Shown: in pieces, positions 1 through 64,000 of the stretch
Position numbering within the stretch: the stretch's first letter is position 1
Layout of the letters: the number at the start of each line of letters is the position of its first letter
IMG/VR virus record: IMGVR_UViG_3300037189_024986
Span: 1 to 64,000 of that record
From: a virus
DNA length: 64,000 bases
Strand: one strand, 5' to 3'
The notes under the pieces: model-generated
The model's input: only the letters and a program-made list of their open reading frames with translations
Database searches by the model: none
What the model was told of the DNA's origin: nothing
Translations under genes and position numbers: made by a program

Positions 1-1086
1 CCAAGTGGTAATGTGGTAAATACAAATGCTACTATAACATTTTCTAATTATTCTTTTTTTAAGACCAATGTATATTTTGGCGGTAATACTTACACGACCA
101 ATCATGCTTATGACGCATCTGGTAATCTGCTAGATCCACAGGCTAATGAGTACGTGACTGCATCATTTGTTCGAAGCATTTTGAATAATGGTCAGTTCTT
201 ATATGGCACTCCAAACGCTACAAATAATATAGGATTTACTAATTATGATGGTACGACAAACACAATAGCTTTGCTGTTTGGGACGACGGCTCCGACCAAT
301 TACAGTAAACAATTCTCCAACTTTGTGGCTGGTACATATTGGGCATCAGTCATCTCTACGAATACCTTTCAGTCCGTGTCTGGTCCATATGTGAATGACA
401 TATATGTCAATCTTGACTCCGATAAAGCAAATCCGAATCCTATTCCTACATTCACAATGATGCCAGACATCTATGCGACCTATGACAGAACCAATCTGAT
501 ACTGCTTGCCGCCGGCTCTGCACAATCAATTGTCTATCACGATACGAATCTATACACGTGGATTCAATCTTCTCCGCAATATACATCTACAAATGCGGCT
601 GGATTTTACATCGTCAGACGCGTGAAGTGCGATTCATTTACAGTTGGTGGTGGTAATGGCAAGCCCATCATCAACGTATTTGGTGGATCAAACTACATCA
701 CATCCGTTTCATTTAGTACGCCAGTCGTCATCAATGCAAACTACTACGGCGCATTTACTGGCACTCATATTGGAGATGGTTCAGCATTAACAAATCTTAA
801 CCCAGCAAATTTAATTTTTAATGCTACTACACAAACAACAGCGGTATTAAATTTTAATTTAAATGAGATTGCCATTACCAACAATATTACATTCACTTCA
901 GCCACTGGAGTTGCATCAAATGGGTATGCTAAATATATTGGCGCAACTGTTTTTGGCACTGGTATTACTGTTGCTTGGCCTCAAATTTGGAGCCCAAACA
1001 ACACCAATTTAGTAGTGCTAACAAATGGCATTGTGGCTTTTAAATGCTTTGGAACCAATGTGTTTGCAGCTCCTTATCAGCCATGA
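1..1086 (+). CDS. Tail fibre or adhesin-like protein, 5' truncated
   Basis: The frame is open from the first base, so the start lies outside the window; the GTG at position 13 is probably internal. The protein is rich in Asn, Thr, Gly and aromatic residues, typical of beta-structured fibre proteins. Near window positions 765-800 it has a GDGSALTNL segment, a hinge-like motif common in modular fibre proteins. The first about 780 bases are clearly richer in G+C (sampled lines 40-47%) than the last 300 (about 27-28%), which suggests that two segments of different origin were joined at the hinge. Its stop codon overlaps the ATG of the next gene (ATGA). The role in host recognition is inferred from composition and position next to tail genes; no receptor-binding domain was identified. 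Confidence 0.55.
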   Translation, partial: PSGNVVNTNATITFSNYSFFKTNVYFGGNTYTTNHAYDASGNLLDPQANEYVTASFVRSILNNGQFLYGTPNATNNIGFTNYDGTTNTIALLFGTTAPTNYSKQFSNFVAGTYWASVISTNTFQSVSGPYVNDIYVNLDSDKANPNPIPTFTMMPDIYATYDRTNLILLAAGSAQSIVYHDTNLYTWIQSSPQYTSTNAAGFYIVRRVKCDSFTVGGGNGKPIINVFGGSNYITSVSFSTPVVINANYYGAFTGTHIGDGSALTNLNPANLIFNATTQTTAVLNFNLNEIAITNNITFTSATGVASNGYAKYIGATVFGTGITVAWPQIWSPNNTNLVVLTNGIVAFKCFGTNVFAAPYQP

Positions 1087-1895
1087 AAAATATAATTTTA
1101 ATTTTATTGCTGGTTTGCAATTGCGCATATTCACAAAGCGCATTTTCTTTTCGTAATGCAGCATTTGTAGGAGCATTAAAGCCTAAAGCAAAATCTGGAA
1201 ATACTCTGCTTACTTCATTGTTTTCTTATTGGAAGTTAGACGAGACTGGAACATATGGCGCAAGAGCTGATTCATCTGCAAATCACGTAGATTTAGATGC
1301 ACCTAATGGCGCTGATTATTCAGCTGGCTTAATAAACTATGCATATTATTGTCCAGAAAATAATGATGGTTATTTAATAAACGTTGATTCAGTTGGTCAA
1401 AATATATATGGCGCTAGTGAATTTACAATTTCTTTTTGGGTTAATTGGTCATTGGGGCCAAGTGAATATGATGCTCAAGGCATAATTTCGATAGGAGAAG
1501 GATTTTGTATACAAGCAAGACCTTATGACGGGGCATATAGTTTTTTTTGTAGAACTGCAGATCCTCAAGCAGATTCTAATTATTATATAAGTTATAATTT
1601 TGGATCTGCTAATTTTAATTCTTGGGATCATGTTGTTGTAACTAGGTCATTAGATGGATATTTAAGGTTTTATGTAAATAATAGTTTAACTGATACAATA
1701 CCTATAAGTGGTGCCATCCAAGGGAATCCATATGATATATTTTCAAGCAGTGATATTATTCTGGGAAGATTAGTATATGGATATCCATTATATGGTAGTA
1801 TCGACGAGTTCGGAGTTTGGACGAGAGCGTTGACAAGCTTGGAAGTAGAATCTTTATATAATGGTGGAAACGGAAAACCTTTTAATACATTTTAA
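1083..1895 (+). CDS. LamG/concanavalin-like lectin domain protein with signal peptide
   Basis: The start chosen is the ATG at 1083, overlapping the previous stop by four bases, because it begins a clear signal peptide: Met-Lys-Asn, a hydrophobic core of about ten residues, then a likely cleavage after Ala-Tyr-Ser. The mature part is a laminin-G-like (LamG_3) domain. It starts with the typical SYWKLDE segment and then has the FTISFWVNW strand, the WDHVVVTRS strand, a GSIDEFGVWTRALT segment and the closing residues before the YNGG end. LamG domains bind sugars or act as adhesion modules. A signal peptide is unusual for a virion protein, because tails assemble in the cytoplasm; the product may be exported to the cell surface, or the leader may be retained from an acquired host gene. 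The domain call is firm; the role is inferred. Confidence 0.7.
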   Translation: MKNIILILLLVCNCAYSQSAFSFRNAAFVGALKPKAKSGNTLLTSLFSYWKLDETGTYGARADSSANHVDLDAPNGADYSAGLINYAYYCPENNDGYLINVDSVGQNIYGASEFTISFWVNWSLGPSEYDAQGIISIGEGFCIQARPYDGAYSFFCRTADPQADSNYYISYNFGSANFNSWDHVVVTRSLDGYLRFYVNNSLTDTIPISGAIQGNPYDIFSSSDIILGRLVYGYPLYGSIDEFGVWTRALTSLEVESLYNGGNGKPFNTF

Positions 1896-1898
1896 TTT

Positions 1899-2186
1899 AT
1901 GAAAAAATCAATTATCGCTATCGGTCTCGCTTTGGCGGGAGTTATTCACGCGCAGGACGCAACTAATGTCCCGTCTGCAAGTTCTATTATTGTAACAACT
2001 AGAACTAACATTGTTACCATAGTTCAGCCCATTCAATTAACTACTGAACAAATGGCTGGAATCATCACTGCTGTTCAAGCAGGTGGCATCAGCGCAAATA
2101 TACCTATCACTACTGACAATCTTCAGGGCGTTAATGTCCGTAAAAACCCTGCCGGTGGATATACTGTTTATATTCAGGTAAAATAA
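1899..2186 (+). CDS. Small secreted-type protein of unknown function
   Basis: This is a 95-residue protein beginning three bases after the previous stop. The N-terminus is a textbook signal peptide (Met-Lys-Lys, a hydrophobic stretch rich in Ile, Ala and Leu, then Ala-His-Ala as likely cleavage site). The rest is Thr-, Ile- and Val-rich and ends in a short amphipathic beta-like tail (GGYTVYIQVK). No family was recognised. The DNA is more G+C-rich than the tail genes downstream, like the first half of the fibre gene, so this left end may have been acquired recently. The tight coupling to the LamG gene suggests the two are made together. Confidence 0.6.
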   Translation: MKKSIIAIGLALAGVIHAQDATNVPSASSIIVTTRTNIVTIVQPIQLTTEQMAGIITAVQAGGISANIPITTDNLQGVNVRKNPAGGYTVYIQVK

Positions 2187-2230
2187 TTAAACTACTTGAA
2201 ATATCGCCATAGTAAGCCATTGGTCTTATA

Positions 2231-2248
2231 AAAGTGTAATCTATATAT
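2231..2248 (+). promoter_or_regulatory. AGTGTAAT motif upstream of the neck-region genes
   Basis: The octamer AGTGTAAT lies at 2233-2240, eight bases before the ATG at 2249, in a 62-base AT-rich gap. The same or nearly the same octamer precedes several other late genes in this window, which suggests a phage promoter element or processing signal. The short distance leaves no room for a usual ribosome binding site if transcription starts here. Function is inferred only from recurrence and position. Confidence 0.35.
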
Positions 2249-2758
2249 ATGAAAGTCGTTGATATTGCCAATGAAATTTACTTAGAAAATGCTTCTCCAA
2301 GCGATACAAGCATTTCCTCAATTGCTTTTTGGATTCGCTCTAGCGTGGGCAAGTTAAATAATTTAATTTATGAGAGTTTTGTTGTGGACGCTGCCTCTTT
2401 AGAGATTGTGGATGGTTCTGGAAAAGAGATTTCTACTCTTGCTGCCGCTATCATAAAAATGATGTATAAAGTCTATAGAATAGACTTAGACATTCGCAGC
2501 AATATGTCTTCTCTTACAAATGACACTGTTTTAGAAGCAGTAGATGAAAATTTTAAAATCAAAAGAATCAATCGCAGCGAAGTATTAAAAACTCTTGCAA
2601 CATTAAAAAAAGATTCATTAAAAGAATTAACTGACATTGTTCATTATTATCGCAGTTATAATGGTGTGCCCGACGCAATTAATGGCGATGATACTCAATG
2701 GGGTTATTATCCAGGCACTTCAACTCAATACGTCAGAAGCGTGGTTGGTCCAGTATAA
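2249..2758 (+). CDS. Virion protein, neck or connector candidate
   Basis: This 169-residue protein is predicted to be mostly alpha-helical in its first 135 residues, with a flexible Gly/Pro/Tyr-rich tail. It matches no family I can name. It is the first of four small genes that lie directly before the tail tube gene. In siphoviruses and myoviruses this place is usually taken by head-tail connector, stopper and tail-terminator genes, and the helical make-up would fit a connector-like adaptor. The assignment is by position only. The gene is followed after eight bases by the next reading frame. Confidence 0.5.
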   Translation: MKVVDIANEIYLENASPSDTSISSIAFWIRSSVGKLNNLIYESFVVDAASLEIVDGSGKEISTLAAAIIKMMYKVYRIDLDIRSNMSSLTNDTVLEAVDENFKIKRINRSEVLKTLATLKKDSLKELTDIVHYYRSYNGVPDAINGDDTQWGYYPGTSTQYVRSVVGPV

Positions 2759-2766
2759 TTAAATTT

Positions 2767-3228
2767 ATGGCAGGATTAATATCTAGCTCCGAAATGCAGA
2801 TTGTTAGTGGATTGTATGATGATACTTTTAATACATTCCAAAGGAATATTGTTGTTTACAAAGAGCCAATTAAAAATGCCATAGTTAGCAGAACCAATCC
2901 TAATAACCCAAATCTTTTTGGTTTTGGTGATGCGCAAGTTGAAACTCAATATACTTATACGCCAATAAGCGGCGTTTTCCCCGCAATTGTTAGATATGTT
3001 TCAAAAAATAACATTGGTAAATCTGAAATGATGATGGATACCAACGCATTTGTTCCTGTTGGAGAAGTAAAAATAAAAGTTAAACCAGATTGTTATAACT
3101 TTATAGAAAGCGGCACAACAGACAAAATTACTTTTGATAATAGAGATTTTTATTTTGTTGGAAAAGCTCAAGCAATGCCGTTTCTTGGAAATCTCTTTTA
3201 TACCTATCAATTGAAGCCAAAGCCGTAA
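2767..3228 (+). CDS. Virion protein, head-tail stopper-like candidate
   Basis: The ATG at 2767 was chosen rather than the upstream in-frame ATG at 2698, because 2698 would overlap the previous gene by 61 bases and the extra residues look like a shadow of it. The 153-residue product is a mixed beta protein; its second half (residues about 85-153) alternates hydrophobic strands and charged turns (GEVKIKVKPD, IESGTTDKITFDNRDFYFVGKAQ). This pattern resembles small beta-barrel phage joining proteins, but no sequence family was recognised. The function is inferred from its place between the connector candidate and the tail genes. Confidence 0.5.
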   Translation: MAGLISSSEMQIVSGLYDDTFNTFQRNIVVYKEPIKNAIVSRTNPNNPNLFGFGDAQVETQYTYTPISGVFPAIVRYVSKNNIGKSEMMMDTNAFVPVGEVKIKVKPDCYNFIESGTTDKITFDNRDFYFVGKAQAMPFLGNLFYTYQLKPKP

Positions 3229-3244
3229 CATATAATGAATTATT

Positions 3245-3880
3245 ATGGCACGAGTATCTCTTAATATTGATTATAAAGTCATTGAGAAAAAATTTTATAG
3301 AGAAGCAGGTAAATTGCAATCAGTAATGGCAAAAGCCAAAACAATTGCCAATAGGAACTTCAGAAGAATTCATCAAGCTCTATTGGATGAATTTGAAGAG
3401 CATGATATTACTCAAGAATTAAGGGCTGGTCCAAATCCCGACGAAAATCCAAGTGGAACTCTAGGTTCAATGAGCGGCAATCTATTTTCGTTTTTGGGAT
3501 TTGGTGGCGGCACAGATCCAACAAAAGAATTACGCGCCCTATTAATGAATATAAATTTAGGCAGGGGTTATTATTCAAATGGCACAGTTTCTTTTGCTGT
3601 AAGAGATATTCCAACTAAAAATAAAATTATTGATGCCACAAGAATGGTTTGGGGCAATCAAACAAGCTGGGCTTTTGCTGTTGAAACAGGAGAATTTAGC
3701 GGAGATGCAGAATTAAGCCATTTCATTTTTAAAACTTGGGCGGGTTCCCGTTCAGGCACAGGATTTCAACTCAAGGGAATTGAATATACTGAAGAAAGCT
3801 TTGTTCCAAAACAATATATTTCTGAAATGCTTAGAAAATTTAAAGAAAGAGTTGGTAATTATCAATATGCTTCTAGGTGA
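3245..3880 (+). CDS. Virion protein, tail completion candidate
   Basis: This 211-residue protein has a basic, helical N-terminus (residues 1-55), a Gly-rich loop near residues 70-90 and a mixed C-terminal part ending in a basic helix. The build (helix, then a Gly-containing core, then a beta part with a final helix) recalls HK97 gp10-like tail completion or neck proteins, but the sequence match is too weak to claim the family. It sits 16 bases after the previous gene. The nearest upstream sequence is the AT-rich ACATATAATGAATTATT stretch, with no clear ribosome binding site. Confidence 0.45.
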   Translation: MARVSLNIDYKVIEKKFYREAGKLQSVMAKAKTIANRNFRRIHQALLDEFEEHDITQELRAGPNPDENPSGTLGSMSGNLFSFLGFGGGTDPTKELRALLMNINLGRGYYSNGTVSFAVRDIPTKNKIIDATRMVWGNQTSWAFAVETGEFSGDAELSHFIFKTWAGSRSGTGFQLKGIEYTEESFVPKQYISEMLRKFKERVGNYQYASR

Positions 3881-3887
3881 GTGTAAT
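3879..3887 (+). promoter_or_regulatory. AGTGTAAT motif after the neck candidate gene
   Basis: AGTGTAAT occurs at 3880-3887, overlapping the TGA stop of the preceding gene and lying 50 bases before the TTG start at 3938. It matches the recurring octamer seen before other late genes. Confidence 0.35.
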
Positions 3888-3924
3888 AAATGATATGGAT
3901 ACAGGAATTTTTACAATAAAATAT

Positions 3925-3940
3925 AAGGAGGTTTCAATTG
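3925..3940 (+). promoter_or_regulatory. Strong Shine-Dalgarno deciding a TTG start
   Basis: AAGGAGG at 3925-3931 is the strongest ribosome binding site I noticed in the window. It lies six bases before TTG at 3938-3940, and there is no nearby in-frame ATG. This supports TTG as the true start of the following gene. Confidence 0.7.
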
Positions 3941-4771
3941 ATTCCACAGCTAGACAACCAAATATTAAGTAATTTATTATTATTTGTAGATTATCAGGTT
4001 CAAAGACAGGGCTCTAGTTTTAGTAATAAAACAGGGCTATTCTACCCTGCAAATCGCACTATAAATGGCTTAACGACCTATACTTGTGCCTATAAACAGC
4101 TTTGTAATGATACCTCCATAAGTGGGGCAACAGTAATGTCTGGGGTTTATATCAATGGCAATTATACCCCCGTTGGCACAAGCGGCTTATATGCCATAAA
4201 TCACTATCAAGGGGCAATACATTTTTCATCTCCTCCTGCCTCAAATGCCGTTATAAGTGGTAGTTTTGCTGTTAAAGATATGGCAGTATATTTATCTGAC
4301 CAGCCTGATTATAAGATAATATTTGAGGGTAAATACCAGTCCAATCCTAAATATGGTGACGTGCCATCTGGTATGCCATTAGATGTAAGTGTTGCTCCTG
4401 GGATATTTCTTGTGCCCAAAAATCAAGAAAATAGACCTTTTTCTTTTGCTGGTATTGATGATAATTACAATCGCGTTAGAGCAATCGTTGTCACAGATAG
4501 CGTTTATCAAAGGGTCGCAGTATCTAATATTTTAAAGAATTTGAGACTAAAACCATTGCCATTGGCCACCTCTACGCCATTTGATTATCTTGGAAATATT
4601 ACTGGTCAAAATGCCTATAATTATACTGGATTACCATTTGCTTCAAATATTTCTCCAATAATTATGACCGCAAAAGCAATTGAAATACCCCAAAAAGCAG
4701 AATATGTTGATATTTACAAACAATTTTGCATGGTAGATTTTGAAATATCTACTTGGGCAGGACACATGTAG
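3938..4771 (+). CDS. Virion protein, tail terminator or tail-related candidate
   Basis: This 277-residue protein begins with a rare TTG codon supported by a near-perfect Shine-Dalgarno sequence. The first 120 residues look like a beta sandwich (short strands with Asn, Gly and Ser turns, including a GVYINGNYTPVGTSGLYAI stretch). The second part contains a conserved-looking helix and strand segment (NYNRVRAIVVTDSVYQRVAVSN) and ends in VDFEISTWAG. No family was recognised. It is the last gene before the tail tube gene, which fits a tail terminator or neck role. That is an inference from order only. Confidence 0.5.
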   Translation: MIPQLDNQILSNLLLFVDYQVQRQGSSFSNKTGLFYPANRTINGLTTYTCAYKQLCNDTSISGATVMSGVYINGNYTPVGTSGLYAINHYQGAIHFSSPPASNAVISGSFAVKDMAVYLSDQPDYKIIFEGKYQSNPKYGDVPSGMPLDVSVAPGIFLVPKNQENRPFSFAGIDDNYNRVRAIVVTDSVYQRVAVSNILKNLRLKPLPLATSTPFDYLGNITGQNAYNYTGLPFASNISPIIMTAKAIEIPQKAEYVDIYKQFCMVDFEISTWAGHM

Positions 4772-4858
4772 GATTCATTTTTTTTTCACGAAACAACTAA
4801 AAAAATGTATTAATATTCAGAAGTTAAAATCATTTTTTAAACAAAGGAAAAAATTTAT

Positions 4859-5764
4859 ATGGCCACAATACCAAGAATAGTATATTTTGCACAGACAGTG
4901 ACAATCAATTCTCCATCTGCTGGAACACTTACTCTTCCAATCAGTTCGGCGAATATTGAAGTATCAAGACCAATTGAAGCGATCAGCACTTTCGGAAAGT
5001 TTTCTTCCTTAAATACTGCTCAAACCAATTTGACTACTTGCAAGAGCACTTTAAAGGGATATTTAGGGTCTGCATCGGGGGGCATATCTGGATTTACTGC
5101 CTCATTCTTAAATAATTTAATCACGGACACGAAAGCCAGCAGCGGTGCATCTATTACTGTTTCTCCTGGTGGTTTTGCTATGACTGGTATTCTTACAAGT
5201 CTTGGCATCGACATTTCGATGGGTGGTTTTGGTATGATTGATTTAGGATTTGCCGGTATTGGTAACCCATCAATTACTGCTCCAACTACTACTTATGCTG
5301 CTGATCCTGTTAGTTCATATGCGATTTCTCCAATTACTACAATGAGTATCGGAACTGGTGGTGGATTAGCTAATACTTATGCTACTTCAATTAAATTTTC
5401 TTATGATTTGCCAAGTGATACACTCTCTGCTCTTGGAGATAATCCTAATGCAACTCAAGGAAATTTAACCAGTCAGATGGCTACAAAGCCTCCTTATAAA
5501 GCAACAATTAATGTTGAAGGACATGGTGTTGATCCAACAAAACTTGATACTAATTTTGCTGCCGCTGTTTATGGTATTGGTGATATTGGAGTTGCTCTTC
5601 CCAATGCTAAAGTTAGTGCTCGTTCAGTAAATAACGCTGCCGGACAGGTCAGCGAATCATTTGCTTATACAATTGAAGATACGACTGCCACACTTACGAC
5701 AGTTTCTCTTGGAGCTTATAGCCAAAATGGCAATACTCAAACAAGCCCAACTTACGGAGCTTAA
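4859..5764 (+). CDS. Probable major tail tube protein
   Basis: This 301-residue protein is rich in Ala, Thr, Ser and Gly and low in charge, with alternating beta-strand patterns, as expected for a tail tube subunit. It is the only gene in the block framed by its own long leader (87 bases, with an AAAGGA binding site at 4843-4848) and a strong intrinsic terminator directly after the stop. That arrangement suits a protein needed in many copies. The next genes are in the place of the tail assembly chaperones and then comes the tape measure gene, the standard order tube - chaperones - tape measure. Residues 220-290 (INVEGHGVDPTKLD and what follows) look like the C-terminal beta part. The call is based on order, expression signals and composition rather than on a recognised family signature. 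Confidence 0.65.
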   Translation: MATIPRIVYFAQTVTINSPSAGTLTLPISSANIEVSRPIEAISTFGKFSSLNTAQTNLTTCKSTLKGYLGSASGGISGFTASFLNNLITDTKASSGASITVSPGGFAMTGILTSLGIDISMGGFGMIDLGFAGIGNPSITAPTTTYAADPVSSYAISPITTMSIGTGGGLANTYATSIKFSYDLPSDTLSALGDNPNATQGNLTSQMATKPPYKATINVEGHGVDPTKLDTNFAAAVYGIGDIGVALPNAKVSARSVNNAAGQVSESFAYTIEDTTATLTTVSLGAYSQNGNTQTSPTYGA

Positions 5765-5781
5765 TTCTAATTACAAATCAC

Positions 5782-5810
5782 AAACCCTGGCTTCGGCCAG
5801 GGTTTTTTTG
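5782..5810 (+). terminator. Rho-independent terminator after the tail tube gene
   Basis: A perfect 10-base-pair stem, AAACCCTGGC (5782-5791) and GCCAGGGTTT (5796-5805), closes on the very stable UUCG tetraloop (5792-5795) and runs into a tract of seven T (5803-5809). This is the clearest terminator in the window. It separates high-level transcription of the tail tube gene from the chaperone and tape measure genes. Confidence 0.92.
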
Positions 5811-5828
5811 TTTCTATGTATCTTTTTC

Positions 5829-5837
5829 TTGTGTAAC
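5829..5837 (+). promoter_or_regulatory. GTGTAA motif downstream of the terminator
   Basis: TGTGTAAC at 5830-5837 resembles the recurring AGTGTAAT octamer. It lies 20 bases after the terminator and 23 bases before the ATG at 5861. A promoter is expected here because the terminator would cut off the genes that follow. Confidence 0.4.
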
Positions 5838-5860
5838 TACATTTAAGGGAAAGGAACATT

Positions 5861-6208
5861 ATGAATACACCAGAGAGTAAACTTATTGCCATAACTTGCG
5901 ATAAAGAAATAACGAATCTTTATAAAGACTTCTTAGAAATCATTGAAGACCTTCAAAAAGACCATTCTATTATGGTCGAAAAAATAAAAGAAAAATACGG
6001 TGAAGAATATGCTGAAAACATCAATTATTTTAAACCCGTCAAATACGATCAAATTAGAAAAAGAGTGCTTGATCACGGCAATGAATGCAATAGAAGTTTG
6101 TTAAATTTTCTTGGATTTTTTGATTCAACAATCAATATAGAAAAATTAAATAAAGAAAAAGTAGTTTATAAAAAAACCATTGTTTCTCCTCCTTTCTACA
6201 TAGAATAA
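5861..6208 (+). CDS. Tail assembly chaperone candidate (small)
   Basis: This is a 115-residue, highly charged, helical protein with a good ribosome binding site (AAGGGAAAGGAA about ten bases upstream). It lies between the tail tube gene and the tape measure gene, where siphoviruses encode chaperones that coat the tape measure protein. The length fits a gpG-like partner. It has no recognisable sequence signature. Its stop is part of a TAATAATAA run; the frame of the next gene is open back to position 6204, so a +1 slip at the stop would fuse it to the next protein, but no slippery heptamer is present. Confidence 0.45.
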   Translation: MNTPESKLIAITCDKEITNLYKDFLEIIEDLQKDHSIMVEKIKEKYGEEYAENINYFKPVKYDQIRKRVLDHGNECNRSLLNFLGFFDSTINIEKLNKEKVVYKKTIVSPPFYIE

Positions 6209-6224
6209 TAATAAGAATAAAATT

Positions 6225-7109
6225 ATGGAAAAAGTAAAATATCTTTATGAATCAACCGTCCAAAAGACTATTGAAGAAAAAGTGACCGAAAAAAGACAGG
6301 AAAATGGTCAAGAAATTGAAGTTTCAAAAACCGTTAAAACCAAAAAGCCCTTTAAAATTGCGGTACTAAAGCCTGATAGAAAAAAGTTTAAAGAGGCAGA
6401 AATTTTCTACGCCAAAACACTTTCTCATTATTTGAAAGAGGGTCTTCTTCCATATTCTCTTGTTTCAAAAAGATACATGAATGATGGTGGGCCATTGAGT
6501 GACGACGAAAAGAAGTTTATTAATACTCTCAGAGAAAAGTATACAGAAATTCAAGAAGAATATTTTTCTATGCCTTCGGAATTAACTGAGGCCCATAACA
6601 AAAGACGCGCAGAAATTCTTTTAGAAATGACTGACATCAACAAGATTCTTAATGAAATTCAAAATAATTATGCTGAATTATTTGACAATACTGCCGAATC
6701 CAAGAGTAAAAATGATACTATTGAATGGTGGATTTTGAACTTGAGTTATGCTGATGAAGATGGAAATGGTCTCAAGCCTTTTTATGGCGAAGAAGATTTC
6801 CAATCTAAAATGAAAAAGTTGGAAGCTCATGAAGCTAAAGATGACCCTTTTATTAACGAAGTAATAAAAAAGCTTTCTTATTTTATTAGCTTCTGGTATG
6901 CCAGCAAATCACAAATCAAAGACGAAGATTTTAAATCTGCGGAAGAACATTATAACCAAAATGTTACAACTTATCTTCAAGACGAAGATATTGCTGCCGC
7001 CACAGAAACAAAACCGGCAGAATCTGTTGCTCCCCCCACGCCAATTGTTGAATCAGTTGCTGTTGCCGCCGTTGAAACTCCTATTGAAGTTGCCTCAACG
7101 CAATCCTGA
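6225..7109 (+). CDS. Tail assembly protein candidate, acidic C-terminal tail
   Basis: This 294-residue protein is strongly charged and helical. Residues about 15-45 are rich in Glu, Lys and Thr, and residues about 100-160 form likely coiled-coil helices. The last 40 residues are a low-complexity Ala/Pro/Val/Glu linker (EDIAAATETKPAESVAPPTP and onward). It ends at TGA followed at once by TAA, and the next gene continues in the same frame. Phage genes here commonly encode a longer tail chaperone. The disordered tail could tether a partner. Its identity is inferred from place and composition. Confidence 0.45.
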   Translation: MEKVKYLYESTVQKTIEEKVTEKRQENGQEIEVSKTVKTKKPFKIAVLKPDRKKFKEAEIFYAKTLSHYLKEGLLPYSLVSKRYMNDGGPLSDDEKKFINTLREKYTEIQEEYFSMPSELTEAHNKRRAEILLEMTDINKILNEIQNNYAELFDNTAESKSKNDTIEWWILNLSYADEDGNGLKPFYGEEDFQSKMKKLEAHEAKDDPFINEVIKKLSYFISFWYASKSQIKDEDFKSAEEHYNQNVTTYLQDEDIAAATETKPAESVAPPTPIVESVAVAAVETPIEVASTQS

Positions 7110-7115
7110 TAAAAT

Positions 7116-7979
7116 GTGGAATCGTTTAGAGAATATAAAGTTTCAGAAATAGATGAATTAAAACTCATCTATTATGAAATTATTCACGGCAGTAGTTTTG
7201 AACCAGACATTAATCTATATATAAAACATTTTTCAGAATTAGAATCATTTCTTATTTTAAAAAAAAGAACAGAACTGTTTCATTTCTATTCTAAAGAAGG
7301 CGTACCGCATGAATTAGAATTGCTCAAAAATGCCATAGCTACAGAAGAATGGTCAGAAGAAAAAGAAAACAAAATTCTTGAATTTAAATATTTAATTTCT
7401 GACAACGAAAAAAATATTCATAATATTATACCTGAGCAACGTGCTCCCATTCAAAAAATCATTGATAATACAAAAGTACAGCTTAATGAAATGCTTTTTG
7501 ATAGAAAAGGCATATTGGGCAGAAGCATAGAAGATCTTATTGATGATGATATAGAAGATTACTTATCCTATCTTTCTTTTTTTAAAGACGAACCCTGTAC
7601 AATTCCATATTTATCAGATTATGAAGAATTTCAAAAACTTGAAATGTCTGAAATTAATAAATTTAATATTAGTCTGGGAAAGACATATAAGAAATTTTCT
7701 GAAGAAAACATTAAAAAAATAGCCTGCTTACCTTTCTTTTTAAACAAATTTTCCTATTCAAAAGAAAGAATTGATGGATTTTTAGGTAAACCAATCAATT
7801 CATTGACCAACAACCAAACCTCTTTATTTTCACTAGGGGTAAGAAATTTAAACGTTTTATCCCATGCAAAGGGTAGTCCTCCCGATGTATCTCTTGAAGC
7901 CAAACCCTTGGATGTTTTAAAATGGTATGATATACAGCATTCCATTATGATTGCCAAGCAAAATCAATCTGATTCTTAA
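7116..7979 (+). CDS. Tail assembly protein candidate, GTG start
   Basis: This 287-residue protein most likely starts at GTG 7116, because no in-frame ATG lies near and the frame is closed just upstream by TGA-TAA at 7107-7112. There is no clear ribosome binding site, so translation is probably coupled to the previous gene. The product is acidic and helical with many Glu and Lys and a C-terminal helix (LKWYDIQHSIMIAKQNQ). It is the last gene before the tape measure. The charge pattern and position suit a tail chaperone; no family was recognised. Confidence 0.45.
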   Translation: MESFREYKVSEIDELKLIYYEIIHGSSFEPDINLYIKHFSELESFLILKKRTELFHFYSKEGVPHELELLKNAIATEEWSEEKENKILEFKYLISDNEKNIHNIIPEQRAPIQKIIDNTKVQLNEMLFDRKGILGRSIEDLIDDDIEDYLSYLSFFKDEPCTIPYLSDYEEFQKLEMSEINKFNISLGKTYKKFSEENIKKIACLPFFLNKFSYSKERIDGFLGKPINSLTNNQTSLFSLGVRNLNVLSHAKGSPPDVSLEAKPLDVLKWYDIQHSIMIAKQNQSDS

Positions 7980-7996
7980 TTGTTTAATCTAAAAAA

Positions 7997-8005
7997 TAGT
8001 GTAAT
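7997..8005 (+). promoter_or_regulatory. AGTGTAAT motif upstream of the tape measure gene
   Basis: AGTGTAAT at 7998-8005 lies in the 56-base gap before the tape measure ATG at 8036. It is an exact copy of the octamer at 2233, 3880 and 19147. A weak binding site (ACAAAGAATAAG) follows before the start. Confidence 0.4.
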
Positions 8006-8035
8006 TACTATTGTTAATTAACAAAGAATAAGATT

Positions 8036-11000
8036 ATGGAAGATAATTTAGGCCAGGTAAAGGTATTAATAACTCCAGTAATTGATCAATCAAGACTTGA
8101 TTCTGGGATAACGGATGCTGCTGAAAAAATGGCAGCACGTTTTGACAAAGCCTTTACTGGTAGAGGTCAACCACTTGGAAGAATAACTGGCAAAGTTACA
8201 GAGTTTGAAAAATCAATGGAAGCGGCAAATGCCCGCGTTATTGCTTTCGGCGCTTCTGCTGGTGGTATTTATCTTGTTAAATCTGCGTTTGATAAATTAG
8301 TATCTTCAACAATTGATGTAGAAAAAAATCTCACAAATATTAATATGATTTTGGGCTTGGGAAGTTCCAGCCTAAAAACTTTTTCCGCAGAAATGTTCAA
8401 AGCTGCCTCTGCTTCTGGACAAACATTTGAGACTGCTAGTAAAGTTGCCCTTGAATTTGCTCGTCACGGTGTAAGCGCGGTAGAAACCTCAAAAAGAATG
8501 AGTTCTGCAATGCAGTTAATGAGAATTTCTGGTTTGGATGCAGGAGAATCCGTTGATGTATTAACTGCTTCAATTAACTCTTTTAATAAAGAAGCCTTGA
8601 CATCTGCTGATGTTGTAAACAGACTCACTGCTGTTGATACAAAATTTGCCGTTAGCGCCCAAGATTTAGCAAAGGCAATTGAACGCGTAGGTTCAACTGC
8701 TGCTGAAGCTGGGATACAATTTAATCAATTATTAGGCTTTGTTACTGCTGCTCAGACGCAAACTTCTCGTGGTGGCGCAGTTATTGGTAACGCTTTTAAA
8801 TCAATCTTTACAAGACTAGCTCGTCCAGAAGTGCTCTCTGATTTGCAAGCCGTAGGCGTAACAACAAAAGATGCTGCTGGGCAAATTTTGCCAATGGTCC
8901 AAATCATGAAAAATTTGGCTTCCCAATATAGTCATCTTGGTGCAGCTCAAAAATCATTCATATCTGAAACTGTTGGCGGTGTTTATCAAGTCAACATTCT
9001 CAAGGCATCTTTAGCAGATTTAGGAAATGGAATTACTATTTTTGATAAAGTTGCCGCCACTGCCGCAAATTCTGCAGGGGTTGTTGATAAAAGAATGGCT
9101 CAATTAAATGAGACAATTTCTTCTAAATTAAATGTTTCTGCAAATCAATTAACTGAATTATTTTCTAACTTGGGTAATGTTTCTTTCGGTGGAAACATGA
9201 AAAAGGGTCTTGATAGCGTAAATAGTCAATTGGACTTTGTAAAACGTCAATTGGCCGATTTTTCAGAAGATGATACTTTTGGACAATCATTTGGTAAAAC
9301 AATTGGCAGAGGATTGGCTGATGCATTTGGTAATATTTTATCTGGACCAGGGCTTCAAATTGGAGCGATGTTGTTGACTAAAGTCGTTGTAGGTCTTGGT
9401 AAGTTTGCAATTGACGCAGGTAAAAATATGATGGGCATGACTGATGCCTTAAAAGCGCAGCAGGGACTTTTATCTAGCGTGGGTAATTTTTTACAAAATC
9501 ATAAAACTTTATTAGCAGAGCTTGAGTCTGGTCAAATAAGCATAAATGAAGTGACTGAACTTTATTTAGCAGACCTCGGAAAAGAAGAAGCGCATTTCGC
9601 TGCAATGGCCAGATACCAAAGAGAAATTGCTAGTTTGGCTCGACCATCTTTAAGCGCAGAAGCATTTGCGGAGTCCAAAACAAAAGGTGCTTCAGCAGGA
9701 TATATTCCCGCTTTCGCACAAGAAGAAAGAGATGCCAGATCAAAAGGGGCATCTCCCAGCGTTAGAGCAATGTTTGGTCCAAATATCCCTGGGATTGGTC
9801 CAACAATTATTAATAGTGAAGAAGTTGTAAAACAAAATTATGGTGGATCTGGACAGCCAGCAATACTTCGTACTTATGGACCCCCTGGACCAACAAAACT
9901 TTCAGGAGGACTTGTTCCAAATTTAGCAAATATTTTAGGAACAATATCTGTTGAAGGAATAAGATACCAAAAGCCTGATAAAAAATCATTTCAAGATTTT
10001 GATTACCCATTTATAGATTTATTGTCAATGATTCAAGGGCAATATGGCAGACAAATTCTCCCAATTTCTGCCAAATCTGGAATAGAAGCTGTATCAAAAG
10101 TTGGTCATCCAGGAAATTGGAATATAAGAGGATTTAACAAGCCTGGAGCAATTGCAAATTATCTTCAAGAATTATCTCGCCCAGAAATGTTTGTACAAGA
10201 AAGTTCTGAGCGTTTAAGGCATATAAGATCAAGTAAAGAAGTTTTTAAAAATCGTTTTATAAATCAAATTGGTGCGTATAATACTCAAGGTTTTGAAAAT
10301 TTAGAATTTTTAAATCCAGTTGTATTTGGGGCAAAAGAGAAGGGCCAGGAAATATATCATCAGATGCAAAAACAACCATTGTTATCTTCTGCTGAAGAAT
10401 TTCCCGCAATAAAATCGGCAAGAAATTTTCCTTGGTATAGAGGAGGAAAATCTTTTTCTCCTACAACTATGGTTGAAAACGAAAATATTATTCGCGGTCC
10501 AAAAACATATGGCGCATGGTACGAAGATTATATTCAAAAATTTTTAAAAGCTCATCCAGATATTCTTTCGTTAATTGGTCCAGGAATGACTACAGAAAGC
10601 CAGGCTCAATTAAATCAATTATTAAGAAATTTTTCTAAAGATTACGAAGGAGAAGAGAGATTTTTTGAAGAAAAGTATATAAAGAAATCTGGTGGACACA
10701 TTCCAAACTTTGGAAAAATAATTAGCAAAGGTGGTTCTGATCTTGATCTTTCTGAAGATGGAACATTAAAAATACATTATCTCGCTTCATCTATTTCTAA
10801 CAACGTTTTTCCCGAACTTCTTGAAGCATTAAATTCTGGAGAAATAACAAAAATAGATGGAGGAACAATTGTCGGCCCCAAAGTTCCAAATTTAATTCAT
10901 CATTTATCAAAGCTTTTACCAAAGTTAAGAAAAATAAATCCAAAAATACCCAGTTCTATTCCAATAACTGGTTATTTTACTCCTAACGATTTATATCGTA

Positions 11001-14000
11001 ATGCTTTCAGAAATAGGGGCGAAATGGTAACGCGCAATGTTTTGGATTCAGAACATCAAAAAAAATTAAAGGAGCTTGCTTCTAGTCAAGGATTAAGAAT
11101 TGTAAAAACCGGTAGTTATACTCGTTTTGTTAAAAAAGAAGACAAAAATGATTTCAACACTGCTTATGAAGTTAAAGTTCCTGGAGAAAGATCTCCAAGA
11201 TATGGTCTTTTTACAGAAGAAGATATACAAGGAATATTCCCTCAAGCAACATTTACTCCAAAAACGCAAAGAGATCTATTTTCTAGTAATACAACCGCCA
11301 GAAAAGATCTTACGCAATTAAGAGCTGCTGTCAAAGCGATGGCTGGCGCAAACAGACAAAATGTAGAAGATAGATTTGGTAGAGAATATATTGAATTATC
11401 AAAAGTTTATCCTCGCGGATTGGCTTCGGGATATAATCCTATTGCCGATGCATTTAGCAGAGAGAATTCTCCAACTGCAAAGCTTGGTTTTTCTTCAAGA
11501 GTTAAAAGTTCTGGAAATCCTGGTGGAGCATTAGTTTATGATTCTTCTTATCAAAATGGTCCAGAAGATGCAATCAGACAACATCTTATGTCTGGAAGAC
11601 CAGACGTAGTAAATGCTGGTACGCCTAATGAAAAAATTCCAAACTTTGCAATGGATATGTCTGCTATTTCAAGCATTGCTCTTGGCGCAATGCAAGGCAC
11701 AGGACTATCAGACTGGACATCTAAAAAGATGCCTGAAATTTCTTATGGCTTTGATAAAATGCAACATGCAGTTGGTACTGCCACCGAAAAATTGTTGTTG
11801 ATGCAAAAACAGTTGGAAGCAGGTCAAAATGTAAAATATGGTGGTCAATCATATGCACCAGATCAATCAATAGAATTAACAAATGCATTTAAAAAAGCTT
11901 TTGATGAAAAATTTAAAGGCAAAGGTTTTCAATTTGGTACATCTCAAGAAGAATTAAAATCTCAGCAAGCGGCCTATATTCCTTATATTCAAAAAATACA
12001 AGAAAAAGAACAAGGAATTCGTTCTCGTGGATTTGCTGCAAGCATGATTGCCCCCGCAGTTGGGGGAATTGTTTCTCAGGGGCTTCAAGCTGGTGGGTAT
12101 CTCAATGCTTCAAAAGCTGTGTCAGCATTAACAGATAGCGCCACAATGGCTGCTCAATTCATGATAGCTTTTCCAAACAGAGTTGGAACAGCACTTTCTG
12201 GTGCAGTAATGGCTTCTGGTGTTTCTAATGCTCTTAATGAAATGGTTTATAAAACCGGCACTTTAGAAAGAGCATTTGATTTAACAAGTACAAGATTAGA
12301 AAAAACTGCTTCAGCAGTAAATACAATCAATCAAAGTTATGATGCACTTGATTCTGCATTAAAATCTGGATCAATAAGTACTAGTCAGTTAGTTGCACTT
12401 CAAAGAAATTTAGCAAAATCTTATTCAGAATTGGGTGCAGTAAAAGGTGGCGGAGCAATTGTCGCCGCAATGAAAGGTGCTGGCACAGCCGAAGCAAGAG
12501 CAACGGCTGGGGCAGAAGCAGTCGATGCATTACAAAATGAAAGAAATAAAAGTTCATTTCAATTAGCTTTTGCAAAACAACAACAAGCTCGTTCTGAATT
12601 TGGAATTAATTTTGGAAAAGGAGCGCAAGGAAATCTTACTCCAAGAAATAGACAAGAACAAATTGAAAATATAGAATTAATGCGTAGTGCTGCATCAAAT
12701 ATTCAAGGTGAATTTATTACTGCCCAAAGTAAAAAGGGTGGAAACGCAGAATTGGTACAAAGAATGGCTACAGGAGTAATTTCTAGGTCAGATGTTGAAA
12801 CAATTAAAAAAGGGGCAAAAGAAACAGAATCCTATAAAGACTTAGAAAAGGCTGACCCAAAAGCTGCGGCTGCTGTAATCGAAGAATTAAATAGACAACT
12901 TCAAGAGGTTGCTATACCTGATGACCAAATTTCAGCATATAAAGAAAGTCTTGCAAAATTAAAAAGTCTTCAAATTCAAGAAGTTTATTTGCGCCAAAAC
13001 TATAATCAGTCTCTGCAAAATAAATTGCAAAGCGGTTCAATTGCTTCTGCGATGGCCAATACCAAAAATATATATGGTATTCAAAGCAAGGGAATACAAG
13101 AGGGTTACGAGTATTCTAAAAAAGAAAAAGGATTGGGATTAGAAGCTCTATACACTGGTGAGCAGTCAATGATTTTAAAGAGGGGAAAAGAAGAACAAGC
13201 TCATATCGCAGAACAAACTAGTCTCAAAGCTCAGGCTGTTAAAGCTCAAGGTGGAGCAGAAATTGGTTCTTTAATTAGCGGAGAGATTGGAAAATTCATT
13301 TCTTCATCTTTGGGAACGGCGGAAGCTTCTGGAAAAACTGGTACGGTGCAGCCAAGTGAAGCATTGAGTAAAGCAACAGAATATCTTGGCGCCAGACAAA
13401 AAGAATTTTCTGGAGCAGGAGGGGCAGAAAAGTTGTTTGAATTACAACAAAAAGCTACATCACCAGATGAATTTGCTAAAAGTTATCTTGGAGAATTTAA
13501 AGACTTTCAAGCTGGTACTGGGGGAAAAGGTACAGAAGCAGATTACAAAACTTTACTCAGTCAAATTTCAACAATGTCGGCGGGAGATATAAATGAAAAA
13601 ATGCTCAAAACTCTCCTTGATATTCAAAAAGTTGATGAAGAAGGTAACGCACAGCAAAAAGAAAGCTCTGATCAAATGATTGCTGCCATTGCCGCTTCTA
13701 AGTTTAAAGAAGCTGCTGGCCAATTAGGAGGAACAGGAATTTTAGATAGAAATACCTTTCGTCAACAACGCAGAGAAATAAGAAGAGCAGAATCTAAATT
13801 GCGCTCAAGAGATGCCGGAGTAAGAGGCGAAGGGGCAGCAAGATTATTGGCTGCAATTCCAGAAAGTCAAAGAGATTATAATGACCCATATATTAAAAAA
13901 TTATATGATGCTGCCTCTGGAGGCATAGCAAGTAGACAAGCTCGTACATTACAAGGAACTGGCATTGGAAAATATATGGTCTCTGGCGCCGAAGCTGGTC

Positions 14001-15628
14001 AAGCTGCAATTTTTGAAAGATTTAAAGGCACAAATCTTCCTATTCCAAAATCAGTCAAAGAGGGATTAGAGCAGATGAAAAAAGGCCAAGGCGTAAATCC
14101 AGAATTCGACGCCGCTTTAAAAAAATCCGCAAAATCTCTTAAACTCTCTACAGATGCTGTTGATGCTTTTGCGACTAAAATTAATTCTTTTAATTCTGCC
14201 ATTGATATTGGTCAAAAAACAGGAGCTATTGCGCAAAACAAAGCCGAACAAGATCAAGTTAAAGCAGAAATGGAAAAACAAAAGGGTGAGTTACCTGCTG
14301 GCACAGCAAAGTCTAGCGAAGCAATTCTTCCCATAACAGATAGTCTTATTACAAGATATGGTCAAGATACCGTTCGTCTTTTGACTGATATTTTGGGGGC
14401 AATGATTGCTTTGCGCATACTTGGCGGCAAAGGAGCAATTAGTGAAGTTGGTGCAGGAATTGCTGCTGGTGGTAGAAAAGTAATGGGCGGTATAAAAAGT
14501 ATTGGTAGAGCTTTTGGTATTGGCGCAGCAGCAGAAGGCTCTGTTGCAGCAGGGGGCGCTATTGCAACAGAGGCTGTCACAGCGGCAAAGGGGACAATTA
14601 AAGTAGATCTCGCCGCTCAACAGGCAAAAGCCTTGGAAAAACAAATGGCTTATATCCCAGAATCTTTTGGAGGTCCAAAAGCTCCAGGTCCATCTTTCGG
14701 GGAAGTTTTGCCAGGAGAATTAACTCATCTTGAACCAACTTCACAACTTAAACCACAATTTAAACCTGGTGTTCCCGTAACTGATGCAGAAATAAATTCT
14801 GCTTTAAATGCAGGAAGAGAATCTGGAAGACAAGCGGCGAGCACAAGTAGAGCCATTGCCGCCACGGAACAGGCAGCAAAGACTGCCAGCGAAGCTTCTA
14901 AAGCTGGTAAAGTATTGGGTATGGGAGCAAAAGTTGGAAAATTTGTAGGGGGTAGTCCACTTTTAGGAGATTTAGTAGACGTTGCTTCTATTGGTGCAGG
15001 AGCCATCTCTGGAGGAGGAAATATATCCGAAACAATGGGCGACATGATGTTAGAATCTGCAAAAGAAAGAGTTAATAAACCTGGTGGACATATGGGCGGT
15101 GACTTTTTGGCTGGTATGACCGTAAGAGGAATGACCAGTTCTTTCTTAGCTAAAGATGTTAGTAAAATGCAAGAAGGCGAAGGTGGCATAAATAGATTAG
15201 AAAATGCCATAAAAATGAAAGAATTGATAAAATCTCAAGGTGGCAACATTAAAAACGCTGAATTATTTAGCCCAGATTTTAGAAAAAATTTATTAAATCC
15301 AGAATGGCAGCAGTCTCATGGTCTTGCCCCTCATTTGGATAAATCTGGTGGCATTGTTGCTCCAACTGGCGCAGCAATTCCAACTGGAGACGCTGCTGCC
15401 AAAGCCACAGGACAAAAACCAGAGTCAGAGGCTTCTAAAACAGAGAAAAAGCCAGCAGAACCACAAAAGGTTGATGTTAAAATGAGTGCGGAGCCATTGC
15501 ATGTAAATGTTACTGTTACCGATGAAAATGGTAAAAAGATACAAGAAATGCAGCAACAAATTGTTCAGTTCAAGCAAAAACTAGAAGAAGTAACTGGAAA
15601 TAAAACTCCAGCGGCTATAACTAAATAA
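8036..15628 (+). CDS. Tail tape measure protein
   Basis: This is the largest gene in the window (2530 aa). Residues about 60-380 match the PhageMin_Tail/TIGR01760 tape measure core: a conserved helical part with NITNMILG-like, ASGQTFETASKVALEFARHG and FVTAAQTQTSRGGAVIGNAF segments. Tape measure proteins fill the tail tube and set its length. At about 0.15 nm per residue the tail would be up to about 380 nm, less if the insert zone is not extended. Residues about 550-1205 are not helical rod but a series of inserts bounded by short GYIPAFA, GGHIPNFG and KIPNFA motifs. Residues about 1900-2300 contain Ala/Gly-rich hydrophobic stretches that could cross or insert in a membrane during DNA entry. 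It follows the chaperone genes, as expected. Confidence 0.92.
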   Translation: MEDNLGQVKVLITPVIDQSRLDSGITDAAEKMAARFDKAFTGRGQPLGRITGKVTEFEKSMEAANARVIAFGASAGGIYLVKSAFDKLVSSTIDVEKNLTNINMILGLGSSSLKTFSAEMFKAASASGQTFETASKVALEFARHGVSAVETSKRMSSAMQLMRISGLDAGESVDVLTASINSFNKEALTSADVVNRLTAVDTKFAVSAQDLAKAIERVGSTAAEAGIQFNQLLGFVTAAQTQTSRGGAVIGNAFKSIFTRLARPEVLSDLQAVGVTTKDAAGQILPMVQIMKNLASQYSHLGAAQKSFISETVGGVYQVNILKASLADLGNGITIFDKVAATAANSAGVVDKRMAQLNETISSKLNVSANQLTELFSNLGNVSFGGNMKKGLDSVNSQLDFVKRQLADFSEDDTFGQSFGKTIGRGLADAFGNILSGPGLQIGAMLLTKVVVGLGKFAIDAGKNMMGMTDALKAQQGLLSSVGNFLQNHKTLLAELESGQISINEVTELYLADLGKEEAHFAAMARYQREIASLARPSLSAEAFAESKTKGASAGYIPAFAQEERDARSKGASPSVRAMFGPNIPGIGPTIINSEEVVKQNYGGSGQPAILRTYGPPGPTKLSGGLVPNLANILGTISVEGIRYQKPDKKSFQDFDYPFIDLLSMIQGQYGRQILPISAKSGIEAVSKVGHPGNWNIRGFNKPGAIANYLQELSRPEMFVQESSERLRHIRSSKEVFKNRFINQIGAYNTQGFENLEFLNPVVFGAKEKGQEIYHQMQKQPLLSSAEEFPAIKSARNFPWYRGGKSFSPTTMVENENIIRGPKTYGAWYEDYIQKFLKAHPDILSLIGPGMTTESQAQLNQLLRNFSKDYEGEERFFEEKYIKKSGGHIPNFGKIISKGGSDLDLSEDGTLKIHYLASSISNNVFPELLEALNSGEITKIDGGTIVGPKVPNLIHHLSKLLPKLRKINPKIPSSIPITGYFTPNDLYRNAFRNRGEMVTRNVLDSEHQKKLKELASSQGLRIVKTGSYTRFVKKEDKNDFNTAYEVKVPGERSPRYGLFTEEDIQGIFPQATFTPKTQRDLFSSNTTARKDLTQLRAAVKAMAGANRQNVEDRFGREYIELSKVYPRGLASGYNPIADAFSRENSPTAKLGFSSRVKSSGNPGGALVYDSSYQNGPEDAIRQHLMSGRPDVVNAGTPNEKIPNFAMDMSAISSIALGAMQGTGLSDWTSKKMPEISYGFDKMQHAVGTATEKLLLMQKQLEAGQNVKYGGQSYAPDQSIELTNAFKKAFDEKFKGKGFQFGTSQEELKSQQAAYIPYIQKIQEKEQGIRSRGFAASMIAPAVGGIVSQGLQAGGYLNASKAVSALTDSATMAAQFMIAFPNRVGTALSGAVMASGVSNALNEMVYKTGTLERAFDLTSTRLEKTASAVNTINQSYDALDSALKSGSISTSQLVALQRNLAKSYSELGAVKGGGAIVAAMKGAGTAEARATAGAEAVDALQNERNKSSFQLAFAKQQQARSEFGINFGKGAQGNLTPRNRQEQIENIELMRSAASNIQGEFITAQSKKGGNAELVQRMATGVISRSDVETIKKGAKETESYKDLEKADPKAAAAVIEELNRQLQEVAIPDDQISAYKESLAKLKSLQIQEVYLRQNYNQSLQNKLQSGSIASAMANTKNIYGIQSKGIQEGYEYSKKEKGLGLEALYTGEQSMILKRGKEEQAHIAEQTSLKAQAVKAQGGAEIGSLISGEIGKFISSSLGTAEASGKTGTVQPSEALSKATEYLGARQKEFSGAGGAEKLFELQQKATSPDEFAKSYLGEFKDFQAGTGGKGTEADYKTLLSQISTMSAGDINEKMLKTLLDIQKVDEEGNAQQKESSDQMIAAIAASKFKEAAGQLGGTGILDRNTFRQQRREIRRAESKLRSRDAGVRGEGAARLLAAIPESQRDYNDPYIKKLYDAASGGIASRQARTLQGTGIGKYMVSGAEAGQAAIFERFKGTNLPIPKSVKEGLEQMKKGQGVNPEFDAALKKSAKSLKLSTDAVDAFATKINSFNSAIDIGQKTGAIAQNKAEQDQVKAEMEKQKGELPAGTAKSSEAILPITDSLITRYGQDTVRLLTDILGAMIALRILGGKGAISEVGAGIAAGGRKVMGGIKSIGRAFGIGAAAEGSVAAGGAIATEAVTAAKGTIKVDLAAQQAKALEKQMAYIPESFGGPKAPGPSFGEVLPGELTHLEPTSQLKPQFKPGVPVTDAEINSALNAGRESGRQAASTSRAIAATEQAAKTASEASKAGKVLGMGAKVGKFVGGSPLLGDLVDVASIGAGAISGGGNISETMGDMMLESAKERVNKPGGHMGGDFLAGMTVRGMTSSFLAKDVSKMQEGEGGINRLENAIKMKELIKSQGGNIKNAELFSPDFRKNLLNPEWQQSHGLAPHLDKSGGIVAPTGAAIPTGDAAAKATGQKPESEASKTEKKPAEPQKVDVKMSAEPLHVNVTVTDENGKKIQEMQQQIVQFKQKLEEVTGNKTPAAITK
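9660..11670 (+). repeat. Degenerate IPNFA-type motif repeats bounding inserted modules in the tape measure gene
   Basis: Within the tape measure reading frame, at least five related short motifs occur: ASAGYIPAFA (about residue 551), SGGLVPNLAN (about 622), SGGHIPNFG (about 885), LASGYNPIADAF (about 1127) and NEKIPNFAM (about 1203). They divide the region into non-rod segments of 70-260 residues. Similar (S/A)GYIPNFA repeats are, to my knowledge, common in tape measure proteins of environmental phages, where they flank exchangeable domains. The repeats are at protein level; the DNA is not obviously repetitive. Confidence 0.6.
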
Positions 15629-15646
15629 GTATTATAATATAATTAT

Positions 15647-17479
15647 ATGGCAAATTTTGTAGGTTTAATAACTGGCACACTGGGATACGAAAAAAGGAAA
15701 GAGTTTTTCGGTAATGCCCTTATGCTCAGGGAGGTTGACACATACAACTATGAAATTTATAGCACTGATTTTGCCACCCAAAATGCAGATGTAATTCAAA
15801 ATAAAATACAGCAGCAATTTTCTAGTGTTTATTCTGGAGATGTTAATGTTAAAGTATTTAATACTCAAAACACTTATCAATTTCCTAGCGATAGCTTAAG
15901 AGCTTCAAGATTTTCGGTAACCGTTGAAATTAAATTGCCATACGCCAATTTATCCAGTGACTTTACTGAATTGGCTGGAAATTATTACAAGGGTTTAGAT
16001 TCAACATTCTTTACTAACTATGGCAAATATTTGTTGGATTTTAAAGAAGATTTTACCTTTGCTACAAATGCAAATGGAAATAGAGAATTTGGACATAATG
16101 TTTCTTTTGGATTACAAACTGGTTGGTCAGGAGTCAATTCTCAAGCAGGAAGAAAATCTTATGCGCAGCAAGTAGTTAGCGGCATCTTTAGTCAAGACAA
16201 AAATACCACATTTGGTATAGATACAATGGTTGGTAATGTTCTTTATGTCGGGGACAGTGGAGTGTTTAGAAATTACTTTTCAGAATCTTATGACTTGATG
16301 AAAAACTCTTATAGTTTTTCAAGAAAAAGAGAGCAATTGCCCATTGATTCAACAAATTCCATTTATAATCTTAATTATGCAATTAATTTAAATACAGATG
16401 GTACTGTTGATGTTTCAGAGAAAGCTTCCACAATGGCAAAGATTAGTTTCAATTCCGCAAAGACTGATTTTGATAATTTTTATACTGGGTCATATGGTCG
16501 CTGTAATGTTATGTTTAATAAATTTTATAATTCAAACATTATGCTGCAAGACACGCAGTATTCCACCTATGGAATAAATGCTGTTTCTGGGTTAATAAAT
16601 TCTCCTTTAAAATTAACAAGATTTTACGACACAAATAGTATGCAGTTAAATTATGATGTCACTTATACCAACAACCCAAACTATTCTGGGCCAGGAACAA
16701 TACAATCAGAAACTCTTGAATTTAATATTGATAAATATAATAAAGTCGAGGTTTCTCATGCCTTTGATTTTATATCTAATAGGATTACGGGCAGCGCCGC
16801 AACATTTTCTAGTTTAATTAATTCTGCTATTTCATCAACTGGACCAACAGTAAGTGGGTATTATAGCTCAAATTTTTCTAATATCAATACAATTTTCCCA
16901 AAAATTAATTTAATTAAAAGCACGGCGAGTTATCCAAATATCAAAACAAAAGCAATGGCCAAGTTTGAATATAGTAACAATCCCACTTATTTTGTTACAT
17001 ATAATGGCATAGTTTTTAAAATTTTAGATTATGATATTGAAAAGAAATCTCCCCCAGATTTAATTAAAGAATATAAAATTGTTAATCGCCCCACTAAAAA
17101 GTCAGTAATGACTTATGAATATCAATCAGAAAGGGGTATATTGTCGGTCAGCGTAAAAGCTTCAATTGGCAAACAAAATAATCAATTTTATCCAAACACT
17201 AATGGGACTTTTTCGCCATTGAATGATGATTCAAATAGTAATAATTTGCAACTATATCAATATTTAAATGCCCTTTATCAATACGCTGGACAATTGTTCC
17301 TGGCTCAATTTGGCAATCCAACGGTGGCATTTAATTGGTTTATTTCTGATTCTAGTTATTCTTTTAGTTCTGAAGGCGAATTAATGGTAAAAATAGATTA
17401 TAATTATACATTAAAGAAGAGATCCAATGTTTTACAAAGCAATCAAAGGCCCACCACAGTCCCAGTAGGTGGTTATTAA
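15647..17479 (+). CDS. Tail-tip or distal tail virion protein
   Basis: This 610-residue protein follows the tape measure gene, where siphoviruses encode distal tail proteins. It is beta-rich, with many Tyr, Asn, Ser and Phe. It shares a segment (NLNTDGTVDVSEKAS, about residues 250-265) with the next gene (NDDGTVNVNHKISARG), and both proteins end in a PxGGY-like tail, so the two look like diverged paralogs. The only sequence before the start is an AT-rich TATTATAATATAATTAT tract. Function within the tail tip is inferred from order. Confidence 0.55.
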   Translation: MANFVGLITGTLGYEKRKEFFGNALMLREVDTYNYEIYSTDFATQNADVIQNKIQQQFSSVYSGDVNVKVFNTQNTYQFPSDSLRASRFSVTVEIKLPYANLSSDFTELAGNYYKGLDSTFFTNYGKYLLDFKEDFTFATNANGNREFGHNVSFGLQTGWSGVNSQAGRKSYAQQVVSGIFSQDKNTTFGIDTMVGNVLYVGDSGVFRNYFSESYDLMKNSYSFSRKREQLPIDSTNSIYNLNYAINLNTDGTVDVSEKASTMAKISFNSAKTDFDNFYTGSYGRCNVMFNKFYNSNIMLQDTQYSTYGINAVSGLINSPLKLTRFYDTNSMQLNYDVTYTNNPNYSGPGTIQSETLEFNIDKYNKVEVSHAFDFISNRITGSAATFSSLINSAISSTGPTVSGYYSSNFSNINTIFPKINLIKSTASYPNIKTKAMAKFEYSNNPTYFVTYNGIVFKILDYDIEKKSPPDLIKEYKIVNRPTKKSVMTYEYQSERGILSVSVKASIGKQNNQFYPNTNGTFSPLNDDSNSNNLQLYQYLNALYQYAGQLFLAQFGNPTVAFNWFISDSSYSFSSEGELMVKIDYNYTLKKRSNVLQSNQRPTTVPVGGY

Positions 17480-17482
17480 TTT

Positions 17483-19147
17483 ATGACAAACAGTATAACA
17501 GTATCATATAATGGCACAGCTTTAAATCCAACGCCATTAATTAATTATTCAAAAACGCCAATTAATTTTGGTTATATCTATGGATACAATACAGATATAA
17601 CTTTAGATGGTCTTTATTCTGGTATATTAACCACTGGAGCAACAATATCTGCTTTAACAACCATATTTGCAAATCAATTTAAAACGTTGAGCGTTGATAC
17701 AGACACAACTACAAATCTTTATAAGTGGGATAATGTAACTGTTGATTCTATATCAATTGATCCGAACCCCTATTACTCAGGCAGCTTTGTCAAATATTCT
17801 ATTAAATTAAAATCTTATGATTTCCCTAGTGGGGTTATCGACCCTTCGAATGAATATTCTTTTACCCAAAATGATGATGGAACAGTAAATGTTAATCATA
17901 AAATTAGCGCAAGAGGCGTAAGAAATAATGTTGGCGCATTTGCAAATGCAATCGCTTTTGTTGGTCAGTTTACTGGAAGAGACCCATATTCAAATTGTGC
18001 TCCTTATTTTGTTCCAAATGGGAGCGGGGTATTATTAAGCTCTTCAGAAAGTATAAATCGCGCAGAAGGCATATATAGCGTTAACGAAGTTTATAAATAT
18101 ATAACTGGAGACACAACAAGTCCTTATTTTCATACTACCAATTTAAGTATTGATGATAGCATTGAAGCAGATTTTAGAAAAATAAGTTACGAGTTAAAAA
18201 TACAGGGCTCACCAATATCAAAAAATTTAGAAAACGTTATTTCTACTTTAAATTATGATCTTCAGTCAGACATTGGAGATGAGTTTGGGTTTGATGTTTC
18301 TAACTGGGTCAAAGATACTTATTCTGCTACCATTGATTCTGGTTCAGCATCAATTGATATAAAAGTTGGTTACATTTCTGGTGCATCAATAAAAACTGGA
18401 TTTTTTGATTATGATGTGGTTTGGGATAATGACAGACTAACAAATACAGAAAACTGGAAAGTAAATGGGGACTTTAGATGTTTTGGACCATTAGAATATA
18501 AAAGAAATCAATTGGATAAATTTAAAACGGCTAATAATATAAATTTATCGGGAAATGACGCTTGGCGTCCTTATTTATCTGGATTAATAACTTCTTCTCC
18601 AATTTATTCGACATTGCATGACTCTTTTAAGAGGTTGTCTTATAATTCCAAAGTTGTCGTAGACGAAAATCAAAAATTAGCCACATTAAGATTGTCTTTG
18701 GAATTAAATGCATCATATGAACCCGCAGGCACTTCTGATTTAAGATATTCTTTAGAAGGCTCTCCATCAAAGTGGATATATGAATTACTCCCTTCTGCAA
18801 ATATTGAAGGTTCTTTTGTTATTCAAGACTTACAGTTGCAAACACAGCCAAAACAAAAATTTACAATTTCAGCAAAAACATATAATAAAGATGCCGCCGC
18901 CTCGACTATCTATGGATATATGGGTGGATTAACTTCAACATATGTAAATTCTGGCACAGATACAGATGTGGGCGCATTTTTAATTGATGAAAATTTACGC
19001 ACTGGCGTTTATGATGTTTCTTTGTCTAAAGAATTTTTAGGAAATGATAATGCCTCAATTTCTTCTACTTTGTTAAAATTGCAGGCAATTGGTACATATT
19101 CTGGAACTGTTGCAGTTCGTCCTGGAGGATATAATTTTGGTTATTAA
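17483..19147 (+). CDS. Tail-tip virion protein, paralog of the preceding gene
   Basis: This 554-residue beta-rich protein starts three bases after the previous stop. It carries the same DGTVNVNHK-like segment at about residues 132-146 as its neighbour, and a similar Gly-Gly-Tyr end (RPGGYNFGY). Two adjacent related tail-tip proteins could form stacked rings or a hetero-oligomer. The paralogy is read from short shared motifs and not from an alignment; the exact role is unknown. Confidence 0.55.
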   Translation: MTNSITVSYNGTALNPTPLINYSKTPINFGYIYGYNTDITLDGLYSGILTTGATISALTTIFANQFKTLSVDTDTTTNLYKWDNVTVDSISIDPNPYYSGSFVKYSIKLKSYDFPSGVIDPSNEYSFTQNDDGTVNVNHKISARGVRNNVGAFANAIAFVGQFTGRDPYSNCAPYFVPNGSGVLLSSSESINRAEGIYSVNEVYKYITGDTTSPYFHTTNLSIDDSIEADFRKISYELKIQGSPISKNLENVISTLNYDLQSDIGDEFGFDVSNWVKDTYSATIDSGSASIDIKVGYISGASIKTGFFDYDVVWDNDRLTNTENWKVNGDFRCFGPLEYKRNQLDKFKTANNINLSGNDAWRPYLSGLITSSPIYSTLHDSFKRLSYNSKVVVDENQKLATLRLSLELNASYEPAGTSDLRYSLEGSPSKWIYELLPSANIEGSFVIQDLQLQTQPKQKFTISAKTYNKDAAASTIYGYMGGLTSTYVNSGTDTDVGAFLIDENLRTGVYDVSLSKEFLGNDNASISSTLLKLQAIGTYSGTVAVRPGGYNFGY

Positions 19148-19154
19148 GTGTAAT
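19147..19154 (+). promoter_or_regulatory. AGTGTAAT motif upstream of a fibre-like gene
   Basis: AGTGTAAT at 19147-19154 overlaps the last base of the previous stop and lies 23 bases before the ATG at 19178. A clear ribosome binding site (AAAGGAAA) stands directly before the start. This is an exact copy of the recurring octamer. Confidence 0.4.
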
Positions 19155-19177
19155 TAATCATATTAGGACAAAGGAAA

Positions 19178-20974
19178 ATGAATACCAACTCTTTTTTAAC
19201 TTGCTTAAATGCAGCGGGAGTAAACACAGGAATTTCCATTCTTGGTTTATATTCATTTTCTAGTGGTACCCCTTCACTAGTTTATAATCAAGTATATACA
19301 ACTGGATTAAACTTATATAATGGTTCTCCTTATGCCCCATCTTTGCCATTAATTTTTGTTGGCACAGGCAATCAAACTAGCGGCAGTTTTTCAAAAAAAC
19401 AACCTTATCAAATAGGTACAGGTATACCCAGTATTTTTTCTACAATTTTTTCTTTAAACTATAGTGGATGTTTAAATAATCAGGGGAGCAATTATTTACT
19501 TGCTTCAACAGTTTTTGATTATAATAGTTCTACTTCTGGGGTTTCGCTAGGAATCACTCCTTCTAATAGGCTTTTTTTCAATACCAAGAATTATTCATAT
19601 ACTTTACCACAAGAAATTGGAATTGGAGATTTTGCTTGTTTTAGCGTTCAAGATAATAGATTTGTGAATATTGGATTAATGAATTTAAGAGATAATTCAT
19701 ATACTCAAAAATTTTATGACGCTGGGAGCGGAGCATTAGATTCTTCTCAATTATTTATCGGAGGAATGAAAAATTATCCTCCCAATTTTACTGGATACTC
19801 TGGCGTTATAAAAGATATATATTTATTTAGCGGTAATCTATCAAATCAATTTATAAGTAATTGTGTAGACTGTTCATTTGCCACCGGCTCATCTTATTCA
19901 TCTTTAACCTCTGGATATAGTTCTGCCAAAATAACGGGGTCTTATTGGACTGGTATTTATGAAACTGGCATAACAGGTTATCAAACTGTTTCCACCTCAT
20001 ACATAAAACAAGATGGAACTTCTGGCACCCTATATATTAATTCTGGATTAACTGGAAATATTTTATCGTATTATGGTCTTACTCCTCAAATTCAAAATGT
20101 CCAGTACAACCTTACTGGAACAGGAATTTCAATTCAATATGATACAGGAACAAGAGCAGGTTATTCAACTTTTGATTTATATATTCAACAGGGTCTTGTT
20201 TCTGGGGATGTAGTAGAAGTTTATACTTATCCCGTCAACAACTCTAATATTGAGTTGTCTATATTTAATAATTTATATCCAATTGTAAGTGGTGAGGCGC
20301 AGATATATGGCAATGGTCTTGCAGAAACCTCTGGGGTAGATTATACTGTTGCTTTTAATAATGTAATTAATGGTTTTGACAACAATGATGTCCTTTTGTA
20401 TGACATTTATCCTGTAACTTTTACAATGCCTTATCAAAGCGGGTATGTTTCCACTGGTGTTTCTGGTTCTGGTTATATTTTAATTACTGGCATTAGTGGT
20501 ATAAATTTGAATTCGGGATTTAACTATGATTTTTACCTAAATGGTCAAAAAATGATTAGCGGCTTAAATTATACTTCTAGTGGATCCACTTTAAGGGTTT
20601 CTGGCAATGATTTATCCGACATTAATGACCCATATCAAGATTATCTTGAGGCCAAATTTATACCCATTTATTCTGGTTTTTTAAGAAAACTTTACCAAAT
20701 ATCTGGAAGTCAGTACTATATTAGCGGAATTTTAGGGTTTAATCAACAAATCTGGGTTAATGGTCTTAGACAGAGGCTCAATATTGATTATTATAAATAT
20801 AGCAGATGTAGGTTCTGTTCTGGTGATTTTAATGACCCTAATTATTCATTTAATTTATATAATAATGTATCAAGTACACTAGATTTATTTAATCTATATG
20901 ACCTAGATTCTATAGTTTTTGGTTTTGATGGACAGCCACTCTTAGATACAAGTGGGCAGTTTATTTATTTTTAA
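19178..20974 (+). CDS. Fibre-like virion protein with LamG-like region
   Basis: This 598-residue protein is rich in Ser, Gly, Tyr and Asn. Residues about 75-230 look like a concanavalin/LamG sandwich: strands around SIFSTIFSLNYSG, ITPSNRLFFNTKNYSY and IGDFACFSVQDNRFVNIGL, ending in YSGVIKDIYLFSGNLSNQFI, which matches the closing segment of LamG domains. Residues about 250-490 have repeated TGxG/SGxG-type strands typical of fibres. The ribosome binding site is good (AAAGGAAA). It probably contributes to receptor contact at the tail tip; this is inferred. Confidence 0.5.
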   Translation: MNTNSFLTCLNAAGVNTGISILGLYSFSSGTPSLVYNQVYTTGLNLYNGSPYAPSLPLIFVGTGNQTSGSFSKKQPYQIGTGIPSIFSTIFSLNYSGCLNNQGSNYLLASTVFDYNSSTSGVSLGITPSNRLFFNTKNYSYTLPQEIGIGDFACFSVQDNRFVNIGLMNLRDNSYTQKFYDAGSGALDSSQLFIGGMKNYPPNFTGYSGVIKDIYLFSGNLSNQFISNCVDCSFATGSSYSSLTSGYSSAKITGSYWTGIYETGITGYQTVSTSYIKQDGTSGTLYINSGLTGNILSYYGLTPQIQNVQYNLTGTGISIQYDTGTRAGYSTFDLYIQQGLVSGDVVEVYTYPVNNSNIELSIFNNLYPIVSGEAQIYGNGLAETSGVDYTVAFNNVINGFDNNDVLLYDIYPVTFTMPYQSGYVSTGVSGSGYILITGISGINLNSGFNYDFYLNGQKMISGLNYTSSGSTLRVSGNDLSDINDPYQDYLEAKFIPIYSGFLRKLYQISGSQYYISGILGFNQQIWVNGLRQRLNIDYYKYSRCRFCSGDFNDPNYSFNLYNNVSSTLDLFNLYDLDSIVFGFDGQPLLDTSGQFIYF

Positions 20975-20984
20975 TAATTAATAT

Positions 20985-23900
20985 ATGATTCAAGTTTTAC
21001 AAGGAGTAAAGGTTACGCCAAAAGGCTCTAAAAATCGTTTTTTGAGTGATGCCAAATGGAAGCAGCAATCATATGCTTTCGGGGGATGGATTTATGATGT
21101 GTCTACTGAATTAAATTTCAGTACAAGCCCCACAGAAATTCAAATGCATGTCGCTTTGGAGACCTCTTCTTTTTCTCAATCTGCCGCTTTTTTTGACATC
21201 AATCAGGGGGATTTGAATTGTAGCGCCGACATAGGCGGGGCATCAAATGAAAGAACTTTTGATATAGATTTAGATGGACTTGTTTTTTCTGACTTTCTTT
21301 TGTATTCCTATGATATTTCAATAGACGCTGGTCAAAAAATTCTTCATGTTGTTTTCAAAGACCATTCTCTTATTCTTGATAAAATTTATGTAGGATTATT
21401 TAGAAAAGAAGGTTTTACTTTCCCTCATTTTGCCAGTTCGATTATTCAAATGCCGATGAGATGTCAGACCTGTCAATATGACAGCAGTGTCGTAAGTGGC
21501 ACGGGTGTTGTTTCCAGAGATATTGGTTATGCTTCTTATGCTGGTATGAATGGAAAGGTTTATGATGGATTTTCAAATGTTTATTATGGAGATGGAAATG
21601 TTTATGATTCTTGGAATAAATTAATTAAATTTTCAAATAATCAAGGGGCATCTCCTGGAGCTTTTGGTACATTTGATTTAAATGGTGGATATTTAATTCT
21701 TGGCTCTGAAAGCGCAACAACTGAAAGATGCAATAGCTCTCCTGATGTTACTTATAGTTTCATTGAATTACTTGCATCTCTCAAAAGCAATGGTTTAGCT
21801 TTTAAAGGGGCATTTCCTAGTGGATATGCAGATTCAGATTCGTTATATAGAAAAAACTATAATGGTCCATTAAGAAATGTTTTAGAAAATTGGTGTTCAG
21901 ATTTGGGTTATACATTTTATTGCAGTGGCAAAACTTTCATTGGCGTTAATTTAAAAAACCCTATTGATATTAGTAATTTGACAGGGATTGCCGACCCAAC
22001 AAGCACGCTTGGCCAAGGATTCCAGATTAATTATGGTGGCAATACAAATGGCACCGCTATTCTTTCGATGAATAGTAAGGTTTCCCTTGATGGAACATTT
22101 AAACAATCTGTTGTGGTAGAAAATGACTATCCTATCCAAGAAAAGCAAACAAGCAAAACTGTTAAAAAATATATTGGTATAACTCCATTACATCCCATTT
22201 CTTTAAATGAAATAAATCAGGCTCAAATTAGTGATATTAATGTCTATGGGACTCCATTCTATAGAAGCGCTTATGATACTGATTGTTTTGACAAACAATT
22301 TACTGCTGGTGGTCCAGCAACAATAGAAAACTCTGCTTGGTATCTTAATTTTGCTAGATTAGATGGCAGAAGCTATGGCGATGTTGACGCGGCAATTGCG
22401 CTAACAAATTATAATTCTTCTTTAAGAGATATGTTTGTCGCTCAAAGAGCTTTGCGTAATGTAAGTTATGGCGCAAACACCGTATTAAGATATCAAAATG
22501 GAGAGCCTGTTACTGATGCAAATGGCGTCATATTGTATGATTCTTTAGCTAATCCATATTGCGTTGCAAATTTTAATGCCCTTGGAATGTTCCCAGTTTT
22601 GGAAATAACTGACCCACAATTCAAAACAGATATTTTATCAGATAACATTACTAATGCAGAAAAAGATGGTTTATCCAATCTGAACATTGATCAACAGTAT
22701 TATAGAGTTTTCTTGGGTTATTATTTTCCTGATTATAAAGAAGATATAATAAATTGGGAAAAAGCGGCAGCAGATTCAATGTATAAATATGGTGCTGTAA
22801 CGCGTGGAACTTTGACAACTTTCCCATTCGTGTCTGGAAATATTTTAGATGATATTTCTCCAACGGTTGGATTTTATGGTCAAAATGGTCTAGTTTATAC
22901 AAGATTGGAAAATTCTTTTGACCCATCAACAGATAGATATCAAGATGTTAAAACTTTTCCAAATCCAGATGTTTTTATTGGTTCTGGATATGTAAAATCA
23001 CTTTCTCAAGGCACCTATTATAGAAATAATTCAAGTTATACTTCATTTATCCCTCCTGGTTATAGCGATTACCCTGGAAGAGTTCCGACTGGATTATGGA
23101 TTGCTTCACTAGATAATCCTTGGGGTACAACTCAAGAAGATTTTAATAGGCAATTAACAATGCAGCTAACTGATGTTTGCGCGCAAAACTATAGCATTTC
23201 TCAAAGCGCCCAAGAACAGCTTACTCAAACAGATAGACAAAACCAAGATTGGAGATTGGAAGATTTTCTTCCTATTGCCAATCCAGACTTAGAAAAGGTG
23301 GATGATTTAATTAGAACGCTTGTATACGATGGGTATAATATAGACACCTTTCCAGATGAAGTTGTAACGACTTATGTTGATATTCACCGTATTCAAAAGA
23401 AGCACTGCAAAAAACTTCATGTTTTAATCATTCCCGATACCATTACTCATCCAAATATCTACGCACAATTTAATGCAAGACCAATTAATAAAATTAATCC
23501 AATTGCTTTAAAAACTTATAAACAAAGATTATATGAGACTGATTTAAAGAAATTTACAACGGAAACGCCAAGTATTTGTAGCTTAAGTCTTCTTGATGAA
23601 ATGTGCAGAAATCTATTAACTGGTGCACAAGGGTCAAATTATACGCTTCAAGGTTTTAATTTTCCTTCTACTCAAGCAAATGGCTGCGTTCTTTTGGAAA
23701 ATAAAAATAATCCATTTTTTTATGGATTTCAAAATGATACATTATATCGCCCCAATTCAAGGAGCTTAGATATTTATATCCAAAAAAATCCCAATAAAGA
23801 ATTTTCCATGCCCACAGACGTGAATGGAGATATTTATTTTTCTGACTTAGATGGAACTGTTGTTTTGCAAGATGGGTCATTGAATACATCCATTATTTAT

Positions 23901-24464
23901 CCTGTGCAGCCAAATTCACAACAATATGCTGGATTTGGATATGGATCTCAGGCAAACTATTCTGGAGTATTATCTACTACGATATTAGAAGAATATCGTA
24001 TTCCAAAATTAACAAATATATATGGGTCTCCAGTAAATACCACTGGAAATAATACAATTAAGCAAAAAATGATTCATACTCCAGTTGATGATACATTGCA
24101 ACCTCAATTGGATCCAAATTCAAATAAAGCCACTCCATATATTACGGTCATTTCTGGAGGAGGATATTCCAATATTGTTACTACTCCACAACAATATTAT
24201 AATTTAATCTCTGGTATCAATAATTACAATCTTGATGTCCCAACTAAAACAATTGATTTAAGTTTAGCTGGTTCTCCAAGATTTTTCCCATCTGCATTTT
24301 TACCTTATTTGACTCCTTCTAATGGTTTAATCAGTATAAAATTAAGCGTAGGGGAAAATGGTGTAAAAACTGATATGACTTTTTCTGATAGACCAAAGCA
24401 ATTGCCGACTGAAGAAGCAATCTTAAATAAGATTGGACCAAGGATAAAAGGAGTTTATAACTAA
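20985..24464 (+). CDS. Tail hub-like protein (Tal/gp27-type candidate)
   Basis: This 1159-residue protein has an N-terminal part (residues 1-150) with the strand pattern of phage tail hub proteins. Near residues 158-163 a Cys-Gln-Thr-Cys pair could bind metal. Residues about 255-340 carry a helix-strand segment, LRNVLENWCSDLGYTFYCSG, that resembles the part of hub proteins where a short peptidoglycan-like domain is set. The C-terminal third is Pro/Asn/Tyr-rich and probably links to fibres. Order (distal tail proteins, then hub, then fibres) supports the call. The hub assignment is inferred from local patterns and place, and no lytic enzyme domain was seen. The stop overlaps the next start by one base (TAATG). 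Confidence 0.5.
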   Translation: MIQVLQGVKVTPKGSKNRFLSDAKWKQQSYAFGGWIYDVSTELNFSTSPTEIQMHVALETSSFSQSAAFFDINQGDLNCSADIGGASNERTFDIDLDGLVFSDFLLYSYDISIDAGQKILHVVFKDHSLILDKIYVGLFRKEGFTFPHFASSIIQMPMRCQTCQYDSSVVSGTGVVSRDIGYASYAGMNGKVYDGFSNVYYGDGNVYDSWNKLIKFSNNQGASPGAFGTFDLNGGYLILGSESATTERCNSSPDVTYSFIELLASLKSNGLAFKGAFPSGYADSDSLYRKNYNGPLRNVLENWCSDLGYTFYCSGKTFIGVNLKNPIDISNLTGIADPTSTLGQGFQINYGGNTNGTAILSMNSKVSLDGTFKQSVVVENDYPIQEKQTSKTVKKYIGITPLHPISLNEINQAQISDINVYGTPFYRSAYDTDCFDKQFTAGGPATIENSAWYLNFARLDGRSYGDVDAAIALTNYNSSLRDMFVAQRALRNVSYGANTVLRYQNGEPVTDANGVILYDSLANPYCVANFNALGMFPVLEITDPQFKTDILSDNITNAEKDGLSNLNIDQQYYRVFLGYYFPDYKEDIINWEKAAADSMYKYGAVTRGTLTTFPFVSGNILDDISPTVGFYGQNGLVYTRLENSFDPSTDRYQDVKTFPNPDVFIGSGYVKSLSQGTYYRNNSSYTSFIPPGYSDYPGRVPTGLWIASLDNPWGTTQEDFNRQLTMQLTDVCAQNYSISQSAQEQLTQTDRQNQDWRLEDFLPIANPDLEKVDDLIRTLVYDGYNIDTFPDEVVTTYVDIHRIQKKHCKKLHVLIIPDTITHPNIYAQFNARPINKINPIALKTYKQRLYETDLKKFTTETPSICSLSLLDEMCRNLLTGAQGSNYTLQGFNFPSTQANGCVLLENKNNPFFYGFQNDTLYRPNSRSLDIYIQKNPNKEFSMPTDVNGDIYFSDLDGTVVLQDGSLNTSIIYPVQPNSQQYAGFGYGSQANYSGVLSTTILEEYRIPKLTNIYGSPVNTTGNNTIKQKMIHTPVDDTLQPQLDPNSNKATPYITVISGGGYSNIVTTPQQYYNLISGINNYNLDVPTKTIDLSLAGSPRFFPSAFLPYLTPSNGLISIKLSVGENGVKTDMTFSDRPKQLPTEEAILNKIGPRIKGVYN

Positions 24465-26341
24465 TGACGCTTACTGGTACAAATTATCTTTATTTGCCAC
24501 AAGTTAATGGATTTTCTTTTAACTTGTATAATATAACTTTGTCAGATTTTAATAATCCGGTGACATTCTCTTTTATTGATAAAAACTCTAACTCCTTTTC
24601 TTTTCAATTTTTAAGTGGATATATCTACGATAATTCTGGAAAAATCATTTCTTCTTGTAATTTGTCGGATTATCAAGTTATAAATGGCTATGTCGGTAAT
24701 AATACTTTGGATTATCAAATAAATGGCATATTTAATCAAATACCAGTTTCTTTTTCAAACTTAAATAAATTAACTATTTCATCTAATTCAACGGTAGTAA
24801 ATTGCGACGTTTCTATCAACTCGAATCCTATAAATTACTCTGTATCTTTCCCAAGTACATATAATGTTAGCGGGCAGTTAGTTGGGGTAATAAATTCTGA
24901 TACAAATTTCGCTGTTTATAATCCAAGTTTATTATTTTATAATAATTCATTTCAATTGTTGACCCCGCCGCCAAATGTTTTTATAATTAATTCTGGCTCT
25001 AATAATTTTCCGCTTCAAGATGTTGACCCAGTTAGCGTAAGCTATTTAAATACATTTTTATTGGGTCTTACTTCTTCTTTTGGAGATATTGGTGGTAAGT
25101 TCTATTCTAATCGACAAGTTTATGCAACTAATTTATTAACTTTGTCTGATTACGATTCAAATGTTTATTACCAAGATTCTTTATTTAATGGTAGTTGGAG
25201 TGGAAATTCATTTTCTTATAGCGATAACGCATTGAATTATAATTTTTCTTTTAATACTATTTATGGGGACATTTTTGGAGACAGTTTGCCATCCATTGTT
25301 TCTATTAAATATGAATCATTATATCCTGTTGATAATTCTACATATATTTCTTCTTATGTTACAGGTTTTAATTTAACAAATAGTGGATTGTATTCTGGCG
25401 CTGCCCCAAGCGCCTCATTTACCAATTATTATTATGTTACAGGATTAGAAAAGGCAAATGAAAGTTTTCTATTCAGTTCTGGATGTTCAAGTCAAATTTT
25501 GACTACTTTTTCTGGAGGGTCACCTAGTGGTAATGCTAGTGGTTATTTGAATCTTGTTAATGTTTATTTAAGTGGTATATATGGTTCTGGAGTTAAAAAT
25601 TACAAAGCTGTTTCAAGTTATTCCGCTTTAAGTAGTGGTTCTGGGTATAAATATTCTCCAAGTATTATTTTAGCAACAGGAGGTTCGTGTTATAGTTTAC
25701 CAGATTATTCTGGCGTGGAACTTGGTCAATTTAAAAAGATTAGTGGATCTGGCTCGTTGCTTTCTCAGGCTGGTGGACTCTACGGAGAAGTTTTAACAAC
25801 TGGAATCACTGGTTCTGGAGGGGCGGTAACAGGATATAGAGTCACGGGATTAAATATTACAAATATAGGTTATGGATATGGATCTAGTTATCCTCCTTTT
25901 GTATCCTTTATAAGGAGCACTGGTGACTCTTTAACTAGTAACGCTTCTGGAACTTTATCATATAAATCTACTGGATTATATAATTTTACTGGATTTTGGA
26001 ATGCAGCTGTTGGATCTTCTACTTTGCCAATTTATTCTTCAAGTGGCAAAAATTATTATTCTGGGAATTTTCAATTAGGTCAATTTCAAAATTATATAAA
26101 TTTAGCAGTGGGAGTTTCTGGATTGGATAATACTTATCCTGTGACGGGTCTTTTAACTGTATATTTATCAGATGGTTTTACAGGTATCAGTACTCAAAAA
26201 TTAATATTTCAATCTAGATCTTTTAATTCTTATACCGGCGCGCTTTTACCAAATCCATCTTTAATTAGTTATACTCCTCCGCCAGATTTGAGTGGAGTAT
26301 TCCAACAAACCCAATTACTGTCTCAAACAATTTATTTCTAA
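24464..26341 (+). CDS. Ser/Gly/Tyr-rich virion fibre or tip protein
   Basis: The start ATG shares a base with the previous stop (TAATG). The 625-residue product is almost free of charge and very rich in Ser, Gly, Asn and Tyr, with many SGxY and TGSGG turns and regular beta spacing. That is typical of self-assembling fibres. Residues about 365-500 contain repeated SG-rich strands (YLSGIYGSGVKNY, GGSCYSLPDYSG, TGSGGAVTGYRVTG). No domain was recognised. Tight coupling to the hub gene implies a place at the tail tip. Confidence 0.5.
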   Translation: MTLTGTNYLYLPQVNGFSFNLYNITLSDFNNPVTFSFIDKNSNSFSFQFLSGYIYDNSGKIISSCNLSDYQVINGYVGNNTLDYQINGIFNQIPVSFSNLNKLTISSNSTVVNCDVSINSNPINYSVSFPSTYNVSGQLVGVINSDTNFAVYNPSLLFYNNSFQLLTPPPNVFIINSGSNNFPLQDVDPVSVSYLNTFLLGLTSSFGDIGGKFYSNRQVYATNLLTLSDYDSNVYYQDSLFNGSWSGNSFSYSDNALNYNFSFNTIYGDIFGDSLPSIVSIKYESLYPVDNSTYISSYVTGFNLTNSGLYSGAAPSASFTNYYYVTGLEKANESFLFSSGCSSQILTTFSGGSPSGNASGYLNLVNVYLSGIYGSGVKNYKAVSSYSALSSGSGYKYSPSIILATGGSCYSLPDYSGVELGQFKKISGSGSLLSQAGGLYGEVLTTGITGSGGAVTGYRVTGLNITNIGYGYGSSYPPFVSFIRSTGDSLTSNASGTLSYKSTGLYNFTGFWNAAVGSSTLPIYSSSGKNYYSGNFQLGQFQNYINLAVGVSGLDNTYPVTGLLTVYLSDGFTGISTQKLIFQSRSFNSYTGALLPNPSLISYTPPPDLSGVFQQTQLLSQTIYF

Positions 26342-26346
26342 AACCT

Positions 26347-27303
26347 ATGGCAGACACAAAAAGCTTGGCTTACGCAAAACAAACAAAGAAAAATGTAGAT
26401 AGTTTGAATACTAACTCTCTCATTACTGCCACTGTTATTGCCAATTATGGCGATCCAGGGCTTGATGAAGATTATTATTTTGATATTTTAAGTAGATATG
26501 TAATATGTGTTATAGAATCTTCCAATAGATTAATTACTGCTAATGGATGGGCAAATGGAAAGAGTTTAATTGTTGTAAAAAGACCAGAAAGCCTATGGAT
26601 AAATTATCAAGGTGGATTCCTCAACGACGTAGCCACGCAACAAAGAATAGATTATAATTTAAATACAAATGTCGGTCCAGCAGGTAATTATGCTACAAAT
26701 GTTATACCAAGAATCAATTATCCTTATCAAATGGGTGAAACAATTCAGGTTAGAAGACTGACTCCAACTGTATCTTCTTTGGTTCAAAATAATTATCAAA
26801 AGTTTTTTTATTCACAGTGCACCAATAGCATAACTGATACAAGATATAAAAATTATGGAATTTGGCATGAACAAGGAATGGGTACTCTTTCTTATTATTC
26901 GTCCGACCAACAAGCAAAAATAACAGAAAAAACCTTGGCAAATATAGCTGGTTATCCAAATTATTTTGATATTCGCCTCAATAAATATCAATATGAGGCA
27001 TTTATGCTTACAAAGTATCCCGAATTGACAAAAAGTTTAACTCCATTCTTTTTAAGCAAAACAACTCCAAATCAAGCATATAAAACTTATCAAGGCGGCT
27101 ATCTTTTCTTTCAAAATGAATTTATTGCAATAAATAGAGTTTTATATGAAGATGTAAACGCTGGACCTTTAACAAAACAAAGATTAAGCGTTGATAGTTG
27201 TATACCGCTTATCGTTACCACGCCAAATTCATTTTCTGTGCCAAGCACAAGGGCAACAGCAACGATAAGTTATACGCCTACATATATAACAAAAAGTAAT
27301 TAA
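26347..27303 (+). CDS. Virion protein of unknown function
   Basis: This 318-residue protein follows the fibre-like gene after five bases and is the last gene of the first plus-strand block. It is mixed alpha/beta with a Tyr- and Asn-rich middle and a Thr/Ser-rich end. No family was recognised. Its stop codon directly abuts the stop of a minus-strand gene. A structural role is inferred from co-directional packing with tail genes. Confidence 0.45.
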   Translation: MADTKSLAYAKQTKKNVDSLNTNSLITATVIANYGDPGLDEDYYFDILSRYVICVIESSNRLITANGWANGKSLIVVKRPESLWINYQGGFLNDVATQQRIDYNLNTNVGPAGNYATNVIPRINYPYQMGETIQVRRLTPTVSSLVQNNYQKFFYSQCTNSITDTRYKNYGIWHEQGMGTLSYYSSDQQAKITEKTLANIAGYPNYFDIRLNKYQYEAFMLTKYPELTKSLTPFFLSKTTPNQAYKTYQGGYLFFQNEFIAINRVLYEDVNAGPLTKQRLSVDSCIPLIVTTPNSFSVPSTRATATISYTPTYITKSN

Positions 27304-27311
27304 TTACTTCT
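27294..27311. terminator. Possible weak bidirectional terminator at convergent genes
   Basis: A perfect palindrome AAGTAATTAATTACTT (27294-27309) contains both stop codons of the converging genes and is flanked by A-rich and T-rich runs. In RNA the stem is at most six pairs, all but two of them A-U, so it would be weak. A terminator is expected at this convergent junction, and this is the only candidate I see. Confidence 0.25.
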
Positions 27312-28041
27312 TTTTAGATGCGGCTTTCTTTTTAATTCTTTCAATTAATTCAAATTGCTTGAATTTAGGAATATCAGAGACTGATTTTAGATCTTGCGCT
27401 CCATCAAACTTTTCTTCAATTAGCTTCTCTTTTATCTTTTCAAAAGTTACGGAATTTGCTGCCATTACTTCTTTTAAAAGGGAGCTTGAAGAATCCTGCG
27501 CTTCAGTATCTTGAGATGGAGAACCGCCAATTTCTTCTTGAGAGACGATATTGATACGAAGAAAGTTTCTTACGCAACGAACAAAAGCTCTATTTTCAGC
27601 AATTGGACCCAGATAATTCTTTGCAAAACTAGTTGTATTATATGGGCTTGCATCTCCTATACTAGTAAATTTAATAATTCTCCCCTCTGTTTCAAAATTT
27701 GGAATCCAACTCATGGTGCAGGTCGCAATAACATAATCAGAAGCGGGAGAACTGGTTGTATATTCCACAGAATTATATCCCCTGATTTGAGCTAATTCTT
27801 TGATTCCCGCAAGAAGAATCATCAAATCTTTGTCTTCTAGACCTTCAATGGTCTTTGGAACAGGCTTATTATATCTTTCAAAGTTGAGCTTATTTGGGAC
27901 AAGATGCTTGGGATTAATCATCTTTCTCCAGTCAATCAAATCGTCTGGACCATAGACGTAATTAATTGCGGGGCTACAGATTAGACCATATTCATTTCTT
28001 GAAATGATCTTATTTGGAATACAGGTATTTTTTTCGCTCAT
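27304..28041 (-). CDS. Candidate Rad52/DdrA-like single-strand annealing protein
   Basis: This 245-residue protein has a core (residues about 68-165) with the pattern I associate with phage annealing proteins of the Rad52/DdrA group. It has a helix (DLMILLAGIKELAQIRGY), a strand run with a Gly-Asp-Ala motif (SIGDASPYNT, 129-136), then an AENRAFVRCVRNFLRI helix (148-163), equivalent to the AETRAxxRALR helix of those families. The last 50 residues are helical and basic (Lys-rich), which suits DNA binding. Its lone position among virion genes is odd, but a possible ssDNA-binding protein lies in the same short minus-strand block. The family call is a motif-level inference; a phage protein of unknown function is the alternative. 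Confidence 0.4.
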   Translation of the reverse strand: MSEKNTCIPNKIISRNEYGLICSPAINYVYGPDDLIDWRKMINPKHLVPNKLNFERYNKPVPKTIEGLEDKDLMILLAGIKELAQIRGYNSVEYTTSSPASDYVIATCTMSWIPNFETEGRIIKFTSIGDASPYNTTSFAKNYLGPIAENRAFVRCVRNFLRINIVSQEEIGGSPSQDTEAQDSSSSLLKEVMAANSVTFEKIKEKLIEEKFDGAQDLKSVSDIPKFKQFELIERIKKKAASKKK

Positions 28042-28071
28042 ATTAAAAGACTAAACAAAATTTAAAAAATG

Positions 28072-29256
28072 TCAAGCGGTTAATTTGACGATTGTAAAAA
28101 AATCTAAATTATCCCAAAAAGAAGGAGAATCTATAACTTTTTGATATTCAAAATTATTTTTGGCAACGATGTTATTTTCTACTGCCGCCAAGCTGTAATA
28201 AAGCTGACCATTTGCTGCCACTGTTTTAGCAGAACGGTAATAAAGAGAGTCTTTTTCTTTCTTTAATTCTTCTATTTTTTCTTTGCTTGGCTTTTCTATT
28301 GGATTTATCGTGCCAAAAGAATAATATTTTATTTTTAATTTTTCTATTTTGTCTTGTTCGAGGTCTGAAATTAGAATAAGCTTCAATCCTTCATCCCTGA
28401 GCTTCTTTAAAAAATCCAACTGATCTGTTTCGGTAATTTTAAAAACTAAATTTACAATGTTCTGCTTAAATTGTTTTAATAAATTAATATTGACTGGCTT
28501 ATCCATTATTAAAAAAGATTTTTTATATTGAGCTAATTGGTAACTAAGGCTTTCGTCGTCACAATTTACATCGGCACGAATTTCAACTATTGCTTCTGTG
28601 TTAAAAATGGCGTTTTTATGATTTGGTAGAGATTCTTGTATTGAAAAATGAGAATATTTATTTCCAGTAAAGACTGTCTTAAATGGAATTTTAAAATCAA
28701 TATTTAATTTCTCTAAAATTAAGTTTGCTATTTCTTCTGGATTGATTAAATTAATGGACTTTGGATTTTCTTGTTCGTTGAAGGATGGCTTTTTATTTTC
28801 GGTCCTTAAAAAACTTTCAAAAACAAATTGATTATTTTTTTCTCCAAAAAATGGTCCATTATTATTAGCGTAAGATACTGTGCTGATACTAACAATGGGC
28901 TTATTCTCTGCGCCAGCAATCTGGGATTCAATTCCATTGACGCCAAAAAATAATAATGATTTTTCCATTAAATAAGCCATCTGATTTATGGATGCTTTTC
29001 CGCACAAATTAATAACTCCTCCATAATTAATGGAATCTGCGTTACCAAGTTGTAAAATCTTTATATTATGTTCTTCTAATTTTGGCGACAGGCAATTAAT
29101 CACATCTTGCCAATAAGAATAGTCTTTTGCTGGAATTTTATTTTCTGGGCGAAAAAGAATATATTTTTCTATGGGTAAAGGAAAATAAGCCTTATAAATA
29201 AAAGGTTTATCTATTTTTGCGCCACAGGCTAATGCGTAAGATTCTAAAGTATGCAT
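28072..29256 (-). CDS. GT9-like glycosyltransferase, C-terminal half plus unknown domain
   Basis: Residues about 30-130 look like the donor-binding second half of heptosyltransferase-type (GT9) enzymes: a strand KYILFRPEN, a helix, KILQLGN, then the NLCGKASINQMAYLMEKSLL segment. That segment corresponds to the G-x-(S/T)-(L/I)-x-(E/Q)-(L/M) region, followed by a GIESQIAGAENKPIVSI end. The expected first half of a GT9 enzyme is missing here and is found at the end of the preceding gene. Residues about 200-394 form an additional domain not recognised (strand VEIRADVNCDDESLSY and helix-strand repeats). ATG 29256 is two bases after the previous stop, so translation is probably coupled. The two products may fold together as one enzyme. 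Confidence 0.55.
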   Translation of the reverse strand: MHTLESYALACGAKIDKPFIYKAYFPLPIEKYILFRPENKIPAKDYSYWQDVINCLSPKLEEHNIKILQLGNADSINYGGVINLCGKASINQMAYLMEKSLLFFGVNGIESQIAGAENKPIVSISTVSYANNNGPFFGEKNNQFVFESFLRTENKKPSFNEQENPKSINLINPEEIANLILEKLNIDFKIPFKTVFTGNKYSHFSIQESLPNHKNAIFNTEAIVEIRADVNCDDESLSYQLAQYKKSFLIMDKPVNINLLKQFKQNIVNLVFKITETDQLDFLKKLRDEGLKLILISDLEQDKIEKLKIKYYSFGTINPIEKPSKEKIEELKKEKDSLYYRSAKTVAANGQLYYSLAAVENNIVAKNNFEYQKVIDSPSFWDNLDFFTIVKLTA

Positions 29257-29258
29257 AT

Positions 29259-31196
29259 TTAATTATATTTTAAAGAAAAATCAATTTTATCGTTTCCGTT
29301 GTGCATGAATGAAGGAAGCTTTTGGGTTGTAACATATGGCAAATAAGCAACATTAAAATAACCCTTATGAGAGTTATTGCCTTCTAAAAATACAATATTT
29401 TCCATCATTGGATTAAACTCTATCCATTTATCTACAAATTGGTTACCATCAATAATCTCTTTGTACTCTCTTTTTGTAGAAACATATAGAGACCATTCAG
29501 GATACTTTTCTTTGATCGACCTAAAGAGTGAGGAAATAAGAAATATATCTTCTGCATTTCCAGGCTGAACAACAATTACTCTGCCCTTGTCATTTGAATT
29601 TAAAAGGTCTTCAAATTTGACACCTTGAGCATTTTTTTCTTGACCATTTTTAAATGCGACTTGACGAAAATAATCTTCTATTTGTTGGCGATTTAAATCT
29701 TTATCTATTCTCGCCATCCAATGTTTAAATCCGTCATCATTTCTGTCTATTGACTTTTCGTCAAGGATATTGTGGTAAAGATGCAAAATCCATTCTGCAT
29801 TATCTTTAATATCTGGGACTTTATAATTAGGATTTGGATTGTTTTTGATTGGTTCAAAAGCAGAATCATCATTAATCTTTGGAGCGGCGTCAATAAAATC
29901 TTCCAAAAACTTACCAATAACTTCTATGGAAAAATTATCAATTACCCACTGCCTACCAGTTTTTCCAAGCTGCTTTCTGACTTCTGGTTTCATATTCAAT
30001 ACCTTTGTTAATTGCTTTGATATTGAATTAGGATAAGTACTTGCTTTAATGAACATTGTATCTGGCTCTCTATACTCTGCCCAATCAAGTGGCAAAGACC
30101 CTGCTCCGTCTTCGCAAGAATCTTCTCCACAGCTATAATTGGTAACAAGAGTAACAAGTTCAGTTAATTTTGCTTCTTGAATTGGTATTTCCTGCCCACC
30201 AGAAGTGAAGGGATGACAATAAACATCCATTAAATTATAAATTTCATTTAATTGAACTTCATCTACGCCAAATCCAGGGCCAGTAGTTGTTTGGCTTTTT
30301 TCAGCCCTACAAAATCTGCAATTTTCATCATTAGTAGAAAATGACTTTATTTCATACTTACCGCAATTTCTGCAAACATAAGTGGTCAATACATCGGAAA
30401 GTCTTAATCCATGCTCTTCCAAAAGTTTTTGGATATTCCATCCCTCTACCCAAGAGGTATGAAGCAATAGCTTTGTTTTCAAAGATGGATTCGCTTGTTT
30501 AAACATTTTGAATCCTTGAATCAAATTTGGAACGCTTTTTCTGAGCTGATTTCTAAAAACAAATCCGACTATAAATGTTTCTGGGTCAATATTGTTTGCC
30601 TTTCTTAAGGCTAATCTCTGCGTCTCTGACAATCTATAAAAATTATTCGTATTCAAAGACCCTCTCACAGTTTTTGTGTGGGTGTGGCCCATTTTATGAA
30701 GAGCCTTTGTGGCAAAATCCGCCCAACTCCAATAATTCTTTGTCTTTTTTGCTGCGACCACTGCTTTATCAAGGATTGGAAGAGAATCCAAAGTGGTCCA
30801 TAGCGCACAAGTAATTTTATTAAACCAAGGCTTTTCTATTGAGAAATCAATTCCCCAAATATCTTGAATACCAATATAAACATCTGGCTTTTCTTGCCTT
30901 ACAGCGTCATCAATGGCAAATGCCCCATATCCCGCCATTCTACTGATTCCATCCCAATTTTTGGGGTCATTTTGTTGTCTAATAAGCTCTATCTTATTGG
31001 GCTGAATGGTAGCTAAAGTTTTCCAAGGGGTTCTATTTAATTCCTGAATGTTGCCTTCTACAGAACCAACTGCAAGATTGATCAATTCATATTTATCTGT
31101 ATTAAAAAGATACTCTAGAATATTCCTTGCGTTTTTACCAAAACCAGTATTTGCCAATGGGAAATCAGTATGAATGAGGACTTTCTTTTTTGCCAT
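29259..31196 (-). CDS. GT4 glycosyltransferase fused to a GT9-like N-terminal half
   Basis: This is a 645-residue multidomain protein. Residues 1-440 form a GT4-type GT-B glycosyltransferase: an N-terminal VLIHTDFPLANTGFGKNARN segment, an acceptor-domain strand near residues 103-112, a VGFVFRNQLRKSVPNLI segment at 210-226, and a QEIPIQEAKLTE donor-site motif at 335-346. A CxxC...CxxC zinc ribbon (C275, C278, C293, C296) is inserted in the GT core. Residues 468-515 resemble a DUF4214-type helical linker (LYHNILDE...GFKHWMARI). Residues 538-645 match the first Rossmann half of GT9 (VIVVQPGNAEDIFLISSLFRSIKEKYP). Its partner half is in the next gene. Probable role: sugar transfer to phage or host glycan; donor unknown. 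Confidence 0.7.
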   Translation of the reverse strand: MAKKKVLIHTDFPLANTGFGKNARNILEYLFNTDKYELINLAVGSVEGNIQELNRTPWKTLATIQPNKIELIRQQNDPKNWDGISRMAGYGAFAIDDAVRQEKPDVYIGIQDIWGIDFSIEKPWFNKITCALWTTLDSLPILDKAVVAAKKTKNYWSWADFATKALHKMGHTHTKTVRGSLNTNNFYRLSETQRLALRKANNIDPETFIVGFVFRNQLRKSVPNLIQGFKMFKQANPSLKTKLLLHTSWVEGWNIQKLLEEHGLRLSDVLTTYVCRNCGKYEIKSFSTNDENCRFCRAEKSQTTTGPGFGVDEVQLNEIYNLMDVYCHPFTSGGQEIPIQEAKLTELVTLVTNYSCGEDSCEDGAGSLPLDWAEYREPDTMFIKASTYPNSISKQLTKVLNMKPEVRKQLGKTGRQWVIDNFSIEVIGKFLEDFIDAAPKINDDSAFEPIKNNPNPNYKVPDIKDNAEWILHLYHNILDEKSIDRNDDGFKHWMARIDKDLNRQQIEDYFRQVAFKNGQEKNAQGVKFEDLLNSNDKGRVIVVQPGNAEDIFLISSLFRSIKEKYPEWSLYVSTKREYKEIIDGNQFVDKWIEFNPMMENIVFLEGNNSHKGYFNVAYLPYVTTQKLPSFMHNGNDKIDFSLKYN

Positions 31197-31215
31197 ATTT
31201 TAAATTATTATATAC

Positions 31216-31716
31216 TTAGAATGAACTTTTTTCTGGAAGAGTTTCTTGTTTTTGAAAAGACTTATCCAAAGCGTGAATCAAGAATTCTCGGATCAATCTT
31301 CCTTCTGCAAAAGTTAAACCAATATAAAAACTATTTTTTGCGCTAGAGTCTTCCTTGTCTGTTACTGCAATACTAAAGGAATAACCTCTTTGAGAAGGTT
31401 TTTCACCTTCTGCCACTTTGTTCATCCATTGACCAAATTTAATAGCTTTAAGATTTTTATCGCTATCATGTACAGTTGAGAATTCCCTGCCTCTATCTAA
31501 TGCATCTAAAATCGCAGCAGCCTCAACTTGACCAAGTTTTACATTAACCTGCTTAAATGGGTCGTTTCTACTAGCAGAAAATGTTCCAATTTGGCTTTTT
31601 GGGTCCCAAGTTGATTGTTTTATTAATGTTGCAAAAATAGCATTGTCTTTTGAAGATTGGGAAAAAGAGCAGGCAAATCCAGTATTGTTTTTATTCGGAT
31701 GATATATGGCCAACAT
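31216..31716 (-). CDS. Possible ssDNA-binding protein
   Basis: This 166-residue protein appears to consist of two similar beta-rich halves each followed by a helix: YHPNKNNTGFACSFSQ ... VEAAAILDALD, then GYSFSIAVTD ... EGRLIREFLIHAL. This arrangement recalls PC4/whirly-type ssDNA-binding folds and a phage protein group that I remember only as uncharacterised. It is the first gene of the reversed block, so it is read from the AT-rich divergent region. It shares the block with the Rad52/DdrA-like candidate. The fold suggestion is weak; the gene itself is convincing from codon use and packing. Confidence 0.4.
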   Translation of the reverse strand: MLAIYHPNKNNTGFACSFSQSSKDNAIFATLIKQSTWDPKSQIGTFSASRNDPFKQVNVKLGQVEAAAILDALDRGREFSTVHDSDKNLKAIKFGQWMNKVAEGEKPSQRGYSFSIAVTDKEDSSAKNSFYIGLTFAEGRLIREFLIHALDKSFQKQETLPEKSSF

Positions 31717-31763
31717 AGTGTATTTTATTATATAATAGAATGGACAAAGGTTCTAATAATTAG
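31717..31763. promoter_or_regulatory. Divergent promoter region with a shared palindromic -10 element
   Basis: This 47-base gap separates two diverging genes. It contains TATTATATAATA (31726-31737), a perfect palindrome that gives a TATAAT -10 hexamer on both strands. An AGTGTATT variant of the late motif stands at 31717-31724. For the plus gene, AAAGG at 31746-31750 could serve as ribosome binding site 13 bases before the ATG. No good -35 box is seen on either strand. Confidence 0.4.
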
Positions 31764-34700
31764 ATGAATATTACGACAAATAATTCAATTAAAAATAATA
31801 TTTTTGATGGCTCTTATCAAATTACTGTTTTGCCAATTCCTACTGGTTCGGCGTATTCTTTTTGGTCTGGTAAAATACTCAATCCCGCTGGGATAACTGG
31901 GAGTCTTGTATATTTATCTGATGAACAAAGAGACTCTGGTTATCTTTTTTCTGGATACTCCTATACTGGAGACTCTTTTCCTTTTCCAAAGGGCGTTTTT
32001 TTAAGTGGAGCCACTTCAGAAACAACCTCCGTTAGTGGTTATTTATATTATTCTTTAAATACTCCATTATTAGGTGTTTGTCATGGAGTAGGAAATACGG
32101 GAGAAAATATGTGGTATAATGGTTATAATTTTTATAACGCATTTCATCCAGAGGGTACTTTTTCTCCACCTTTTGGTCAAAATATTTCGGTTTATAAATC
32201 TAATTCAAATGGTACTGCTGCTCTTGCCGAAAATGGAAGCTGTTCGAGTTTGACAAGTCAAGAATATAATGATTTTTTTGGCATTGTTTCCAAAGCAGAT
32301 GTAAACGCGGAGGCTTCTGCGGATGGTATTGCTAATGGTGGGACTTCATTTATTAATTCTCCTGCTTATGCCTGTCCCGAAGAGGTTATTACGGTCTATT
32401 ATTGGCACGAATCCCAATACAATATTATTGGTGGCACAGTTGGGGCAATAACGGCAAATACTTTTTTTAACACAAATCCGATTCCTACTTCTTTAGATAA
32501 TTTTGATAGAAAAACTGATTTAAGATATTCTGTTTCTAGTGAACAGGGTGGAACTTTGCCAAATGGACAAAAAGAAACTATACAACATGTTTTATATGAT
32601 GGTGGCGGAAAGCCAATTCCCGCTTATCAAACTGTTGGCGCAAATATTTTAAATACTGTTTTGTGTCCATCTATTACCGCTGAAAGCTCTCTTTCCGTTG
32701 GAACACAAACAGAAAGTCAATTATTGCTTGCCGCAGATGTATTAAGTAATCCATCTAAAGGGTTTTTTGATTATTTTAATTGGTGGAATCTTTGGCACTT
32801 TCTTTACAAAGAAAATACTGATGGGTTTCCATTTCAAAATGATTATGGACTTTTTCAAGGCGAGGGGATAGTTATTCCAGCCGGTAGAAGCTCAAATTAT
32901 GGTAGTCAACTTTTTGAGGCTCAAATTTCTAATGAAAATAATTATTGGGACAGAAGGCAGTGCCCAATGGGTATAAATTTTCTTCCGCATACATTTGGCG
33001 GAGCAATTTATGCTTGTCCATCTTATACTTTTGAAATTCCATATTACGCTGCAACTAAAAAATTTGGATTTTATGGAGCTAGATTTCTCGATGGATGCAT
33101 TAGCTTAAGTTTAAATAATACTCTCAATGGACAGCCAAATTCCTCGGATTTACCACCTAATTTTACTTATACTACCCCACAAGAAGAAGAGCCAAGCCCA
33201 GATGTTGGTACACTTTCAAGTAATAGTCGCTATGATAATCTTTTAGATATTGCCAATAAAGAAGAATTACATTCTGACTTTTACGCCATGAATAAAGGAT
33301 TATTCCTTTGGTCAAATTCTGGATTAATTAATTCGTCTCCTGATTTTATTAATTTAAGTTTAGTGCCAGGATTCTCTCAATTATTTACCAATTTATTGTC
33401 TCAATATTCTGCTGTTTTTCCTGGCGGAAAATCTGATATATTAAAAAATGATTATTTATATATTAGTGGAGAAGAAAGTCAGTTTTATGATACTGGTATT
33501 TATTCTTTGATATTGTCGCAGAATTCTAATTACAAAAATTTTAAAAATAATTTATACGATCTTTTATCAGGATCTTTACAGATTAGCTATTGGAATAATA
33601 TAGAAAAAGATTATTCATACGCTATTCTTTCTCAAAAAAATCAAGTTGATAATAGTTTCTATAGTCAATTGCAAGCTGGTAAACAATCAAGGTTTTTCAC
33701 TAGGTATTTAGAAAATTATGTAAAAGGTAATTCCGTTGATTTGTATCCAACGAATAAGATTTATTTTAGTTATGATTCTGCTAGTAGTTATGTTGAAAGC
33801 TCTGGGTGGGCAAAATCCCCGAATTCTTTTGGAACAGCCAGTCATTTTGATCCAAAAATAACAAGAAGATATTTTCTTGGAGCATATAGTAATGGTCAAG
33901 ATGTTACTGGAGTGGCTAATTTTTCTCAAAATTTCGCGGGGATTAATTTGAATAATTACTCCTTTTATCCTGGATATTTTAATGGAAATATAGGATTAGA
34001 ATTGCCTCCTCCTTCTTTTTTGCCCGTCATTTCTGGAGTATATGATTCAACAAATAATCCTAACTTTAATAACGAATCAATTCAAGGAAATAGTTTTCCA
34101 GCAGTAACAAACGGTTGGAATTTAGTAGGATATAATGGAATAGGAAGATTAAATTTAAACTTCTCTTGTTTTACTCCTATATTTGTTCAAAACCCTCTTC
34201 CCATAACCCATTGTAAAATTGGTCAAGCTCCTACATTTAGGGCTTACGCAGTAGATTATCATACTATTCCAGAAGATAAGATGAATAATCGCTATCCTGA
34301 AATTAGATATTGGATGGATAAGTTAAAAATAAGTAATGGCAATAAATCAGTCACAGCAAAAACGACAAACGCTTATCCATTGTCTTATAAATGGTATAGA
34401 ATTAAAAAAAGTGATTGCACTGGATCAGTTTCTGACCCAACGATTCAAAATGGTGACTTTAAGAAATTTTTATTAAATCCTGATTTTTCTAAAATAGTGC
34501 CCTCTAGTCAATCTGGTGAATGGTGCTGTTTGGAAGGTGATGACCAATATTGCACATTAATCCATCCATCTGGATGCATCCCTCCATTGCCTTCTCCAAT
34601 ATCAAGTTTAAAATACAAGTATGCCAATTACCCAATGCAGCAAACTTTAAAACAAAATAATTATAATATGACTTTTGTTAAGGGGGCGCAAAAAAATGAA

Positions 34701-36614
34701 GATGAAAACTATTATTACTTCTGTATGGCAAGGGGAAGATTTGGTATAAGAATAAGCGAGCCTTCTCAATTATTTATTGAAGATTGGATAGATTTTGATG
34801 TGAGTATGCGTAATGGAGGAAATAATGCATTCACAGCGAATAAAGCATTAACAGTCTCTTTCCAAGCTGGAGACGTGACCGTAAATTGTAACGCTTCTTC
34901 TGTTCCTTCTTACGCTGGATTCGTTCAAGATACTGATGCAATTCCAGAAGACGTAGTAGAAGAACAAATTCCTCCGCCAAATCGTGGATATGGAGATGTT
35001 TTTTCTTATAAATTTGTTGGACCATGGGGCTATAGAGGGGCAGTGCAAAGTTATACTCCTGGAACATTAAATGATACAAGAGGACTTAGAGAAACCTGGG
35101 GTAGACTTTTACATTATGGTTCTCTTTTCCATTATCACAAACAGCTTTCTCAAACAGAAGGCGATGCCTTATATGGAAGAAATCACTTGCCAGTTTGTAA
35201 CGCAGGGCATCAAATGTCCGACAAACAACAAGGCATAAAAGTTGTTGTAAATGGCATCACTCATTGGGCCAATATGCAAAATCCTATTGCAGACACAAAG
35301 GGTAAATATGGAGTACTTTGGAGCAAGTTGGGTAATGCCGCAGAGCTTTATAATCCTGCCGTTTCTATTACAAATGGCGCTATTGACACTAGTCCATCGC
35401 CAGGATTAGGACAATGGCAATACGGAAACAACTTTGGAGCAATTCATAATTTTGGCTGGTTTAGTAATTTGATTGAGCCTGGCGGTAACACTAATGTCGA
35501 AAACGGTGATTTAACTACTACTCCTGGAACATTATCTACGACGGATTTTAAAAAGCTTAAAACAAATGTTCTTCCCGCTGGAACTCTTGCGGGGAAAAAT
35601 TGTGGCTGGCACAAGGGCGGATTAGGAAGGTCTACTTCTTATTGGATAGAGGGTTTTAATGCTTTTTATGTTTTCTGCGACCCTTTAAAAAAGAAAAATG
35701 TTACAAATTATAGCTATATGAGTCCAGGATTGAGGCAGTCTAATAGCTCAATTCAATATTTTTGGTTGGGTAAACCAAATAATTCATACCTCGAAAGATA
35801 TCCAATGTTTGGTCCTTATGCTTACCAATGGAGGGTAAGAAGGCAAAATAGAGATAGAAATGGTAATGGTGTTTCAGAAGGCTTTTATTCTTATGGATGG
35901 GGATCAAACTATAGTTTAATGTATGATAATCCCGCCATTTATGGCCTTTTTATTAAATATAAACAAAAAGATCAATCTGCTCTTGCACAGATTAATAGCT
36001 ATAGAATTTCTGCATTTGGCTCTCCTGATGCAGCTTTAAGTGTTTCGCACACTAGATTTGGATTTACAAATGGAGATGGTGGAGCGCGACCCTATCCTTC
36101 TCCTGGAATTTGGATAGGTAATATTTCCGACCCAACTCCAAATACAACCAGAGATTATGTAAACAAAGGATATGCCAATGCTTTAAGCCCACAATTTTCT
36201 TTGTATGGATGTTCTGATGCTGATATTAATGCTGGAAACTGTTTTGATCCATGTATTAGTATGAGATATCAAAATGGGTTCTTGCCAGGTGGCAAAAAAC
36301 AAGATCTTTTTACAGCGAATAATTCATATCGTATCATTGCAAATAATCCAGTAGTAAATAATGTTACTGGCTCTTCAACAGTCGTTTTATCAGAAAACAC
36401 TTATTTTCGTGGTCCTTTTGGTGCGCCACATATAAAATACTTGTCATCTTTGGGAACAAAAGTAAATGGATTTTCCCCTTGTTTTGATGGCGGTGCAGAT
36501 CATTGTAATTATATTACCCCCACTATTAACATTGGAGATTCAACTTACTATGAATCAAAGGGTCCAGTTATAATAAATACTGCAATAAGTGTATCGCAGG
36601 TCGTGAATTTTTAA
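31764..36614 (+). CDS. Giant virion protein with a probable Ig-like domain
   Basis: This 1616-residue protein has the Ser/Gly/Tyr/Asn-rich, beta-dominated make-up of the fibre genes at 19-27 kb. Near residues 860-1060 it has features of an immunoglobulin-like fold: a SYKWYRIKK strand, a Cys-rich loop (GEWCCLEGDDQYC), and a YYYFCMARGRFG strand with the usual Tyr-x-Cys, ending in PSQLFIED. Cysteines are more frequent than in the other tail genes. The last third is Gly/Asn/Tyr-rich with YxWRVRRQ-like strands. It is probably part of the tail tip or a side fibre. It belongs to a second plus-strand virion block split from the first by the reversed genes. No full-length family was recognised. Confidence 0.5.
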   Translation: MNITTNNSIKNNIFDGSYQITVLPIPTGSAYSFWSGKILNPAGITGSLVYLSDEQRDSGYLFSGYSYTGDSFPFPKGVFLSGATSETTSVSGYLYYSLNTPLLGVCHGVGNTGENMWYNGYNFYNAFHPEGTFSPPFGQNISVYKSNSNGTAALAENGSCSSLTSQEYNDFFGIVSKADVNAEASADGIANGGTSFINSPAYACPEEVITVYYWHESQYNIIGGTVGAITANTFFNTNPIPTSLDNFDRKTDLRYSVSSEQGGTLPNGQKETIQHVLYDGGGKPIPAYQTVGANILNTVLCPSITAESSLSVGTQTESQLLLAADVLSNPSKGFFDYFNWWNLWHFLYKENTDGFPFQNDYGLFQGEGIVIPAGRSSNYGSQLFEAQISNENNYWDRRQCPMGINFLPHTFGGAIYACPSYTFEIPYYAATKKFGFYGARFLDGCISLSLNNTLNGQPNSSDLPPNFTYTTPQEEEPSPDVGTLSSNSRYDNLLDIANKEELHSDFYAMNKGLFLWSNSGLINSSPDFINLSLVPGFSQLFTNLLSQYSAVFPGGKSDILKNDYLYISGEESQFYDTGIYSLILSQNSNYKNFKNNLYDLLSGSLQISYWNNIEKDYSYAILSQKNQVDNSFYSQLQAGKQSRFFTRYLENYVKGNSVDLYPTNKIYFSYDSASSYVESSGWAKSPNSFGTASHFDPKITRRYFLGAYSNGQDVTGVANFSQNFAGINLNNYSFYPGYFNGNIGLELPPPSFLPVISGVYDSTNNPNFNNESIQGNSFPAVTNGWNLVGYNGIGRLNLNFSCFTPIFVQNPLPITHCKIGQAPTFRAYAVDYHTIPEDKMNNRYPEIRYWMDKLKISNGNKSVTAKTTNAYPLSYKWYRIKKSDCTGSVSDPTIQNGDFKKFLLNPDFSKIVPSSQSGEWCCLEGDDQYCTLIHPSGCIPPLPSPISSLKYKYANYPMQQTLKQNNYNMTFVKGAQKNEDENYYYFCMARGRFGIRISEPSQLFIEDWIDFDVSMRNGGNNAFTANKALTVSFQAGDVTVNCNASSVPSYAGFVQDTDAIPEDVVEEQIPPPNRGYGDVFSYKFVGPWGYRGAVQSYTPGTLNDTRGLRETWGRLLHYGSLFHYHKQLSQTEGDALYGRNHLPVCNAGHQMSDKQQGIKVVVNGITHWANMQNPIADTKGKYGVLWSKLGNAAELYNPAVSITNGAIDTSPSPGLGQWQYGNNFGAIHNFGWFSNLIEPGGNTNVENGDLTTTPGTLSTTDFKKLKTNVLPAGTLAGKNCGWHKGGLGRSTSYWIEGFNAFYVFCDPLKKKNVTNYSYMSPGLRQSNSSIQYFWLGKPNNSYLERYPMFGPYAYQWRVRRQNRDRNGNGVSEGFYSYGWGSNYSLMYDNPAIYGLFIKYKQKDQSALAQINSYRISAFGSPDAALSVSHTRFGFTNGDGGARPYPSPGIWIGNISDPTPNTTRDYVNKGYANALSPQFSLYGCSDADINAGNCFDPCISMRYQNGFLPGGKKQDLFTANNSYRIIANNPVVNNVTGSSTVVLSENTYFRGPFGAPHIKYLSSLGTKVNGFSPCFDGGADHCNYITPTINIGDSTYYESKGPVIINTAISVSQVVNF

Positions 36615-36621
36615 AGATATT

Positions 36622-36635
36622 AGTATAATAATAAA
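36622..36635 (+). promoter_or_regulatory. AGTATAAT variant of the late motif
   Basis: AGTATAAT at 36622-36629 differs from AGTGTAAT by one base and lies six bases before the ATG at 36636, in the 21-base gap between two giant virion genes. Confidence 0.25.
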
Positions 36636-39600
36636 ATGAGTATCAATAGTCAATTATTTGGTTTGGCGTCAGCAGTTGCCTATATAAGACAAGGCGGCGG
36701 CACCACAGCTAAAAATATTATACAGGGTATGAGCAATGCCTTTGGCGGCACCAATGATGATGGGACATATGCATATAATTTGTTTCAGGCTGATACTGGC
36801 ATACTTTATACAAATGGGTTTAATTTATCATATATAAGTTATGCTAACCTTGAAAACACTGTGTCTCCTCTCGTTGGTAACATTCCCGTCCTAAATGTTG
36901 GTATTTCTGCTTTAACTTATGGGTATGGGAACTATTACTCTATTGGCGAGTCAAATATAGTAAATTATATAAATAAATTTAATACAGCAATGGGATATCC
37001 CAATATTTCTATTACTGAATCAGACTTTGATATCATTTTTTCTAGCTTATCTTTAGAAGGCATAAATAATGATGTAATAAATTCTCCTGATTCAGCAAAC
37101 CCGATTGGTAAAAATGTCAATTATAATTGGTATGATTCTTCTGTTTTGTTTGGCTTAGATAAGTCTACTTCCCACGCCACATTAATTAAAGATATAGAAA
37201 ATCAATATTATTACCTTACAGGAAAATTAATCTATGATCCTATTCCTGGAGATTTAGTAAAATGCATTTCTTCTGGAACACTGATAAATACTTCTAGTGG
37301 AGTAATTTTTACTAATTATATTTTAAATCAGCCTTGTTATGATGCGGATTCTTATATCGGTCCTGTTTCTGGAATTAATTTTTTTAGAACATTTAATGAT
37401 GGTCCAGGAACATCTGGATATTTTGATGATACCGTTACCCAAGAATATGTGAATTTTGATAAAGCTATTTTAGCAAAAGAAGATTATTCTTCAAACAATA
37501 GAGCTTTATATTCTTATCAAACTGATGAAAATGGCAATTATTTATTTTTGAAATCTGGAGTAAATATTGATGTTCCTGGAGTGTTTAATCCGTCAGAAGA
37601 ATATGGAGCAGGACATACAAATAAAATATCTGCTGGACAGTATTGTTCTTTTACTGGATATTATGCAGAAGGCGTTCCATTAATGAGAATGCATCAAGGC
37701 GATAATCAATTAAAATGGAATGTCCAAAAGAGTTATGTCGGAGATTATCCTAATGGCATTTGTGTTATCACTAGCTCTTTGGAAAATTGGACTGGTTGGA
37801 AATTGGTTAATTTTGAACTTGATGAAAGTCAATCTGAATATTTTCAAAATGTCTTGACAAATCCTGACGCCAATTTAAAAAGATTTTTAAAAAGATGTTT
37901 AAGTTTAACTAATTCAAAAGATTCTCATGGTAATCCAGTGACTCCTTATAGTTTGGTATATGAATATAATACTGGGGTATTGGCTTGCTATGGGCCTTAT
38001 AATGCTCCGACTGATGAACTTGGTCATCTTATCCCAACTTATGTTGGTCCTCCTCAATTAAATGGCTCTGCCGACTTGCCTGGACTTGCTTTTTATCAAA
38101 CTTTTGATAATTCAAATTTCCCAGACTCAGGCGGAGAATATATTACAATTAATATTCGTCCAGTAATATCTAGTTCTTCTGCGGGATCAATAAATGGAGA
38201 TTCTACAAGGACTTTTTCTTCCAGCGTCTCTAATTCTAATCTTTTTTCTTTGTCTGGGTCGTCCCATGCAGGTTTAAATGCCGCAAAATTAAGTTTTAAT
38301 AAAAAAATTGATTCTTCGGGTCTTTCTGGTTACGATGATATATTCAAAAAATGTTTATCTATTGGTGATAATTTTCAAAACTCTATTTCTGGAGCTTTAT
38401 ATCCACAATCGAATGCTGGATTTAATTATTCTGGTGGAATATATTTTTCTGGAAACGAAATTGTGTATCCTCAAGACTTATTGCATTTGTCCAAACTTAT
38501 TGGTTCAGAATATTCTGGCGTAATGTTTTTAACTGGGTTTCAAAATATAAATGATAATTCTGTGTCATTGATAAACAGATATGATTCACAATTTTATACT
38601 GGTAATGTTTCTAATGGAGCAAAGACCGCTGGAGAAAATGTAGGATACTATTATTTTCAAGACACAATATTGGGTGCATCAAACGCTGGTTGGGAAAGTT
38701 TTTCTCCAATTCCTCCAGATGTTCAAAATGACGCTGATAATCTACCTTATCTTTCTGGTATATATTCTGGAATTTCTTTAACTAGTAAAGTAGAAAATTA
38801 TTTACCAAGATATTATTCTGGACCATATAGAAGCTATTCTATAAAATTTTTATATCCAAATGCTTCTGGTGCAACAATCACATATGATTCTAAACTAAAT
38901 GGATTTCCGTATAAAATTACGTATTCCATGACAATTAAAGAAGAATCTGTTAGAGAAGTATATGGCTTGTCTGGACTCTATAGCAGTCAGCAAAATTTAT
39001 ATCCTATTAGAGCCAATGCTTTTGGTGGAACATCTGCATTAAATGAATTAATGCCGACCATGTTTTTAAGTCCATATACATATAATTTTAATGTAAATAA
39101 ATCTATTTATCCAGATTCAGGGGGCTTTAATCATTCAGCTTCTTATGGTGGATTTGTTAATGGATTTTATGTTCCTAATTTTAGAAACAATATAAATGAC
39201 CCATATAATGCGCCGAATTATTGTACTCAATCTTTTTTAAATAGTAACGCGTACCAAGATTCTTGTTCTTTTATAAATGGCATTAAAACTACTGGAAAAG
39301 TTAATTATAAAGTTATTTATACTGGCGGAGGACTTACAAAGAAAATTGGTTTTATTGAGCCAGCCCTAGATTCTACTTTGTTTTGGAATTATTCTTCAAA
39401 TAAAATAACGGGAGAAGCTTTTTATGTTCCTCCAGTTTTTGATTTGTCTACATATACAATTAATCCTTCTCAAAATTTATTAGACATGACTGTGAATAGA
39501 TTGTTTGGTAAAAAAACTGATCCAACTTTTTCAAACAATGGTCTTGTAAGAACAGGTATTCTGGTCGATGGATTTGATCCAATTTTCTATGAGTATGTTG

Positions 39601-41435
39601 GTGGAAGAATTGGTTCTGGGGCAAATAATGAAGGTGGCTATAATAGCAAAAATATTATTGGCGATCAATGGTTGGATTTTTACGCAAAAAATTGGGGAGT
39701 TTATAATGCCCCAAATTGCCCTAATTATGGTACTCACGAGGAGCGTCTTGCTAAGAATGATAATTATTTGATACTTTCATCATTTACAAATAGCGGTCTA
39801 AATATTTATGCCAGAGGATTAAACTATTATCCCTATTTTAGCAATTGGACTTATACTAAAATGAATGGGTTGGGCAATATAGGCGTTACAACCAGCCAAA
39901 TTAATTTAAATGGTGAATCTTATTATAATTTTGATTTGCAAAATATATTCCCCACCAAAACTGTTCCATTAAGTGGTCAATTTTATTCTTCTGGCGGTTT
40001 TAATCTTGGACCTTTCCCTCAAGATGTTGAGCTTTGTGTTTCTGGAGCAGATTCTATTATTCCAAGCGGTTATCTTTTTGTGGATGGAGAGCAAATGACT
40101 TTTAATTATCTCGGTAACTGTCCAATAAATAATATGGAAAATTTTGTTCCTAATTCTGGAATTATTACAAGTCAAGCTGGAAGAGGGTCTCTATTAACTA
40201 CTTTTAAATTAATTCCTTCTGGTTCTTTTGTAAACTTAAATATAAAAAGTTTTACATCTATTGGTTCAGGTTTAATTGGAATTACTGGAAAATCAACGGT
40301 GACCATTCGTCCAAGAACTTTGCTTGGCGCAGTCAATACTGATAATTATGATGATTATGGGTATCCATTCATTTCTGGGGATTATCTCGCTAATATGAAT
40401 GCTTCTAATTATATAAATAATGGCTCAGAAAGCATTTTCTCTGCAAATCTTAGTCAATTTACAGATTTGATTGGTCAAAATATATCAAAGCAGACCCCAG
40501 TGCGTTCGGAGATAATTTTCCCCGTTCCTGGTCCTGATTTTATTCCTTATCTTAGTGGTTTGGGTCTAGTTACTTCGGACGCCAATGGAAATTATGTATT
40601 TACAACTACAAGAGGGCCCACTTATGATTATTGGGTAAATAAAAATCCTTATGCCTTATTTACTGGAATTAGAGAATCAACAAGGCTTTCAATTCAAATT
40701 GATAATATTTCTTTAGATTATTCTCCTGTACCATATCAAAGCTATAAAAATATTATTGTGTCTGGGGCATGTACAATAAGCGGAGAATTTTCTTATACTG
40801 GACAAGCAGAAAGCGCAATACTTTCCCAAGGTATAGTTTTGTCGGGATGGACTGGAAGCGGATATTCTGCTGCTGTATTAAGAGATATTTCTGCGCCAAT
40901 TTATGTTTCTGATATATTAAGTCGTCTTCCTGGAAATTTGCTTCCTTCTGGACAAGGGATAAACTATCTTTTAGAAGCCCCCTCTTTAATGAAAAAGAGA
41001 AAGCGCTTTTTTCAAATTACTGGTGGAGATACTTATATTGATGCTCCGCCTCCAGGGGTAACCAATTACAATAAATTCGCTTGGCCAGCTTTAAGTGATT
41101 TAGCTACTTTGAATCCAAACATTGTTTACGAACAGCTTCCTCCAGAAGATGGGTTTATTTTTCCAACAGATAATTTAATATTTAGCGCATCTCAAGGGCA
41201 AGCGATTTTAACTGGAGCAACATCTGGAACAAAATTCAATCCAGTAGAAAACGTCACCTATCAAGCAATTTTAAATTACGCTTTTCTAGATAGTACTGCG
41301 ACTAATTCACTATATAATTCTGGAAAATGTATTTTTCCATTTACAGAAGGCTCTAATATAATAAATAGCGGCAATCTAACTGGAGTACTCGTACAAGAGC
41401 GCACTCCTTTGGCAGTCTATATAAATTTCGTATAA
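36636..41435 (+). CDS. Giant virion protein, fibre or tip type
   Basis: This 1599-residue, low-charge protein is very rich in Ser, Gly, Asn and Tyr, with repeated short beta strands (for example STIYSGISLTSKVENYLPRY-like and GSGLIGITGKSTVTI). The N-terminus (MSINSQLFGLASAVAYIRQ) looks like a short helix that could anchor it to the tail. Several segments near the C-terminus (GACTISGEFSYTGQAESAIL, VLSGWTGSGYSAAVLRD) suggest repeated beta modules. No enzymatic domain is visible. It follows the other giant gene after 21 bases and ends two bases from the stop of the convergent polymerase gene. A tail-tip or fibre role is inferred from composition and neighbours. Confidence 0.5.
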   Translation: MSINSQLFGLASAVAYIRQGGGTTAKNIIQGMSNAFGGTNDDGTYAYNLFQADTGILYTNGFNLSYISYANLENTVSPLVGNIPVLNVGISALTYGYGNYYSIGESNIVNYINKFNTAMGYPNISITESDFDIIFSSLSLEGINNDVINSPDSANPIGKNVNYNWYDSSVLFGLDKSTSHATLIKDIENQYYYLTGKLIYDPIPGDLVKCISSGTLINTSSGVIFTNYILNQPCYDADSYIGPVSGINFFRTFNDGPGTSGYFDDTVTQEYVNFDKAILAKEDYSSNNRALYSYQTDENGNYLFLKSGVNIDVPGVFNPSEEYGAGHTNKISAGQYCSFTGYYAEGVPLMRMHQGDNQLKWNVQKSYVGDYPNGICVITSSLENWTGWKLVNFELDESQSEYFQNVLTNPDANLKRFLKRCLSLTNSKDSHGNPVTPYSLVYEYNTGVLACYGPYNAPTDELGHLIPTYVGPPQLNGSADLPGLAFYQTFDNSNFPDSGGEYITINIRPVISSSSAGSINGDSTRTFSSSVSNSNLFSLSGSSHAGLNAAKLSFNKKIDSSGLSGYDDIFKKCLSIGDNFQNSISGALYPQSNAGFNYSGGIYFSGNEIVYPQDLLHLSKLIGSEYSGVMFLTGFQNINDNSVSLINRYDSQFYTGNVSNGAKTAGENVGYYYFQDTILGASNAGWESFSPIPPDVQNDADNLPYLSGIYSGISLTSKVENYLPRYYSGPYRSYSIKFLYPNASGATITYDSKLNGFPYKITYSMTIKEESVREVYGLSGLYSSQQNLYPIRANAFGGTSALNELMPTMFLSPYTYNFNVNKSIYPDSGGFNHSASYGGFVNGFYVPNFRNNINDPYNAPNYCTQSFLNSNAYQDSCSFINGIKTTGKVNYKVIYTGGGLTKKIGFIEPALDSTLFWNYSSNKITGEAFYVPPVFDLSTYTINPSQNLLDMTVNRLFGKKTDPTFSNNGLVRTGILVDGFDPIFYEYVGGRIGSGANNEGGYNSKNIIGDQWLDFYAKNWGVYNAPNCPNYGTHEERLAKNDNYLILSSFTNSGLNIYARGLNYYPYFSNWTYTKMNGLGNIGVTTSQINLNGESYYNFDLQNIFPTKTVPLSGQFYSSGGFNLGPFPQDVELCVSGADSIIPSGYLFVDGEQMTFNYLGNCPINNMENFVPNSGIITSQAGRGSLLTTFKLIPSGSFVNLNIKSFTSIGSGLIGITGKSTVTIRPRTLLGAVNTDNYDDYGYPFISGDYLANMNASNYINNGSESIFSANLSQFTDLIGQNISKQTPVRSEIIFPVPGPDFIPYLSGLGLVTSDANGNYVFTTTRGPTYDYWVNKNPYALFTGIRESTRLSIQIDNISLDYSPVPYQSYKNIIVSGACTISGEFSYTGQAESAILSQGIVLSGWTGSGYSAAVLRDISAPIYVSDILSRLPGNLLPSGQGINYLLEAPSLMKKRKRFFQITGGDTYIDAPPPGVTNYNKFAWPALSDLATLNPNIVYEQLPPEDGFIFPTDNLIFSASQGQAILTGATSGTKFNPVENVTYQAILNYAFLDSTATNSLYNSGKCIFPFTEGSNIINSGNLTGVLVQERTPLAVYINFV

Positions 41436-41436
41436 A

Positions 41437-43998
41437 TTACGATTCCTTTAATTCTGCCAATTTACTATAAATTTTATTTTGTTGGGTAGCGATGATGTCT
41501 GCAAAGACACAATCATCTTCCATTTTTGTGCCGCAAACAATGACAATGTCTCCTTCTTTTGGCAAACCATTATTCAAAGACTTACATTGTTCAAGCTTGT
41601 CTTTAAAAATCATGACCTTCAAGCTTCCTGTTTCGTCGCTGATTTGAAATCTAGCATAAGTATTTCCATTTTTTGTTTTTCCTGTTTTGGGCGCTTCTTC
41701 TAATACTCCAATGAAATCGCATTTTGTTTTTTCTCCATATCCTTGGATATCAACAATAGGCTCTAGGGTTTCTTTTTTAGAAAGGAATATATCAATCAAT
41801 TTTTTGCCATGAGTATATCCAATCAACTTGTTCTCATACCACCAATTTGCAAAATCCATGCATCCCTTGTTCTGCAAATAAATTAATTTATATTTTTCCG
41901 AATGCTTCTTTATCGTTTCAAATCGAGAGGCCTTAATAAGATTTTTGCCTTTTTCATCTTTAATTGTATCAACTAAAGCTTTGACTGTTTTGGAGACGCT
42001 ATTTTCATAATTGTTTGCATAATTGATAACGTGCCTTTTTTCTTTATCCGTTAAGATATTCCAAAGCTGCGCCTCGTAAACAAGTAATGGGCGATTATTA
42101 GATAAGCTATCAAGCGTACCAGCTTGAATAAGAGCAGACAAAACACCTATTCCAAGACCAGCTTCTTTAGAAGACTCAAAAAGTTCAAATTTATTAGAAT
42201 GGCGTCTTTTAAAATTATTAAATTTTTCAATTGTTTTTTCACTTATGCCCCTAATAGAAGACAAGCCAAATCGAATGTTTTTGCCTTCAATAGAGAAATC
42301 GACTTCGGAGAGGGTTAAACTTGGAGGAAGCAATTCAACCTTCAATGCGTTCATTTCTTTATGAATCTTAGAGATTTCGCCAATTGGGTCGGGTTCATGC
42401 CTAGTCATTTTCAACAATGACAAATAAAATTGAGTAGGATGATTAAACTTTAAATATACTGTTTGCGCACACAATACGGAATAAGAGAAGCTGTGAGACT
42501 TGTTAAATTGATAACCGCCAGAGTCTTCAACGATTTTCCAGAAGACTTCGCCCACTTCTTTGGGGAGTTTATTTTCTTTGACCTTTTCTTCAATCTTTGC
42601 TTTCCAAGTTTTAATTTCTTCAATCTTCTTTTTACCAATGCATCGACGAATCTGTTCTGATTCATCCAAGGTAAAGCCAATTTTATTAGCCATTTTCATA
42701 GCCTGTTCTTGATAAAGACACAGTCCGCCGGTTTCTCGTAAAACATCATCAAAGAATGGATGAATTGAATCTACTGTTCCTGTATTAGAATAATTTGCAA
42801 AGTTATCTGCAAATTGCAAGGCTCCTGGTCGAGCAATAGCCAATACAGCACTGATTTCAGACAAATTCTTTGGTTTAACTTTCTTTGCGACCTTAAAATT
42901 AGTCTCTGCTTCAATTTGAAAGACTCCATGAGGATATTTCAAATCTTGTAGATGCAAATAAATAGATTCTTCATTTACATTGATATCTTGAGGCTTAATT
43001 CCCAAAGACTTGCAGCAATCATCAATTACTGATACGCTTCTCAAGCCGAGGGCGTCCAGCTTAACAGCAAACTCTGCCACCCATCCCATGTCATAACTAG
43101 ATACTTCTTCTTTGTCAGAAGAAAGTTCTGTTGGGCAACAGTCTTCCAGCTTGTCAAAAGAAATCAGGATTCCAGAAGGATGGACTCCCTTGTTTTTAAT
43201 TAAATCTTTTAATTTTAAAGCGGTATCATAAATCAAAGAATTTTTACTGCACCATTCTTTAAACTCTGGGGAAGTCTCATACGCCTCCTTCATGTCCATA
43301 ATGATACCATGGTTTTTTGGAATAAAACCCGTAACCATCGTCATTTCTTCCTCGGGCTTCATTCCTAGAACTTTGCCAACTTCTTTAATACAAAGCTTTG
43401 CAGAAAGAGTGTTGAGAGTAAGGATTTTTGAAGTTTTACCTTTGTATTTTTGATTGATATAATCAATAACTTTAGAACGCTGATAATAATCAAAATCAAT
43501 ATCAACATCCATCAGAAGAGAGCCAGCAAGATAAATAATTCCATCAATAACAGTCTTTTTTGAGCGAGTTTTTGAAATGAAGCGTTCAAAATATAATTCA
43601 TTTTTTAATGAATCAATCTTTGTCACACCAATAAGAAAAAGAACAAGACTTCCAGCGGCAGATCCACGACCTGGACCAGTGGGAATATTTTGCTCTCTGC
43701 AAAAGTTTACAACATCCCATACCAACAGAATATAATCGACTAGACCAAGGTCATTGATTGTATCTAATTCGTATTTGACTCTGGTGGAATAATCTTTGTA
43801 TTCTTTTGAGCCTTTTGCATGACCCAAAGCAAGGAAACCTTTTTTACAAAGAGAACGTAAAAAATCAAAATTAGAGCAATCCTCTCCTAATCCCAAATCT
43901 TTTCTATGGCGTTCCTCGATTTTAATTTCTGGAAGACGCACTCCTTTAATTGGGCTTTCAATTGTAGAGAACTGACTGACAAAATCCAAAGTATTCAT
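41437..43998 (-). CDS. dnaE: C-family DNA polymerase III alpha, catalytic part without PHP
   Basis: This 853-residue product copies phage DNA. It aligns by motif with bacterial DnaE from just after the PHP domain. It shows PTGPGRGSAAGS (106-117), the catalytic pair Asp166 and Asp168 in DVDIDF, and the third metal ligand Asp314 in KLDALGLRS. These correspond to D401, D403 and D555 of E. coli DnaE. Fingers and helix-hairpin-helix parts follow (VFQIEAETNFK, QEQAMKMANKIGF, FNKSHSFSYSVL, FGLSSIRGISEKTI), and an OB-fold lies at about 750-840. The N-terminal PHP domain is absent and is encoded separately two genes upstream. The start overlaps the exonuclease stop (ATGA), so the subunits are translationally coupled. 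All catalytic aspartates are intact, so it should be active. Confidence 0.93.
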   Translation of the reverse strand: MNTLDFVSQFSTIESPIKGVRLPEIKIEERHRKDLGLGEDCSNFDFLRSLCKKGFLALGHAKGSKEYKDYSTRVKYELDTINDLGLVDYILLVWDVVNFCREQNIPTGPGRGSAAGSLVLFLIGVTKIDSLKNELYFERFISKTRSKKTVIDGIIYLAGSLLMDVDIDFDYYQRSKVIDYINQKYKGKTSKILTLNTLSAKLCIKEVGKVLGMKPEEEMTMVTGFIPKNHGIIMDMKEAYETSPEFKEWCSKNSLIYDTALKLKDLIKNKGVHPSGILISFDKLEDCCPTELSSDKEEVSSYDMGWVAEFAVKLDALGLRSVSVIDDCCKSLGIKPQDINVNEESIYLHLQDLKYPHGVFQIEAETNFKVAKKVKPKNLSEISAVLAIARPGALQFADNFANYSNTGTVDSIHPFFDDVLRETGGLCLYQEQAMKMANKIGFTLDESEQIRRCIGKKKIEEIKTWKAKIEEKVKENKLPKEVGEVFWKIVEDSGGYQFNKSHSFSYSVLCAQTVYLKFNHPTQFYLSLLKMTRHEPDPIGEISKIHKEMNALKVELLPPSLTLSEVDFSIEGKNIRFGLSSIRGISEKTIEKFNNFKRRHSNKFELFESSKEAGLGIGVLSALIQAGTLDSLSNNRPLLVYEAQLWNILTDKEKRHVINYANNYENSVSKTVKALVDTIKDEKGKNLIKASRFETIKKHSEKYKLIYLQNKGCMDFANWWYENKLIGYTHGKKLIDIFLSKKETLEPIVDIQGYGEKTKCDFIGVLEEAPKTGKTKNGNTYARFQISDETGSLKVMIFKDKLEQCKSLNNGLPKEGDIVIVCGTKMEDDCVFADIIATQQNKIYSKLAELKES

Positions 43999-44639
43999 AT
44001 TTCTATTTGATATTTTAGCTTATTCCAGACTTTGAGGTTTAATTGCAAATCAACCAGTGCGTTATGCAAATTGTCATAGTCATGATCTATATTATACTCT
44101 TTACCAAGAGAAGTCAAGTTCGTTTTAATGCCTTTTATATGTGCGTTTGCCATCGTGTATTGATAATCCATCCAAACATCATCATTTGGTCTATATGGGC
44201 GGTTCATTTTGATTCCTTGCGCAACGGATTTTGTATCAATGATTTTATCAAGGATAAAAGACCAATCTTCACCCATATATTCGAAATATCCTTTTAATAA
44301 GTAAATGTCAAATCGTAAACCATTGTGCATTATAATTTTATCTGCCCATTTTAACGATTCAATGATTTTCGGAAATGCCTCATCGGGCGTAACACTGTTT
44401 TTATCAAAATGAGCTTGATTGAACTTGGTTACCATTGCCGCCCCTGCGCCTATTTTAAATTTACAATCATCCCACTTGATTAGAAGATCTATTTCTTCGA
44501 TAATCTGTTCTCCTTCTACCTTTAATACTGCAATCTGCCAAGGTCTATTTGCCTGAAAATTTAAATTTAAATTAAATGTTTCGCAATCAATAAGTGCAAT
44601 CTTTGCTTTTTTATTAAATCTGATAAGATGTTCGTCCAT
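43995..44639 (-). CDS. DEDDh 3'-5' exonuclease, DnaQ/epsilon-like
   Basis: I chose ATG 44639 rather than the first in-frame ATG at 44690, because the latter overlaps the PHP gene by 47 bases and adds residues unlike the family. The 214-residue product has all DEDDh residues in order: Asp18 and Glu20 (ALIDCETF), Asp111 (IIMHNGLRFDIYLL), His192 and Asp197 (LHNALVDLQL). It is therefore a proofreading-type exonuclease. It lies between the two parts of the split polymerase III alpha gene and overlaps the catalytic part by four bases, which strongly suggests it proofreads for that polymerase. In PolC-type enzymes the exonuclease is inserted in the PHP domain, so the gene order here echoes PolC. Confidence 0.88.
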   Translation of the reverse strand: MDEHLIRFNKKAKIALIDCETFNLNLNFQANRPWQIAVLKVEGEQIIEEIDLLIKWDDCKFKIGAGAAMVTKFNQAHFDKNSVTPDEAFPKIIESLKWADKIIMHNGLRFDIYLLKGYFEYMGEDWSFILDKIIDTKSVAQGIKMNRPYRPNDDVWMDYQYTMANAHIKGIKTNLTSLGKEYNIDHDYDNLHNALVDLQLNLKVWNKLKYQIEI

Positions 44640-44643
44640 AATA

Positions 44644-45405
44644 TTATTTGTTATTTTCACGCAGCCAACGGTCATAATTAAATGAATCACTGCAAAGATG
44701 ATTAAATTCTGGCTTTTCTATATTTGTTCTTTCCGAAATGCATCTAAATGTGTTGTAGGCAATAAAGTCAAGTTTTGATTTATAATAAATGCTTTGAACT
44801 TCAAGCGTTTCTAATTTATTATTTTTACTATAATCAAGTACTTTTTTTCGCAGCAGCCCATCAAACGGAATTCCATTATCTTCTAAAAACATTATTGGTT
44901 TAATTGCGCCAAATTCAGGGACATGAAAATGACCTTCAAAAGAATTTAAATGAAGAAAAGAGTCATAAAATGGCACTGCGAGACTCAAATCTTCTACCCA
45001 TAATCTATGAAGATTTGCAAAGTCTAAACAGGCATTGTAGTAAAACCCCTCTTTTGCCGCAATGCTCCAAAGCTTTATTAAAGCCTGATAACCTTTATTA
45101 TTTTTGGCGAAAATGATATATTTCGCCCTGCTGTTTAGCGAATCTGCGTCCTGATTTTTAATATCTTTTGTTATTGAAATTCTTAATCCAAAGATTAATT
45201 TAAGTTTATTTTCTGTGCATCGAGTAATTGCCTCTAAAAAAGAAGAAACATTATCCTCGACAAGACAAAGATGGTCTTGTTTGGAATGAAGAACTAAATC
45301 AATGATAGAAACAGGATAATTTTCAATTGAACCAGATGGCTTTTCTAGGGTATTAATTGATTTTCCCAAAGAAAAATGGCTTTTGTAACAAGCAAGTTTT
45401 TGCAT
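44644..45405 (-). CDS. Separate PHP domain of DNA polymerase III alpha, degenerate
   Basis: This 253-residue protein matches the N-terminal part of DnaE: a YKSHFSLGKS start (cf. the VHSxYS strand), HLCLVEDN (cf. ALTDH), LKLIFGLRISI (cf. IKPIVGxE), and KYIIFAKNNKGYQALIKLWSIAAKEG (cf. the LLAxNxxGYxNLxxL-S helix). It ends in the AFRCI..-type helix region (YNTFRCISERTNIEKPEF) just where the separate catalytic gene begins. The metal-binding histidines and aspartates of active PHP domains are mostly lost, so it is likely structural. It is probably needed to complete the polymerase fold or to bind the adjacent exonuclease. The domain assignment is strong; the inactive state is inferred. Confidence 0.75.
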   Translation of the reverse strand: MQKLACYKSHFSLGKSINTLEKPSGSIENYPVSIIDLVLHSKQDHLCLVEDNVSSFLEAITRCTENKLKLIFGLRISITKDIKNQDADSLNSRAKYIIFAKNNKGYQALIKLWSIAAKEGFYYNACLDFANLHRLWVEDLSLAVPFYDSFLHLNSFEGHFHVPEFGAIKPIMFLEDNGIPFDGLLRKKVLDYSKNNKLETLEVQSIYYKSKLDFIAYNTFRCISERTNIEKPEFNHLCSDSFNYDRWLRENNK

Positions 45406-45443
45406 ATGTTATCATAGTGCCATTAGTTTAAAAAAAGTCAAGC

Positions 45444-46496
45444 TTAAAAATCATCTAATGCATCTTTATATTTCTTCTCTATCTTAGTCTCTGGCAATTC
45501 GCCTATTGCATTACAATATCTTGGGCAACCTTTATAAACTGCTTCTTCAATAACTTGACCTTCTTTTAAAACAATATCTTCTTTCTTTTTGTAAGATTTG
45601 ATTTCTTTTCCGTCTTTTTTAACAATATAGTAAGTAAAGCCAAATTTATAACTGCAATGCCACATTGGGGTGCCATCTTTTTTTAATTGACCAGGTTCTT
45701 TGGCAAAACCGCACATGAGCTTTCCAGAAAAAGTTCCATCTGTTGGCATACCCTTATCTGCCGCCATATTAGAATAAGCCTGTTTTTCAGAAAAATTTTC
45801 TAATCTGTTTTGAATAGATTCAAGATAATATTCTGCTCCCTTTAATTGGTCTTCATTAAATGATACTTCAACAATTGGGTCTTCTGGAAATTGTAAAAAG
45901 ACAAACCTGACTTTTGGGGTCAATTCTGGCCATATTTTTTTGCAAGCAATAGAATAAATTATGCCCTGAAGATTAGAATCAATATCTTCTCCCTCAAATT
46001 TCTTTTTTGAAGTCTTATAGTCATCAATAATAATCTCGTTGCCTTTTTTAGATGGGCGGTCAATAAATCCTCGAATCAAATATCTAGGAGATTCATTAAG
46101 AATATTAAATTCATATTCTGGCTTAATTAGTTTTGCGCCCTTCACATAAAAGTCAGCCTTTAGACCAACAAGAATCATTTGATTGATATGGTCGTAAACT
46201 TCTTTTGTATTTGGAAGCTTATACTTTTTAATTCTATTTTTGATAAATCTATTTACCGTTGGGCATCCAGAGATATGGTCTTTTTTAATTATTAATTTAT
46301 ATTTATTTTTGTGCTTTGGCAGAATCAATAGTTCAAATAGGTCATGAACAACAGAACCCTTCAATGCTCCCTCATTTGTAGAATCAGGCACATTATTTTT
46401 ATACTTTTGAAAGTATGTCCAGCTACAGCCTTCAAAAGTCTTGACCTTTGATGCAGATATTGCTGTAAGCTCTAATTTAGGTATTGCTTCTTCCAT
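45444..46496 (-). CDS. RecB/Cas4-like PD-(D/E)XK nuclease
   Basis: This 350-residue protein has the RecB-nuclease pattern: SASKVKTFEGCSWTYFQKY (14-32), GSVVHDLFE with His51, RGFIDRP with Asp146, the IDDYKTSKK active-site strand (Asp159, Lys161), and Gln177...Tyr181. Such enzymes trim DNA ends during replication or recombination. Cys24 near the N-terminus and Cys262, Cys281, Cys324 and Cys328 near the C-terminus could bind an iron-sulfur cluster or zinc, as in Cas4 and AddB, but the spacing is not canonical. The start overlaps the primase stop by 25 bases, so it is part of the replication operon. Confidence 0.8.
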   Translation of the reverse strand: MEEAIPKLELTAISASKVKTFEGCSWTYFQKYKNNVPDSTNEGALKGSVVHDLFELLILPKHKNKYKLIIKKDHISGCPTVNRFIKNRIKKYKLPNTKEVYDHINQMILVGLKADFYVKGAKLIKPEYEFNILNESPRYLIRGFIDRPSKKGNEIIIDDYKTSKKKFEGEDIDSNLQGIIYSIACKKIWPELTPKVRFVFLQFPEDPIVEVSFNEDQLKGAEYYLESIQNRLENFSEKQAYSNMAADKGMPTDGTFSGKLMCGFAKEPGQLKKDGTPMWHCSYKFGFTYYIVKKDGKEIKSYKKKEDIVLKEGQVIEEAVYKGCPRYCNAIGELPETKIEKKYKDALDDF

Positions 46497-47371
46497 GAAT
46501 AAATTTCCTCGCAGCTCATTTCACCAAAATCTTTGGCAGTCGGTAGAGCAATAGTGACTTGACTTTCATCAAAATAATTCAAAAGCTTTTCTTTATATTC
46601 CAATGAAGCTTTGTTTCCAACAAAACTGTTATATTCATCATTGTTTAAAGAAATGATGATGCGTCCTGCATCCAATTTTAAAAGGTGTTGTATAATTTTG
46701 GGGCTAAGACTAACGCCAAAAGACACAAGAACATTATTTATTCCACATTCCATCATCTTTAAGCAGTCTCCAATTGATTCAACCAATATGACACAGTTTG
46801 CTTTTTTAATTGCTTCTGAAGCATTGGTTGGGAAAATAAAGTCTTTCTTTTGCCCCAATATCTTCCATTTTGGTAGAGAATCATTATTTTGCAATAGTCT
46901 TCCAGCAAAACCAATCAAATCTTCCCTATCGTTGAATATTGGAAACACATATCTACCTTTCATCCTGCCATTTTGGGCTACTCCACCGCCAAACTGATTC
47001 AAAACATGGTCAGAAATGCCTCTTTTCTTCCAATATGAGTTATCTTTTAATAATTTAATTAAAAGTTCCTTGTCAAACTTCTTGGTGTCGCACAATTCTA
47101 TGGATTCTGAATTACTTATAGATATTGGTAGGTCTCCAATATAATTTTTAGTATCTCTTATAGAGGGCAAATTAAGCGTTTTCTGCACTAACTGTGCCAA
47201 ACCACCACCAATACGCTCCGCGTGGTCGTACCATTGACCATTTGATTTTTTAATACAAAGAACTGTCGGGTTATCAGAATCACGATATAGGGGTTTTGCC
47301 CTCCATACATCTCCAGAATCAACCAAAGTGACATATCCAATACTATTTAATACTGAAAGAACATCGCTCAT
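46472..47371 (-). CDS. DnaG-like primase with Toprim domain
   Basis: This 299-residue protein makes RNA primers. The first 65 residues look like a shrunken CHC2-type domain (YRDSDNPTVLCI ... WYDHAERIGGGLAQLVQ) in which the zinc cysteines are lost. The RNA polymerase core has RYVFPIFNDREDLIGFAGR (140-158). The Toprim part has the conserved Glu in VILVESIGDCLKMMECGI (Glu198) and an acidic SLNNDE segment (241-246) in place of the usual DxD. It is short compared with bacterial DnaG (about 580-650 aa) and lacks a separate helicase-binding domain. The start overlaps the helicase stop by four bases (ATGA), consistent with a helicase-primase pair. Confidence 0.85.
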   Translation of the reverse strand: MSDVLSVLNSIGYVTLVDSGDVWRAKPLYRDSDNPTVLCIKKSNGQWYDHAERIGGGLAQLVQKTLNLPSIRDTKNYIGDLPISISNSESIELCDTKKFDKELLIKLLKDNSYWKKRGISDHVLNQFGGGVAQNGRMKGRYVFPIFNDREDLIGFAGRLLQNNDSLPKWKILGQKKDFIFPTNASEAIKKANCVILVESIGDCLKMMECGINNVLVSFGVSLSPKIIQHLLKLDAGRIIISLNNDEYNSFVGNKASLEYKEKLLNYFDESQVTIALPTAKDFGEMSCEEIYSWKKQYLN

Positions 47372-48852
47372 AGTGTTTCCTCCCTTATTGTGGGTTGATC
47401 TGCAACCAGAAATTGAGAATTTTGTCTGTTTATTGTATCAAGCAGAGAACCTCTTTCTTCTACTTTAAAATTATTAATATTAAAATTAATAAAATTAGGC
47501 ACATATTTCTGGGTTCCATCTGGAAAAGTCCTACGAATCAAGTTGTTGTGCCCTGCCGCATTCCTCCCTTGATAGCGAGCCTTGATTTCAATCAATTTGT
47601 GCGTTCCGCTTTCTGGAGTATCCATAACCATTTCATCCTCTGTTCTGCGACGAAAAATGCCCAAATAAGTAGTAAACCACATTAGTCGGTCTGAAAGAGC
47701 GATTGCTGAACCATCATCCGTGACATCCTGAGCTTTTTTATTTGTATTTTCTCCAGAGCGATTCAATTGGATGGCAGTCAACAAAGGAAAGTCGAATTCC
47801 ACAGAGATTCTCTTGAGCTTGTCTACTTTTTCTCCCAAAGCTTGATGCTCTGCCCAATTTTGGGCAAGTTTTTCTCCAGTCAATTTCAGATAATCATAAA
47901 CTACAATAGCTTTATTACCCCTTCCAACCACATTCAAATACCAACGACGAATAATAGAACACACTTCGTCAACGTTTTTATTGCCAACATAATAATGATA
48001 AGTTTTATAATCTTTCTTAAGATTTTTAAGATGCTTTCTTACCTTTTCAACGTAATCAGGATTTTTTCTCCAATTACCGCTTTCAAGATACCAAAGAGGT
48101 ACTCCTGAATTTGCGGCAGCGGTACGAAATTTAATTTCTTCCGTGGTCATTTCTGTGTCAAGAACAAGAACGGGGACTTTATTAATCCTTCCTGATTCAT
48201 TGGCCCAATCATTAAGGATTGTTGTTTTACCTTGTCCTGCGCGAGAAGCAATTGCATAAATGTTTCCGCCGCGCAATCCACCATAGCAACGATTAAATTC
48301 AGGATACGGAGTGACCAAGCCATTTTCTTCTTGAGGATTATTCCCTCTTTCTTCGACCATTTCAAGAATATCTTCGAAAAGCGCAGAGGGCTTACCATCA
48401 GTATCAAAAGAAATCATCTTTTCTCCATAGATTGCATCTACTTCAGAAATGGTTGTATTTAGTTCTTGATTTGCAGATTTATTAACATGGTCTTTGATTC
48501 TATTGCAAGACTCTTCAATATCTCTCAAAGCCCTGAGCTTAACAAGCTCTTTGCAAGCTTTAAGCGTTGCCTCTTTTGTAATAGAGGCAAAAGAAATACT
48601 TTCTACATAAGAAAAAATATCAATATTGTCTTTAAATGCAATACCAAGATTTTTAATCTTTTGAGCGAGGATAACTTTGTCAATTTTTTCGTTTTGAAGA
48701 AAAGAAGACCTAATGCAGCTATAAATTGTCGAATGAGGCTGGGCAACAAAATCTTTTTCAGAAACAAAAGATTCTATTTCAGATATTGCATCTTGATTTT
48801 GAATCAATCCTGCTAAAACGTGTTTTTCTATCTGTAATGAATGTAAAGGCAT
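47368..48852 (-). CDS. dnaB: Replicative DNA helicase, DnaB family
   Basis: This 494-residue protein has both DnaB parts. The N-terminal helical domain (residues 5-120) begins with the usual LQIEKHVLAGLIQN pattern. The C-terminal RecA-like motor has a Walker A SRAGQGKTT (203-211), an LDTEMTTEE segment (231-239, the SLEM-like motif), a Walker B VVYDYLKL (317-324), and a LTAIQLNR segment. It unwinds the fork ahead of the split polymerase. The start codon ATG 48852 lies inside a hairpin-forming inverted repeat in the mRNA, suggesting translational control. The primase gene overlaps its end. Confidence 0.93.
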   Translation of the reverse strand: MPLHSLQIEKHVLAGLIQNQDAISEIESFVSEKDFVAQPHSTIYSCIRSSFLQNEKIDKVILAQKIKNLGIAFKDNIDIFSYVESISFASITKEATLKACKELVKLRALRDIEESCNRIKDHVNKSANQELNTTISEVDAIYGEKMISFDTDGKPSALFEDILEMVEERGNNPQEENGLVTPYPEFNRCYGGLRGGNIYAIASRAGQGKTTILNDWANESGRINKVPVLVLDTEMTTEEIKFRTAAANSGVPLWYLESGNWRKNPDYVEKVRKHLKNLKKDYKTYHYYVGNKNVDEVCSIIRRWYLNVVGRGNKAIVVYDYLKLTGEKLAQNWAEHQALGEKVDKLKRISVEFDFPLLTAIQLNRSGENTNKKAQDVTDDGSAIALSDRLMWFTTYLGIFRRRTEDEMVMDTPESGTHKLIEIKARYQGRNAAGHNNLIRRTFPDGTQKYVPNFINFNINNFKVEERGSLLDTINRQNSQFLVADQPTIREETL

Positions 48853-48872
48853 ACGATACTTTATAGTATGCC
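48848..48872 (-). promoter_or_regulatory. Inverted repeat that would sequester the dnaB start codon
   Basis: In the minus-strand RNA, GGCAUAC (48872-48866) can pair perfectly with GUAUGCC (48854-48848). The AUG of dnaB is inside the second arm. Three more pairs (AUA with UAU) extend the stem beyond one mismatch, leaving an AAG loop. The nearest purine-rich stretch that could act as a ribosome binding site (UAUAAAG) is in the loop side. This fits an operator-like or autoregulatory hairpin; its function is inferred. Confidence 0.5.
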
Positions 48873-48896
48873 TTAAAATTAGTTTTTGGTCAAGAT

Positions 48897-49199
48897 TTAA
48901 ATTACGTCTGAATCGTCTTCACCAGACTGAGCCTCTTCATCCCTTACGGACGTTTCAATATTGAATCTTGCGCTTTCAATATTCATGTCGTTTAATGCTA
49001 CAGCCCAATCTGTTATATGCTTTTGTAAAGCTAAACAATGCGCGGGAGAATCAAATGTCATTATATTTTCTGGTTGGCCATCTTCATTATTAAAATAAAA
49101 TAAAATAAACCCTCCAGCCGTATGCTCAACCAATTGATTGATTACTTGGTCTGGAACTGACCCATTGTTTTTACTTTTTTGCTTCGACATCTTGCTCAT
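48897..49199 (-). CDS. Hypothetical protein, acidic C-terminus
   Basis: This 100-residue protein lies upstream of the helicase gene on the same strand. It has a short basic N-terminus, a central two-strand segment (GGFILFYFNNEDGQPENIMTF), a helix (ALQKHITDWAVALNDM) and an acidic C-terminus ending in GEDDSDVI. Acidic tails are typical of phage ssDNA-binding proteins, but the rest does not show an OB-fold pattern, so I do not assign that. A small regulatory or replication accessory role is possible. The start ATG 49199 follows directly after a GTATAAGTGTGTAATT stretch containing the late-motif core. Confidence 0.55.
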   Translation of the reverse strand: MSKMSKQKSKNNGSVPDQVINQLVEHTAGGFILFYFNNEDGQPENIMTFDSPAHCLALQKHITDWAVALNDMNIESARFNIETSVRDEEAQSGEDDSDVI

Positions 49200-49268
49200 A
49201 ATTACACACTTATACCCATCAAGTATATAATATTAATATTAATCATTAATAATTAAAAAATAAATATA
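49200..49268. promoter_or_regulatory. Very AT-rich gap with motif copies at each side
   Basis: This 69-base gap is almost only A and T after the first 20 bases, with self-complementary AATATTAATATT near 49228-49239. The minus strand reads AGTGTGTAAT immediately before the start of the 100-residue gene. On the plus strand AGTGTAAT lies at 49273-49280, inside the end of the neighbouring nuclease gene. The ATTACAC / GTGTAAT copies are therefore inverted around the gap. It could be a promoter region or an easily melted site; I cannot decide. Confidence 0.3.
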
Positions 49269-49682
49269 TCAGAGTGTAATATTAAATCTTTCTAAGAAGA
49301 AGGTTGTTGATAATTCTTTAATTTCTTTTGTATAGATAATGACTTGTTGAAATTTATTGTCTAACAACCATTGAGACTTTATTTCGTCGTTCTTTATTCC
49401 TTTTAAAAAACTGGCTCTAGAATTATTATGAAAATAATGAAAGTCTTCATGCTGTGGGCCATGAACTTCTATAGCGATTTTTCTTGTAGCATTTAAAATA
49501 TCAACTTTCAATAAGCTTCCGTAAACAGGAAATTCTTCATATACGATATTATTTTTCCAATAAGGATATAAAAATTTTTTTACATCAGCTTGAGCAATGG
49601 AGCGAGACTTCTTATCCCATTTGATAAGAAATCTCGTTACATTCTTATTAATCAATTTACCATTTACGCTTAAAAGTCTCAT
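49269..49682 (-). CDS. Vsr/DUF559-like PD-(D/E)XK endonuclease candidate
   Basis: This 137-residue protein shows the compact nuclease pattern of Vsr and DUF559-type enzymes: KVDILNATRKIAIEVHGPQH with Asp61, Glu72 and the following His-Gly-x-Gln-His segment. A helix comes after it where a D...K..WL pattern (NDEIKSQWLLDN) matches the family's end. The usual Glu-x-Asp or Glu-x-Lys is Glu-x-His, so activity needs care. It overlaps the recombinase stop by four bases, so it probably acts with it, for example in processing recombination intermediates or homing-type cleavage. The family is inferred from motifs. Confidence 0.6.
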   Translation of the reverse strand: MRLLSVNGKLINKNVTRFLIKWDKKSRSIAQADVKKFLYPYWKNNIVYEEFPVYGSLLKVDILNATRKIAIEVHGPQHEDFHYFHNNSRASFLKGIKNDEIKSQWLLDNKFQQVIIYTKEIKELSTTFFLERFNITL

Positions 49683-50773
49683 GCTTTGTTCAACGCATTT
49701 CTAAATTTATTAAAAAGATAATCTCTAATATCAGTATGCTCTTCTAAATATTTTCTAAGATTGTCTGAGCCTTGATGTTGTTTTTCCATTTCCAATTTAT
49801 TTTCTTTTAGTTCCGTCAATAGAGAATCAGAAATCGTTACCCATGCACCTTTGGCAAGCGCAAACTGCCAAGATAAAAGCTGGTCAATAATTTCGTATTC
49901 AATCCAGACGCTTTGTCCATCTTTGCGGCCATATTTGATTGGATACTTTACCTCTGTTCCTGTCTTTTCATTTGGCGTCTTGCGAAACATTATTTTGCAC
50001 CAATGACCAATGGGTTTCTCTTCCTTATCTTTAATGATATCTTTTTGCCATCTCTGCTGAAATTCAAGAATCCAATCGCTGTAATGCAAAGCGGCATTTC
50101 CTCCTGAAGCATTTGTGACCTTTGGGTCGCCTTTGACATATTGGCTAATCTGAATAGATGAGCGAACTTGAGAGATTAAGAAGCAGATATGCCCTCTGCT
50201 TGAGAACGCTGCCGCCATCTTCCTAAGAAGGTCTGCCGTCAACAATGCTGCACCAGCAGTTTTATTTGCTTCTGTCGCAGATTTAAGCAAATCATTTCTA
50301 GGAACAAGGGCGTCAAGAGAATCAAGGATAAAGAAATAATATTTATCATCATCTTTATCTCTAATAAGACCTCTCATTAAGTCGATTACAAATTCGTAAT
50401 CGTTAGTAGGAATGACTCTCCATTGATTTGGGTCAGTAGAAACCCCAGACCTACTAATAATGTCCGCGCTTAGTCTTCCTTCTGATTTGATATAAATTAC
50501 TTGACCTTTCTTTGGATGAAGCTTTTGAAAACTTGCTGCAAAAGCCATTGCATTGCTTGTTTTTCCACCCTCGGTGATTCCACTAGAGCGCACAATTCCT
50601 GGGCGAATTCCTCCACCCATCTCAATATCTAAATTGAGACTGCCGCTGCTAACGACATAATCTACTGCTTCGTCAAAAGCATAATGATATTCAGAATTGT
50701 CCTTAAGATATTTGTCTAGGACAGTCATTTGCTTATTATCTGGTTCTTCTTTTTGTTCTTTGATTTTTGCCAT
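49679..50773 (-). CDS. RecA/UvsX-like recombinase
   Basis: This 364-residue protein has the RecA core: SGSLNLDIEMGGGI at about 43-56, a Walker A GITEGGKTS (65-73), a Walker B FILDSLDAL (148-156), and a mobile loop and strand segment ICFLISQVRSSIQ (about 196-208) with ASGGNAALHYSDWILEF following. The C-terminal part is short. It should form filaments on single-stranded DNA and promote strand exchange for recombination-dependent replication. The nuclease gene downstream overlaps it by four bases; the upstream gene ends four bases before it. Confidence 0.88.
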   Translation of the reverse strand: MAKIKEQKEEPDNKQMTVLDKYLKDNSEYHYAFDEAVDYVVSSGSLNLDIEMGGGIRPGIVRSSGITEGGKTSNAMAFAASFQKLHPKKGQVIYIKSEGRLSADIISRSGVSTDPNQWRVIPTNDYEFVIDLMRGLIRDKDDDKYYFFILDSLDALVPRNDLLKSATEANKTAGAALLTADLLRKMAAAFSSRGHICFLISQVRSSIQISQYVKGDPKVTNASGGNAALHYSDWILEFQQRWQKDIIKDKEEKPIGHWCKIMFRKTPNEKTGTEVKYPIKYGRKDGQSVWIEYEIIDQLLSWQFALAKGAWVTISDSLLTELKENKLEMEKQHQGSDNLRKYLEEHTDIRDYLFNKFRNALNKA

Positions 50774-50777
50774 AATG

Positions 50778-51167
50778 TTATTTATATAAATTTAAAAAGT
50801 CTTTTAGGGATTTGGGTTGTTTTTTAAAAACAGTGTCTTCTCCTATTTTATTTTGAGACAGCATTATTTCCTGATGTTTAGGAGAAAAATCGGAAATAGA
50901 TTTTTTATAATTAAAAAACTGCTCTTGCAAATATTGCTGCCCATAATCCGCAATAAAATAAGCAAGAGATGGTACTTTTTTATTATACGGAGGAATAACC
51001 CAAAGAAGAAAATCTGGATTATACTTTGCGCAAAGAGTATTTGCAATCTTCATTTCCCTTGGCCAGAAATACTTTTCAGAGAAACTGGCTGGATCAATGA
51101 ATTTAGAAATAATTTTATGCTGAATCTTCGGCTCTTTTTTAAGAGGTTTTTCTTGAATTAATTTCAT
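50778..51167 (-). CDS. Hypothetical protein
   Basis: This 129-residue basic protein has a Lys/Glu-rich N-terminus and a central segment (KIANTLCAKYNPDFLLWVIPP) that looks like a helix and strand, then a helical C-terminus. No family was recognised. The start overlaps the dehydratase gene by 29 bases, and the end is four bases before the recombinase gene. It stands at the border between the glycan and replication genes and could belong to either. The small recombinase-adjacent position suggests a DNA-related accessory role, but nothing in the sequence proves it. Confidence 0.5.
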   Translation of the reverse strand: MKLIQEKPLKKEPKIQHKIISKFIDPASFSEKYFWPREMKIANTLCAKYNPDFLLWVIPPYNKKVPSLAYFIADYGQQYLQEQFFNYKKSISDFSPKHQEIMLSQNKIGEDTVFKKQPKSLKDFLNLYK

Positions 51168-52212
51168 TTACATCTGATAGTACCATACGTTCTACCAGTT
51201 TGTCAAATGAAATTTTCGGGGTCCAGCCGAGTTCAGTTCTTGCAAGCGTTGAATCCCCCAAAAGAATATCAACTTCCGCAGGGCGATAAAATTTTGGATT
51301 AATTTTGACCAAAACAGAGCCTTTGACATTCAAATCTTCCGCCAATTTATTTGTGATTGAATATTCTTCGCTCAAACCCTTTCCGTGCCATGCTCCATCA
51401 ATTCCAGCAACTTTAAATGCTTTTTCAATAAATTCTCTAATGGAATGCGTTTCGTTAGAAGAGAGAATATATTCCTTTGGCTTTTCTTGATTCATCATTA
51501 GCCATACGCCTTCAATAAAGTCTTGTGCATGAGACCAATCGCGTTTTGCATCAATATTTCCAAGTTCAAGCGGGGCGAATTCTTGATTATTTTCTATTGC
51601 GTTTTTAATTCTTGCTACATTGGTCGTGATTTTTCTTGTAACAAACTCAATGCCGCGTCTTTCGCTTTCATGATTGTATAAAATACAATGAACAGCATAT
51701 AAATTATAAGAATCTCTATAAACTTTGGTTAAATGTCTTGCCGCAGCTTTTGCTGCTCCATACGGGCTTCTTGGACGAATTGGATGGTTGAGGTCTTGAG
51801 GGGTATAAATTACATCCCCCATCTCTTCAGAGCTTCCTGCGCTGTAAAAACGACAATGTGGTGCAAATTTTCGGATAGCTTCAAGGCATCGAAGCACTCC
51901 CATTGCTCCCGCATCAAAAGTCTGCTCTGGGATTTGCCAACTGATACCTACAAAAGATTGAGAAGCGAAATTAATAAAATAATCTGGATTAACTTCTCTA
52001 ACAACGTTTTCTATTGATTGAGAATCACACAAATCTCCTGTGACCAATTGGAATCGGGGATTTTTTAATGCATTTTCAATATTTGAATAGTCTGGTTTAG
52101 CAGATCTTCTAACCATCCCATAAATTTGATGATTAGTATGTTCAAGCAGATAGTCTACCATATAAGACCCATCTTGACCAGTCACGCCCGAAACTATAAT
52201 TTTCTTATTCAT
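51139..52212 (-). CDS. gmd: GDP-mannose 4,6-dehydratase
   Basis: This 357-residue SDR enzyme converts GDP-mannose to GDP-4-keto-6-deoxymannose. It carries the Gmd signature VTGQDGSYM (10-18), NFASQSFVGISW (81-92), the active-site SAGSSEEMG (124-132), RPRSPYGAAKAAA with Tyr151 and Lys155, and NHESERRGIEFVTRKIT (the NHESPRRGxxFVTRKI signature of the family). The length is typical. The product is the precursor of GDP-fucose, GDP-rhamnose and GDP-colitose. The next genes include an SDR enzyme and a fucosyltransferase-like protein. Overlap with the preceding SDR gene is four bases, so they are co-translated. Confidence 0.93.
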   Translation of the reverse strand: MNKKIIVSGVTGQDGSYMVDYLLEHTNHQIYGMVRRSAKPDYSNIENALKNPRFQLVTGDLCDSQSIENVVREVNPDYFINFASQSFVGISWQIPEQTFDAGAMGVLRCLEAIRKFAPHCRFYSAGSSEEMGDVIYTPQDLNHPIRPRSPYGAAKAAARHLTKVYRDSYNLYAVHCILYNHESERRGIEFVTRKITTNVARIKNAIENNQEFAPLELGNIDAKRDWSHAQDFIEGVWLMMNQEKPKEYILSSNETHSIREFIEKAFKVAGIDGAWHGKGLSEEYSITNKLAEDLNVKGSVLVKINPKFYRPAEVDILLGDSTLARTELGWTPKISFDKLVERMVLSDVNEINSRKTS

Positions 52213-53015
52213 AGTTCATTATAAATCTGCTTGATACCATTTGTCAAGTTTATTTTGGGATTCCAAAGATTTAAAATATATTTATCTGGTTCATTTTTCT
52301 TATTCATTTGGATATCGTATGAATCTCCAATAGAAATTGAGGCACCAGACATAGAAGAAATTATTTTGGCTATGTCAATAATCTTTGTCCATTCAAAGTT
52401 TGTAATGTGAAGATTTTCATTTCTGGAAATTTCTTGATATTTATTCATTAAAATCTCAAGACATTCAGAACAGTCATCTGCGTGCAAAAATTGCCTCTCT
52501 TCTTCTCCAGAAGTTTTTATGGCAATGTGGCCTTTGCTTTTTGCTGCTTTGATAAAATCAGTGATTACATGAAACTTCTTTTCGTCTGTTTCTAGCCCAT
52601 AAACATTCCAAAATTTAACAAGCAATCCGCCAAGATTTTGAGTGTACTTCTCTCCTATAGACTTCAATAATCCATAATTTGAATAACTCATATTTGCCAT
52701 TTGACTTGAAGCAAACAAAAATGGGGTTTTGTATTTTTCTAAAGACTCAAACGTATAAAGCATAAGCTTCATATTGTTATCCATAAATTCTTTGGTATCT
52801 TGATACTTCTTCAAATATGTTGAGCCTCCCACATCAAACGCTAAAAAGAATACAAAATCTATTGATGGCAAAATAGTATTTAAAATGTCTTTTTGTCGCA
52901 AGTCTTGTTCTGGATTTTTTTCTATATCAAATTCCTTAACATTATGATTTTTGCTGAGATGGTTTTTTAATGCTGCGCCAATTTGACCTTGAGAACCTAG
53001 TATTAAAATGTTCAT
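52209..53015 (-). CDS. SDR-type nucleotide-sugar epimerase/reductase
   Basis: I chose ATG 53015 rather than the ATG at 53033, because it starts the Rossmann fold directly and gives a four-base overlap with the previous gene. The 268-residue product has a GSQGQIGAAL nucleotide-binding loop (7-16), a VFFLAFDVGGSTYL segment, an FASSQMA strand, the catalytic Tyr114 and Lys118 (YGLLK), and RQFLHADDCSECL before the C-terminal part. This last segment matches the REFxHVDD pattern of GDP-fucose synthase and related epimerases, as does the VGGS stretch. Following Gmd, it may reduce the keto intermediate. The family is certain; the exact reaction is not. Confidence 0.7.
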   Translation of the reverse strand: MNILILGSQGQIGAALKNHLSKNHNVKEFDIEKNPEQDLRQKDILNTILPSIDFVFFLAFDVGGSTYLKKYQDTKEFMDNNMKLMLYTFESLEKYKTPFLFASSQMANMSYSNYGLLKSIGEKYTQNLGGLLVKFWNVYGLETDEKKFHVITDFIKAAKSKGHIAIKTSGEEERQFLHADDCSECLEILMNKYQEISRNENLHITNFEWTKIIDIAKIISSMSGASISIGDSYDIQMNKKNEPDKYILNLWNPKINLTNGIKQIYNEL

Positions 53016-53842
53016 ATATGTTTTAAAAAGCAATTTTCATATAACCATTTGTCTGGTGAAGCAAATTTCTGAAATTTATTAAAATTTTCTTCAATTACTT
53101 GCTTTTTGTTATTATAGTCTTCTACGCTAATTTTTGCCAGTATCTGTTTCAGGTCTTCTATTGTTTCCCAAGTATAAAATCCATCTTTATTAAAATGATT
53201 TGACATATTTGGGTCTCCCCAATAAATAGGAATACATCCCGAAGCAAAACAATCAATAATTTTATCTGTAAAATAATTGGGAAATCTACAGTTTTCCGCA
53301 ACTATCATATACATATAGTCTTTAAATGGCGCCACTCTTCCATCTGGCTCATCGCTAAACCATTTATAACCACTTCCCCAAAGTTCAAGTTCGGGGTGCA
53401 AATTCATGGATATCAATTTGTGGCGAAGCTGATGTCCTGGAGCATAATTTTTATTTGATGCAACAATTGATAATAATTTGTTCTTGGGATAGATTTTGCA
53501 ATTTTGCTTTGGTATCCAACAAGCCCCACCGCAATAAGCTTGTTTATATTTTGGATTATTTGGGATTGGAGCGTAAGTATAAATATAATCAAATTTATGT
53601 TCTATTTGATGAATATGATTGATTACATACGGTTTTATTATTGGACTTTCTGCTGCTAGTGCAATTTTGTATTTTGATTTAACTTTGTCTACAATTGGGT
53701 CAAAACACATTTCATCTGTAAATAAAGATATGCCGTCAAATTCCATTAGCGGGGGCTTGATATATTCTACCAAAGGCTCTGGCCAATGCATGTTAATATA
53801 AGGTCCATCTCCAGTATTCTTGTCAAAAAAATTAATTTTCAT
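53012..53842 (-). CDS. GT10 (alpha-1,3-fucosyltransferase-like) glycosyltransferase
   Basis: This 276-residue protein ends in the GT10 donor-binding signature: MIVAENCRFPNYFTDKIIDC and ASGCIPIYWGDPN (about 179-212). It corresponds to the FENxxxxDYVTEK and GxVPIYWG motifs of fucosyltransferases. The N-terminal half carries the acceptor-side strands (IALAAESPIIKPYVI). GT10 enzymes use GDP-fucose or a related GDP-6-deoxysugar. Gmd two genes downstream makes the precursor, so donor and transferase are encoded together. Overlaps of four bases connect it with both neighbours. The acceptor is unknown. Confidence 0.8.
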   Translation of the reverse strand: MKINFFDKNTGDGPYINMHWPEPLVEYIKPPLMEFDGISLFTDEMCFDPIVDKVKSKYKIALAAESPIIKPYVINHIHQIEHKFDYIYTYAPIPNNPKYKQAYCGGACWIPKQNCKIYPKNKLLSIVASNKNYAPGHQLRHKLISMNLHPELELWGSGYKWFSDEPDGRVAPFKDYMYMIVAENCRFPNYFTDKIIDCFASGCIPIYWGDPNMSNHFNKDGFYTWETIEDLKQILAKISVEDYNNKKQVIEENFNKFQKFASPDKWLYENCFLKHI

Positions 53843-54537
53843 ATATTTTTTTTGTGTTCGTCTATCTTTTTCTCCAATTCTGCTTCTGTATAGTCTTGAA
53901 AATGCTGAAAACCTCGTGGGGACATTTGGCGACCCAGATAATTAATTATTGCTTCTGGATTATTTGAAATATCATGGATATGAGAATATACGCATTCGTT
54001 TGCTTTGGCCGTTATATATCCTTTTGTTGCGGCTCTGTATGCAAGCTCTCTTTCGCAGCCAAGTGGGGAAGCAATTTCATCATAAACATAATCTCCGCAA
54101 TCTTTTATCATTTTAGATTTTAAACCCAAAACAAATCCCTGCGGTATTGATACTATGTCGTTTGGTTTTCCTCCCATTCCCACGCATGAAATTCCTATAT
54201 TATCTGGGATAAGTGTCTCAACTAAAGACTTATATGTCGCTGGATGAACTGCACAATCATCACTCAACATTATTAAATATTTTGACCAAGAAATTTTGTA
54301 TGCTAGATTTATAGCTTTTGCAAATCCCATATTTTGACTGGAAAAAATAAATCTTGTTATTCTTGGCTCATTTTTTGCATATTCTAATATTTTCCAACTT
54401 TCTTCTGAGTAAAAATTTATAATTAAAATAAATTCATCAGGTGGGAATCCGCTATATGCTTCCTCGACTCTTTTTTTGATATTATCTAAAGATTTATAGC
54501 CTATCGTTAATATTGCATAATTATTTTTATTATCCAT
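53839..54537 (-). CDS. GT2 glycosyltransferase, rhamnosyltransferase-like
   Basis: The start at 54537 fits better than 54555, which would enlarge the overlap with the previous gene. The 232-residue product has a GT-A fold: an AILTIGYKSLDNI start, an FIFSSQNMGFAKAINLAYK segment typical of GT2 rhamnosyltransferases, and an IMLSDDCAVHP metal-binding segment (Asp-Asp in place of DxD). It ends in a helical tail with many Glu and Lys. It overlaps the GT8-like gene by eight bases. It probably adds a sugar to the same glycan as its neighbours. Confidence 0.72.
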   Translation of the reverse strand: MDNKNNYAILTIGYKSLDNIKKRVEEAYSGFPPDEFILIINFYSEESWKILEYAKNEPRITRFIFSSQNMGFAKAINLAYKISWSKYLIMLSDDCAVHPATYKSLVETLIPDNIGISCVGMGGKPNDIVSIPQGFVLGLKSKMIKDCGDYVYDEIASPLGCERELAYRAATKGYITAKANECVYSHIHDISNNPEAIINYLGRQMSPRGFQHFQDYTEAELEKKIDEHKKNI

Positions 54538-55222
54538 AGAGTTCCTTATAGTCATTTTCTATTGTTTGGAATTTATTTCCATTTCCATACTTGCATGGAC
54601 CGGCATAATGAATAAAATTGGAGTTATATCTATTATTCTGTTCGTCAAATTCTCCCAAATCCATTCTGTTGAAGCTATGAGATAAAGATTTAAATGGAAT
54701 TTTGTTCTTGGCTACAGCAAAATTTAAAGCAGTTTGCTCTCCTCCGTCAATGCTAAAGCATTTTTGTGTAAATTGAATTTTTGAAATCAAAGAAAATAGA
54801 TTAACGTGAGGCTTTGAATATAAAACGCACCCAGAATTAAAATACATTTTTCTGTTATCTATCAACGGCCATTCAAAATCTGGACTATAAGTATCAATCC
54901 AGGAGTCCCTTTTCATATGTTCTGCATCGCCGTTTTCATTGAATGCGTATAAATAATTTTCGTCTGGATATTCTTCAAATATATTTTTTGCAGAAGGGGT
55001 AACTAATACGTCTGCATCTAAACATAATACTCTATCATATTCTTCCAAGAGTTCCAAACATTGAAATTTTTCAAAATAGTGATTTATAAAATTATATTTT
55101 TGCCCATTGCACAAAAAGAAAGACAATTGATATTTTTCTGCGTATTTTGCTATAGAATTTAAACAAAATTTATATCTGGAAGGATCTCCAAGAGCCAAGC
55201 TGAATATTGCTAATTTTTTCAT
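54530..55222 (-). CDS. GT8-like glycosyltransferase
   Basis: This 230-residue protein has a GT-A fold with a strong DxD metal site in YDRVLCLDADVLVTP (Asp69, Asp71). A NSGCVLYSKP segment follows, as in GT8 glycosyltransferases, and a GGEQTALNFAVA strand-helix. The C-terminal HYAGPCKYG segment resembles the HxxGxxKPW end of GT8 enzymes. It starts inside the last 53 bases of the GT9-like gene, an unusually long overlap, but the first ATG begins a good LAIFSLALGDPSRY strand, so I keep it. The sugar donor is unknown. Confidence 0.7.
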   Translation of the reverse strand: MKKLAIFSLALGDPSRYKFCLNSIAKYAEKYQLSFFLCNGQKYNFINHYFEKFQCLELLEEYDRVLCLDADVLVTPSAKNIFEEYPDENYLYAFNENGDAEHMKRDSWIDTYSPDFEWPLIDNRKMYFNSGCVLYSKPHVNLFSLISKIQFTQKCFSIDGGEQTALNFAVAKNKIPFKSLSHSFNRMDLGEFDEQNNRYNSNFIHYAGPCKYGNGNKFQTIENDYKELYG

Positions 55223-56210
55223 TATTTATAACTTCTTTTATTATATATTCTGCGAGTAATTTCGGAGATAAATTCTCGCATTCTCTTTTGCATGATTGAG
55301 ATAAATTTTCTCCACCAAAAGCTTCTAAAAAATATGATGGACATTTCTTTCTGCATTCTAAATGCAAATGACTTGGAAAAAATGAATTTCCAAGTTTAAA
55401 AAATTCTACTTTATTAATTAAACACGCTTGAAACAAAACAATGGGCTTATTTCTTATATTAAATGCATGATGTACTCCGCCATCACTCATTATTCCATAA
55501 TCCATAAAATCTACATTCCTTATTAAATTAAAAATGTCTCCTGTGTCTGGGCAATGCTCGTCTCCAATTCCAAAATTTTCTTGAGAAAACTCAAATATTT
55601 TTATTCTAGGATTGGAATATTTTAATGTTTTTACTAGCTCTTTCCATGATTCTAGCCCTTTCATACCATTAAATCTAAACCCTTTTCCATCGCAATGGGG
55701 GTGAGGCGTTGTTTTGCCTGAAAGTTTTGTGGTGGGAACAATTCCTATGTTAATAAAATTAGTATTATTTTCGTATTTTGGCACATTTATTTCTGATAAA
55801 AAGCTTTGTTTTTTATCAAAAAGTAGGTTTTCTAGCCCTAATTGAAGTAGGTAATTCAATGTGATTATATTTGCTGTTGGATGGTTTTCTAAAAGTTCAG
55901 CATTATCTTTCCAGAATGTAAACGTCTTTGGGTGCCAATCTGGATAAATTACCTTTATATTTTCTATTTTCTCATCCGAAAGGGCGTATTGATGATAATT
56001 AACGTATATTTCTTGCTGATTTGGTTCTCTAACCAAGTCTACGTTTTTATCCAATTTAAATATATCTATAAGAAATCCATAAGTGATTACTTCTAGGGTG
56101 CAATCTGGATATACTGATTTTAAAATCTTGGGAACAAAAGTAAAAATTAAACTATCCCCAAGGTTTTTTGGAAATATCCATCTTGGAAAATATAATCGAA
56201 TATTTTTCAT
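55170..56210 (-). CDS. GT9-like (heptosyltransferase-type) glycosyltransferase
   Basis: I chose ATG 56210, which gives the usual four-base overlap with the previous gene and begins directly with the Rossmann strand (KNIRLYFPRWIFPKNLGDSL). An upstream ATG at 56282 would add 24 basic residues. The 346-residue product has the GT9 GDxL start, IFTFVPKILKSVYPDCTLEVITY, then a second Rossmann half with KTFTFW, IKIFEFSQENFGIG, and a SDGGVHHAFNIRNKPIVLFQA segment (the DSGxxHxAxAxGxPxxxLxG motif of GT9). The C-terminus has a Cys-rich LECRKKCPSYF...SCKRECEN stretch, which may bind metal. It belongs to the glycan island. Confidence 0.72.
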   Translation of the reverse strand: MKNIRLYFPRWIFPKNLGDSLIFTFVPKILKSVYPDCTLEVITYGFLIDIFKLDKNVDLVREPNQQEIYVNYHQYALSDEKIENIKVIYPDWHPKTFTFWKDNAELLENHPTANIITLNYLLQLGLENLLFDKKQSFLSEINVPKYENNTNFINIGIVPTTKLSGKTTPHPHCDGKGFRFNGMKGLESWKELVKTLKYSNPRIKIFEFSQENFGIGDEHCPDTGDIFNLIRNVDFMDYGIMSDGGVHHAFNIRNKPIVLFQACLINKVEFFKLGNSFFPSHLHLECRKKCPSYFLEAFGGENLSQSCKRECENLSPKLLAEYIIKEVINNEKISNIQLGSWRSFQI

Positions 56211-57025
56211 TCTATTAACTCTTTTATTCCATTTTTTATATCTATTTTTTGCACAAAACCCATCTTTTTTATCTTTTCGCAATCTAAAACCATATCTTTT
56301 GTCTGTACTATTTTATGGAAATTTGACGCTTCTATAGGAGTAATTTTACTCGTAGACCCTGTTTCTTTTATTATAAAGTCAATAATTTCTCTAAAGTTTT
56401 GTGGAATTCCGCTCCCTATATTTATTATCTGATTGTGGTCTGAATTATTAATACATAAATTGATTGCATTGCATACATCAGAGACATGCATATAATCTCT
56501 TACAAATTGGCCATCATTATATAATTCTATATCTTCTTTATTTTTTATTTTTTTGACAAGATACTGTAACGCATTTTTTTGTTTAGATATTCCTTTGTCA
56601 TTCTTACCGTAAACATTACATAGTCGAAGTATTCTATATTTTATATTAAACGTTGCGCAATAGCTTATAATTAAATCTTCTGCGCATTTTTTTGTTATAC
56701 TATAAAAACCTTTTGGATTACAGCAAAAATCTTCCTTCGCTGGTAAATCAACATTTCCATAAACAAACCAGCTGCTTATAAAATTAAAAGTAATATCTTT
56801 GTCTTTGCAGTGACTTAATACTTTTAATAATTTAATTAAATTTGTATTTACATCTTTGTAGATATCATCGAATACATGATAATTATGAGTGGTGCTAATC
56901 ATGTATAGCACATCTTTAAATAAGGGAATATCGCCTGCCCTGTTGTGTATATGGGTAGACTCAGGGTACAGATTATAATAATTGCTACCTATAAATCCTG
57001 TGCCGCCAAACAAGTCAACTTTCAT
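56207..57025 (-). CDS. NAD-dependent SDR epimerase/dehydratase
   Basis: This 272-residue extended SDR enzyme has a GGTGFIGSN nucleotide-binding loop (7-15), NFISSWFVYGN, the active-site Tyr108 and Lys112 (YSITKK), LRLCNVYG, and DYMHVSDVCNAI. It modifies a nucleotide-linked sugar, probably as an epimerase or keto-reductase. It overlaps the aminotransferase-fold dehydrase by 11 bases, so they probably act one after another: dehydrase removes the 3-OH, then the SDR reduces the 4-keto group. That order is inferred from the way dideoxysugars are made elsewhere. Confidence 0.78.
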   Translation of the reverse strand: MKVDLFGGTGFIGSNYYNLYPESTHIHNRAGDIPLFKDVLYMISTTHNYHVFDDIYKDVNTNLIKLLKVLSHCKDKDITFNFISSWFVYGNVDLPAKEDFCCNPKGFYSITKKCAEDLIISYCATFNIKYRILRLCNVYGKNDKGISKQKNALQYLVKKIKNKEDIELYNDGQFVRDYMHVSDVCNAINLCINNSDHNQIINIGSGIPQNFREIIDFIIKETGSTSKITPIEASNFHKIVQTKDMVLDCEKIKKMGFVQKIDIKNGIKELIE

Positions 57026-58316
57026 ATTTCGACAAAACTTCTTGAATATATTCTATATTTTCTTTTGATATTGTTGGGGAGCATCCGACAAAGAATACTA
57101 AATCCAGAACTTTATTCGATTCTGGATATTTTTTATAATCATCAAGGTGTTTATAGCCTTTATGCATTAGGAGATTGCCTGCAAAATAATTACGGGTCTG
57201 TATACCATTTTTCTCTAAATAATTAACTAGATTGAGCTTTTGAGTCTTATTGTTGCAAATGATAGGTACTCCAAATGGAACCCAATCTGTATCACTCAAG
57301 CATTTTGGAAATCTTATGTCTTTGACGTTGTCTTTGAACACTTTCCATATTTCTAATAAATTATCTGCTCTTTTTTCGCAAATAAAGTCAAGCTTCTTTA
57401 ACTGTTCTATTCCTATTGCCCCTTGCAAGTCTAAAGGTTTTAGATTGTATCCAATTCTATTGAATACATATTTATGGTCAATTATTGTGTCTGGAAAGTC
57501 ACTTAGCCAGTTTGAAAATCTCTTTCCACAAGAGCCATTGGCTAAAAGATTACATGTTCCTACGCACCAGCAATCTCTTCCCCAAGTTCCATAGCTTCTG
57601 GCTAATTGAACAATTTGCTCTATGTCAGAAGATACCATTCCGCCTTCTAAAGTGGTTATTTCATGCGCTGGATAGAAAGAACATGATGAAGCTATAGCAT
57701 ATTCATTTAAATATTTGCCTTTCCATTTTGACCCAAGAGAATCGCAATTATCTAGCAAAAGAGTGATGTCTCCCATTTCGCATATATTTAATAAAACATC
57801 CATGTCTGGTGGATTACCCAATACAGGACTTAAAAATATTGCTTTTGTATTTTTGGTAATTTTGTTTTTTAATTTGTCAAGATCAAAGTTTAAAGTATCC
57901 CATTCAATATCTATAAATACTGGTTTCAGTCCATTTTGAACTATTGAAGATACTGTCGTTGGGAATCCCACCGCAGAAACAATAATTTCATCTCCGTCTT
58001 GCCATTTAAAATATTCTTTGCAAGCGGCAATTAAAAGTAAATTTGCTGAACTCCCGCTATTGGTAAAAAATGAGAACTTTTGATTTGTCTTTTTTCCAAA
58101 TTCTTTTTCAAATTGGGCGCATGTTTCTCCAGAGCTTGACCATTTTCCAAATAACAAAGCTTCGATTGCTGCCGCCATTTCATTCTCATCAAAAAATGCT
58201 CCTGAATAATAAACTTTATTCTTTGGAGCATTCAGATTATGGCAAAACTTTGGAAGATTTCCATGTTCTTCCTGTAGTTTTAATATGAAATTTTTTATGA
58301 CTTCTCTTTTATCCAT
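57015..58316 (-). CDS. E1/RfbH-like PLP and [2Fe-2S] hexulose 3-dehydrase
   Basis: This 433-residue protein belongs to the DegT/DnrJ/EryC1 aspartate-aminotransferase-fold family. The usual PLP lysine is replaced by His218 in YPAHEITTLEGG, the same change as in E1 (His220) and ColD, which remove a 3-hydroxyl and do not transfer an amino group. It also has the E1 iron-sulfur cysteines: Cys191, Cys249 and Cys251 with the same X57 and X1 spacings as E1, plus Cys255 and Cys263. Asp189 is the PLP-ring ligand. This predicts a CDP-4-keto-6-deoxyhexose 3-dehydrase, a step toward 3,6-dideoxyhexoses. No E3-type reductase gene is seen in the window, and whether the nucleotide is CDP or GDP is open. Confidence 0.85.
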   Translation of the reverse strand: MDKREVIKNFILKLQEEHGNLPKFCHNLNAPKNKVYYSGAFFDENEMAAAIEALLFGKWSSSGETCAQFEKEFGKKTNQKFSFFTNSGSSANLLLIAACKEYFKWQDGDEIIVSAVGFPTTVSSIVQNGLKPVFIDIEWDTLNFDLDKLKNKITKNTKAIFLSPVLGNPPDMDVLLNICEMGDITLLLDNCDSLGSKWKGKYLNEYAIASSCSFYPAHEITTLEGGMVSSDIEQIVQLARSYGTWGRDCWCVGTCNLLANGSCGKRFSNWLSDFPDTIIDHKYVFNRIGYNLKPLDLQGAIGIEQLKKLDFICEKRADNLLEIWKVFKDNVKDIRFPKCLSDTDWVPFGVPIICNNKTQKLNLVNYLEKNGIQTRNYFAGNLLMHKGYKHLDDYKKYPESNKVLDLVFFVGCSPTISKENIEYIQEVLSKYES

Positions 58317-58330
58317 AATTTATTATTGTT

Positions 58331-59056
58331 TTATCTATTAAATCCAATTTTATCGTGATTAACAAGGAATTTTAGATATATTTTTTCTGCCCCTTTGTTT
58401 ATTTTCTCTGAATATTCTGGACTTCTGTTCTCATAATCATAAGTATAATTAACCAAAAGCTTTGGAATATTATAAAATTGATAATGTTTCACTGCTCTGC
58501 TAAATAAATCATAATCTTCGCTAACACAAGAATCGTCATATCCCCCGCATTTAGTCAATATTCTTTTGTTAAAAATTAAAGATGGGTGAGCCATTGGGTT
58601 GTTTCCAATATGATAACTGTGAAGAATTTGTTCGTGTGTTTCTGGATAAAAAACTTCTTTGACCCCATCTTTTGTATGAAAGAACATGCCTGTTCCGCAA
58701 ACATCAATTTTATTTTCAATGACGAATGGCAGTTGAATTTCTATCTTATTTAATAGCCATTCATCATCACAGTCAAGAATTGAAAAATAATCACAATCAG
58801 TGATTTTCATTGCTGTAAAAAGACTAGTATTTCTTCCTGCCACTAATCCTTTTTCTGGGCTTTTTGCATAAATTATATTTTCATACTCCGATACAACTTC
58901 TAAAAGGTTGTCTGTCGAGGCGAGATCATTTACTATAACTATTTTATAATCAAACATACCCTTTTTAAAGGCTGTTTGATTAACTATAGAATCAAGAGCT
59001 TTTTTTATTATTCCTGCTCCGTTTTTCACCGTCATTAAGATTGCAATTGTTTCCAT
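58331..59056 (-). CDS. GT2 glycosyltransferase
   Basis: This 241-residue protein is a GT-A family 2 enzyme. It starts with IAILMTVKNGAGIIKKALDS and NQT, then VIVNDLASTDN, GLVAGRNTSLFTA and the metal-binding SILDCDDEW (Asp95, Asp97, Asp98). In the second half, CGGYDDSCVSEDYDLFSR matches the acidic catalytic region (the ED of GT2). The order of motifs is complete. It precedes the dehydrase gene by 14 bases. It likely adds one residue to the island's glycan; donor unknown. Confidence 0.82.
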   Translation of the reverse strand: METIAILMTVKNGAGIIKKALDSIVNQTAFKKGMFDYKIVIVNDLASTDNLLEVVSEYENIIYAKSPEKGLVAGRNTSLFTAMKITDCDYFSILDCDDEWLLNKIEIQLPFVIENKIDVCGTGMFFHTKDGVKEVFYPETHEQILHSYHIGNNPMAHPSLIFNKRILTKCGGYDDSCVSEDYDLFSRAVKHYQFYNIPKLLVNYTYDYENRSPEYSEKINKGAEKIYLKFLVNHDKIGFNR

Positions 59057-59059
59057 TTT

Positions 59060-59668
59060 TTATAATAGTTCGTCTAATTTAAAGTCTTTTCTTTTAAAAA
59101 TCGCGCAAAACACTCCTTCGCTATCGTAAATGTTATGAAGATTTAAATAACAAAAAAAGTCAAAATTGTTCTTGGAAAAAGTCTTTACCCACGTTTTTTT
59201 ACATTTCCTATTTATGTGCGTTGGATCTTTTTCTGAGATTTCCAATACAAATTTTGCGTTATCTTCAAGCGGGACAGGTATTCTTACGAGAACAAAATTA
59301 GATTTTAAATTGGTTAAAATTTCATCGACTTCCTTCTCTGGAATATGCTCTAAAACATCTAAAAAGAAAACAAGATTTTGCTGAGGTATATTTTTTGGGT
59401 CAAAAACAGTAAAACCCTTTGATTCTGTGACTGACCTTGCCCAATTTGATATTTCTACTCCATGGATTTTATTATAACCAATCTGTTTAAATCCCTGCAT
59501 TAAAAAACCGACGGCACAACCATAATCAAGAATTGGTTGATTTTTAAAATCAAGACCCATGCTATCAAAAAAAGAATCTATTTCTCTTGCAAGCTTGGCA
59601 TATCTTTGGCCTCTAGAAAGATAATTTTTATAATTATTTGTCTCGTAGTATTCTTTTTCAAAGTTCAT
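59060..59668 (-). CDS. SAM-dependent methyltransferase, class I
   Basis: This 202-residue protein has motif I ILDYGCAVGFLMQGF (46-60), the HGVEISNWARSV segment (motif II, Glu contacting ribose), and FFLDVLEHIPEKEVD, where the post-I region holds the L-x-H-x-x-P-type pattern of sugar methyltransferases. It most likely methylates a sugar of the glycan or an intermediate. The N-terminal EKEYYETNNYKNY helix is typical of the Methyltransf_23 group. The stop and next start are four bases apart, and it overlaps the radical SAM gene by four. Confidence 0.78.
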   Translation of the reverse strand: MNFEKEYYETNNYKNYLSRGQRYAKLAREIDSFFDSMGLDFKNQPILDYGCAVGFLMQGFKQIGYNKIHGVEISNWARSVTESKGFTVFDPKNIPQQNLVFFLDVLEHIPEKEVDEILTNLKSNFVLVRIPVPLEDNAKFVLEISEKDPTHINRKCKKTWVKTFSKNNFDFFCYLNLHNIYDSEGVFCAIFKRKDFKLDELL

Positions 59669-60771
59669 GGGAAGTTTTTGTCTGGCATATCATTACATAC
59701 GGTATGCAATAGTTTATTATTAAATTTATAATAGCAGTATTTACAAGTACTTTCCCAATTTTCGCCATTATTATTTTTTATTTCGTATGGGAAACCTTTT
59801 TCTTTAAAGTTTTCGTTTATTTTATTCCATGTGACAATAATGTCTTCAACCTTGCATAAAGAATAGTCTAAATCATAATTTCTTTTATTCAAAACATGAC
59901 TTGTGCATGTATAGACATGGTATTCATTTTTGCCATGTGGGTCTGGGGCAACATAGGGGCGAATCATTCCTACATAGCATCCATCATTAAATGGAGAGTC
60001 ATCATATCCAATGTCTTTGATAAAGATTTTATTAAATTTGTCTACTTCATCAATCGTTTCTTGAAATTCCTGTCTTACACTTGCGTTGTTTCCTTTTATT
60101 AAGCAATTTCCTGCTATTCTAACGAATTTAATTTCTGGATTCAATTCAAGGACTTTTGCAATTCTTCTAATTGTCTCTGCGTTCGTGGGCGTATATTTCT
60201 TTCCAATTCTTGTTCCTGTTCCAGATTCTTCATCATAAATAATGTAAGAAAGACCCATTTTATTGGCTGGAAAAGAACAAAAGTCATAGTCTTCTGGATT
60301 AAATCCTTCGTCTAGCTTAATTAAACTTATTCTTATCCAAGAAATTTTATCAAAGTTTTCTTTTTTAATTTTGTTTAGTTTTAGGGTATTAGTAATTATT
60401 CCAATAAAATAACCAAGTTCATTTGCATATTCTATGATTGAATTAATATCATCACCTGTGTCTTTGTCTCTATAAATCAAAGGCTCTCCTCCGCCGGTTA
60501 TTTCTACGCTTTTTGCACCCAGCAACTTGAAATCTCTTAGAGTTTGCTTTATTTTTTCAAATGGCATATAGCTCTTAAGTGGTCTTTCTGCAACCGAGCA
60601 AAATGGGCAACCGCTTGAGCAAGCCTCAATTGGCGCGAGTTGAATAGTTATAGGTTTAAAAGTTCTATCTTTTTGAATTGAATGCAGAACGTCTGTATGT
60701 TGAAGAAGCTTATCTCCCCAAGTGCTGTATTTTTGGGTAAGGTCTTGATGTTTTTTTGTTTTGTTTTCCAT
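59665..60771 (-). CDS. Radical SAM enzyme with SPASM-like C-terminus
   Basis: This 368-residue protein has the radical SAM iron-sulfur motif CSSGCPFC (Cys51, Cys55, Cys58) in the standard position, a VEITGGGEPL segment (the GGE motif for SAM binding), and a TIM-barrel pattern. The last third has several cysteines (DGCYVG, VYTCTS, YSLCKV, ESTCKYCYY, HTVC), as in SPASM or twitch domains that hold an extra cluster. Radical SAM enzymes carry out hard radical reactions, for example deoxygenation, epimerisation or methylation. Its place between a methyltransferase and a glycosyltransferase suggests sugar modification. The substrate cannot be read from the sequence. Confidence 0.82.
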   Translation of the reverse strand: MENKTKKHQDLTQKYSTWGDKLLQHTDVLHSIQKDRTFKPITIQLAPIEACSSGCPFCSVAERPLKSYMPFEKIKQTLRDFKLLGAKSVEITGGGEPLIYRDKDTGDDINSIIEYANELGYFIGIITNTLKLNKIKKENFDKISWIRISLIKLDEGFNPEDYDFCSFPANKMGLSYIIYDEESGTGTRIGKKYTPTNAETIRRIAKVLELNPEIKFVRIAGNCLIKGNNASVRQEFQETIDEVDKFNKIFIKDIGYDDSPFNDGCYVGMIRPYVAPDPHGKNEYHVYTCTSHVLNKRNYDLDYSLCKVEDIIVTWNKINENFKEKGFPYEIKNNNGENWESTCKYCYYKFNNKLLHTVCNDMPDKNFP

Positions 60772-60774
60772 ATT

Positions 60775-61569
60775 CTATTTTATTAGATAAGCAAATTTAT
60801 CTCTATTTTTCATTACATAACTCGGTAGGCCAATTGAATCGTCTTTAACGATATGAAATCCATTTCTATCATAAGGGTCTCTCAATGAGTCTCTTCTTTC
60901 TTTTATTTTCTCGACAGACAGGTATTCTGGAGAATGATACTCGCTATGAGAGCTTGCGAGCATTTTATAAGCAATTTGATTTTCATCTCCTAAATGAGAA
61001 AAATGCCAGCCAGAATTGTAAATTCTATTAAGATGGTCTTTTGATTGCCTTACGTCATTAAAGTTTTTATTTTTTAAATTTTTATATCTATCGCAAACAA
61101 CAGAAGGAAACCAATAATGATTATCTGGAGACAATATCGGAGTATTCATATACCAGAAAAATCCTCTTAGAGTTAAAACGCATGGGAAAGTTTTAAGTTC
61201 TGATACGGATTTTGCCGTAGGAATTTCATCTAAATCAGAAAACATAATGATATCTTCGTCATCGCAATGAGCCAAGGCATTTTTTACCGCATCTCTTTGA
61301 AGAAACATTAATGAATGCCTATGTTCGTCACCTTTGTTATAAAATTCTGAAGAAGGGTTCTGCAAACCTTTCTCAAGTTTTAAATAAATAATCTTATCTT
61401 TGTATTTTTGATATATTTCTGAATTTTCAAGATAGAATGGCTTTTTTACATTAGAAACAGTAATATCTGATTCGCAAATAACAAATTTATCAACTACATC
61501 TTTTAGTTCTTCAATTCTTATTTCTAAAATGTGGGTTTCGTTTAAAAAGTTAAAACAATCGTAAATCAT
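60775..61569 (-). CDS. GT17-like glycosyltransferase
   Basis: This 264-residue protein matches family GT17 (beta-1,4-N-acetylglucosaminyltransferase III type): MIYDCFNFLNETHILEIRIEEL and VVDKFVICESDIT at the N-terminus, then LQRDAVKNAL, IIMFSDLDEIPT (Asp112, Asp114, Glu115 as metal site), and WHFSHLGDENQIAYKM with SHSEY. All landmarks are in the family order and the length is close to bacterial members. It adds a sugar, often GlcNAc, to an oligosaccharide or protein glycan. The acceptor is unknown. It is four bases from each neighbour. Confidence 0.82.
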   Translation of the reverse strand: MIYDCFNFLNETHILEIRIEELKDVVDKFVICESDITVSNVKKPFYLENSEIYQKYKDKIIYLKLEKGLQNPSSEFYNKGDEHRHSLMFLQRDAVKNALAHCDDEDIIMFSDLDEIPTAKSVSELKTFPCVLTLRGFFWYMNTPILSPDNHYWFPSVVCDRYKNLKNKNFNDVRQSKDHLNRIYNSGWHFSHLGDENQIAYKMLASSHSEYHSPEYLSVEKIKERRDSLRDPYDRNGFHIVKDDSIGLPSYVMKNRDKFAYLIK

Positions 61570-61573
61570 ATTT

Positions 61574-62416
61574 TTATTCAGTTATGATGTTCCAAAAATC
61601 AAATGATGCAGTATTGCATTTATTTAAAAACTCTTTCATTCCGAGTCTTTTCATTTCATGGATACATCCTATCTTATCATTAATCATCATTTCCATTCCT
61701 GATAAAGCTGCCTCTCCTGCGGCTCTACAAAAGGGTTCATCTATTCTAGGGAAATATATAAAAGTTTTATATTTATTATATAGTTCGGGCATCTTTTCGT
61801 GAGATACTTTTCCAAGGAATTCTATATTTGGAATGCTTGTGGCTAAATGTTCAAAAATCTTTTCTCCCCATCCAGCGACGACAAATTGTATTTGCGGATT
61901 ATCTATAGCGTATCTAAAAAAGTCAAAAGTGCCTTTGAATTCGTGCATGAATCCAACGTAAAGGACTTTATCTTCCCTATTATTCTTATTATCAAAAAAG
62001 ATAGATGAATCTATTGGGTCTGGAACTATTCTAACGTTAATAAAATAATCTCCGTAATGATTTTTAAATAAATTATAATGATATTCAGTTAGGAAGAATG
62101 CATTTTTGCAGCTTGTGTAAAGCTGATGTCTTTTAGACTGAGAAAGATATCTATTCATATCATGCTCGACTCTTGAATGAGCTTTTGCAGAAGATAAATA
62201 ATCAATTATAAATGGATATTTCTGGTTTAAAAATTCAAGATTTGCAGAAATCACATGGTCGTAAGAGTTTTTAAGCAATTCTGGGTCTGAATCACAAGTA
62301 AAATGAGTTATATTTAAACCCATCTGCCTTCCCTTTTTAATAATAATATCATCGCTTCTTTGAGCGCCTCCAGGACTATGCAAGATTGAAAAATCAGAAA
62401 CCCAAAGAATGTTCAT
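61574..62416 (-). CDS. GT4 glycosyltransferase, compact
   Basis: This 280-residue GT-B enzyme is short for the family. It starts with the acceptor-side MNILWVSDFSILHSPGGAQRS motif, has VRIVPDPIDSSIFF and KVLYVGFMHEFKGTFDF, then FVVAGWGE and the donor-site FPRIDEPFCRAAGEAALSGM, corresponding to the E-x7-E motif of GT4 (Glu and Glu spaced normally). The typical C-terminal helices are reduced. It is predicted to be active; donor unknown. It sits in the middle of the glycan island with short gaps to neighbours. Confidence 0.82.
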   Translation of the reverse strand: MNILWVSDFSILHSPGGAQRSDDIIIKKGRQMGLNITHFTCDSDPELLKNSYDHVISANLEFLNQKYPFIIDYLSSAKAHSRVEHDMNRYLSQSKRHQLYTSCKNAFFLTEYHYNLFKNHYGDYFINVRIVPDPIDSSIFFDNKNNREDKVLYVGFMHEFKGTFDFFRYAIDNPQIQFVVAGWGEKIFEHLATSIPNIEFLGKVSHEKMPELYNKYKTFIYFPRIDEPFCRAAGEAALSGMEMMINDKIGCIHEMKRLGMKEFLNKCNTASFDFWNIITE

Positions 62417-62426
62417 ATTTTATATA

Positions 62427-63272
62427 TTATCTATTCCACGAAATAGCGTGGTTTTTAATTAGACCATCATTCTTGTCTATATATTCAAAAATAAATTCTA
62501 TTTGTGGTATATTGGTACTCTTTGCTTCCCTGAGTTTTCCAAAAAGATCTTTTAATGATACTGTTTTGGGTATATTTATTTCTGCGAGTTGCTGTTTTAA
62601 GGCAGAGTATCCTGTAACTTTCTTAATATAAATATGTGACTTAGATTGTTTTAATAATTTAAATATTTGAGTAAAAAATATATCATTCTGACTCTTTGTA
62701 TAAGAAGTTAGATTTCCAAATCTAACAGATTTAAATGCCACTGCGCCATCAAAATAATCTAATCCAAAATTAAAAACATCATCGCATTCAAATTTTATTC
62801 CATCTTCATCTAAGAAATACCCATAAAAAGTAAAAATTTCTTCATTAGCTTTTATATCTTTTGAGGCAGTAAATATAAATGTTTTATCTTTTATTTTCCA
62901 CTCAGCATTGTTTCCGCTGTTTGAAGTATTGTAGATTGGTCCAAATCCCAATGGTAAAACTGTATAAACTACTTCTTCTCCATCTGGATGATATTTTGGC
63001 ATCCATTTAAAATAATAATCTTCCGCATCTTTAAAACCAAGATTCTTTCGAAGATTTTCTATGAATTTTTCTTTTGGATGAAGAAGGTTTTGAGATTTTA
63101 ATGTATCAATAATTGGCTTTAAAGATAATACTTGCTGTGGGAGAACAATAAATGGCGACTCTTCTAGCGTCTCTCCATTTTGAATATCCTCTTTTGCAAA
63201 TACCCCAAATCCTTCTATTGGAGAATTTCTTACTTCTATTTTAGATGAGAAAATCAGTTTGTTTTTTTGCAT
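62427..63272 (-). CDS. SET-domain protein, putative lysine methyltransferase
   Basis: This 281-residue protein carries a SET domain: IEGFGVFAKEDIQNGETLEES at about 19-39 (the GxGVFA and xGE motifs), LPLGFGPIYNTSNSGNNAEW (in place of the NHSxxxN region) and FTASKDIKANEEIFTFYGY (GEEI-x-x-x-Y). Residues about 190-281 form a helical end of unknown role. SET enzymes usually methylate lysines in proteins using S-adenosylmethionine; phage members could modify host or phage proteins. The motif where the active-site His should be is altered (Asn-Thr-Ser), so activity is uncertain. It overlaps the next upstream gene by 32 bases. Confidence 0.7.
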   Translation of the reverse strand: MQKNKLIFSSKIEVRNSPIEGFGVFAKEDIQNGETLEESPFIVLPQQVLSLKPIIDTLKSQNLLHPKEKFIENLRKNLGFKDAEDYYFKWMPKYHPDGEEVVYTVLPLGFGPIYNTSNSGNNAEWKIKDKTFIFTASKDIKANEEIFTFYGYFLDEDGIKFECDDVFNFGLDYFDGAVAFKSVRFGNLTSYTKSQNDIFFTQIFKLLKQSKSHIYIKKVTGYSALKQQLAEINIPKTVSLKDLFGKLREAKSTNIPQIEFIFEYIDKNDGLIKNHAISWNR

Positions 63273-63600
63273 GAGGATGTTTCTTTCCAGTTCTCTGTTC
63301 GTATTTCAATTCTGCATTTCTACGCATTTCATCTTGACCAGAGTTGCCTCCTCTTTTTTCAGAAAGCTCTGCGCTTTTATCCCACAATTGTCCTAAAGAA
63401 TAATTTTTTTGCCTAGTCTTTCTTACAAAGTCATTTGGGTCGGTTAAACTTAACTGTGTATCTATTGAAGCCTGTGGTTTACAAAATTCTCTTTGCCATT
63501 TTACACCTTTTTCGTCTATATAAATATGTTCATCGCTCATAGCTTGAACGACTTCTATGATTTTTCCATTTTCTGGATGAGAGAATGTATAAATAGGCAT
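63241..63600 (-). CDS. FmdB-like small protein without zinc cysteines
   Basis: This 119-residue protein begins with MPIYTFSHPENGKIIEVVQAMSD-like residues. This resembles the start of FmdB/CxxC_CxxC_SSSS-type small proteins (MPxYxFxC..CG..FE), but the cysteine pairs are absent. The rest is Gln/Lys/Glu-rich and helical (DEMRRNAELKYEQRTG). Such proteins are frequent in phages with no known function. It ends within the SET gene by 32 bases, so the two may be translated together. Confidence 0.5.
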   Translation of the reverse strand: MPIYTFSHPENGKIIEVVQAMSDEHIYIDEKGVKWQREFCKPQASIDTQLSLTDPNDFVRKTRQKNYSLGQLWDKSAELSEKRGGNSGQDEMRRNAELKYEQRTGKKHPHAKKQTDFLI

Positions 63601-63603
63601 ATC

Positions 63604-64000
63604 TTAAATAGTTATATCAAAATTATCTGAAATTGGTACGCGAGACGCAATGAATAAAGCCCTTGATTTTTCCTTTATTGGAATAGAAAAACAATTTACA
63701 AAACCTTTTATACCCATAGCTTTTTTAAAGTCAATAAATTCTTCTTCATTACACGAGACTTCTCCACAAATAGATTTAACATTCTTTTCTATTAGCTTAG
63801 AATTTGTAAGGATTTCTCTTTCGGCATATCCTATATTTAATTTCATTATATCAATTTCTTCTCCATAGCAGTATTCTGTTAAAATAGTATCTAAGTTATG
63901 GCATTGACATGGATAATAATTTTCCTGTTCTTCTTTAATTAAACCAATGGAAGACAAGTCGAAATAGATATTATCAACAAATTCTGGAGTAGAAAATCTA
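63604..64000 (-). CDS. FkbM-type methyltransferase, C-terminal part, cut by the window edge
   Basis: The reading frame is open to the right edge, so the start lies beyond the window; the TTG at 63957 is probably internal. The visible part (about 131 residues) has LDTILTEYCYGEEIDIMKLNIGYAE followed by REILTNSKLIEKNVKSICGEV. This matches the DxL...IDxxKxDxEGxExxxLxGxxxxL...xExx pattern of FkbM methyltransferases, with the DVEG replaced by NIGY. The usual catalytic residues are therefore partly changed. As a possible sugar or peptide O-methyltransferase it would fit the glycan island. Confidence is limited by truncation and divergence. Confidence 0.5.
   Translation of the reverse strand, partial: RFSTPEFVDNIYFDLSSIGLIKEEQENYYPCQCHNLDTILTEYCYGEEIDIMKLNIGYAEREILTNSKLIEKNVKSICGEVSCNEEEFIDFKKAMGIKGFVNCFSIPIKEKSRALFIASRVPISDNFDITI

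Follow-up and report, generated by a model that had tools for sequence, protein, structure and literature searches.

A conserved two-gene arrangement of a GT9-type glycosyltransferase, joined to a GT4 enzyme, in uncultivated bacterial viruses

Can a single GT-B glycosyltransferase be built from the products of two phage genes? The question is raised by P1 and P2, two genes lying end to end in the 64,000-nucleotide stretch of viral DNA analysed here (the window; Table 1). P1 terminates at a TAA codon (29261-29259) and, after a gap of 2 bases, P2 begins with an ATG at 29256 in a different frame. This layout had been described in a sequence-only reading, and both ORFs and their spacing were confirmed in the sequence. 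That reading took the end of P1 and the start of P2 for the halves of one GT9 enzyme. Our analysis indicates that P1 and P2 very probably assemble in trans, as subunits, into a single GT9-type (heptosyltransferase-like) GT-B enzyme, beside a complete GT4 site carried by P1.

Table 1. Coordinates of P1, P2, their segments and the neighbouring genes in the window.
Feature	Residues	Position	Strand	Basis or remark
UP166, directly upstream		31216..31716	minus	in 228/228 distinct loci with room upstream
P1	645 aa	31196-29259	minus	GT4-fold glycosyltransferase, DUF4214-like segment, GT9 N-terminal half
P1 complete GT4-type GT-B enzyme	1-445	29862..31196	minus	VIA-align and Pfam
P1 four-Cys zinc-ribbon-like insert in GT4 C-domain	275-296	30309..30374	minus
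P1 DUF4214-like segment	~455-525	29622..29834	minus	Pfam
P1 GT9 N-terminal half	534-645	29262..29597	minus	hhalign; 263/263 distinct P1
P1 Asp550, equivalent of HepI (WaaC) Asp13	550	29547..29549	minus	hhalign alignment
P1 conserved tail, proposed P2-binding segment	619-645	29262..29342	minus	conservation; couplings with P2; low pLDDT alone
P2	394 aa	29256-28072	minus	GT9 C-terminal half, domain of unknown function
P2 GT9 C-terminal donor-binding half	1-190	28687..29256	minus	VIA-align and Pfam
P2 head helix	1-18	29203..29256	minus	by homology last helix of GT9 N-domain
P2 donor motif	107-112	28921..28938	minus	family mostly D-S-x-x-x-H
P2 fast-evolving alpha/beta domain	191-394	28075..28686	minus	no known relative
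DN245, directly downstream		27304..28041	minus	in 242/242 distinct loci with room downstream

The break between the genes could in principle be an artefact, through an indel made in sequencing or through programmed frameshifting that yields one long protein, and the junction in the window is indeed short and AT-rich. We attach practically no weight to this explanation. The same junction occurs in a 96%-identical contig (L002), and two ORFs were present in all 81 sequences of the first comparison (the window and 80 kept out of 592 relatives), which rules out an indel that would restore one frame; the split is genuine, as had been supposed. P1 and P2 are adjacent in 237 of 263 distinct loci, where their spacing ranges from -17 to +18 nt and all three relative frames are used (142, 83 and 12 loci). 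Other DNA, 192-650 nt long, lies between them in the remaining 26. Frameshifting or readthrough is ruled out by the variety of frames and by the intervening genes.

The division of the GT9 enzyme is old and conserved in a family of uncultivated bacterial viruses. No fusion to P2 was found among the 263 distinct P1 sequences from loci with both genes, every one of which keeps the GT9 N-terminal half, and a wider search for one-gene versions gave no fused ORF among 404 P1-type and 405 P2-type ORFs (410 partly overlapping loci). More than 590 relatives were confirmed in each of four overlapping scans. An alignment was used as query because P2 as a single-sequence query retrieved only one locus; the divergent P1 of L178 retrieved only 2 relatives as a query in the viral scan. 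No relatives were detected in 50,697 phage records for P1 (E 1e-5) or for P2 (E 0.1). The arrangement, expected to be unusual, does appear new in that the enzyme split is a GT9 and is joined to a GT4 enzyme, but it is the normal state in a large group of phages and not peculiar to the window. P2 occurs without a recognisable P1 or GT9 N-terminal half anywhere in the record in L133, L142, L143 and L163. It is therefore possible that P2 does not always depend on P1, although these records may be fragments. L133, L142 and L143 show the same layout where read. A possible extra GT9 N-terminal half in L183 (G006; E 0.005) was rejected as part of another ORF, GT4-like by eye. As for the neighbouring genes, UP166 has weak similarity to Whirly ssDNA-binding proteins (E 0.022) and gave only scattered weak matches to PHROGs, without a family; the same holds for DN245 against Pfam and PHROGs.

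The N-terminal part of P1 is a GT4 enzyme. Residues 2-441 superpose with VIA-align on BshA (3mbo, Z 31.8) and on a chlorella virus glycosyltransferase (3oy2, Z 31.5), Glycos_transf_1 (PF00534) was matched in 50/50 aligned members (E <= 0.1). GT4 chains filled the matches of the P1 structure search, so the GT9 half of P1 is assigned from profiles rather than from structure. The proposal that the first GT9 half is attached to a complete GT4 enzyme is borne out. GT4 enzymes carry an E-x7-E motif; when this region of P1 is placed by eye, Gly333 (249/249 rows) occupies the expected position of the first Glu, with Glu336 (249/249) and Glu341 (248/249) following. Cysteines C275, C278, C293 and C296 of the zinc-ribbon-like insert are present in 249/249 rows, and the HypA/zinc-ribbon matches in Pfam are weak. 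The DUF4214-like linker that had been proposed between the two enzymes is only partly upheld: the segment is recognised in 43/50 aligned members (E <= 0.1) and weakly in the window (E 0.12), but it is absent (E 1e-3) from 55 of the 263 distinct P1 sequences.

The end of P1, by profile comparison, and the start of P2 are each homologous to the matching part of GT9 enzymes. In a profile-profile comparison with 12 GT9 proteins, P1 from residue 532 or 534 to 645 aligned with WaaF 1-58 (hhalign probability 97.4%), so that the GT9 N-terminal Rossmann half assigned earlier to residues 538-645 is recovered with a slightly earlier start. Plain sequence searches gave little for P1: Pfam GT9 did not match the P1 of the window, and an hmmsearch of the PDB with the N-terminal half returned WaaF (E 0.27) and 3tov (E 0.32) without significance, three other chains scoring better (E 0.20-0.22). 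Position 550 is Asp in 248/249 rows, and in the window it is directly preceded by Glu. Its HepI counterpart, Asp13, is the proposed catalytic base (PMC5713226). P2 begins, as had been suggested, with the donor-binding half: residues 1-186 superpose on WaaF 131-345 (1psw, VIA-align Z 16.1). Residues 30-136 of the window P2 match positions 105-220 of 247 of Pfam GT9 (PF01075; E 0.0034), below the curated cut-off (17.2 vs 22 bits), which is exceeded in 18/21 records; the family was matched in 44/50 aligned P2 members (E <= 0.1), at best with 3.9e-14. The GT9 part filled the matches of the P2 structure search, and for the second domain of P2 no sequence in the PDB matched with an E-value under 0.22. 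The best sequence and structural matches of P2 are GT9 enzymes, without a direct comparison with the MurG lineage.

When P1 532-645 and P2 1-190 were joined in one profile, this aligned with GT9 enzymes end to end (hhalign probability 99.5%), whereas the second domain of P2 and both GT4 halves each remained below 1%. The E-value for WaaF was 1.6e-10, against 0.018 and 3.5e-7 when each half was used by itself. The best other matches were one-gene GT9-like phage proteins. A joined profile in reversed order obtained about the same HMMER score, so HMMER is uninformative on segment order, which rests on hhalign. The parts resemble a complete GT9 enzyme in the right order, as predicted. Since P1 534-645 corresponds to WaaF 1-58 and P2 1-186 to WaaF 131-345, the enzyme is divided within its N-terminal domain, ahead of the last helix of that domain, and not between the two domains as first thought. 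The structural alignment of P2 with WaaC starts at WaaC residue 140.

Co-variation between P1 and P2 was then considered. With pseudo-likelihood, which was run because the mean-field results were equivocal, pairs between the two GT9 halves made up 9 of the top 10 P1-P2 couplings (expected 3.2, p 2.6e-4) and 16 of the top 20 (expected 6.4, p 1.5e-5). These p-values are hypergeometric and assume independent pairs, and all couplings are inflated by common descent. Changing the control columns, the weights or the penalty gave 15/20 and 14/20, and random halves of the data gave 12/20 and 15/20. The mean-field signal was weaker: only 1 of the top 8 pairs joined the GT9 halves at pseudocount 0.3, and p for the top 8 was 0.005-0.34 in the other four runs on the full data. 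In two re-paired controls, which also remove shared ancestry, the strongest couplings dropped to 2.5-2.6 s.d. The P1-P2 pairs 559-16 and 549-108 ranked in the top eight of all five pseudo-likelihood runs. The latter links the loop that holds Asp550 to the donor motif of P2; a P1 helix couples with the P2 head helix (559-16, 560-13 and 561-11), as does the P1 tail (629-6, 639-13 and 623-6). This tail is conserved (T624 244/249, Q625 246/249 and H632 243/249), and when P1 is folded alone its pLDDT is under 50 at residues 623-635 and 640-645. The computed co-variation, in the absence of a model of the complex, suggests that the two GT9 halves come back together in a single active site. Together with the profile order, the matches to WaaF, WaaC and TibC, the conserved Asp and the invariant split (263/263), it supports the notion of one GT9 enzyme divided over two genes, whose joint fold and activity are inferred.

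P1 and P2 might nevertheless work separately, the C-terminal domain of P1 being a leftover or an acceptor-binding appendage of the GT4 enzyme and P2 a stand-alone, permuted enzyme in which the second domain replaces the N-domain. The records with P2 alone, the 26 loci with other DNA between the genes and the alpha/beta nature of the second P2 domain would agree with this. However, that domain does not resemble the GT9 N-terminal half (hhalign 0.1%) and is the least conserved part of P2 (mean pairwise identity 0.287). Separate work is also at odds with the near-invariance of Asp550, with a GT9 N-terminal half never lost from P1, and with its coupling to the GT9 part of P2 above expectation; we regard it as improbable.

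A shared fold may, on the other hand, have formed without an efficient second site, at least in the window phage; that site would then hold the acceptor or a regulator for the GT4 site. The donor motif of the window reads N-G-I-E-S-Q, with Asn at the equivalent of HepI Asp261 and Gln at the following His, while the family has D in 221/249 rows and N in 23/249 at position 107, and H in 210/249 and Q in 31/249 at position 112. Because Asn replaces the Asp261 equivalent, the activity of the window P2 is uncertain: in HepI, activity falls ~2027-fold with D261A and ~926-fold with K192A (PMC5713226). D550, K44 and D107 are all HepI-like in only 145/249 rows. However, D550 and D107 are retained in most rows, and 60 further rows have D, R, D and H, the sole difference being Arg for Lys at 44. 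A weak or dead second site is not the reading that we prefer, yet it keeps a minor chance of being correct.

Split GT-B enzymes are already known. In Alg14/Alg13 and bacterial EpsE/EpsF, one GT-B enzyme consists of two cooperating proteins, one for its N-terminal and one for its C-terminal half, and most such genes are split (PMC8993221). P1 and P2 likewise place the halves of one GT-B enzyme, whose joint fold is inferred, on two proteins (263/263 distinct loci). However, the known pairs belong to a MurG-related lineage that was re-fused several times, whereas P1/P2 is of GT9 type with no fusion found, its acceptor half shares a chain with a complete GT4 enzyme, and the division falls inside the N-domain. 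As to WaaC (HepI) and WaaF (HepII), the joined parts align end to end with a GT9 profile and the Asp13 position is conserved, but these enzymes are single chains, and the phage P2 has an extra domain and variable donor-site residues. P2 1-188 also superposes on residues 187-392 of TibC (Z 14.8), a dodecameric GT9-type protein heptosyltransferase with Asp110 as candidate catalytic base (PMC4358343); unlike P1/P2, it is a single chain in an iron-containing dodecamer, and no GT4 module appears in its description. Closer at hand, similar phages encode one-gene GT9-like proteins (L291 783-1658, L199 1365-2273 and L294 486-1463) that match the joined profile in the same segment order (E 2.7e-11 to 3.3e-9), but are ~290-330 aa long and lack a GT4 part; Pfam GT9 matches only one of them, weakly. 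No work on a split GT9 or on the P1-P2 pair was recognised in the literature, judged by titles and abstract starts, with subscription papers mostly outside the search.

In the two-subunit enzyme that we favour, the bulk of the acceptor-side Rossmann domain, including the catalytic Asp550, would come from the last ~112 residues of P1. P2 would complete this domain with the missing last helix and contribute the linker between the domains, the entire donor-binding domain and the C-terminal helix that returns. Stable binding of P1 to P2 and catalysis at the joint site are inferred, as is the sequential action of the GT4 and GT9 sites, which may act in turn so that one acceptor receives two sugars. 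The phage has a nucleotide-sugar and transferase cluster of its own at 51-62 kb, which makes a glycan on one of the phage's structures the likeliest acceptor. A more speculative extension, to which we give little credit, is a two-site glycosyltransferase gated by assembly: docking of P2 on P1 would be needed for the GT9 site to arise, and the two sugars would pass in sequence to one acceptor, possibly phage DNA or a DNA-bound protein instead of a surface glycan, because in every distinct locus with room the pair is locked between UP166, which is Whirly-like and may bind ssDNA, and a second core gene.

P1 and P2 exemplify an enzyme fold that is naturally maintained as a pair of genes; the group of uncultivated phages concerned is large, and no fused copy was seen in it. 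The precise interface predicted between the two proteins can be probed at defined residue pairs, and annotators could recognise hundreds of proteins whose parts now lack names. The pair also illustrates a way in which a phage could unite two glycosyltransferases in a single complex.

P1 joins a GT4-fold enzyme, a DUF4214-like segment and the N-half of a GT9 enzyme (GT9N); P2 carries the GT9 C-half (GT9C) and a second domain (P2C). The two lie within a row of four consecutive minus-strand genes, between UP166 upstream and DN245 downstream. The row is flanked by long plus-strand genes, presumed to be structural from size and position only. P1 ends in TAA, and P2 starts 2 bases further in a different frame. 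The IMG/VR virus record comprises 82,247 bases, of which the window covers 64 kb. Elsewhere in the window the replicative DNA polymerase III alpha subunit is seemingly spread over neighbouring ORFs, and a phage SET-domain protein is found (Pfam E 7.6e-11). A dense sugar cluster includes a GDP-mannose 4,6-dehydratase, two GT2 enzymes, a DegT aminotransferase, a methyltransferase and also a radical SAM protein.

Coordinates of the P1-P2 gene row and of other features in the window
Feature	Coordinates	Strand	Length
UP166	31716-31216	minus	
P1	31196-29259	minus	645 aa
Zinc-ribbon-like insert in P1	30309-30374	minus	
P2	29256-28072	minus	394 aa
DN245	28041-27304	minus	
DNA polymerase III alpha region	41437-45405	minus	
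PHP domain (separate ORF)	44644-45405	minus	
RNase T exonuclease (separate ORF)	43995-44690	minus	
Polymerase core (separate ORF)	41437-43998	minus	
Sugar cluster	51139-62416	minus	
SET-domain protein	62427-63272	minus	

P1 residues 534-645 are the N-half of a GT9 enzyme. This half has no Pfam match, and hmmsearch against the PDB returned WaaF and 3tov at E 0.27-0.32 only, behind three other chains. Profiles were compared with 12 GT9 proteins (WaaF, WaaC and WaaU of E. coli K-12 and nine plasmid-collection genes). P1 532-645 aligned with WaaF 1-58 at a probability of 97.4% and P2 1-190 with GT9 proteins at 98.5%; joined, the two gave a single colinear GT9 alignment at 99.5%. The second domain of P2 and both GT4 halves stayed below 1% against the same 12 proteins. 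These E-values and probabilities apply to single comparisons. For P2, Pfam GT9 was matched at E <= 0.1 in 44 of 50 members. Its model (mean pLDDT 91.2) placed WaaF at the top rank in Foldseek, and VIA-align superimposed WaaF 131-345 on P2 1-186 (Z 16.1, rmsd 3.0, 169 residues). WaaC (140-322 in 2gt1) and TibC 187-392 followed closely.

The first part of P1 (residues 2-441) superimposes on GT4-type GT-B enzymes (BshA, Z 31.8, rmsd 3.6, 357 residues). The DUF4214-like segment that follows reaches E 0.12 in the window and E <= 0.1 in 43 of 50 aligned members; DUF4214 was found in 208 of 263 distinct P1 sequences. The P1 genes of L204 (4199-5926) and L205 (5665-7503) have the GT9 N-half without a DUF4214 match, as do 55 of the 263 overall. 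The C-domain of the GT4 part holds a zinc-ribbon-like insert with four cysteines, invariant in 249/249. At L107 (2841-4994), the GT9 N-half of a 718-aa P1 relative ends with an unrelated-looking C-terminal stretch, and the usual P2 is next.

In the VIA-align superposition, P2 starts at WaaF residue 131 or WaaC residue 140. As modelled, the cut is thus placed before the last helix of the GT9 N-terminal domain; from GT-B anatomy, we take the helix at the P2 start to belong to that domain. Residues were counted in 249 aligned pairs from the then 256 distinct ones, 7 being left out as truncated (P1 < 500 or P2 < 350 aa). Within the first 18 residues of P2 are positions that rank among its most conserved (G12 245/249, P18 244/249); this stretch has pLDDT 76-79 when modelled alone. 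The P1 tail is also conserved (T624 244/249, Q625 246/249, H632 243/249), with pLDDT below 50 when P1 is modelled alone. Conservation of both ends, together with low pLDDT in isolation, fits an interface that requires the partner, in the absence of a model of the complex.

Co-variation between the proteins was analyzed with a pseudo-likelihood model fitted to the 256 of 263 pairs that were aligned (Neff 140). It used all variable GT9N and GT9C columns, with columns drawn at random from GT4 and P2C serving as controls. GT9N-GT9C pairs made up 9 of the top 10 inter-protein couplings (expected 3.2, p 2.6e-4) and 16 of the top 20 (expected 6.4, p 1.5e-5); four further runs gave 15, 14, 12 and 15 of 20. 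The couplings fall into two patches, one in the cleft (P1 549 with P2 108 and 112; P1 552 with P2 116) and one at the head helix (P1-P2 559-16, 560-13, 561-11, 555-9, 629-6, 639-13). The coupling between P1 615 and P2 179 would be consistent with the C-terminal helix running back to the N-domain. Mean-field was weaker: 12 of 20 in the first fit, top-8 p of 0.005 to 0.34 over four full-data runs, 0.97 in one run where the pseudocount was lowered, and 0.03 for both random halves. Since neither method fully removes shared ancestry, we take the co-variation as supportive, not as proof.

A viral contig scan with P1 confirmed 592 relatives; in the window and in all of the best 80 of these, P1 and P2 are separate ORFs. 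When the P2 alignment served as query, 289 relatives were confirmed and 80 of them kept; P2 lacked P1 in the DNA examined at five (L133, L142, L143, L163 and L146, the last at a contig end). At L133, L143 and L163 (P2 near 5001-6194), DN245 follows P2, a 115-132 aa membrane-like ORF lies directly upstream, and neither P1 nor UP166 was found when looked for. A genome contig scan found 12 loci, all from metagenome-assembled genomes whose labels are mostly Bacteroidota, with some others; P2 is present in 10, and at L196 and L206 the contig stops at P1 or shortly past it. Pooling gave 410 partly overlapping loci with 404 P1-type and 405 P2-type ORFs, and none with an ORF joining GT9N to P2. Neither P1 (E 1e-5) nor P2 (E 0.1) gave a relative among 50,697 phage records.

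Taking all scans together and counting the window, 263 distinct P1 sequences come from loci that have both genes, and every one has GT9N. The genes are adjacent in 237 (117 overlapping; relative frames 142, 83 and 12) and 192-650 nt apart in 26. Intervening ORFs include one of 213 aa (L032, L065, L072) and one of 125 aa (L037, L038, L044), which we take to resemble DUF6165. Where a distinct locus extended 1.5 kb or more on the relevant side, DN245 was always present (242/242), and so was UP166 (228/228). DN245 has no family match, and UP166 only weak similarity to Whirly ssDNA-binding proteins (E 0.022).

Alg14/Alg13 and EpsE/EpsF are likewise split GT-B enzymes; most of that kind are split, with several re-fusions (PMC8993221). 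P1-P2 differs from them in belonging to GT9, in the fusion of the acceptor half to a GT4 enzyme and in a cut within a domain. In similar phages, the joined P1-P2 profile matches GT9-like proteins encoded by a single gene. In the literature searches, no publication could be recognised, from its title or the start of its abstract, as describing a split GT9.

In HepI, D13, K192 and D261 are important, D13A, K192A and D261A cutting activity about 4688-, 926- and 2027-fold (PMC5713226). Their equivalents were read by eye off the profile-profile alignments: P1 550 (Asp 248/249), P2 44 (Lys 162/249, Arg 65/249) and P2 107 (Asp 221/249, Asn 23/249), all three HepI-like in 145/249. The window keeps Asp550 and Lys44 and has Asn107, and Gln112 in place of the His of most relatives. 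Judged by these residues, without an assay, the family as a whole looks catalytic, and the window copy possibly has reduced activity or takes a different donor.

The likeliest course is that P1 and P2 are translated together and assemble, the P2 head helix completing the C-terminal domain of P1. This would place the GT9 cleft between Asp550 and the P2 donor site, next to the GT4 site. That the two sites are tethered suggests that two sugars are added one after the other, a step that is inferred. The acceptor is not identified; since the phage has glycan genes of its own at 51-62 kb (GDP-mannose dehydratase, epimerases, aminotransferase, GT10, GT2, GT8, GT17 and GT4), the likeliest product would be a phage glycan.

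Follow-up and report, generated by a model that had tools for sequence, protein, structure and literature searches.

The window analysed here, i.e. the whole 64,000-nucleotide stretch formed by positions 1 to 64,000 of IMG/VR record IMGVR_UViG_3300037189_024986, carries on its minus strand three adjacent genes affiliated to the subunits of a DNA polymerase III (table 1). The coordinates and lengths given by the initial annotation (253, 214 and 853 aa) are correct, and so are the three families it had proposed, namely PHP, exonuclease and DnaE (Pfam: PF02811, 1.4e-9; PF00929, 1.8e-9; PF07733, 6e-60). The exonuclease ATG lies 4 nt past the stop of the PHP gene, the mechanical open reading frame beginning earlier, at GTG 44690. 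Exonuclease and polymerase share an ATGA through which their translation is likely to be coupled.

Table 1. Replication genes and junctions in the window.
Feature	Position	Strand	Description
PHP gene	44644..45405	−	253 aa; stand-alone DnaE PHP domain, all nine metal ligands replaced
Exonuclease gene	43995..44639	−	214 aa; DEDDh 3'-5' exonuclease, proposed proofreader
Polymerase gene	41437..43998	−	853 aa; DnaE catalytic core without PHP
Break point in the window genome	44640..44646	−	PHP stop TAA (44646-44644) and 4-nt gap, then exonuclease ATG
ATGA overlap, exonuclease stop/polymerase start	43995..43998	−	read from sequence
PD-(D/E)XK (Cas4/RecB-like) nuclease	45444..46496	−	PF12705, 1.5e-13; upstream neighbour, syntenic in relatives
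DnaG-like primase	46472..47371	−	TIGR01391, 1.4e-17; neighbour kept by synteny
DnaB-like replicative helicase	47368..48852	−	TIGR03600, 1.9e-43; neighbour kept by synteny
RecA/UvsX-like recombinase	49679..50773	−	PF00154, 8.8e-16; heads the replication module; synteny

Judging from its sequence, the 853-aa protein is a C-family polymerase of the DnaE type, the catalytic core of which starts just after the PHP domain. Its Pfam domains follow one another as PF07733 (6e-60), PF17657, PF14579 and PF01336, i.e. palm/thumb/fingers, HhH and a C-terminal OB, which is the domain order of DnaE, and it matches TIGR00594 at 1.8e-131 (positions 268-1022), whereas no PolC model was matched. Likewise, PDB profiles separate the two types widely (5e-114 for DnaE versus 3e-5 for PolC), as does a Foldseek search with the AF2 model (pLDDT 86.5; 1.7e-37 versus 2.8e-15). 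The catalytic site is intact, as first proposed, but alignment with E. coli D401/D403/D555 places it at Asp164, Asp166 and Asp315 rather than at Asp166, Asp168 and Asp314; residues 164, 166, 168 and 315 are each invariant among 105 polymerase sequences. Of the features expected of a DnaE, this chain has neither an N-terminal PHP, which is encoded separately in every complete locus, nor, in the segment from HhH to OB, a conserved clamp-binding motif of the canonical type.

The 253-aa protein matches PF02811 at 1.4e-9 and aligns to positions 44-236 of TIGR00594, complementary to the segment covered by the polymerase, so that the two parts together amount to one DnaE, as the initial annotation had stated. 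That annotation had also made the PHP identity of this protein a test of its proposal, and the predicted structure is indeed that of a DnaE PHP domain: although confidence in the AF2 model is moderate (pLDDT 69.5), the model's 18 best PDB matches (Foldseek) are all chains of DnaE-type polymerases, among them the alpha-epsilon chimeras 4gx8 and 4gx9, with a best E-value of 9e-11 and TM-scores by query length of up to 0.75. The description of the domain as degenerate is borne out by its ligands. Taking the nine metal ligands HHDHEH[C/H]DH as the signature of an active PHP exonuclease, none is kept in 175 of the 179 distinct sequences and a single one in the other 4. Position 2 is instead K/R in 173 of the 179 sequences, position 5 R/K in 177, position 6 K/R in 176 and position 8 S/T in all 179; the third ligand, which is K/R in one alignment and E/S/K in another, carries no claim. 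Two conserved motifs, PFYDSF and N-x-LPFD, differ from those of ordinary PHP domains, and the mean pairwise identity across the clade is 56%. We thus regard this protein as a maintained pseudo-enzyme (a pseudo-PHP), in which the ligands were lost and their Lys/Arg substitutes kept.

The break in DnaE falls at E. coli alpha residues 246-254, after ligand 9, in all eight divergent members compared. The PHP protein stops at the end of the domain and the polymerase opens with the linker, with no extra residues at the break. The DNA between the two halves holds whole genes, up to 2.8 kb: more than 150 nt, usually comprising other genes, separate PHP and exonuclease in 63 of the 179 distinct loci, and more than 150 nt lie between exonuclease and polymerase in 91. 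The gap is therefore not specific to the exonuclease, since other genes are also found there in over a third of the loci. An open reading frame of about 74 aa is frequent between exonuclease and polymerase; it was considered as an analogue of theta (HolE), but Pfam gave no match, and no relationship was detectable with the 100-aa open reading frame at 48897-49199.

The exonuclease matches RNase_T (PF00929) at 1.8e-9. Its best NCBIfam match is epsilon PRK06310 (4e-12), whereas the sole PDB sequence match of its profile is the PolC-type exonuclease 2p1j of T. maritima (E 9e-11). In the window, the DEDDh residues are D18, E20, D111, H192 and D197; the first D, E, second D and H are intact in 111 of 111 sequences and the last D in 110. 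If a bona fide Pol III epsilon is defined by a DEDDh site and an alpha-binding C-terminal tail (after Barros et al., PMC3666897), the phage protein has the former and not the latter: it stops 17 residues past the last Asp, against 76 in E. coli epsilon, and comparison of the tails revealed no alpha-binding extension.

Carriers of this module are a large group of uncultured aquatic tailed phages, retrieved from many metagenomes. In all 243 complete loci (179 distinct PHP sequences), PHP, exonuclease and polymerase occur in this order as separate open reading frames on the same strand, which excludes a chance arrangement and agrees with the early observation that the exonuclease gene sits at the break of DnaE. 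No complete locus displays a fused PHP-polymerase, the incomplete ones being cut by contig ends, and none contains a PHP homologue unlinked to the polymerase, an outcome that the initial annotation had named as contrary to its proposal. The split polymerases cluster in a single clade that excludes unsplit DnaE (SH-aLRT 100, in a quick maximum-likelihood tree with long branches among the outgroups). The split is old and, most simply, of single origin. In a mirror-distance comparison, the distances of the three proteins correlate with r of 0.88-0.93, indicating that no partner was swapped, and this signal of co-inheritance is no stronger than with the primase. Covariation, estimated as APC-corrected mutual information, was 0.28 times (PHP-polymerase) and 1.3 times (PHP-exonuclease) that of control gene pairs, i.e. 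without excess, at the low power afforded by 155 loci (Neff 63).

The most economical reading of this gene arrangement is that the three genes specify a Pol III-type replicative core spread over three polypeptides, and we infer that their products probably do form such a complex. The pseudo-PHP would dock in trans against the polymerase palm/thumb, at the usual position of PHP in DnaE, where it would stabilize the polymerase and offer a docking surface to the exonuclease, which in turn would supply proofreading; Lys/Arg at the former ligand positions would replace the metal ions and hold the PHP site together. In E. coli, epsilon is bound to alpha via both thumb and PHP (PMC7584608), and mutations in the degenerate PHP site reduce the stability and activity of Pol III (Barros et al. 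2013, PMC3666897). According to the latter study, loss of the ligands accompanies a separate DEDDh proofreader. The phage module shows this same pairing of ligand loss with a separate DEDDh exonuclease, which supports the three-subunit core. Against it stand the tail-less exonuclease, the lack of covariation excess, a co-inheritance signal no higher than that of the primase, the absence of a clamp motif and of a beta clamp, and the moderate pLDDT of the PHP model. Indeed, no clamp-binding pentapeptide of the canonical Q-x-x-[LMI]-[FL] type is conserved in polymerase, exonuclease or PHP, and no beta clamp was found in the record itself or in 15 relatives.

A dead but free-standing PHP subunit could also have turned its basic ex-metal pocket to a new task, in a replicase that would be either an obligate core of three polypeptides or a DnaE polymerizing with no PHP attached. 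We hold this broader view only tentatively; the task may be to bind DNA, a nucleotide or a replisome partner, or to regulate the exchange between polymerase and exonuclease. A rival reading is that the pseudo-PHP has left the polymerase altogether, which would work PHP-free, and that its cationic former metal pocket has come to bind DNA, a nucleotide or another replisome protein. Lys/Arg conserved at three ex-ligand positions exceed what passive decay would leave, and both the unusual PHP motifs and the missing PHP-polymerase covariation point the same way. Such a departure is nevertheless unlikely, as PHP was never seen without polymerase in the complete loci, its fold is retained with DnaE as best match, and E. 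coli PHP mutations do impair Pol III (PMC3666897).

Less likely still is a PHP-polymerase complex in which the exonuclease takes no part, sharing the operon but acting elsewhere, in recombination, end trimming or degradation of host DNA. The absence of an epsilon-like tail, the frequent intervening genes and the presence of a Cas4/RecB-like nuclease in the same operon are consistent with this scenario. However, the position of the gene between PHP and polymerase is invariant, the DEDDh site is intact and the protein finds its closest matches among epsilon and PolC exonucleases. Moreover, since the PHP is dead, removing the exonuclease would leave a replicase without a recognizable proofreading site.

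The initial annotation saw in the position of the exonuclease an echo of PolC and suggested that the split might show how a PolC-like enzyme arises or breaks up. As in the PolC of Gram-positive bacteria, PHP, a DEDD exonuclease and a C-family polymerase make up one unit, and the exonuclease is encoded before the polymerase core, within or behind the PHP sequence. An enzyme in mid-fusion or mid-breakup, in which the exonuclease would mark the site of the insertion seen in PolC, would fit its constant location between PHP and polymerase and its PDB match to 2p1j. Yet PolC is a single chain with an N-terminal OB and its exonuclease inside PHP, flanked by ligands 5 and 6, and a core devoid of C-terminal OB, whereas the phage break comes after ligand 9 and the phage core is of DnaE type with a C-terminal OB; in addition, unrelated genes also occupy the gap and the top NCBIfam match of the exonuclease is to epsilon. 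The parallel with PolC is thus not supported, and given one origin on the tree and no fused intermediate among the 243 complete loci, the split does not show how PolC arises; we consider a PolC in transition highly improbable. Least credible of all is a gene that is merely broken (by frameshift, assembly error or decay of PHP to a remnant) or has its halves rejoined by frameshifting or a split intein: split or frameshifted DnaE are known in phages G, phiT1 and phiST, and an intein splits cyanobacterial DnaE (PMC3919608), but the same break recurs across 243 loci, drawn from many metagenomes, which led us to reject frameshift and assembly error, entire genes separate the halves, PHP is still conserved, and an intein of the cyanobacterial type was rejected as no intein fragments flank the break, PHP having no intein-sized extension and the polymerase starting directly at the linker.

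The proposed three-subunit core recalls that of E. coli (alpha DnaE1 and epsilon DnaQ), with which it shares a DnaE-type polymerase, an inactivated PHP and a separate DEDDh exonuclease. It differs by a PHP that is a separate protein, by a complete loss of ligands with Lys/Arg substitutes, by an exonuclease without alpha-binding tail, and in that neither a theta homologue was recognized nor a clamp motif conserved. The E. coli PHP is considered devoid of catalytic activity, and the evidence for its structural role comes from point mutants of a single chain that folds cooperatively (Barros et al., PMC3666897). As PHP is here a separate protein, this domain, hitherto regarded as an integral component of DnaE, can be removed and tested alone: a replicase reconstituted with and without the PHP subunit would directly test the role of PHP in polymerase stability, proofreading and exonuclease docking. 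More generally, a DnaE severed between its PHP and palm domains can remain stable through long evolution, within a widespread phage replication module that has no close counterpart among 50,697 phage records searched.

Phages with a split DnaE have been described already, but there the cut lies inside the polymerase. Bacillus phage G (gp329/gp331, with a homing endonuclease gene in the gap), Cellulophaga phage phiST (gp044/gp045) and Rossellomorea phage phiT1 (gp20/gp18) also have a multi-gene DnaE, in which the first piece comprises PHP and part of the palm, without a separate PHP subunit; this comparison is based on annotated gene lengths and domain matches, whole-length alignment with E. 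coli being unreliable at the ends. The conserved stand-alone PHP subunit appears to be new, although this split may have been mentioned earlier in the work of Kazlauskas and Venclovas (2011) on viral replicases. In group 2.2 jumbo phages, a split minimal PolIII-alpha is likewise divided between genes (PMC7824862). Wifcevirus WFC and Xanthomonas phage FoX6 associate a DnaE with an adjacent DnaQ-like gene devoid of the epsilon tail, but their DnaE is a single gene and the exonuclease gene lies upstream of it, not in a break. A cut near the domain boundary at which DnaE is broken here was retrieved in an unannotated region of Bacillus phage vB_BpsS-140 (MH884512), with PHP (363 aa) and core (852 aa) on two open reading frames; these overlap by about 40 nt, the PHP ligands are intact and no exonuclease lies between them, and this single case may be a frameshift.

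The stand-alone PHP protein (PF02811 match, 1.4e-9) and the polymerase match separate parts of the TIGR00594 (DnaE) model, positions 44–236 and 268–1022, respectively, and are thus complementary pieces of one DnaE. When both were aligned with E. coli and phage DnaE, the break fell at E. coli alpha residues 246–254 in all eight divergent members, with approximately 10 residues missing and the polymerase beginning with the linker leading to the palm. The best 18 PDB matches of the AF2 model of PHP (pLDDT 69.5) were DnaE chains, including the alpha–epsilon chimeras 4gx8 and 4gx9, with PolC next, and the polymerase model (pLDDT 86.5) matched DnaE structures with E-values down to 1.7e-37, versus 2.8e-15 or weaker for PolC. 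Just ahead of its catalytic DxD, the polymerase also carries a conserved hairpin insertion of approximately 14 residues (approx. 146–160), a site where the distant unsplit phages L013–L016 have approximately 100 inserted residues; a helical region of approximately 90 residues (approx. 640–740) lies between HhH and OB, where DnaE has its clamp motif.

Scans of IMG/VR that used the three proteins or profiles as queries yielded over 500 candidate relatives; from each scan the top 80 were retained. In a six-frame HMM analysis, PHP, exonuclease and polymerase were three separate ORFs, in this order on one strand, in 243/243 complete loci (179 distinct PHP sequences, with some contigs counted more than once). 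All incomplete loci were truncated at a contig end, and fused PHP–polymerase proteins occurred only in the four distant loci L013–L016. Spacing was variable: at most 60 nt between PHP and exonuclease in 116/179 and more than 150 nt in 63/179, the corresponding values between exonuclease and polymerase being 88/179 and 91/179. The former gap holds genes from some ten or more unrelated families, including cupin-like proteins, and the latter mostly one conserved, acidic-tailed ORF of approximately 74 aa (ASLDDIYD...), present in 77 of 113 distinct loci, absent from this position in the window and without a Pfam match. In two loci, L065 and L078, the PHP C-terminus is fused to a further domain of approximately 180 aa (439 aa in total), which resembles stand-alone ORFs in the same gap of other loci. 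In one MAG contig, L178, the polymerase itself occupies two ORFs (594 and 397 aa), through a further break or a frameshift.

The initial annotation had likened this arrangement to PolC, a resemblance that failed on polymerase type, position of the break and gap contents. Sequence, structure and domain order all identify the polymerase as DnaE-type. Moreover, the PHP profile matches two PolC segments (9qpc 371–478 and 640–684), indicating that the PolC exonuclease splits PHP between the fifth and sixth metal ligands, whereas the phage break follows the ninth. Nor is the gap an exonuclease-specific site, as unrelated genes occupy it as readily, and no fused intermediate was found among the loci analysed. 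What is left of the likeness, the constant placement of the exonuclease between PHP and polymerase, is notable.

A quick ML tree built from 55 polymerases placed the 34 split ones in one group (SH-aLRT 100, branch length 1.41) with all other DnaEs, including that of E. coli, outside it, deeper placement being unsure given the long outgroup branches. A single split is nevertheless the simplest reading of this tree. Pairwise distances of the three proteins correlate at 0.88–0.93, showing that none of them was exchanged independently; their nature, integrity and co-inheritance are shown by these data.

C-family PHP domains have nine metal ligands, HHDHEH[C/H]DH (PMC12926913). The phage PHP retains none of them in 175/179 distinct sequences and one in the other four. 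However, the replacements are themselves conserved: Lys/Arg at ligand 2 (173/179), Arg/Lys at ligand 5 (177/179), Lys/Arg at ligand 6 (176/179) and Ser/Thr at ligand 8 (179/179), and a smaller sequence set gave the same replacements. This pattern is not one of decay: PHP is retained as a pseudo-enzyme in which basic residues occupy former metal-ligand positions. The DEDDh site of the exonuclease is intact (D/E/D/H in 111/111, last Asp in 110/111), and the polymerase has D164, D166, D168 and D315 in every one of 105 sequences. By alignment, D164, D166 and D315 are equivalent to D401, D403 and D555, the catalytic residues of the E. coli enzyme.

Mutating the degenerate PHP site of E. coli Pol III makes the enzyme less stable and less active, and a separate DEDDh proofreader accompanies the loss of PHP ligands (PMC3666897); epsilon is attached via the thumb and PHP (PMC7584608). 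The phage system shares this combination of degenerate PHP and separate exonuclease, but with PHP detached. By analogy, we infer that the PHP subunit most likely docks in trans on the palm/thumb, where it would stabilize the polymerase and help to hold the exonuclease, which would proofread. However, easy transfer of the mechanism from E. coli is doubtful, as the exonuclease has no counterpart of the epsilon tail (its last Asp is followed by 17 residues, versus 76 in epsilon), no canonical clamp motif was detected in the phage proteins, and no beta clamp gene was found in the record or in 15 relatives. A covariation test of low power showed no excess for PHP–polymerase or PHP–exonuclease over control gene pairs.

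Split DnaE genes are already present in public annotation (Bacillus phage G, Rossellomorea phage phiT1, Cellulophaga phage phiST), and a minimal split form is described in jumbo phages (PMC7824862), but in these the cut lies within the polymerase, or PHP is missing. Wherever PHP could be detected in the other surveyed isolate phages, it shares one gene with the polymerase. Bacillus phage vB_BpsS-140 encodes an unannotated DnaE in two ORFs cut near the PHP/palm boundary; unlike in the window, its PHP ligands are intact and the ORFs overlap, reflecting either an independent split or a frameshift. Full-text literature searches, the 2011 viral replicase survey lying outside their coverage, turned up no account of a Pol III in which PHP is a free-standing subunit. 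Among 50,697 phage records there were no close relatives: polymerase matches were all below 60% identity (19–36% among the matches listed), PHP matches were at 22–38%, and the exonuclease had none at E 0.01. One scan of bacterial and archaeal genome assemblies yielded seven contigs, all from MAGs with very different labels and therefore probably misbinned virus. Contigs assigned to archaeal and CPR bins (L180, Candidatus Lokiarchaeota; L176 and L182, Woesebacteria) carry the phage module and are probably misbinned virus.

Location of features in the window and in related loci
Feature	Location	Strand	Basis
Tape measure-like protein (2,530 aa)	8036-15628
Accessory genes	window 29259-31196, 60775-62416, 62427-63272; L203 (remainder of the record):302-1396, 4560-6530, 12964-13590, 14935-15975
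Large gene pair (1616 and 1599 aa)	31764-41435	+
Polymerase	41437-43998	-
ATGA overlap, exonuclease stop and polymerase start	43998-43995	-	sequence
Exonuclease ATG	44639	-	sequence
PHP stop TAA	44646-44644	-	sequence
Homing/HNH-type endonuclease-like protein	49269-49682
ORF of ~74 aa, examples	L033 from ~1928; L007:8638-8925; L012:7792-8004
PHP with additional domain	L065:1751-3070; L078:8001-9320
Polymerase in two ORFs	L178:9599-12583
DnaE of vB_BpsS-140	L202:4785-8392

The full viral record comprises 82,247 bases, the window being its first 64 kb, and belongs to a tailed phage, as its 2,530-aa protein matches tape measure families. In transcription order, the minus-strand module encodes a RecA-like protein, a small nuclease-like ORF, a 100-aa ORF, a DnaB-like helicase, a DnaG-like primase, a Cas4/RecB-like nuclease, PHP, exonuclease and polymerase. 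The small homing/HNH-type endonuclease-like protein is a constant component of the module, adjoining RecA in most relatives. Two neighbouring, very large plus-strand genes converge on the module, ending 1 nt from the polymerase stop; they have counterparts at the same place in two relatives (L002 and L006) and are likely structural. The accessory gene set, which includes several glycosyltransferases, a ribonucleotide reductase with a B12-type (class II) insertion domain, a PAS-domain protein and a SET-domain protein, is varied for a phage.

Follow-up and report, generated by a model that had tools for sequence, protein, structure and literature searches.

An uncultured virus family as a whole appears, from its sequences, to keep four sugar genes, one for a GDP-mannose 4,6-dehydratase (gmd, GMD) and three for glycosyltransferases. 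This conserved core inside the replication operon is what is new, glycan islands of phages as such being already known, and it suggests that the phages themselves both produce and transfer sugars, with their own particles as a possible acceptor. Sugar clusters of phages are usually explained as variable cargo that alters the host surface; with GMD and three transferases descending together with the replication genes, sugar transfer would be integral to the way of life of this lineage. The window analysed here comprises positions 1 to 64,000 (64,000 nucleotides) of the record IMGVR_UViG_3300037189_024986, denoted G000 where it is compared with other records.

Layout and gene content of the island

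Glycan genes span 13-14 kb within the replication block of this record, from position 51139 onward, and lie head to tail with recA, dnaB, primase and dnaE on the same strand. Between 41437 and 67017, all 30 listed genes are on the minus strand with a maximum gap of 88 nt, in agreement with an earlier note on this DNA, according to which the glycan genes run into the replication genes without break, and from this arrangement we infer that the island and the replication genes form one transcription unit. The same note described an island of about 13 kb ending at 64000. The enzyme classes it named are all present by Pfam or NCBIfam matches, while the block proved to reach 65396, 1.4 kb further, the extra genes (found in L002) being those for an FkbM-type methyltransferase and a GT4-fold transferase. 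Given the family E-values, chance is excluded as the source of the predicted gene classes.

The genes described in the following are all on the minus strand. The lineage core gene gmd (51139..52212; PF16363, GDP_Man_Dehyd, 4e-106; TIGR01472, 350 bits, not reaching the cut-off of 415) has the GDP-D-mannose dehydratase 2z1m as its best PDB match (299 bits). It is followed by a reductase/epimerase-like SDR (52209..53033; PF01370, Epimerase, 2e-17; a weak GDP-L-fucose synthase match of 45 bits), 89% identical over 268 aa to that of the sister phage G001, where the N-terminal part diverges and the remainder is near-identical. Transferases of the GT10 (fucosyltransferase-type; 53012..53842; PF00852, 7e-8), GT2 (53839..54555; PF00535, 6e-11) and GT8 (54530..55222; PF01501, 1e-8) types come next, together with a protein without Pfam or NCBIfam match, perhaps GT9-like as judged by eye only (55170..56282; 98% over 347 aa to G001, whose counterpart has an ATG start and a length of 346 aa). 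An SDR of the nucleotide-sugar epimerase/dehydratase type (56207..57025; PF01370, Epimerase, 2e-30; best PDB match UDP-glucose 4-epimerase, 68 bits) and an E1/RfbH-type PLP/PMP-dependent sugar 3-dehydratase (57015..58316; RfbH model NF011936, 349 bits against a curated cut-off of 423; best PDB matches E1, 3bcx, 231 bits, then ColD, 169) precede a further GT2 transferase (58331..59056; PF00535, 1e-15).

Three cassette genes code for a Methyltransf_23 methyltransferase (59060..59668; PF13489, 1e-8), a radical SAM enzyme (59665..60771; PF04055, 4e-9; CX3CX2C motif at residue 51) and a GT17 transferase (60775..61569; PF04724, 3e-26). The methyltransferase and the GT17 protein have no match in G001, and the radical SAM enzyme is absent from that phage at this place, showing only 27% to a different radical SAM protein encoded there. 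Towards the end of the window lie a GT1/GT4 transferase (Glycos_transf_1; 61574..62416; PF00534, 1e-7) in a recently exchanged tract (96% at the amino acid level and dS 0.094 to G001), a fast-diverging SET-domain protein, probably a protein-lysine methyltransferase (62427..63272; PF00856, 8e-11; 71% to G001; weak match to PBCV-1 vSET), and the C-terminal part of the FkbM-type methyltransferase (63604..64000, continuing to 64299 in L002; TIGR01444, 54 bits, over the cut-off). The three SDRs, the E1-like dehydrase and the radical SAM enzyme that had been noticed earlier were all recovered, as were two methyltransferases (Methyltransf_23 and SET), to which the FkbM gene crossing the window end is added. 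Out of seven transferases said to be of different families, six have a Pfam match and fall into five families, while the seventh is without a family match.

A core inherited with the replication genes

Two of the conserved transferases are encoded in the window, also on the minus strand. GT645 (29259..31196), which has a GT4 fold with a Cys-rich insert and is extended at the C-terminus, was found in 18 of 18 lineage relatives and in none of four outgroup records, and the GT9-like transferase (28072..29256; PF01075, 17.2 bits, under the cut-off) in all 19 lineage records, G000 among them, and, again, in none of the four outgroup records. The third, GT364, lies just right of the window and is present in 18 of 18 lineage relatives and 0 of 4 outgroup phages. 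All four core genes occur jointly in the 19 lineage records tested, this one included, and the three transferases are kept across records differing by at least 60% at the protein level. At E 1e-5, neither GT645 nor GT364 had a match among 50,697 phage records. In fold comparison, GT645 matched BshA (Z 31.4) and the chlorovirus protein B736L (Z 31.1) equally well. A shared GT4 fold does not indicate function. The best structural match of GT364 is B736L (Z 29.1, rmsd 3.1, 329 aligned residues), followed by BshA (Z 27.6); identity in the structural alignment with B736L is 13%, and orthology at the sequence level is not claimed. GDP-mannose is the best ligand of B736L, and this enzyme has been suggested to move D-rhamnose onto the viral glycan, according to the passages of PMC4691112 that treat it.

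The conserved neighbour of gmd is recA/uvsX (49679..50773, minus strand; PF00154, 9e-16; phrog_97, UvsX-like), with a small conserved gene between them (50778..51167, minus strand; present in 37 of the 46 DnaB loci whose upstream sequence reaches 9 kb or more), and the DnaB-like replicative helicase lies at 47368..48852 (minus strand; PF03796, 5e-21). The locus sets comprised the best 80 each of 247 and 313 IMG/VR relatives. In the best 80 gmd loci listed, recA was downstream of gmd in 79, while gmd was not found upstream in 11 of those 46 DnaB loci. Over 71 loci, mean pairwise identity was higher for gmd (61%) than for recA (47%) and DnaB (46%), and gmd distances correlated with those of recA at r 0.46 and of DnaB at r 0.26 (recA with DnaB, r 0.60). 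The gene was also present in G001, G002 and 16 of 16 lineage relatives, the latter figure being largely by construction, as these relatives were chosen mostly from loci with gmd already found. It had been argued that the early position beside replication genes favours a change to the host or timely modification of new virion proteins. This argument is weak, since gmd is fixed beside recA across a broad lineage whatever stands upstream, and its position may reflect descent rather than timing. A sigma-70-like promoter candidate (12/12 match ending 6 nt before gmd) was dropped, as it is not kept in G001 or in other loci.

Swapping of cassettes affects the genes that lie between gmd and GT364 and is seen in two close relatives, G000 and its sister phage G001 (DnaE 97% identical), which differ by two swapped cassettes; the exchanged glycan tracts are 95-99% identical against a background of 87-90%. 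As judged from gene content, the island is the variable part added to the four core genes. A generally higher variability upstream than downstream of gmd was not borne out over all loci. Among the 34 pairs whose gmd identity is 78-85%, alignment was more extensive upstream (median 0.67 versus 0.25), it seems because one subgroup lacks the island and carries RNR genes and the conserved transferases in that place. With this general test negative, the case for cassette variation rests on G000/G001 and on L084, L090 and L091.

Sugar donors, acceptors and alternative explanations

In alignment to 3bcx, the E1-like protein of the window has His rather than the Schiff-base Lys at the PLP position, which we take to be residue 220 as counted on the alignment, and Cys at all four Fe-S positions (counted by hand). 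The [2Fe-2S] cysteines of E1 are spaced C-X57-C-X-C-X7-C. Both features resemble E1 (CDP-6-deoxy-4-hexulose 3-dehydrase, RfbH/AscC), and ColD-type relatives occur elsewhere in the phage lineage, whose DegT-type proteins have E1 and ColD as best PDB matches. Among nearby DegT-type proteins, 30 of the 37 readable at the PLP position carry His, as His-type 3-dehydratases do, one unreadable protein being left out of this count. A difference from E1 and ColD may lie in the sugar donor: the scanned island proteins include no CDP-glucose pathway gene, and with GMD encoded by the phage the E1-type enzyme may act on a GDP-bound substrate.

The explanation that we favour, at about even odds, is that the phage supplies GDP-6-deoxyhexoses (here 3,6-dideoxyhexoses) and glycosylates a component of its own, most likely virion proteins, with cassettes varying the outer sugars. 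The glycosylation system would be inherited together with the replication genes, the island being its variable half. GMD would convert host GDP-mannose to GDP-4-keto-6-deoxymannose, from which the E1/RfbH-type enzyme would take off the 3-hydroxyl, and SDR reduction would yield a GDP-3,6-dideoxyhexose; omitting the E1/RfbH step, the product would be a 6-deoxyhexose, for instance GDP-D-rhamnose or GDP-L-fucose. Acting in the cytosol, the conserved transferases could then begin a short glycan on a phage-encoded acceptor, most likely virion proteins, the GT10, GT2, GT8, GT17 and GT1 enzymes could lengthen it, the FkbM and Methyltransf_23 enzymes could add methyl groups, and cassette exchange could alter the outer sugars. 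The branched, methylated deoxysugar glycan proposed earlier is a fair reading of the predicted enzymes. Speaking against this explanation, known RfbH-type relatives use CDP-sugars while the phage's own sugar would be GDP-bound, and the conserved transferases adjoin replication genes rather than virion genes, an arrangement that would suit DNA equally. N-glycosylation sequons showed no general excess in tail proteins.

Virion and host O-antigen had both been named as targets in the earlier note, and the evidence leans to a phage-encoded acceptor, because the same three transferases are kept across divergent records and no membrane segment was found in a simple hydropathy scan of the 17 proteins from 51139 to 65396, so that GtrA-, Wzx- and PglC-like proteins are missing from this set; assembly of a host glycan on the inner leaflet would be compatible with both points. 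We consider it rather unlikely that the enzymes change a host surface polysaccharide (O-antigen or capsule) in infection and so block attachment of competing phages, although the clusters of cyanophages and pelagimyophages are interpreted in this way in the relevant parts of PMC7824862 and PMC7029224, loci for surface polysaccharides typically house RfbH, GMD and GT8 types, and the high variability of the island and the early side on which its genes stand would fit. The scan for membrane proteins argues against it, and transferases kept through a divergent lineage would be odd if the acceptor were a host polymer that varies by host.

Glycans placed on phage DNA bases against nucleases would explain why gmd and transferases stay with recA and dnaB. 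In most loci the replication block lies between gmd and GT645, the Cys-rich insert of GT645 could serve in nucleic-acid binding, the same gene run includes a dNMP kinase, and DNA-glycosylating transferases of phages are known (Pyle 2024, as cited in the part of PMC12619734 concerned). Nevertheless, this is improbable, as a thymidylate-synthase/dCMP-hydroxymethylase relative is absent from 22 of 23 records while 9 of 14 control genomes were positive, and the number of sugar genes, ten and more, is high for base modification. A Tet_JBP search (0 of 19 records) is void, the control genomes being equally silent. Most improbable is a transient load of host surface-polysaccharide genes with no stable role, which could account for island genes differing between relatives with 97% DnaE identity and for most accessory genes having few or zero occurrences among other loci. 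It is disfavoured by intact catalytic motifs, by the four genes kept lineage-wide and by a dN/dS of 0.095, pooled over the 13 island genes mappable to G001 (gmd, which failed the mapping filter, and three accessory genes with no counterpart there are excluded).

Comparison with known systems and the wider lineage

Runs of SDRs, transferases of many families and methyltransferases are shared with the glycan/LPS clusters of cyanophages and pelagimyophages (P-SSM2, S-B05, S-CAM7), and the several GT families with one to four NAD-dependent epimerase/dehydratases by which cyanophage clusters are recognised are found here. In the Kyanoviridae, S-B05 has an RfbH relative (53.5%) in a long glycan run adjoining an endosialidase gene, and S-CAM7 combines GMD with another epimerase, a DegT-type enzyme and transferases upstream of a tail-fibre gene. 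While these two clusters adjoin tail-fibre-type genes, the present island has recA, dnaB, primase and dnaE as neighbours, and it differs further in its conserved core. Clusters of this kind vary between relatives, as described in portions of PMC7824862 and PMC7029224, and complete cyanophage clusters include their own sugar kinase and nucleotidyltransferase (cluster description in PMC7824862), for which the scanned island proteins gave no Pfam match. Flippase and membrane transferases of GtrABC-type seroconversion were not found among the 17 scanned proteins, and the dCMP hydroxymethylase of T4-type DNA glucosylation belongs to the thymidylate-synthase family (PF00303), which was present in 1 of 23 records and not found in G000 or G001, both incomplete records.

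The chloroviruses (PBCV-1 GMD, B736L, Vp54 glycans) likewise have a virus-encoded GMD and GT4-fold transferases, and their glycosylation follows a conserved core with variable additions in the accounts given in parts of PMC4691112 and PMC7826918, as is the case here. Theirs is a eukaryotic-virus system with a demonstrated capsid glycan, whereas the phage system is predicted from genes. We tentatively propose, as a possibility that falls somewhat short of even, that a large uncultured tailed-phage lineage has inherited glycosylation of its own. GMD and three dedicated transferases would be core genes attached to the replication block, and exchangeable cassettes would provide each phage with 3,6-dideoxy or methylated sugars particular to it, making the system the bacteriophage equivalent of capsid glycosylation in chloroviruses. 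Should the virions be the target, phage particles would vary in a serotype-like manner through the exchange of cassettes. With four conserved genes and few candidate donors, namely GDP-6-deoxy and GDP-3,6-dideoxy hexoses, the target of phage glycan islands becomes testable.

The lineage has no close deposited relative, and our literature search recognised no description of it or of the conserved gmd-recA pair. The moraphage lineage was considered and dropped, as its phylogeny in the pertinent part of PMC12619734 is based on a family B polymerase while the present lineage has DnaE. Scanning genomes with the gmd alignment yielded seven loci, of which none has recA or dnaB beside it; four of them carry a gmd of 52-62% on MAG contigs assigned to Woesebacteria, Flavobacteriaceae, 'uncultured bacterium' and Proteobacteria. 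Shine-Dalgarno cores precede 9 of 72 genes, compared with 5.0 in shuffles, which hints at a host group that uses such cores little.

Organization of the glycan island

Besides the window, bases 63000-82247 of the 82,247-base IMG/VR virus record (G000) were examined. The row of sugar genes occupies the minus strand from 65396 down to 51139, followed downstream by a small gene and recA, then an endonuclease-like gene and dnaB, and finally genes for a primase, for a nuclease-like protein that resembles Cas4 by eye, and for DnaE, the last of them split. From the sugar genes into the replication genes, neighbours mostly overlap or stand a few bases apart, and 30 of the 30 genes listed in 41437-67017 lie on the minus strand, with a maximum gap of 88 nt. 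The island holds three SDRs, GMD among them, one RfbH/E1-like enzyme, transferases of families GT10, GT2 (two), GT8 and GT17, a group-1 transferase and one protein without a family, together with Methyltransf_23, radical SAM, SET and FkbM proteins. The enzyme classes read by the earlier note from the sequence were thus confirmed by family matches, while its small counts were slightly off. The gene GT364 (64302-65396, minus strand) has no Pfam match, and AlphaFold2 gives it a GT4-type fold (pLDDT 92). Taken as a whole, the island is a further member of an already known class of phage glycan islands.

Several smaller features were observed here. The SET-domain protein of this bacteriophage (62427-63272) weakly matches the PBCV-1 vSET histone methyltransferase and is 71% identical between the sister phages, against 92-96% for its neighbours. 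A 12-of-12 sigma-70 consensus at 52218-52247 ends 6 nt ahead of the gmd start, about 60 nt or less from a cassette junction, and is not kept in the sister phage or other loci. The small gene between gmd and recA (50778-51167), without known family, is kept across most of the lineage and has a K-P-K-S-L-x-D-F-L-like C-terminal tail.

A transferase core conserved within the replication block

IMG/VR was searched with three GMD sequences (query A1) and with DnaB (query A2), retaining the best 80 of 247 and the best 80 of 313 relatives, respectively. Among the 80 gmd loci retained, 79 have recA downstream of gmd in the same orientation, within 640 nt in 63 of these 79. Among the 80 DnaB loci retained, 46 have at least 9 kb upstream, and gmd is present there in 35 and absent in 11. 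Across 71 distinct loci gmd is the most conserved of the three genes. Its distances correlate with those of recA and DnaB, more weakly than these two correlate with each other, which points to mostly vertical descent with some exchange. One subgroup has RNR genes and GT364 upstream of gmd and no other recognised glycan gene nearby.

In G011, a relative of 143,730 bases, 74 glycan queries run against 140,000 bases matched only gmd, GT364, GT645 (window 29259-31196, minus strand) and the GT9-like gene (window 28072-29256, minus strand), which led to a search for this core in 22 related records. GT645 and GT364 were each present in 18 of the 22; with G000 counted, 19 of 23 records contain the GT9-like gene. 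All three were missing from the same four distant records (G003-G006). Sixteen of the records (G007-G022) had been chosen from gmd and DnaB loci, mostly with gmd already known, so that the occurrence of gmd in 16/16 is largely by construction, a bias from which the transferase counts are free. Of the DnaB loci, 48 extend at least 9.5 kb downstream, and 32 of these have GT645 6.3-8.8 kb past DnaB. In contrast, when 158 other loci are compared, most island genes of the window recur in 0-11 of them; the RfbH-type gene (33), the small gene at 63241 (28) and one SDR (26) are commoner. Neither GT645 nor GT364 had a match among 50,697 deposited phage records, and neither did the capsid candidate of the sister phage. 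The lineage-wide core within the replication block is the part that specialists may not expect.

Exchange between sister phages

A DnaE scan of IMG/VR found six loci: G001 (97,275 bases) at 97%, G002 (202,704 bases) at 57% and G003-G006 at 27-28%. Compared gene by gene, most proteins of G000 and its sister G001 are 83-99% identical. Exceptions are two adhesin/LamG-like genes at the left end of the window (13-1895; 27-31%), the SET gene, one gene at 75 kb, and 59060-61569 (methyltransferase, radical SAM, GT17), replaced by only 0.55 kb in G001, which has two additional genes between gmd and SDR (radical SAM/SPASM and a Glyco_trans_1_2-like protein). Three G000 genes at 78-81 kb fall past the G001 end. 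DNA identity is 87-90% across most of the neighbourhood, but two tracts, 53.0-57.5 kb and 61.6-62.4 kb, are for the most part 95-99% identical. Genes wholly within them have dS values of 0.03-0.16; the pooled value for ten replication genes is 0.77. Island genes are thus swapped both as blocks and as alleles. With the two adhesin/LamG-like genes, the presumed binding end of the particle is swapped along with the glycan island.

Two in-frame inserts also distinguish the sister phage: an intein-like one of about 310 aa in its RNR (L017:7226-10126), starting with Cys after about residue 96 and absent from G000, and one lengthening its tape-measure ORF to 2765 aa, against 2530 aa in G000.

Predicted chemistry and acceptor

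In predicted structures, both GT364 and GT645 adopt the GT4 fold. Structural comparison placed chlorovirus B736L first for GT364 (Z 29.1; BshA 27.6), whereas for GT645 BshA (Z 31.4) and B736L (Z 31.1) are tied. The top viral match of GT364 is a 936-aa phage protein annotated FkbM, perhaps a fusion of counterparts of the neighbours at 63604 and 64302. For B736L, PMC4691112 gives GDP-mannose as the best-bound ligand and proposes D-rhamnose transfer onto the viral glycan.

The one sugar nucleotide evident from the island's genes is GDP-4-keto-6-deoxymannose, the GMD product. Among PDB entries the DegT-type protein of the window is most similar to E1 (231 bits), then to ColD (169 bits); in the alignment its PLP position is occupied by His, and all four E1 cysteine positions are Cys. 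A relative in another locus (L158) is closest to ColD (137 vs 71 bits). Among 38 distinct DegT-type proteins collected from six seeds, the PLP position is His in 30, Lys in 7 and unreadable in 1, a ratio that the mostly-His seeds (four His, two Lys) may tilt. His-type enzymes take off the 3-hydroxyl, a reaction that is established in the case of ColD and of E1, which makes 3,6-dideoxyhexoses a likely theme. Minimal members without a DegT-type enzyme would presumably need a host reductase or a bifunctional GMD like that of PBCV-1, which yields GDP-D-rhamnose (PMC4691112).

In regard to the acceptor, the earlier note had proposed Ser/Thr/Asn-rich virion proteins or the host O-antigen. A change of the host surface by the island enzymes is a real rival and is how similar clusters are read in published work (PMC7824862, PMC7029224). 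No membrane protein was found in the island, 22 of 23 records lack a thymidylate-synthase relative, and the transferase core persists across a divergent lineage. The most economical reading would thus be an acceptor protein encoded by the phage, with virion proteins the usual candidate.

A separate glycan island occurs in the distant phage G004 (L020:7600-19400), with an RfbH relative (40%) and, named by eye, transketolase-like halves and a 4,6-dehydratase-like SDR; it adjoins a gene resembling a capsid gene. Apart from the island and past the sister record end, G000 carries a phosphoesterase-like gene together with an MJ1255-type glycosyltransferase (L002:15217-16976, plus strand). Directly behind its ribonucleotide reductase gene there is a complete tmRNA gene with an unusual tag (L002:7643-8017, record bases 70642-71016; Rfam 128 bits), with a counterpart in the sister phage (L017:10238-10612).
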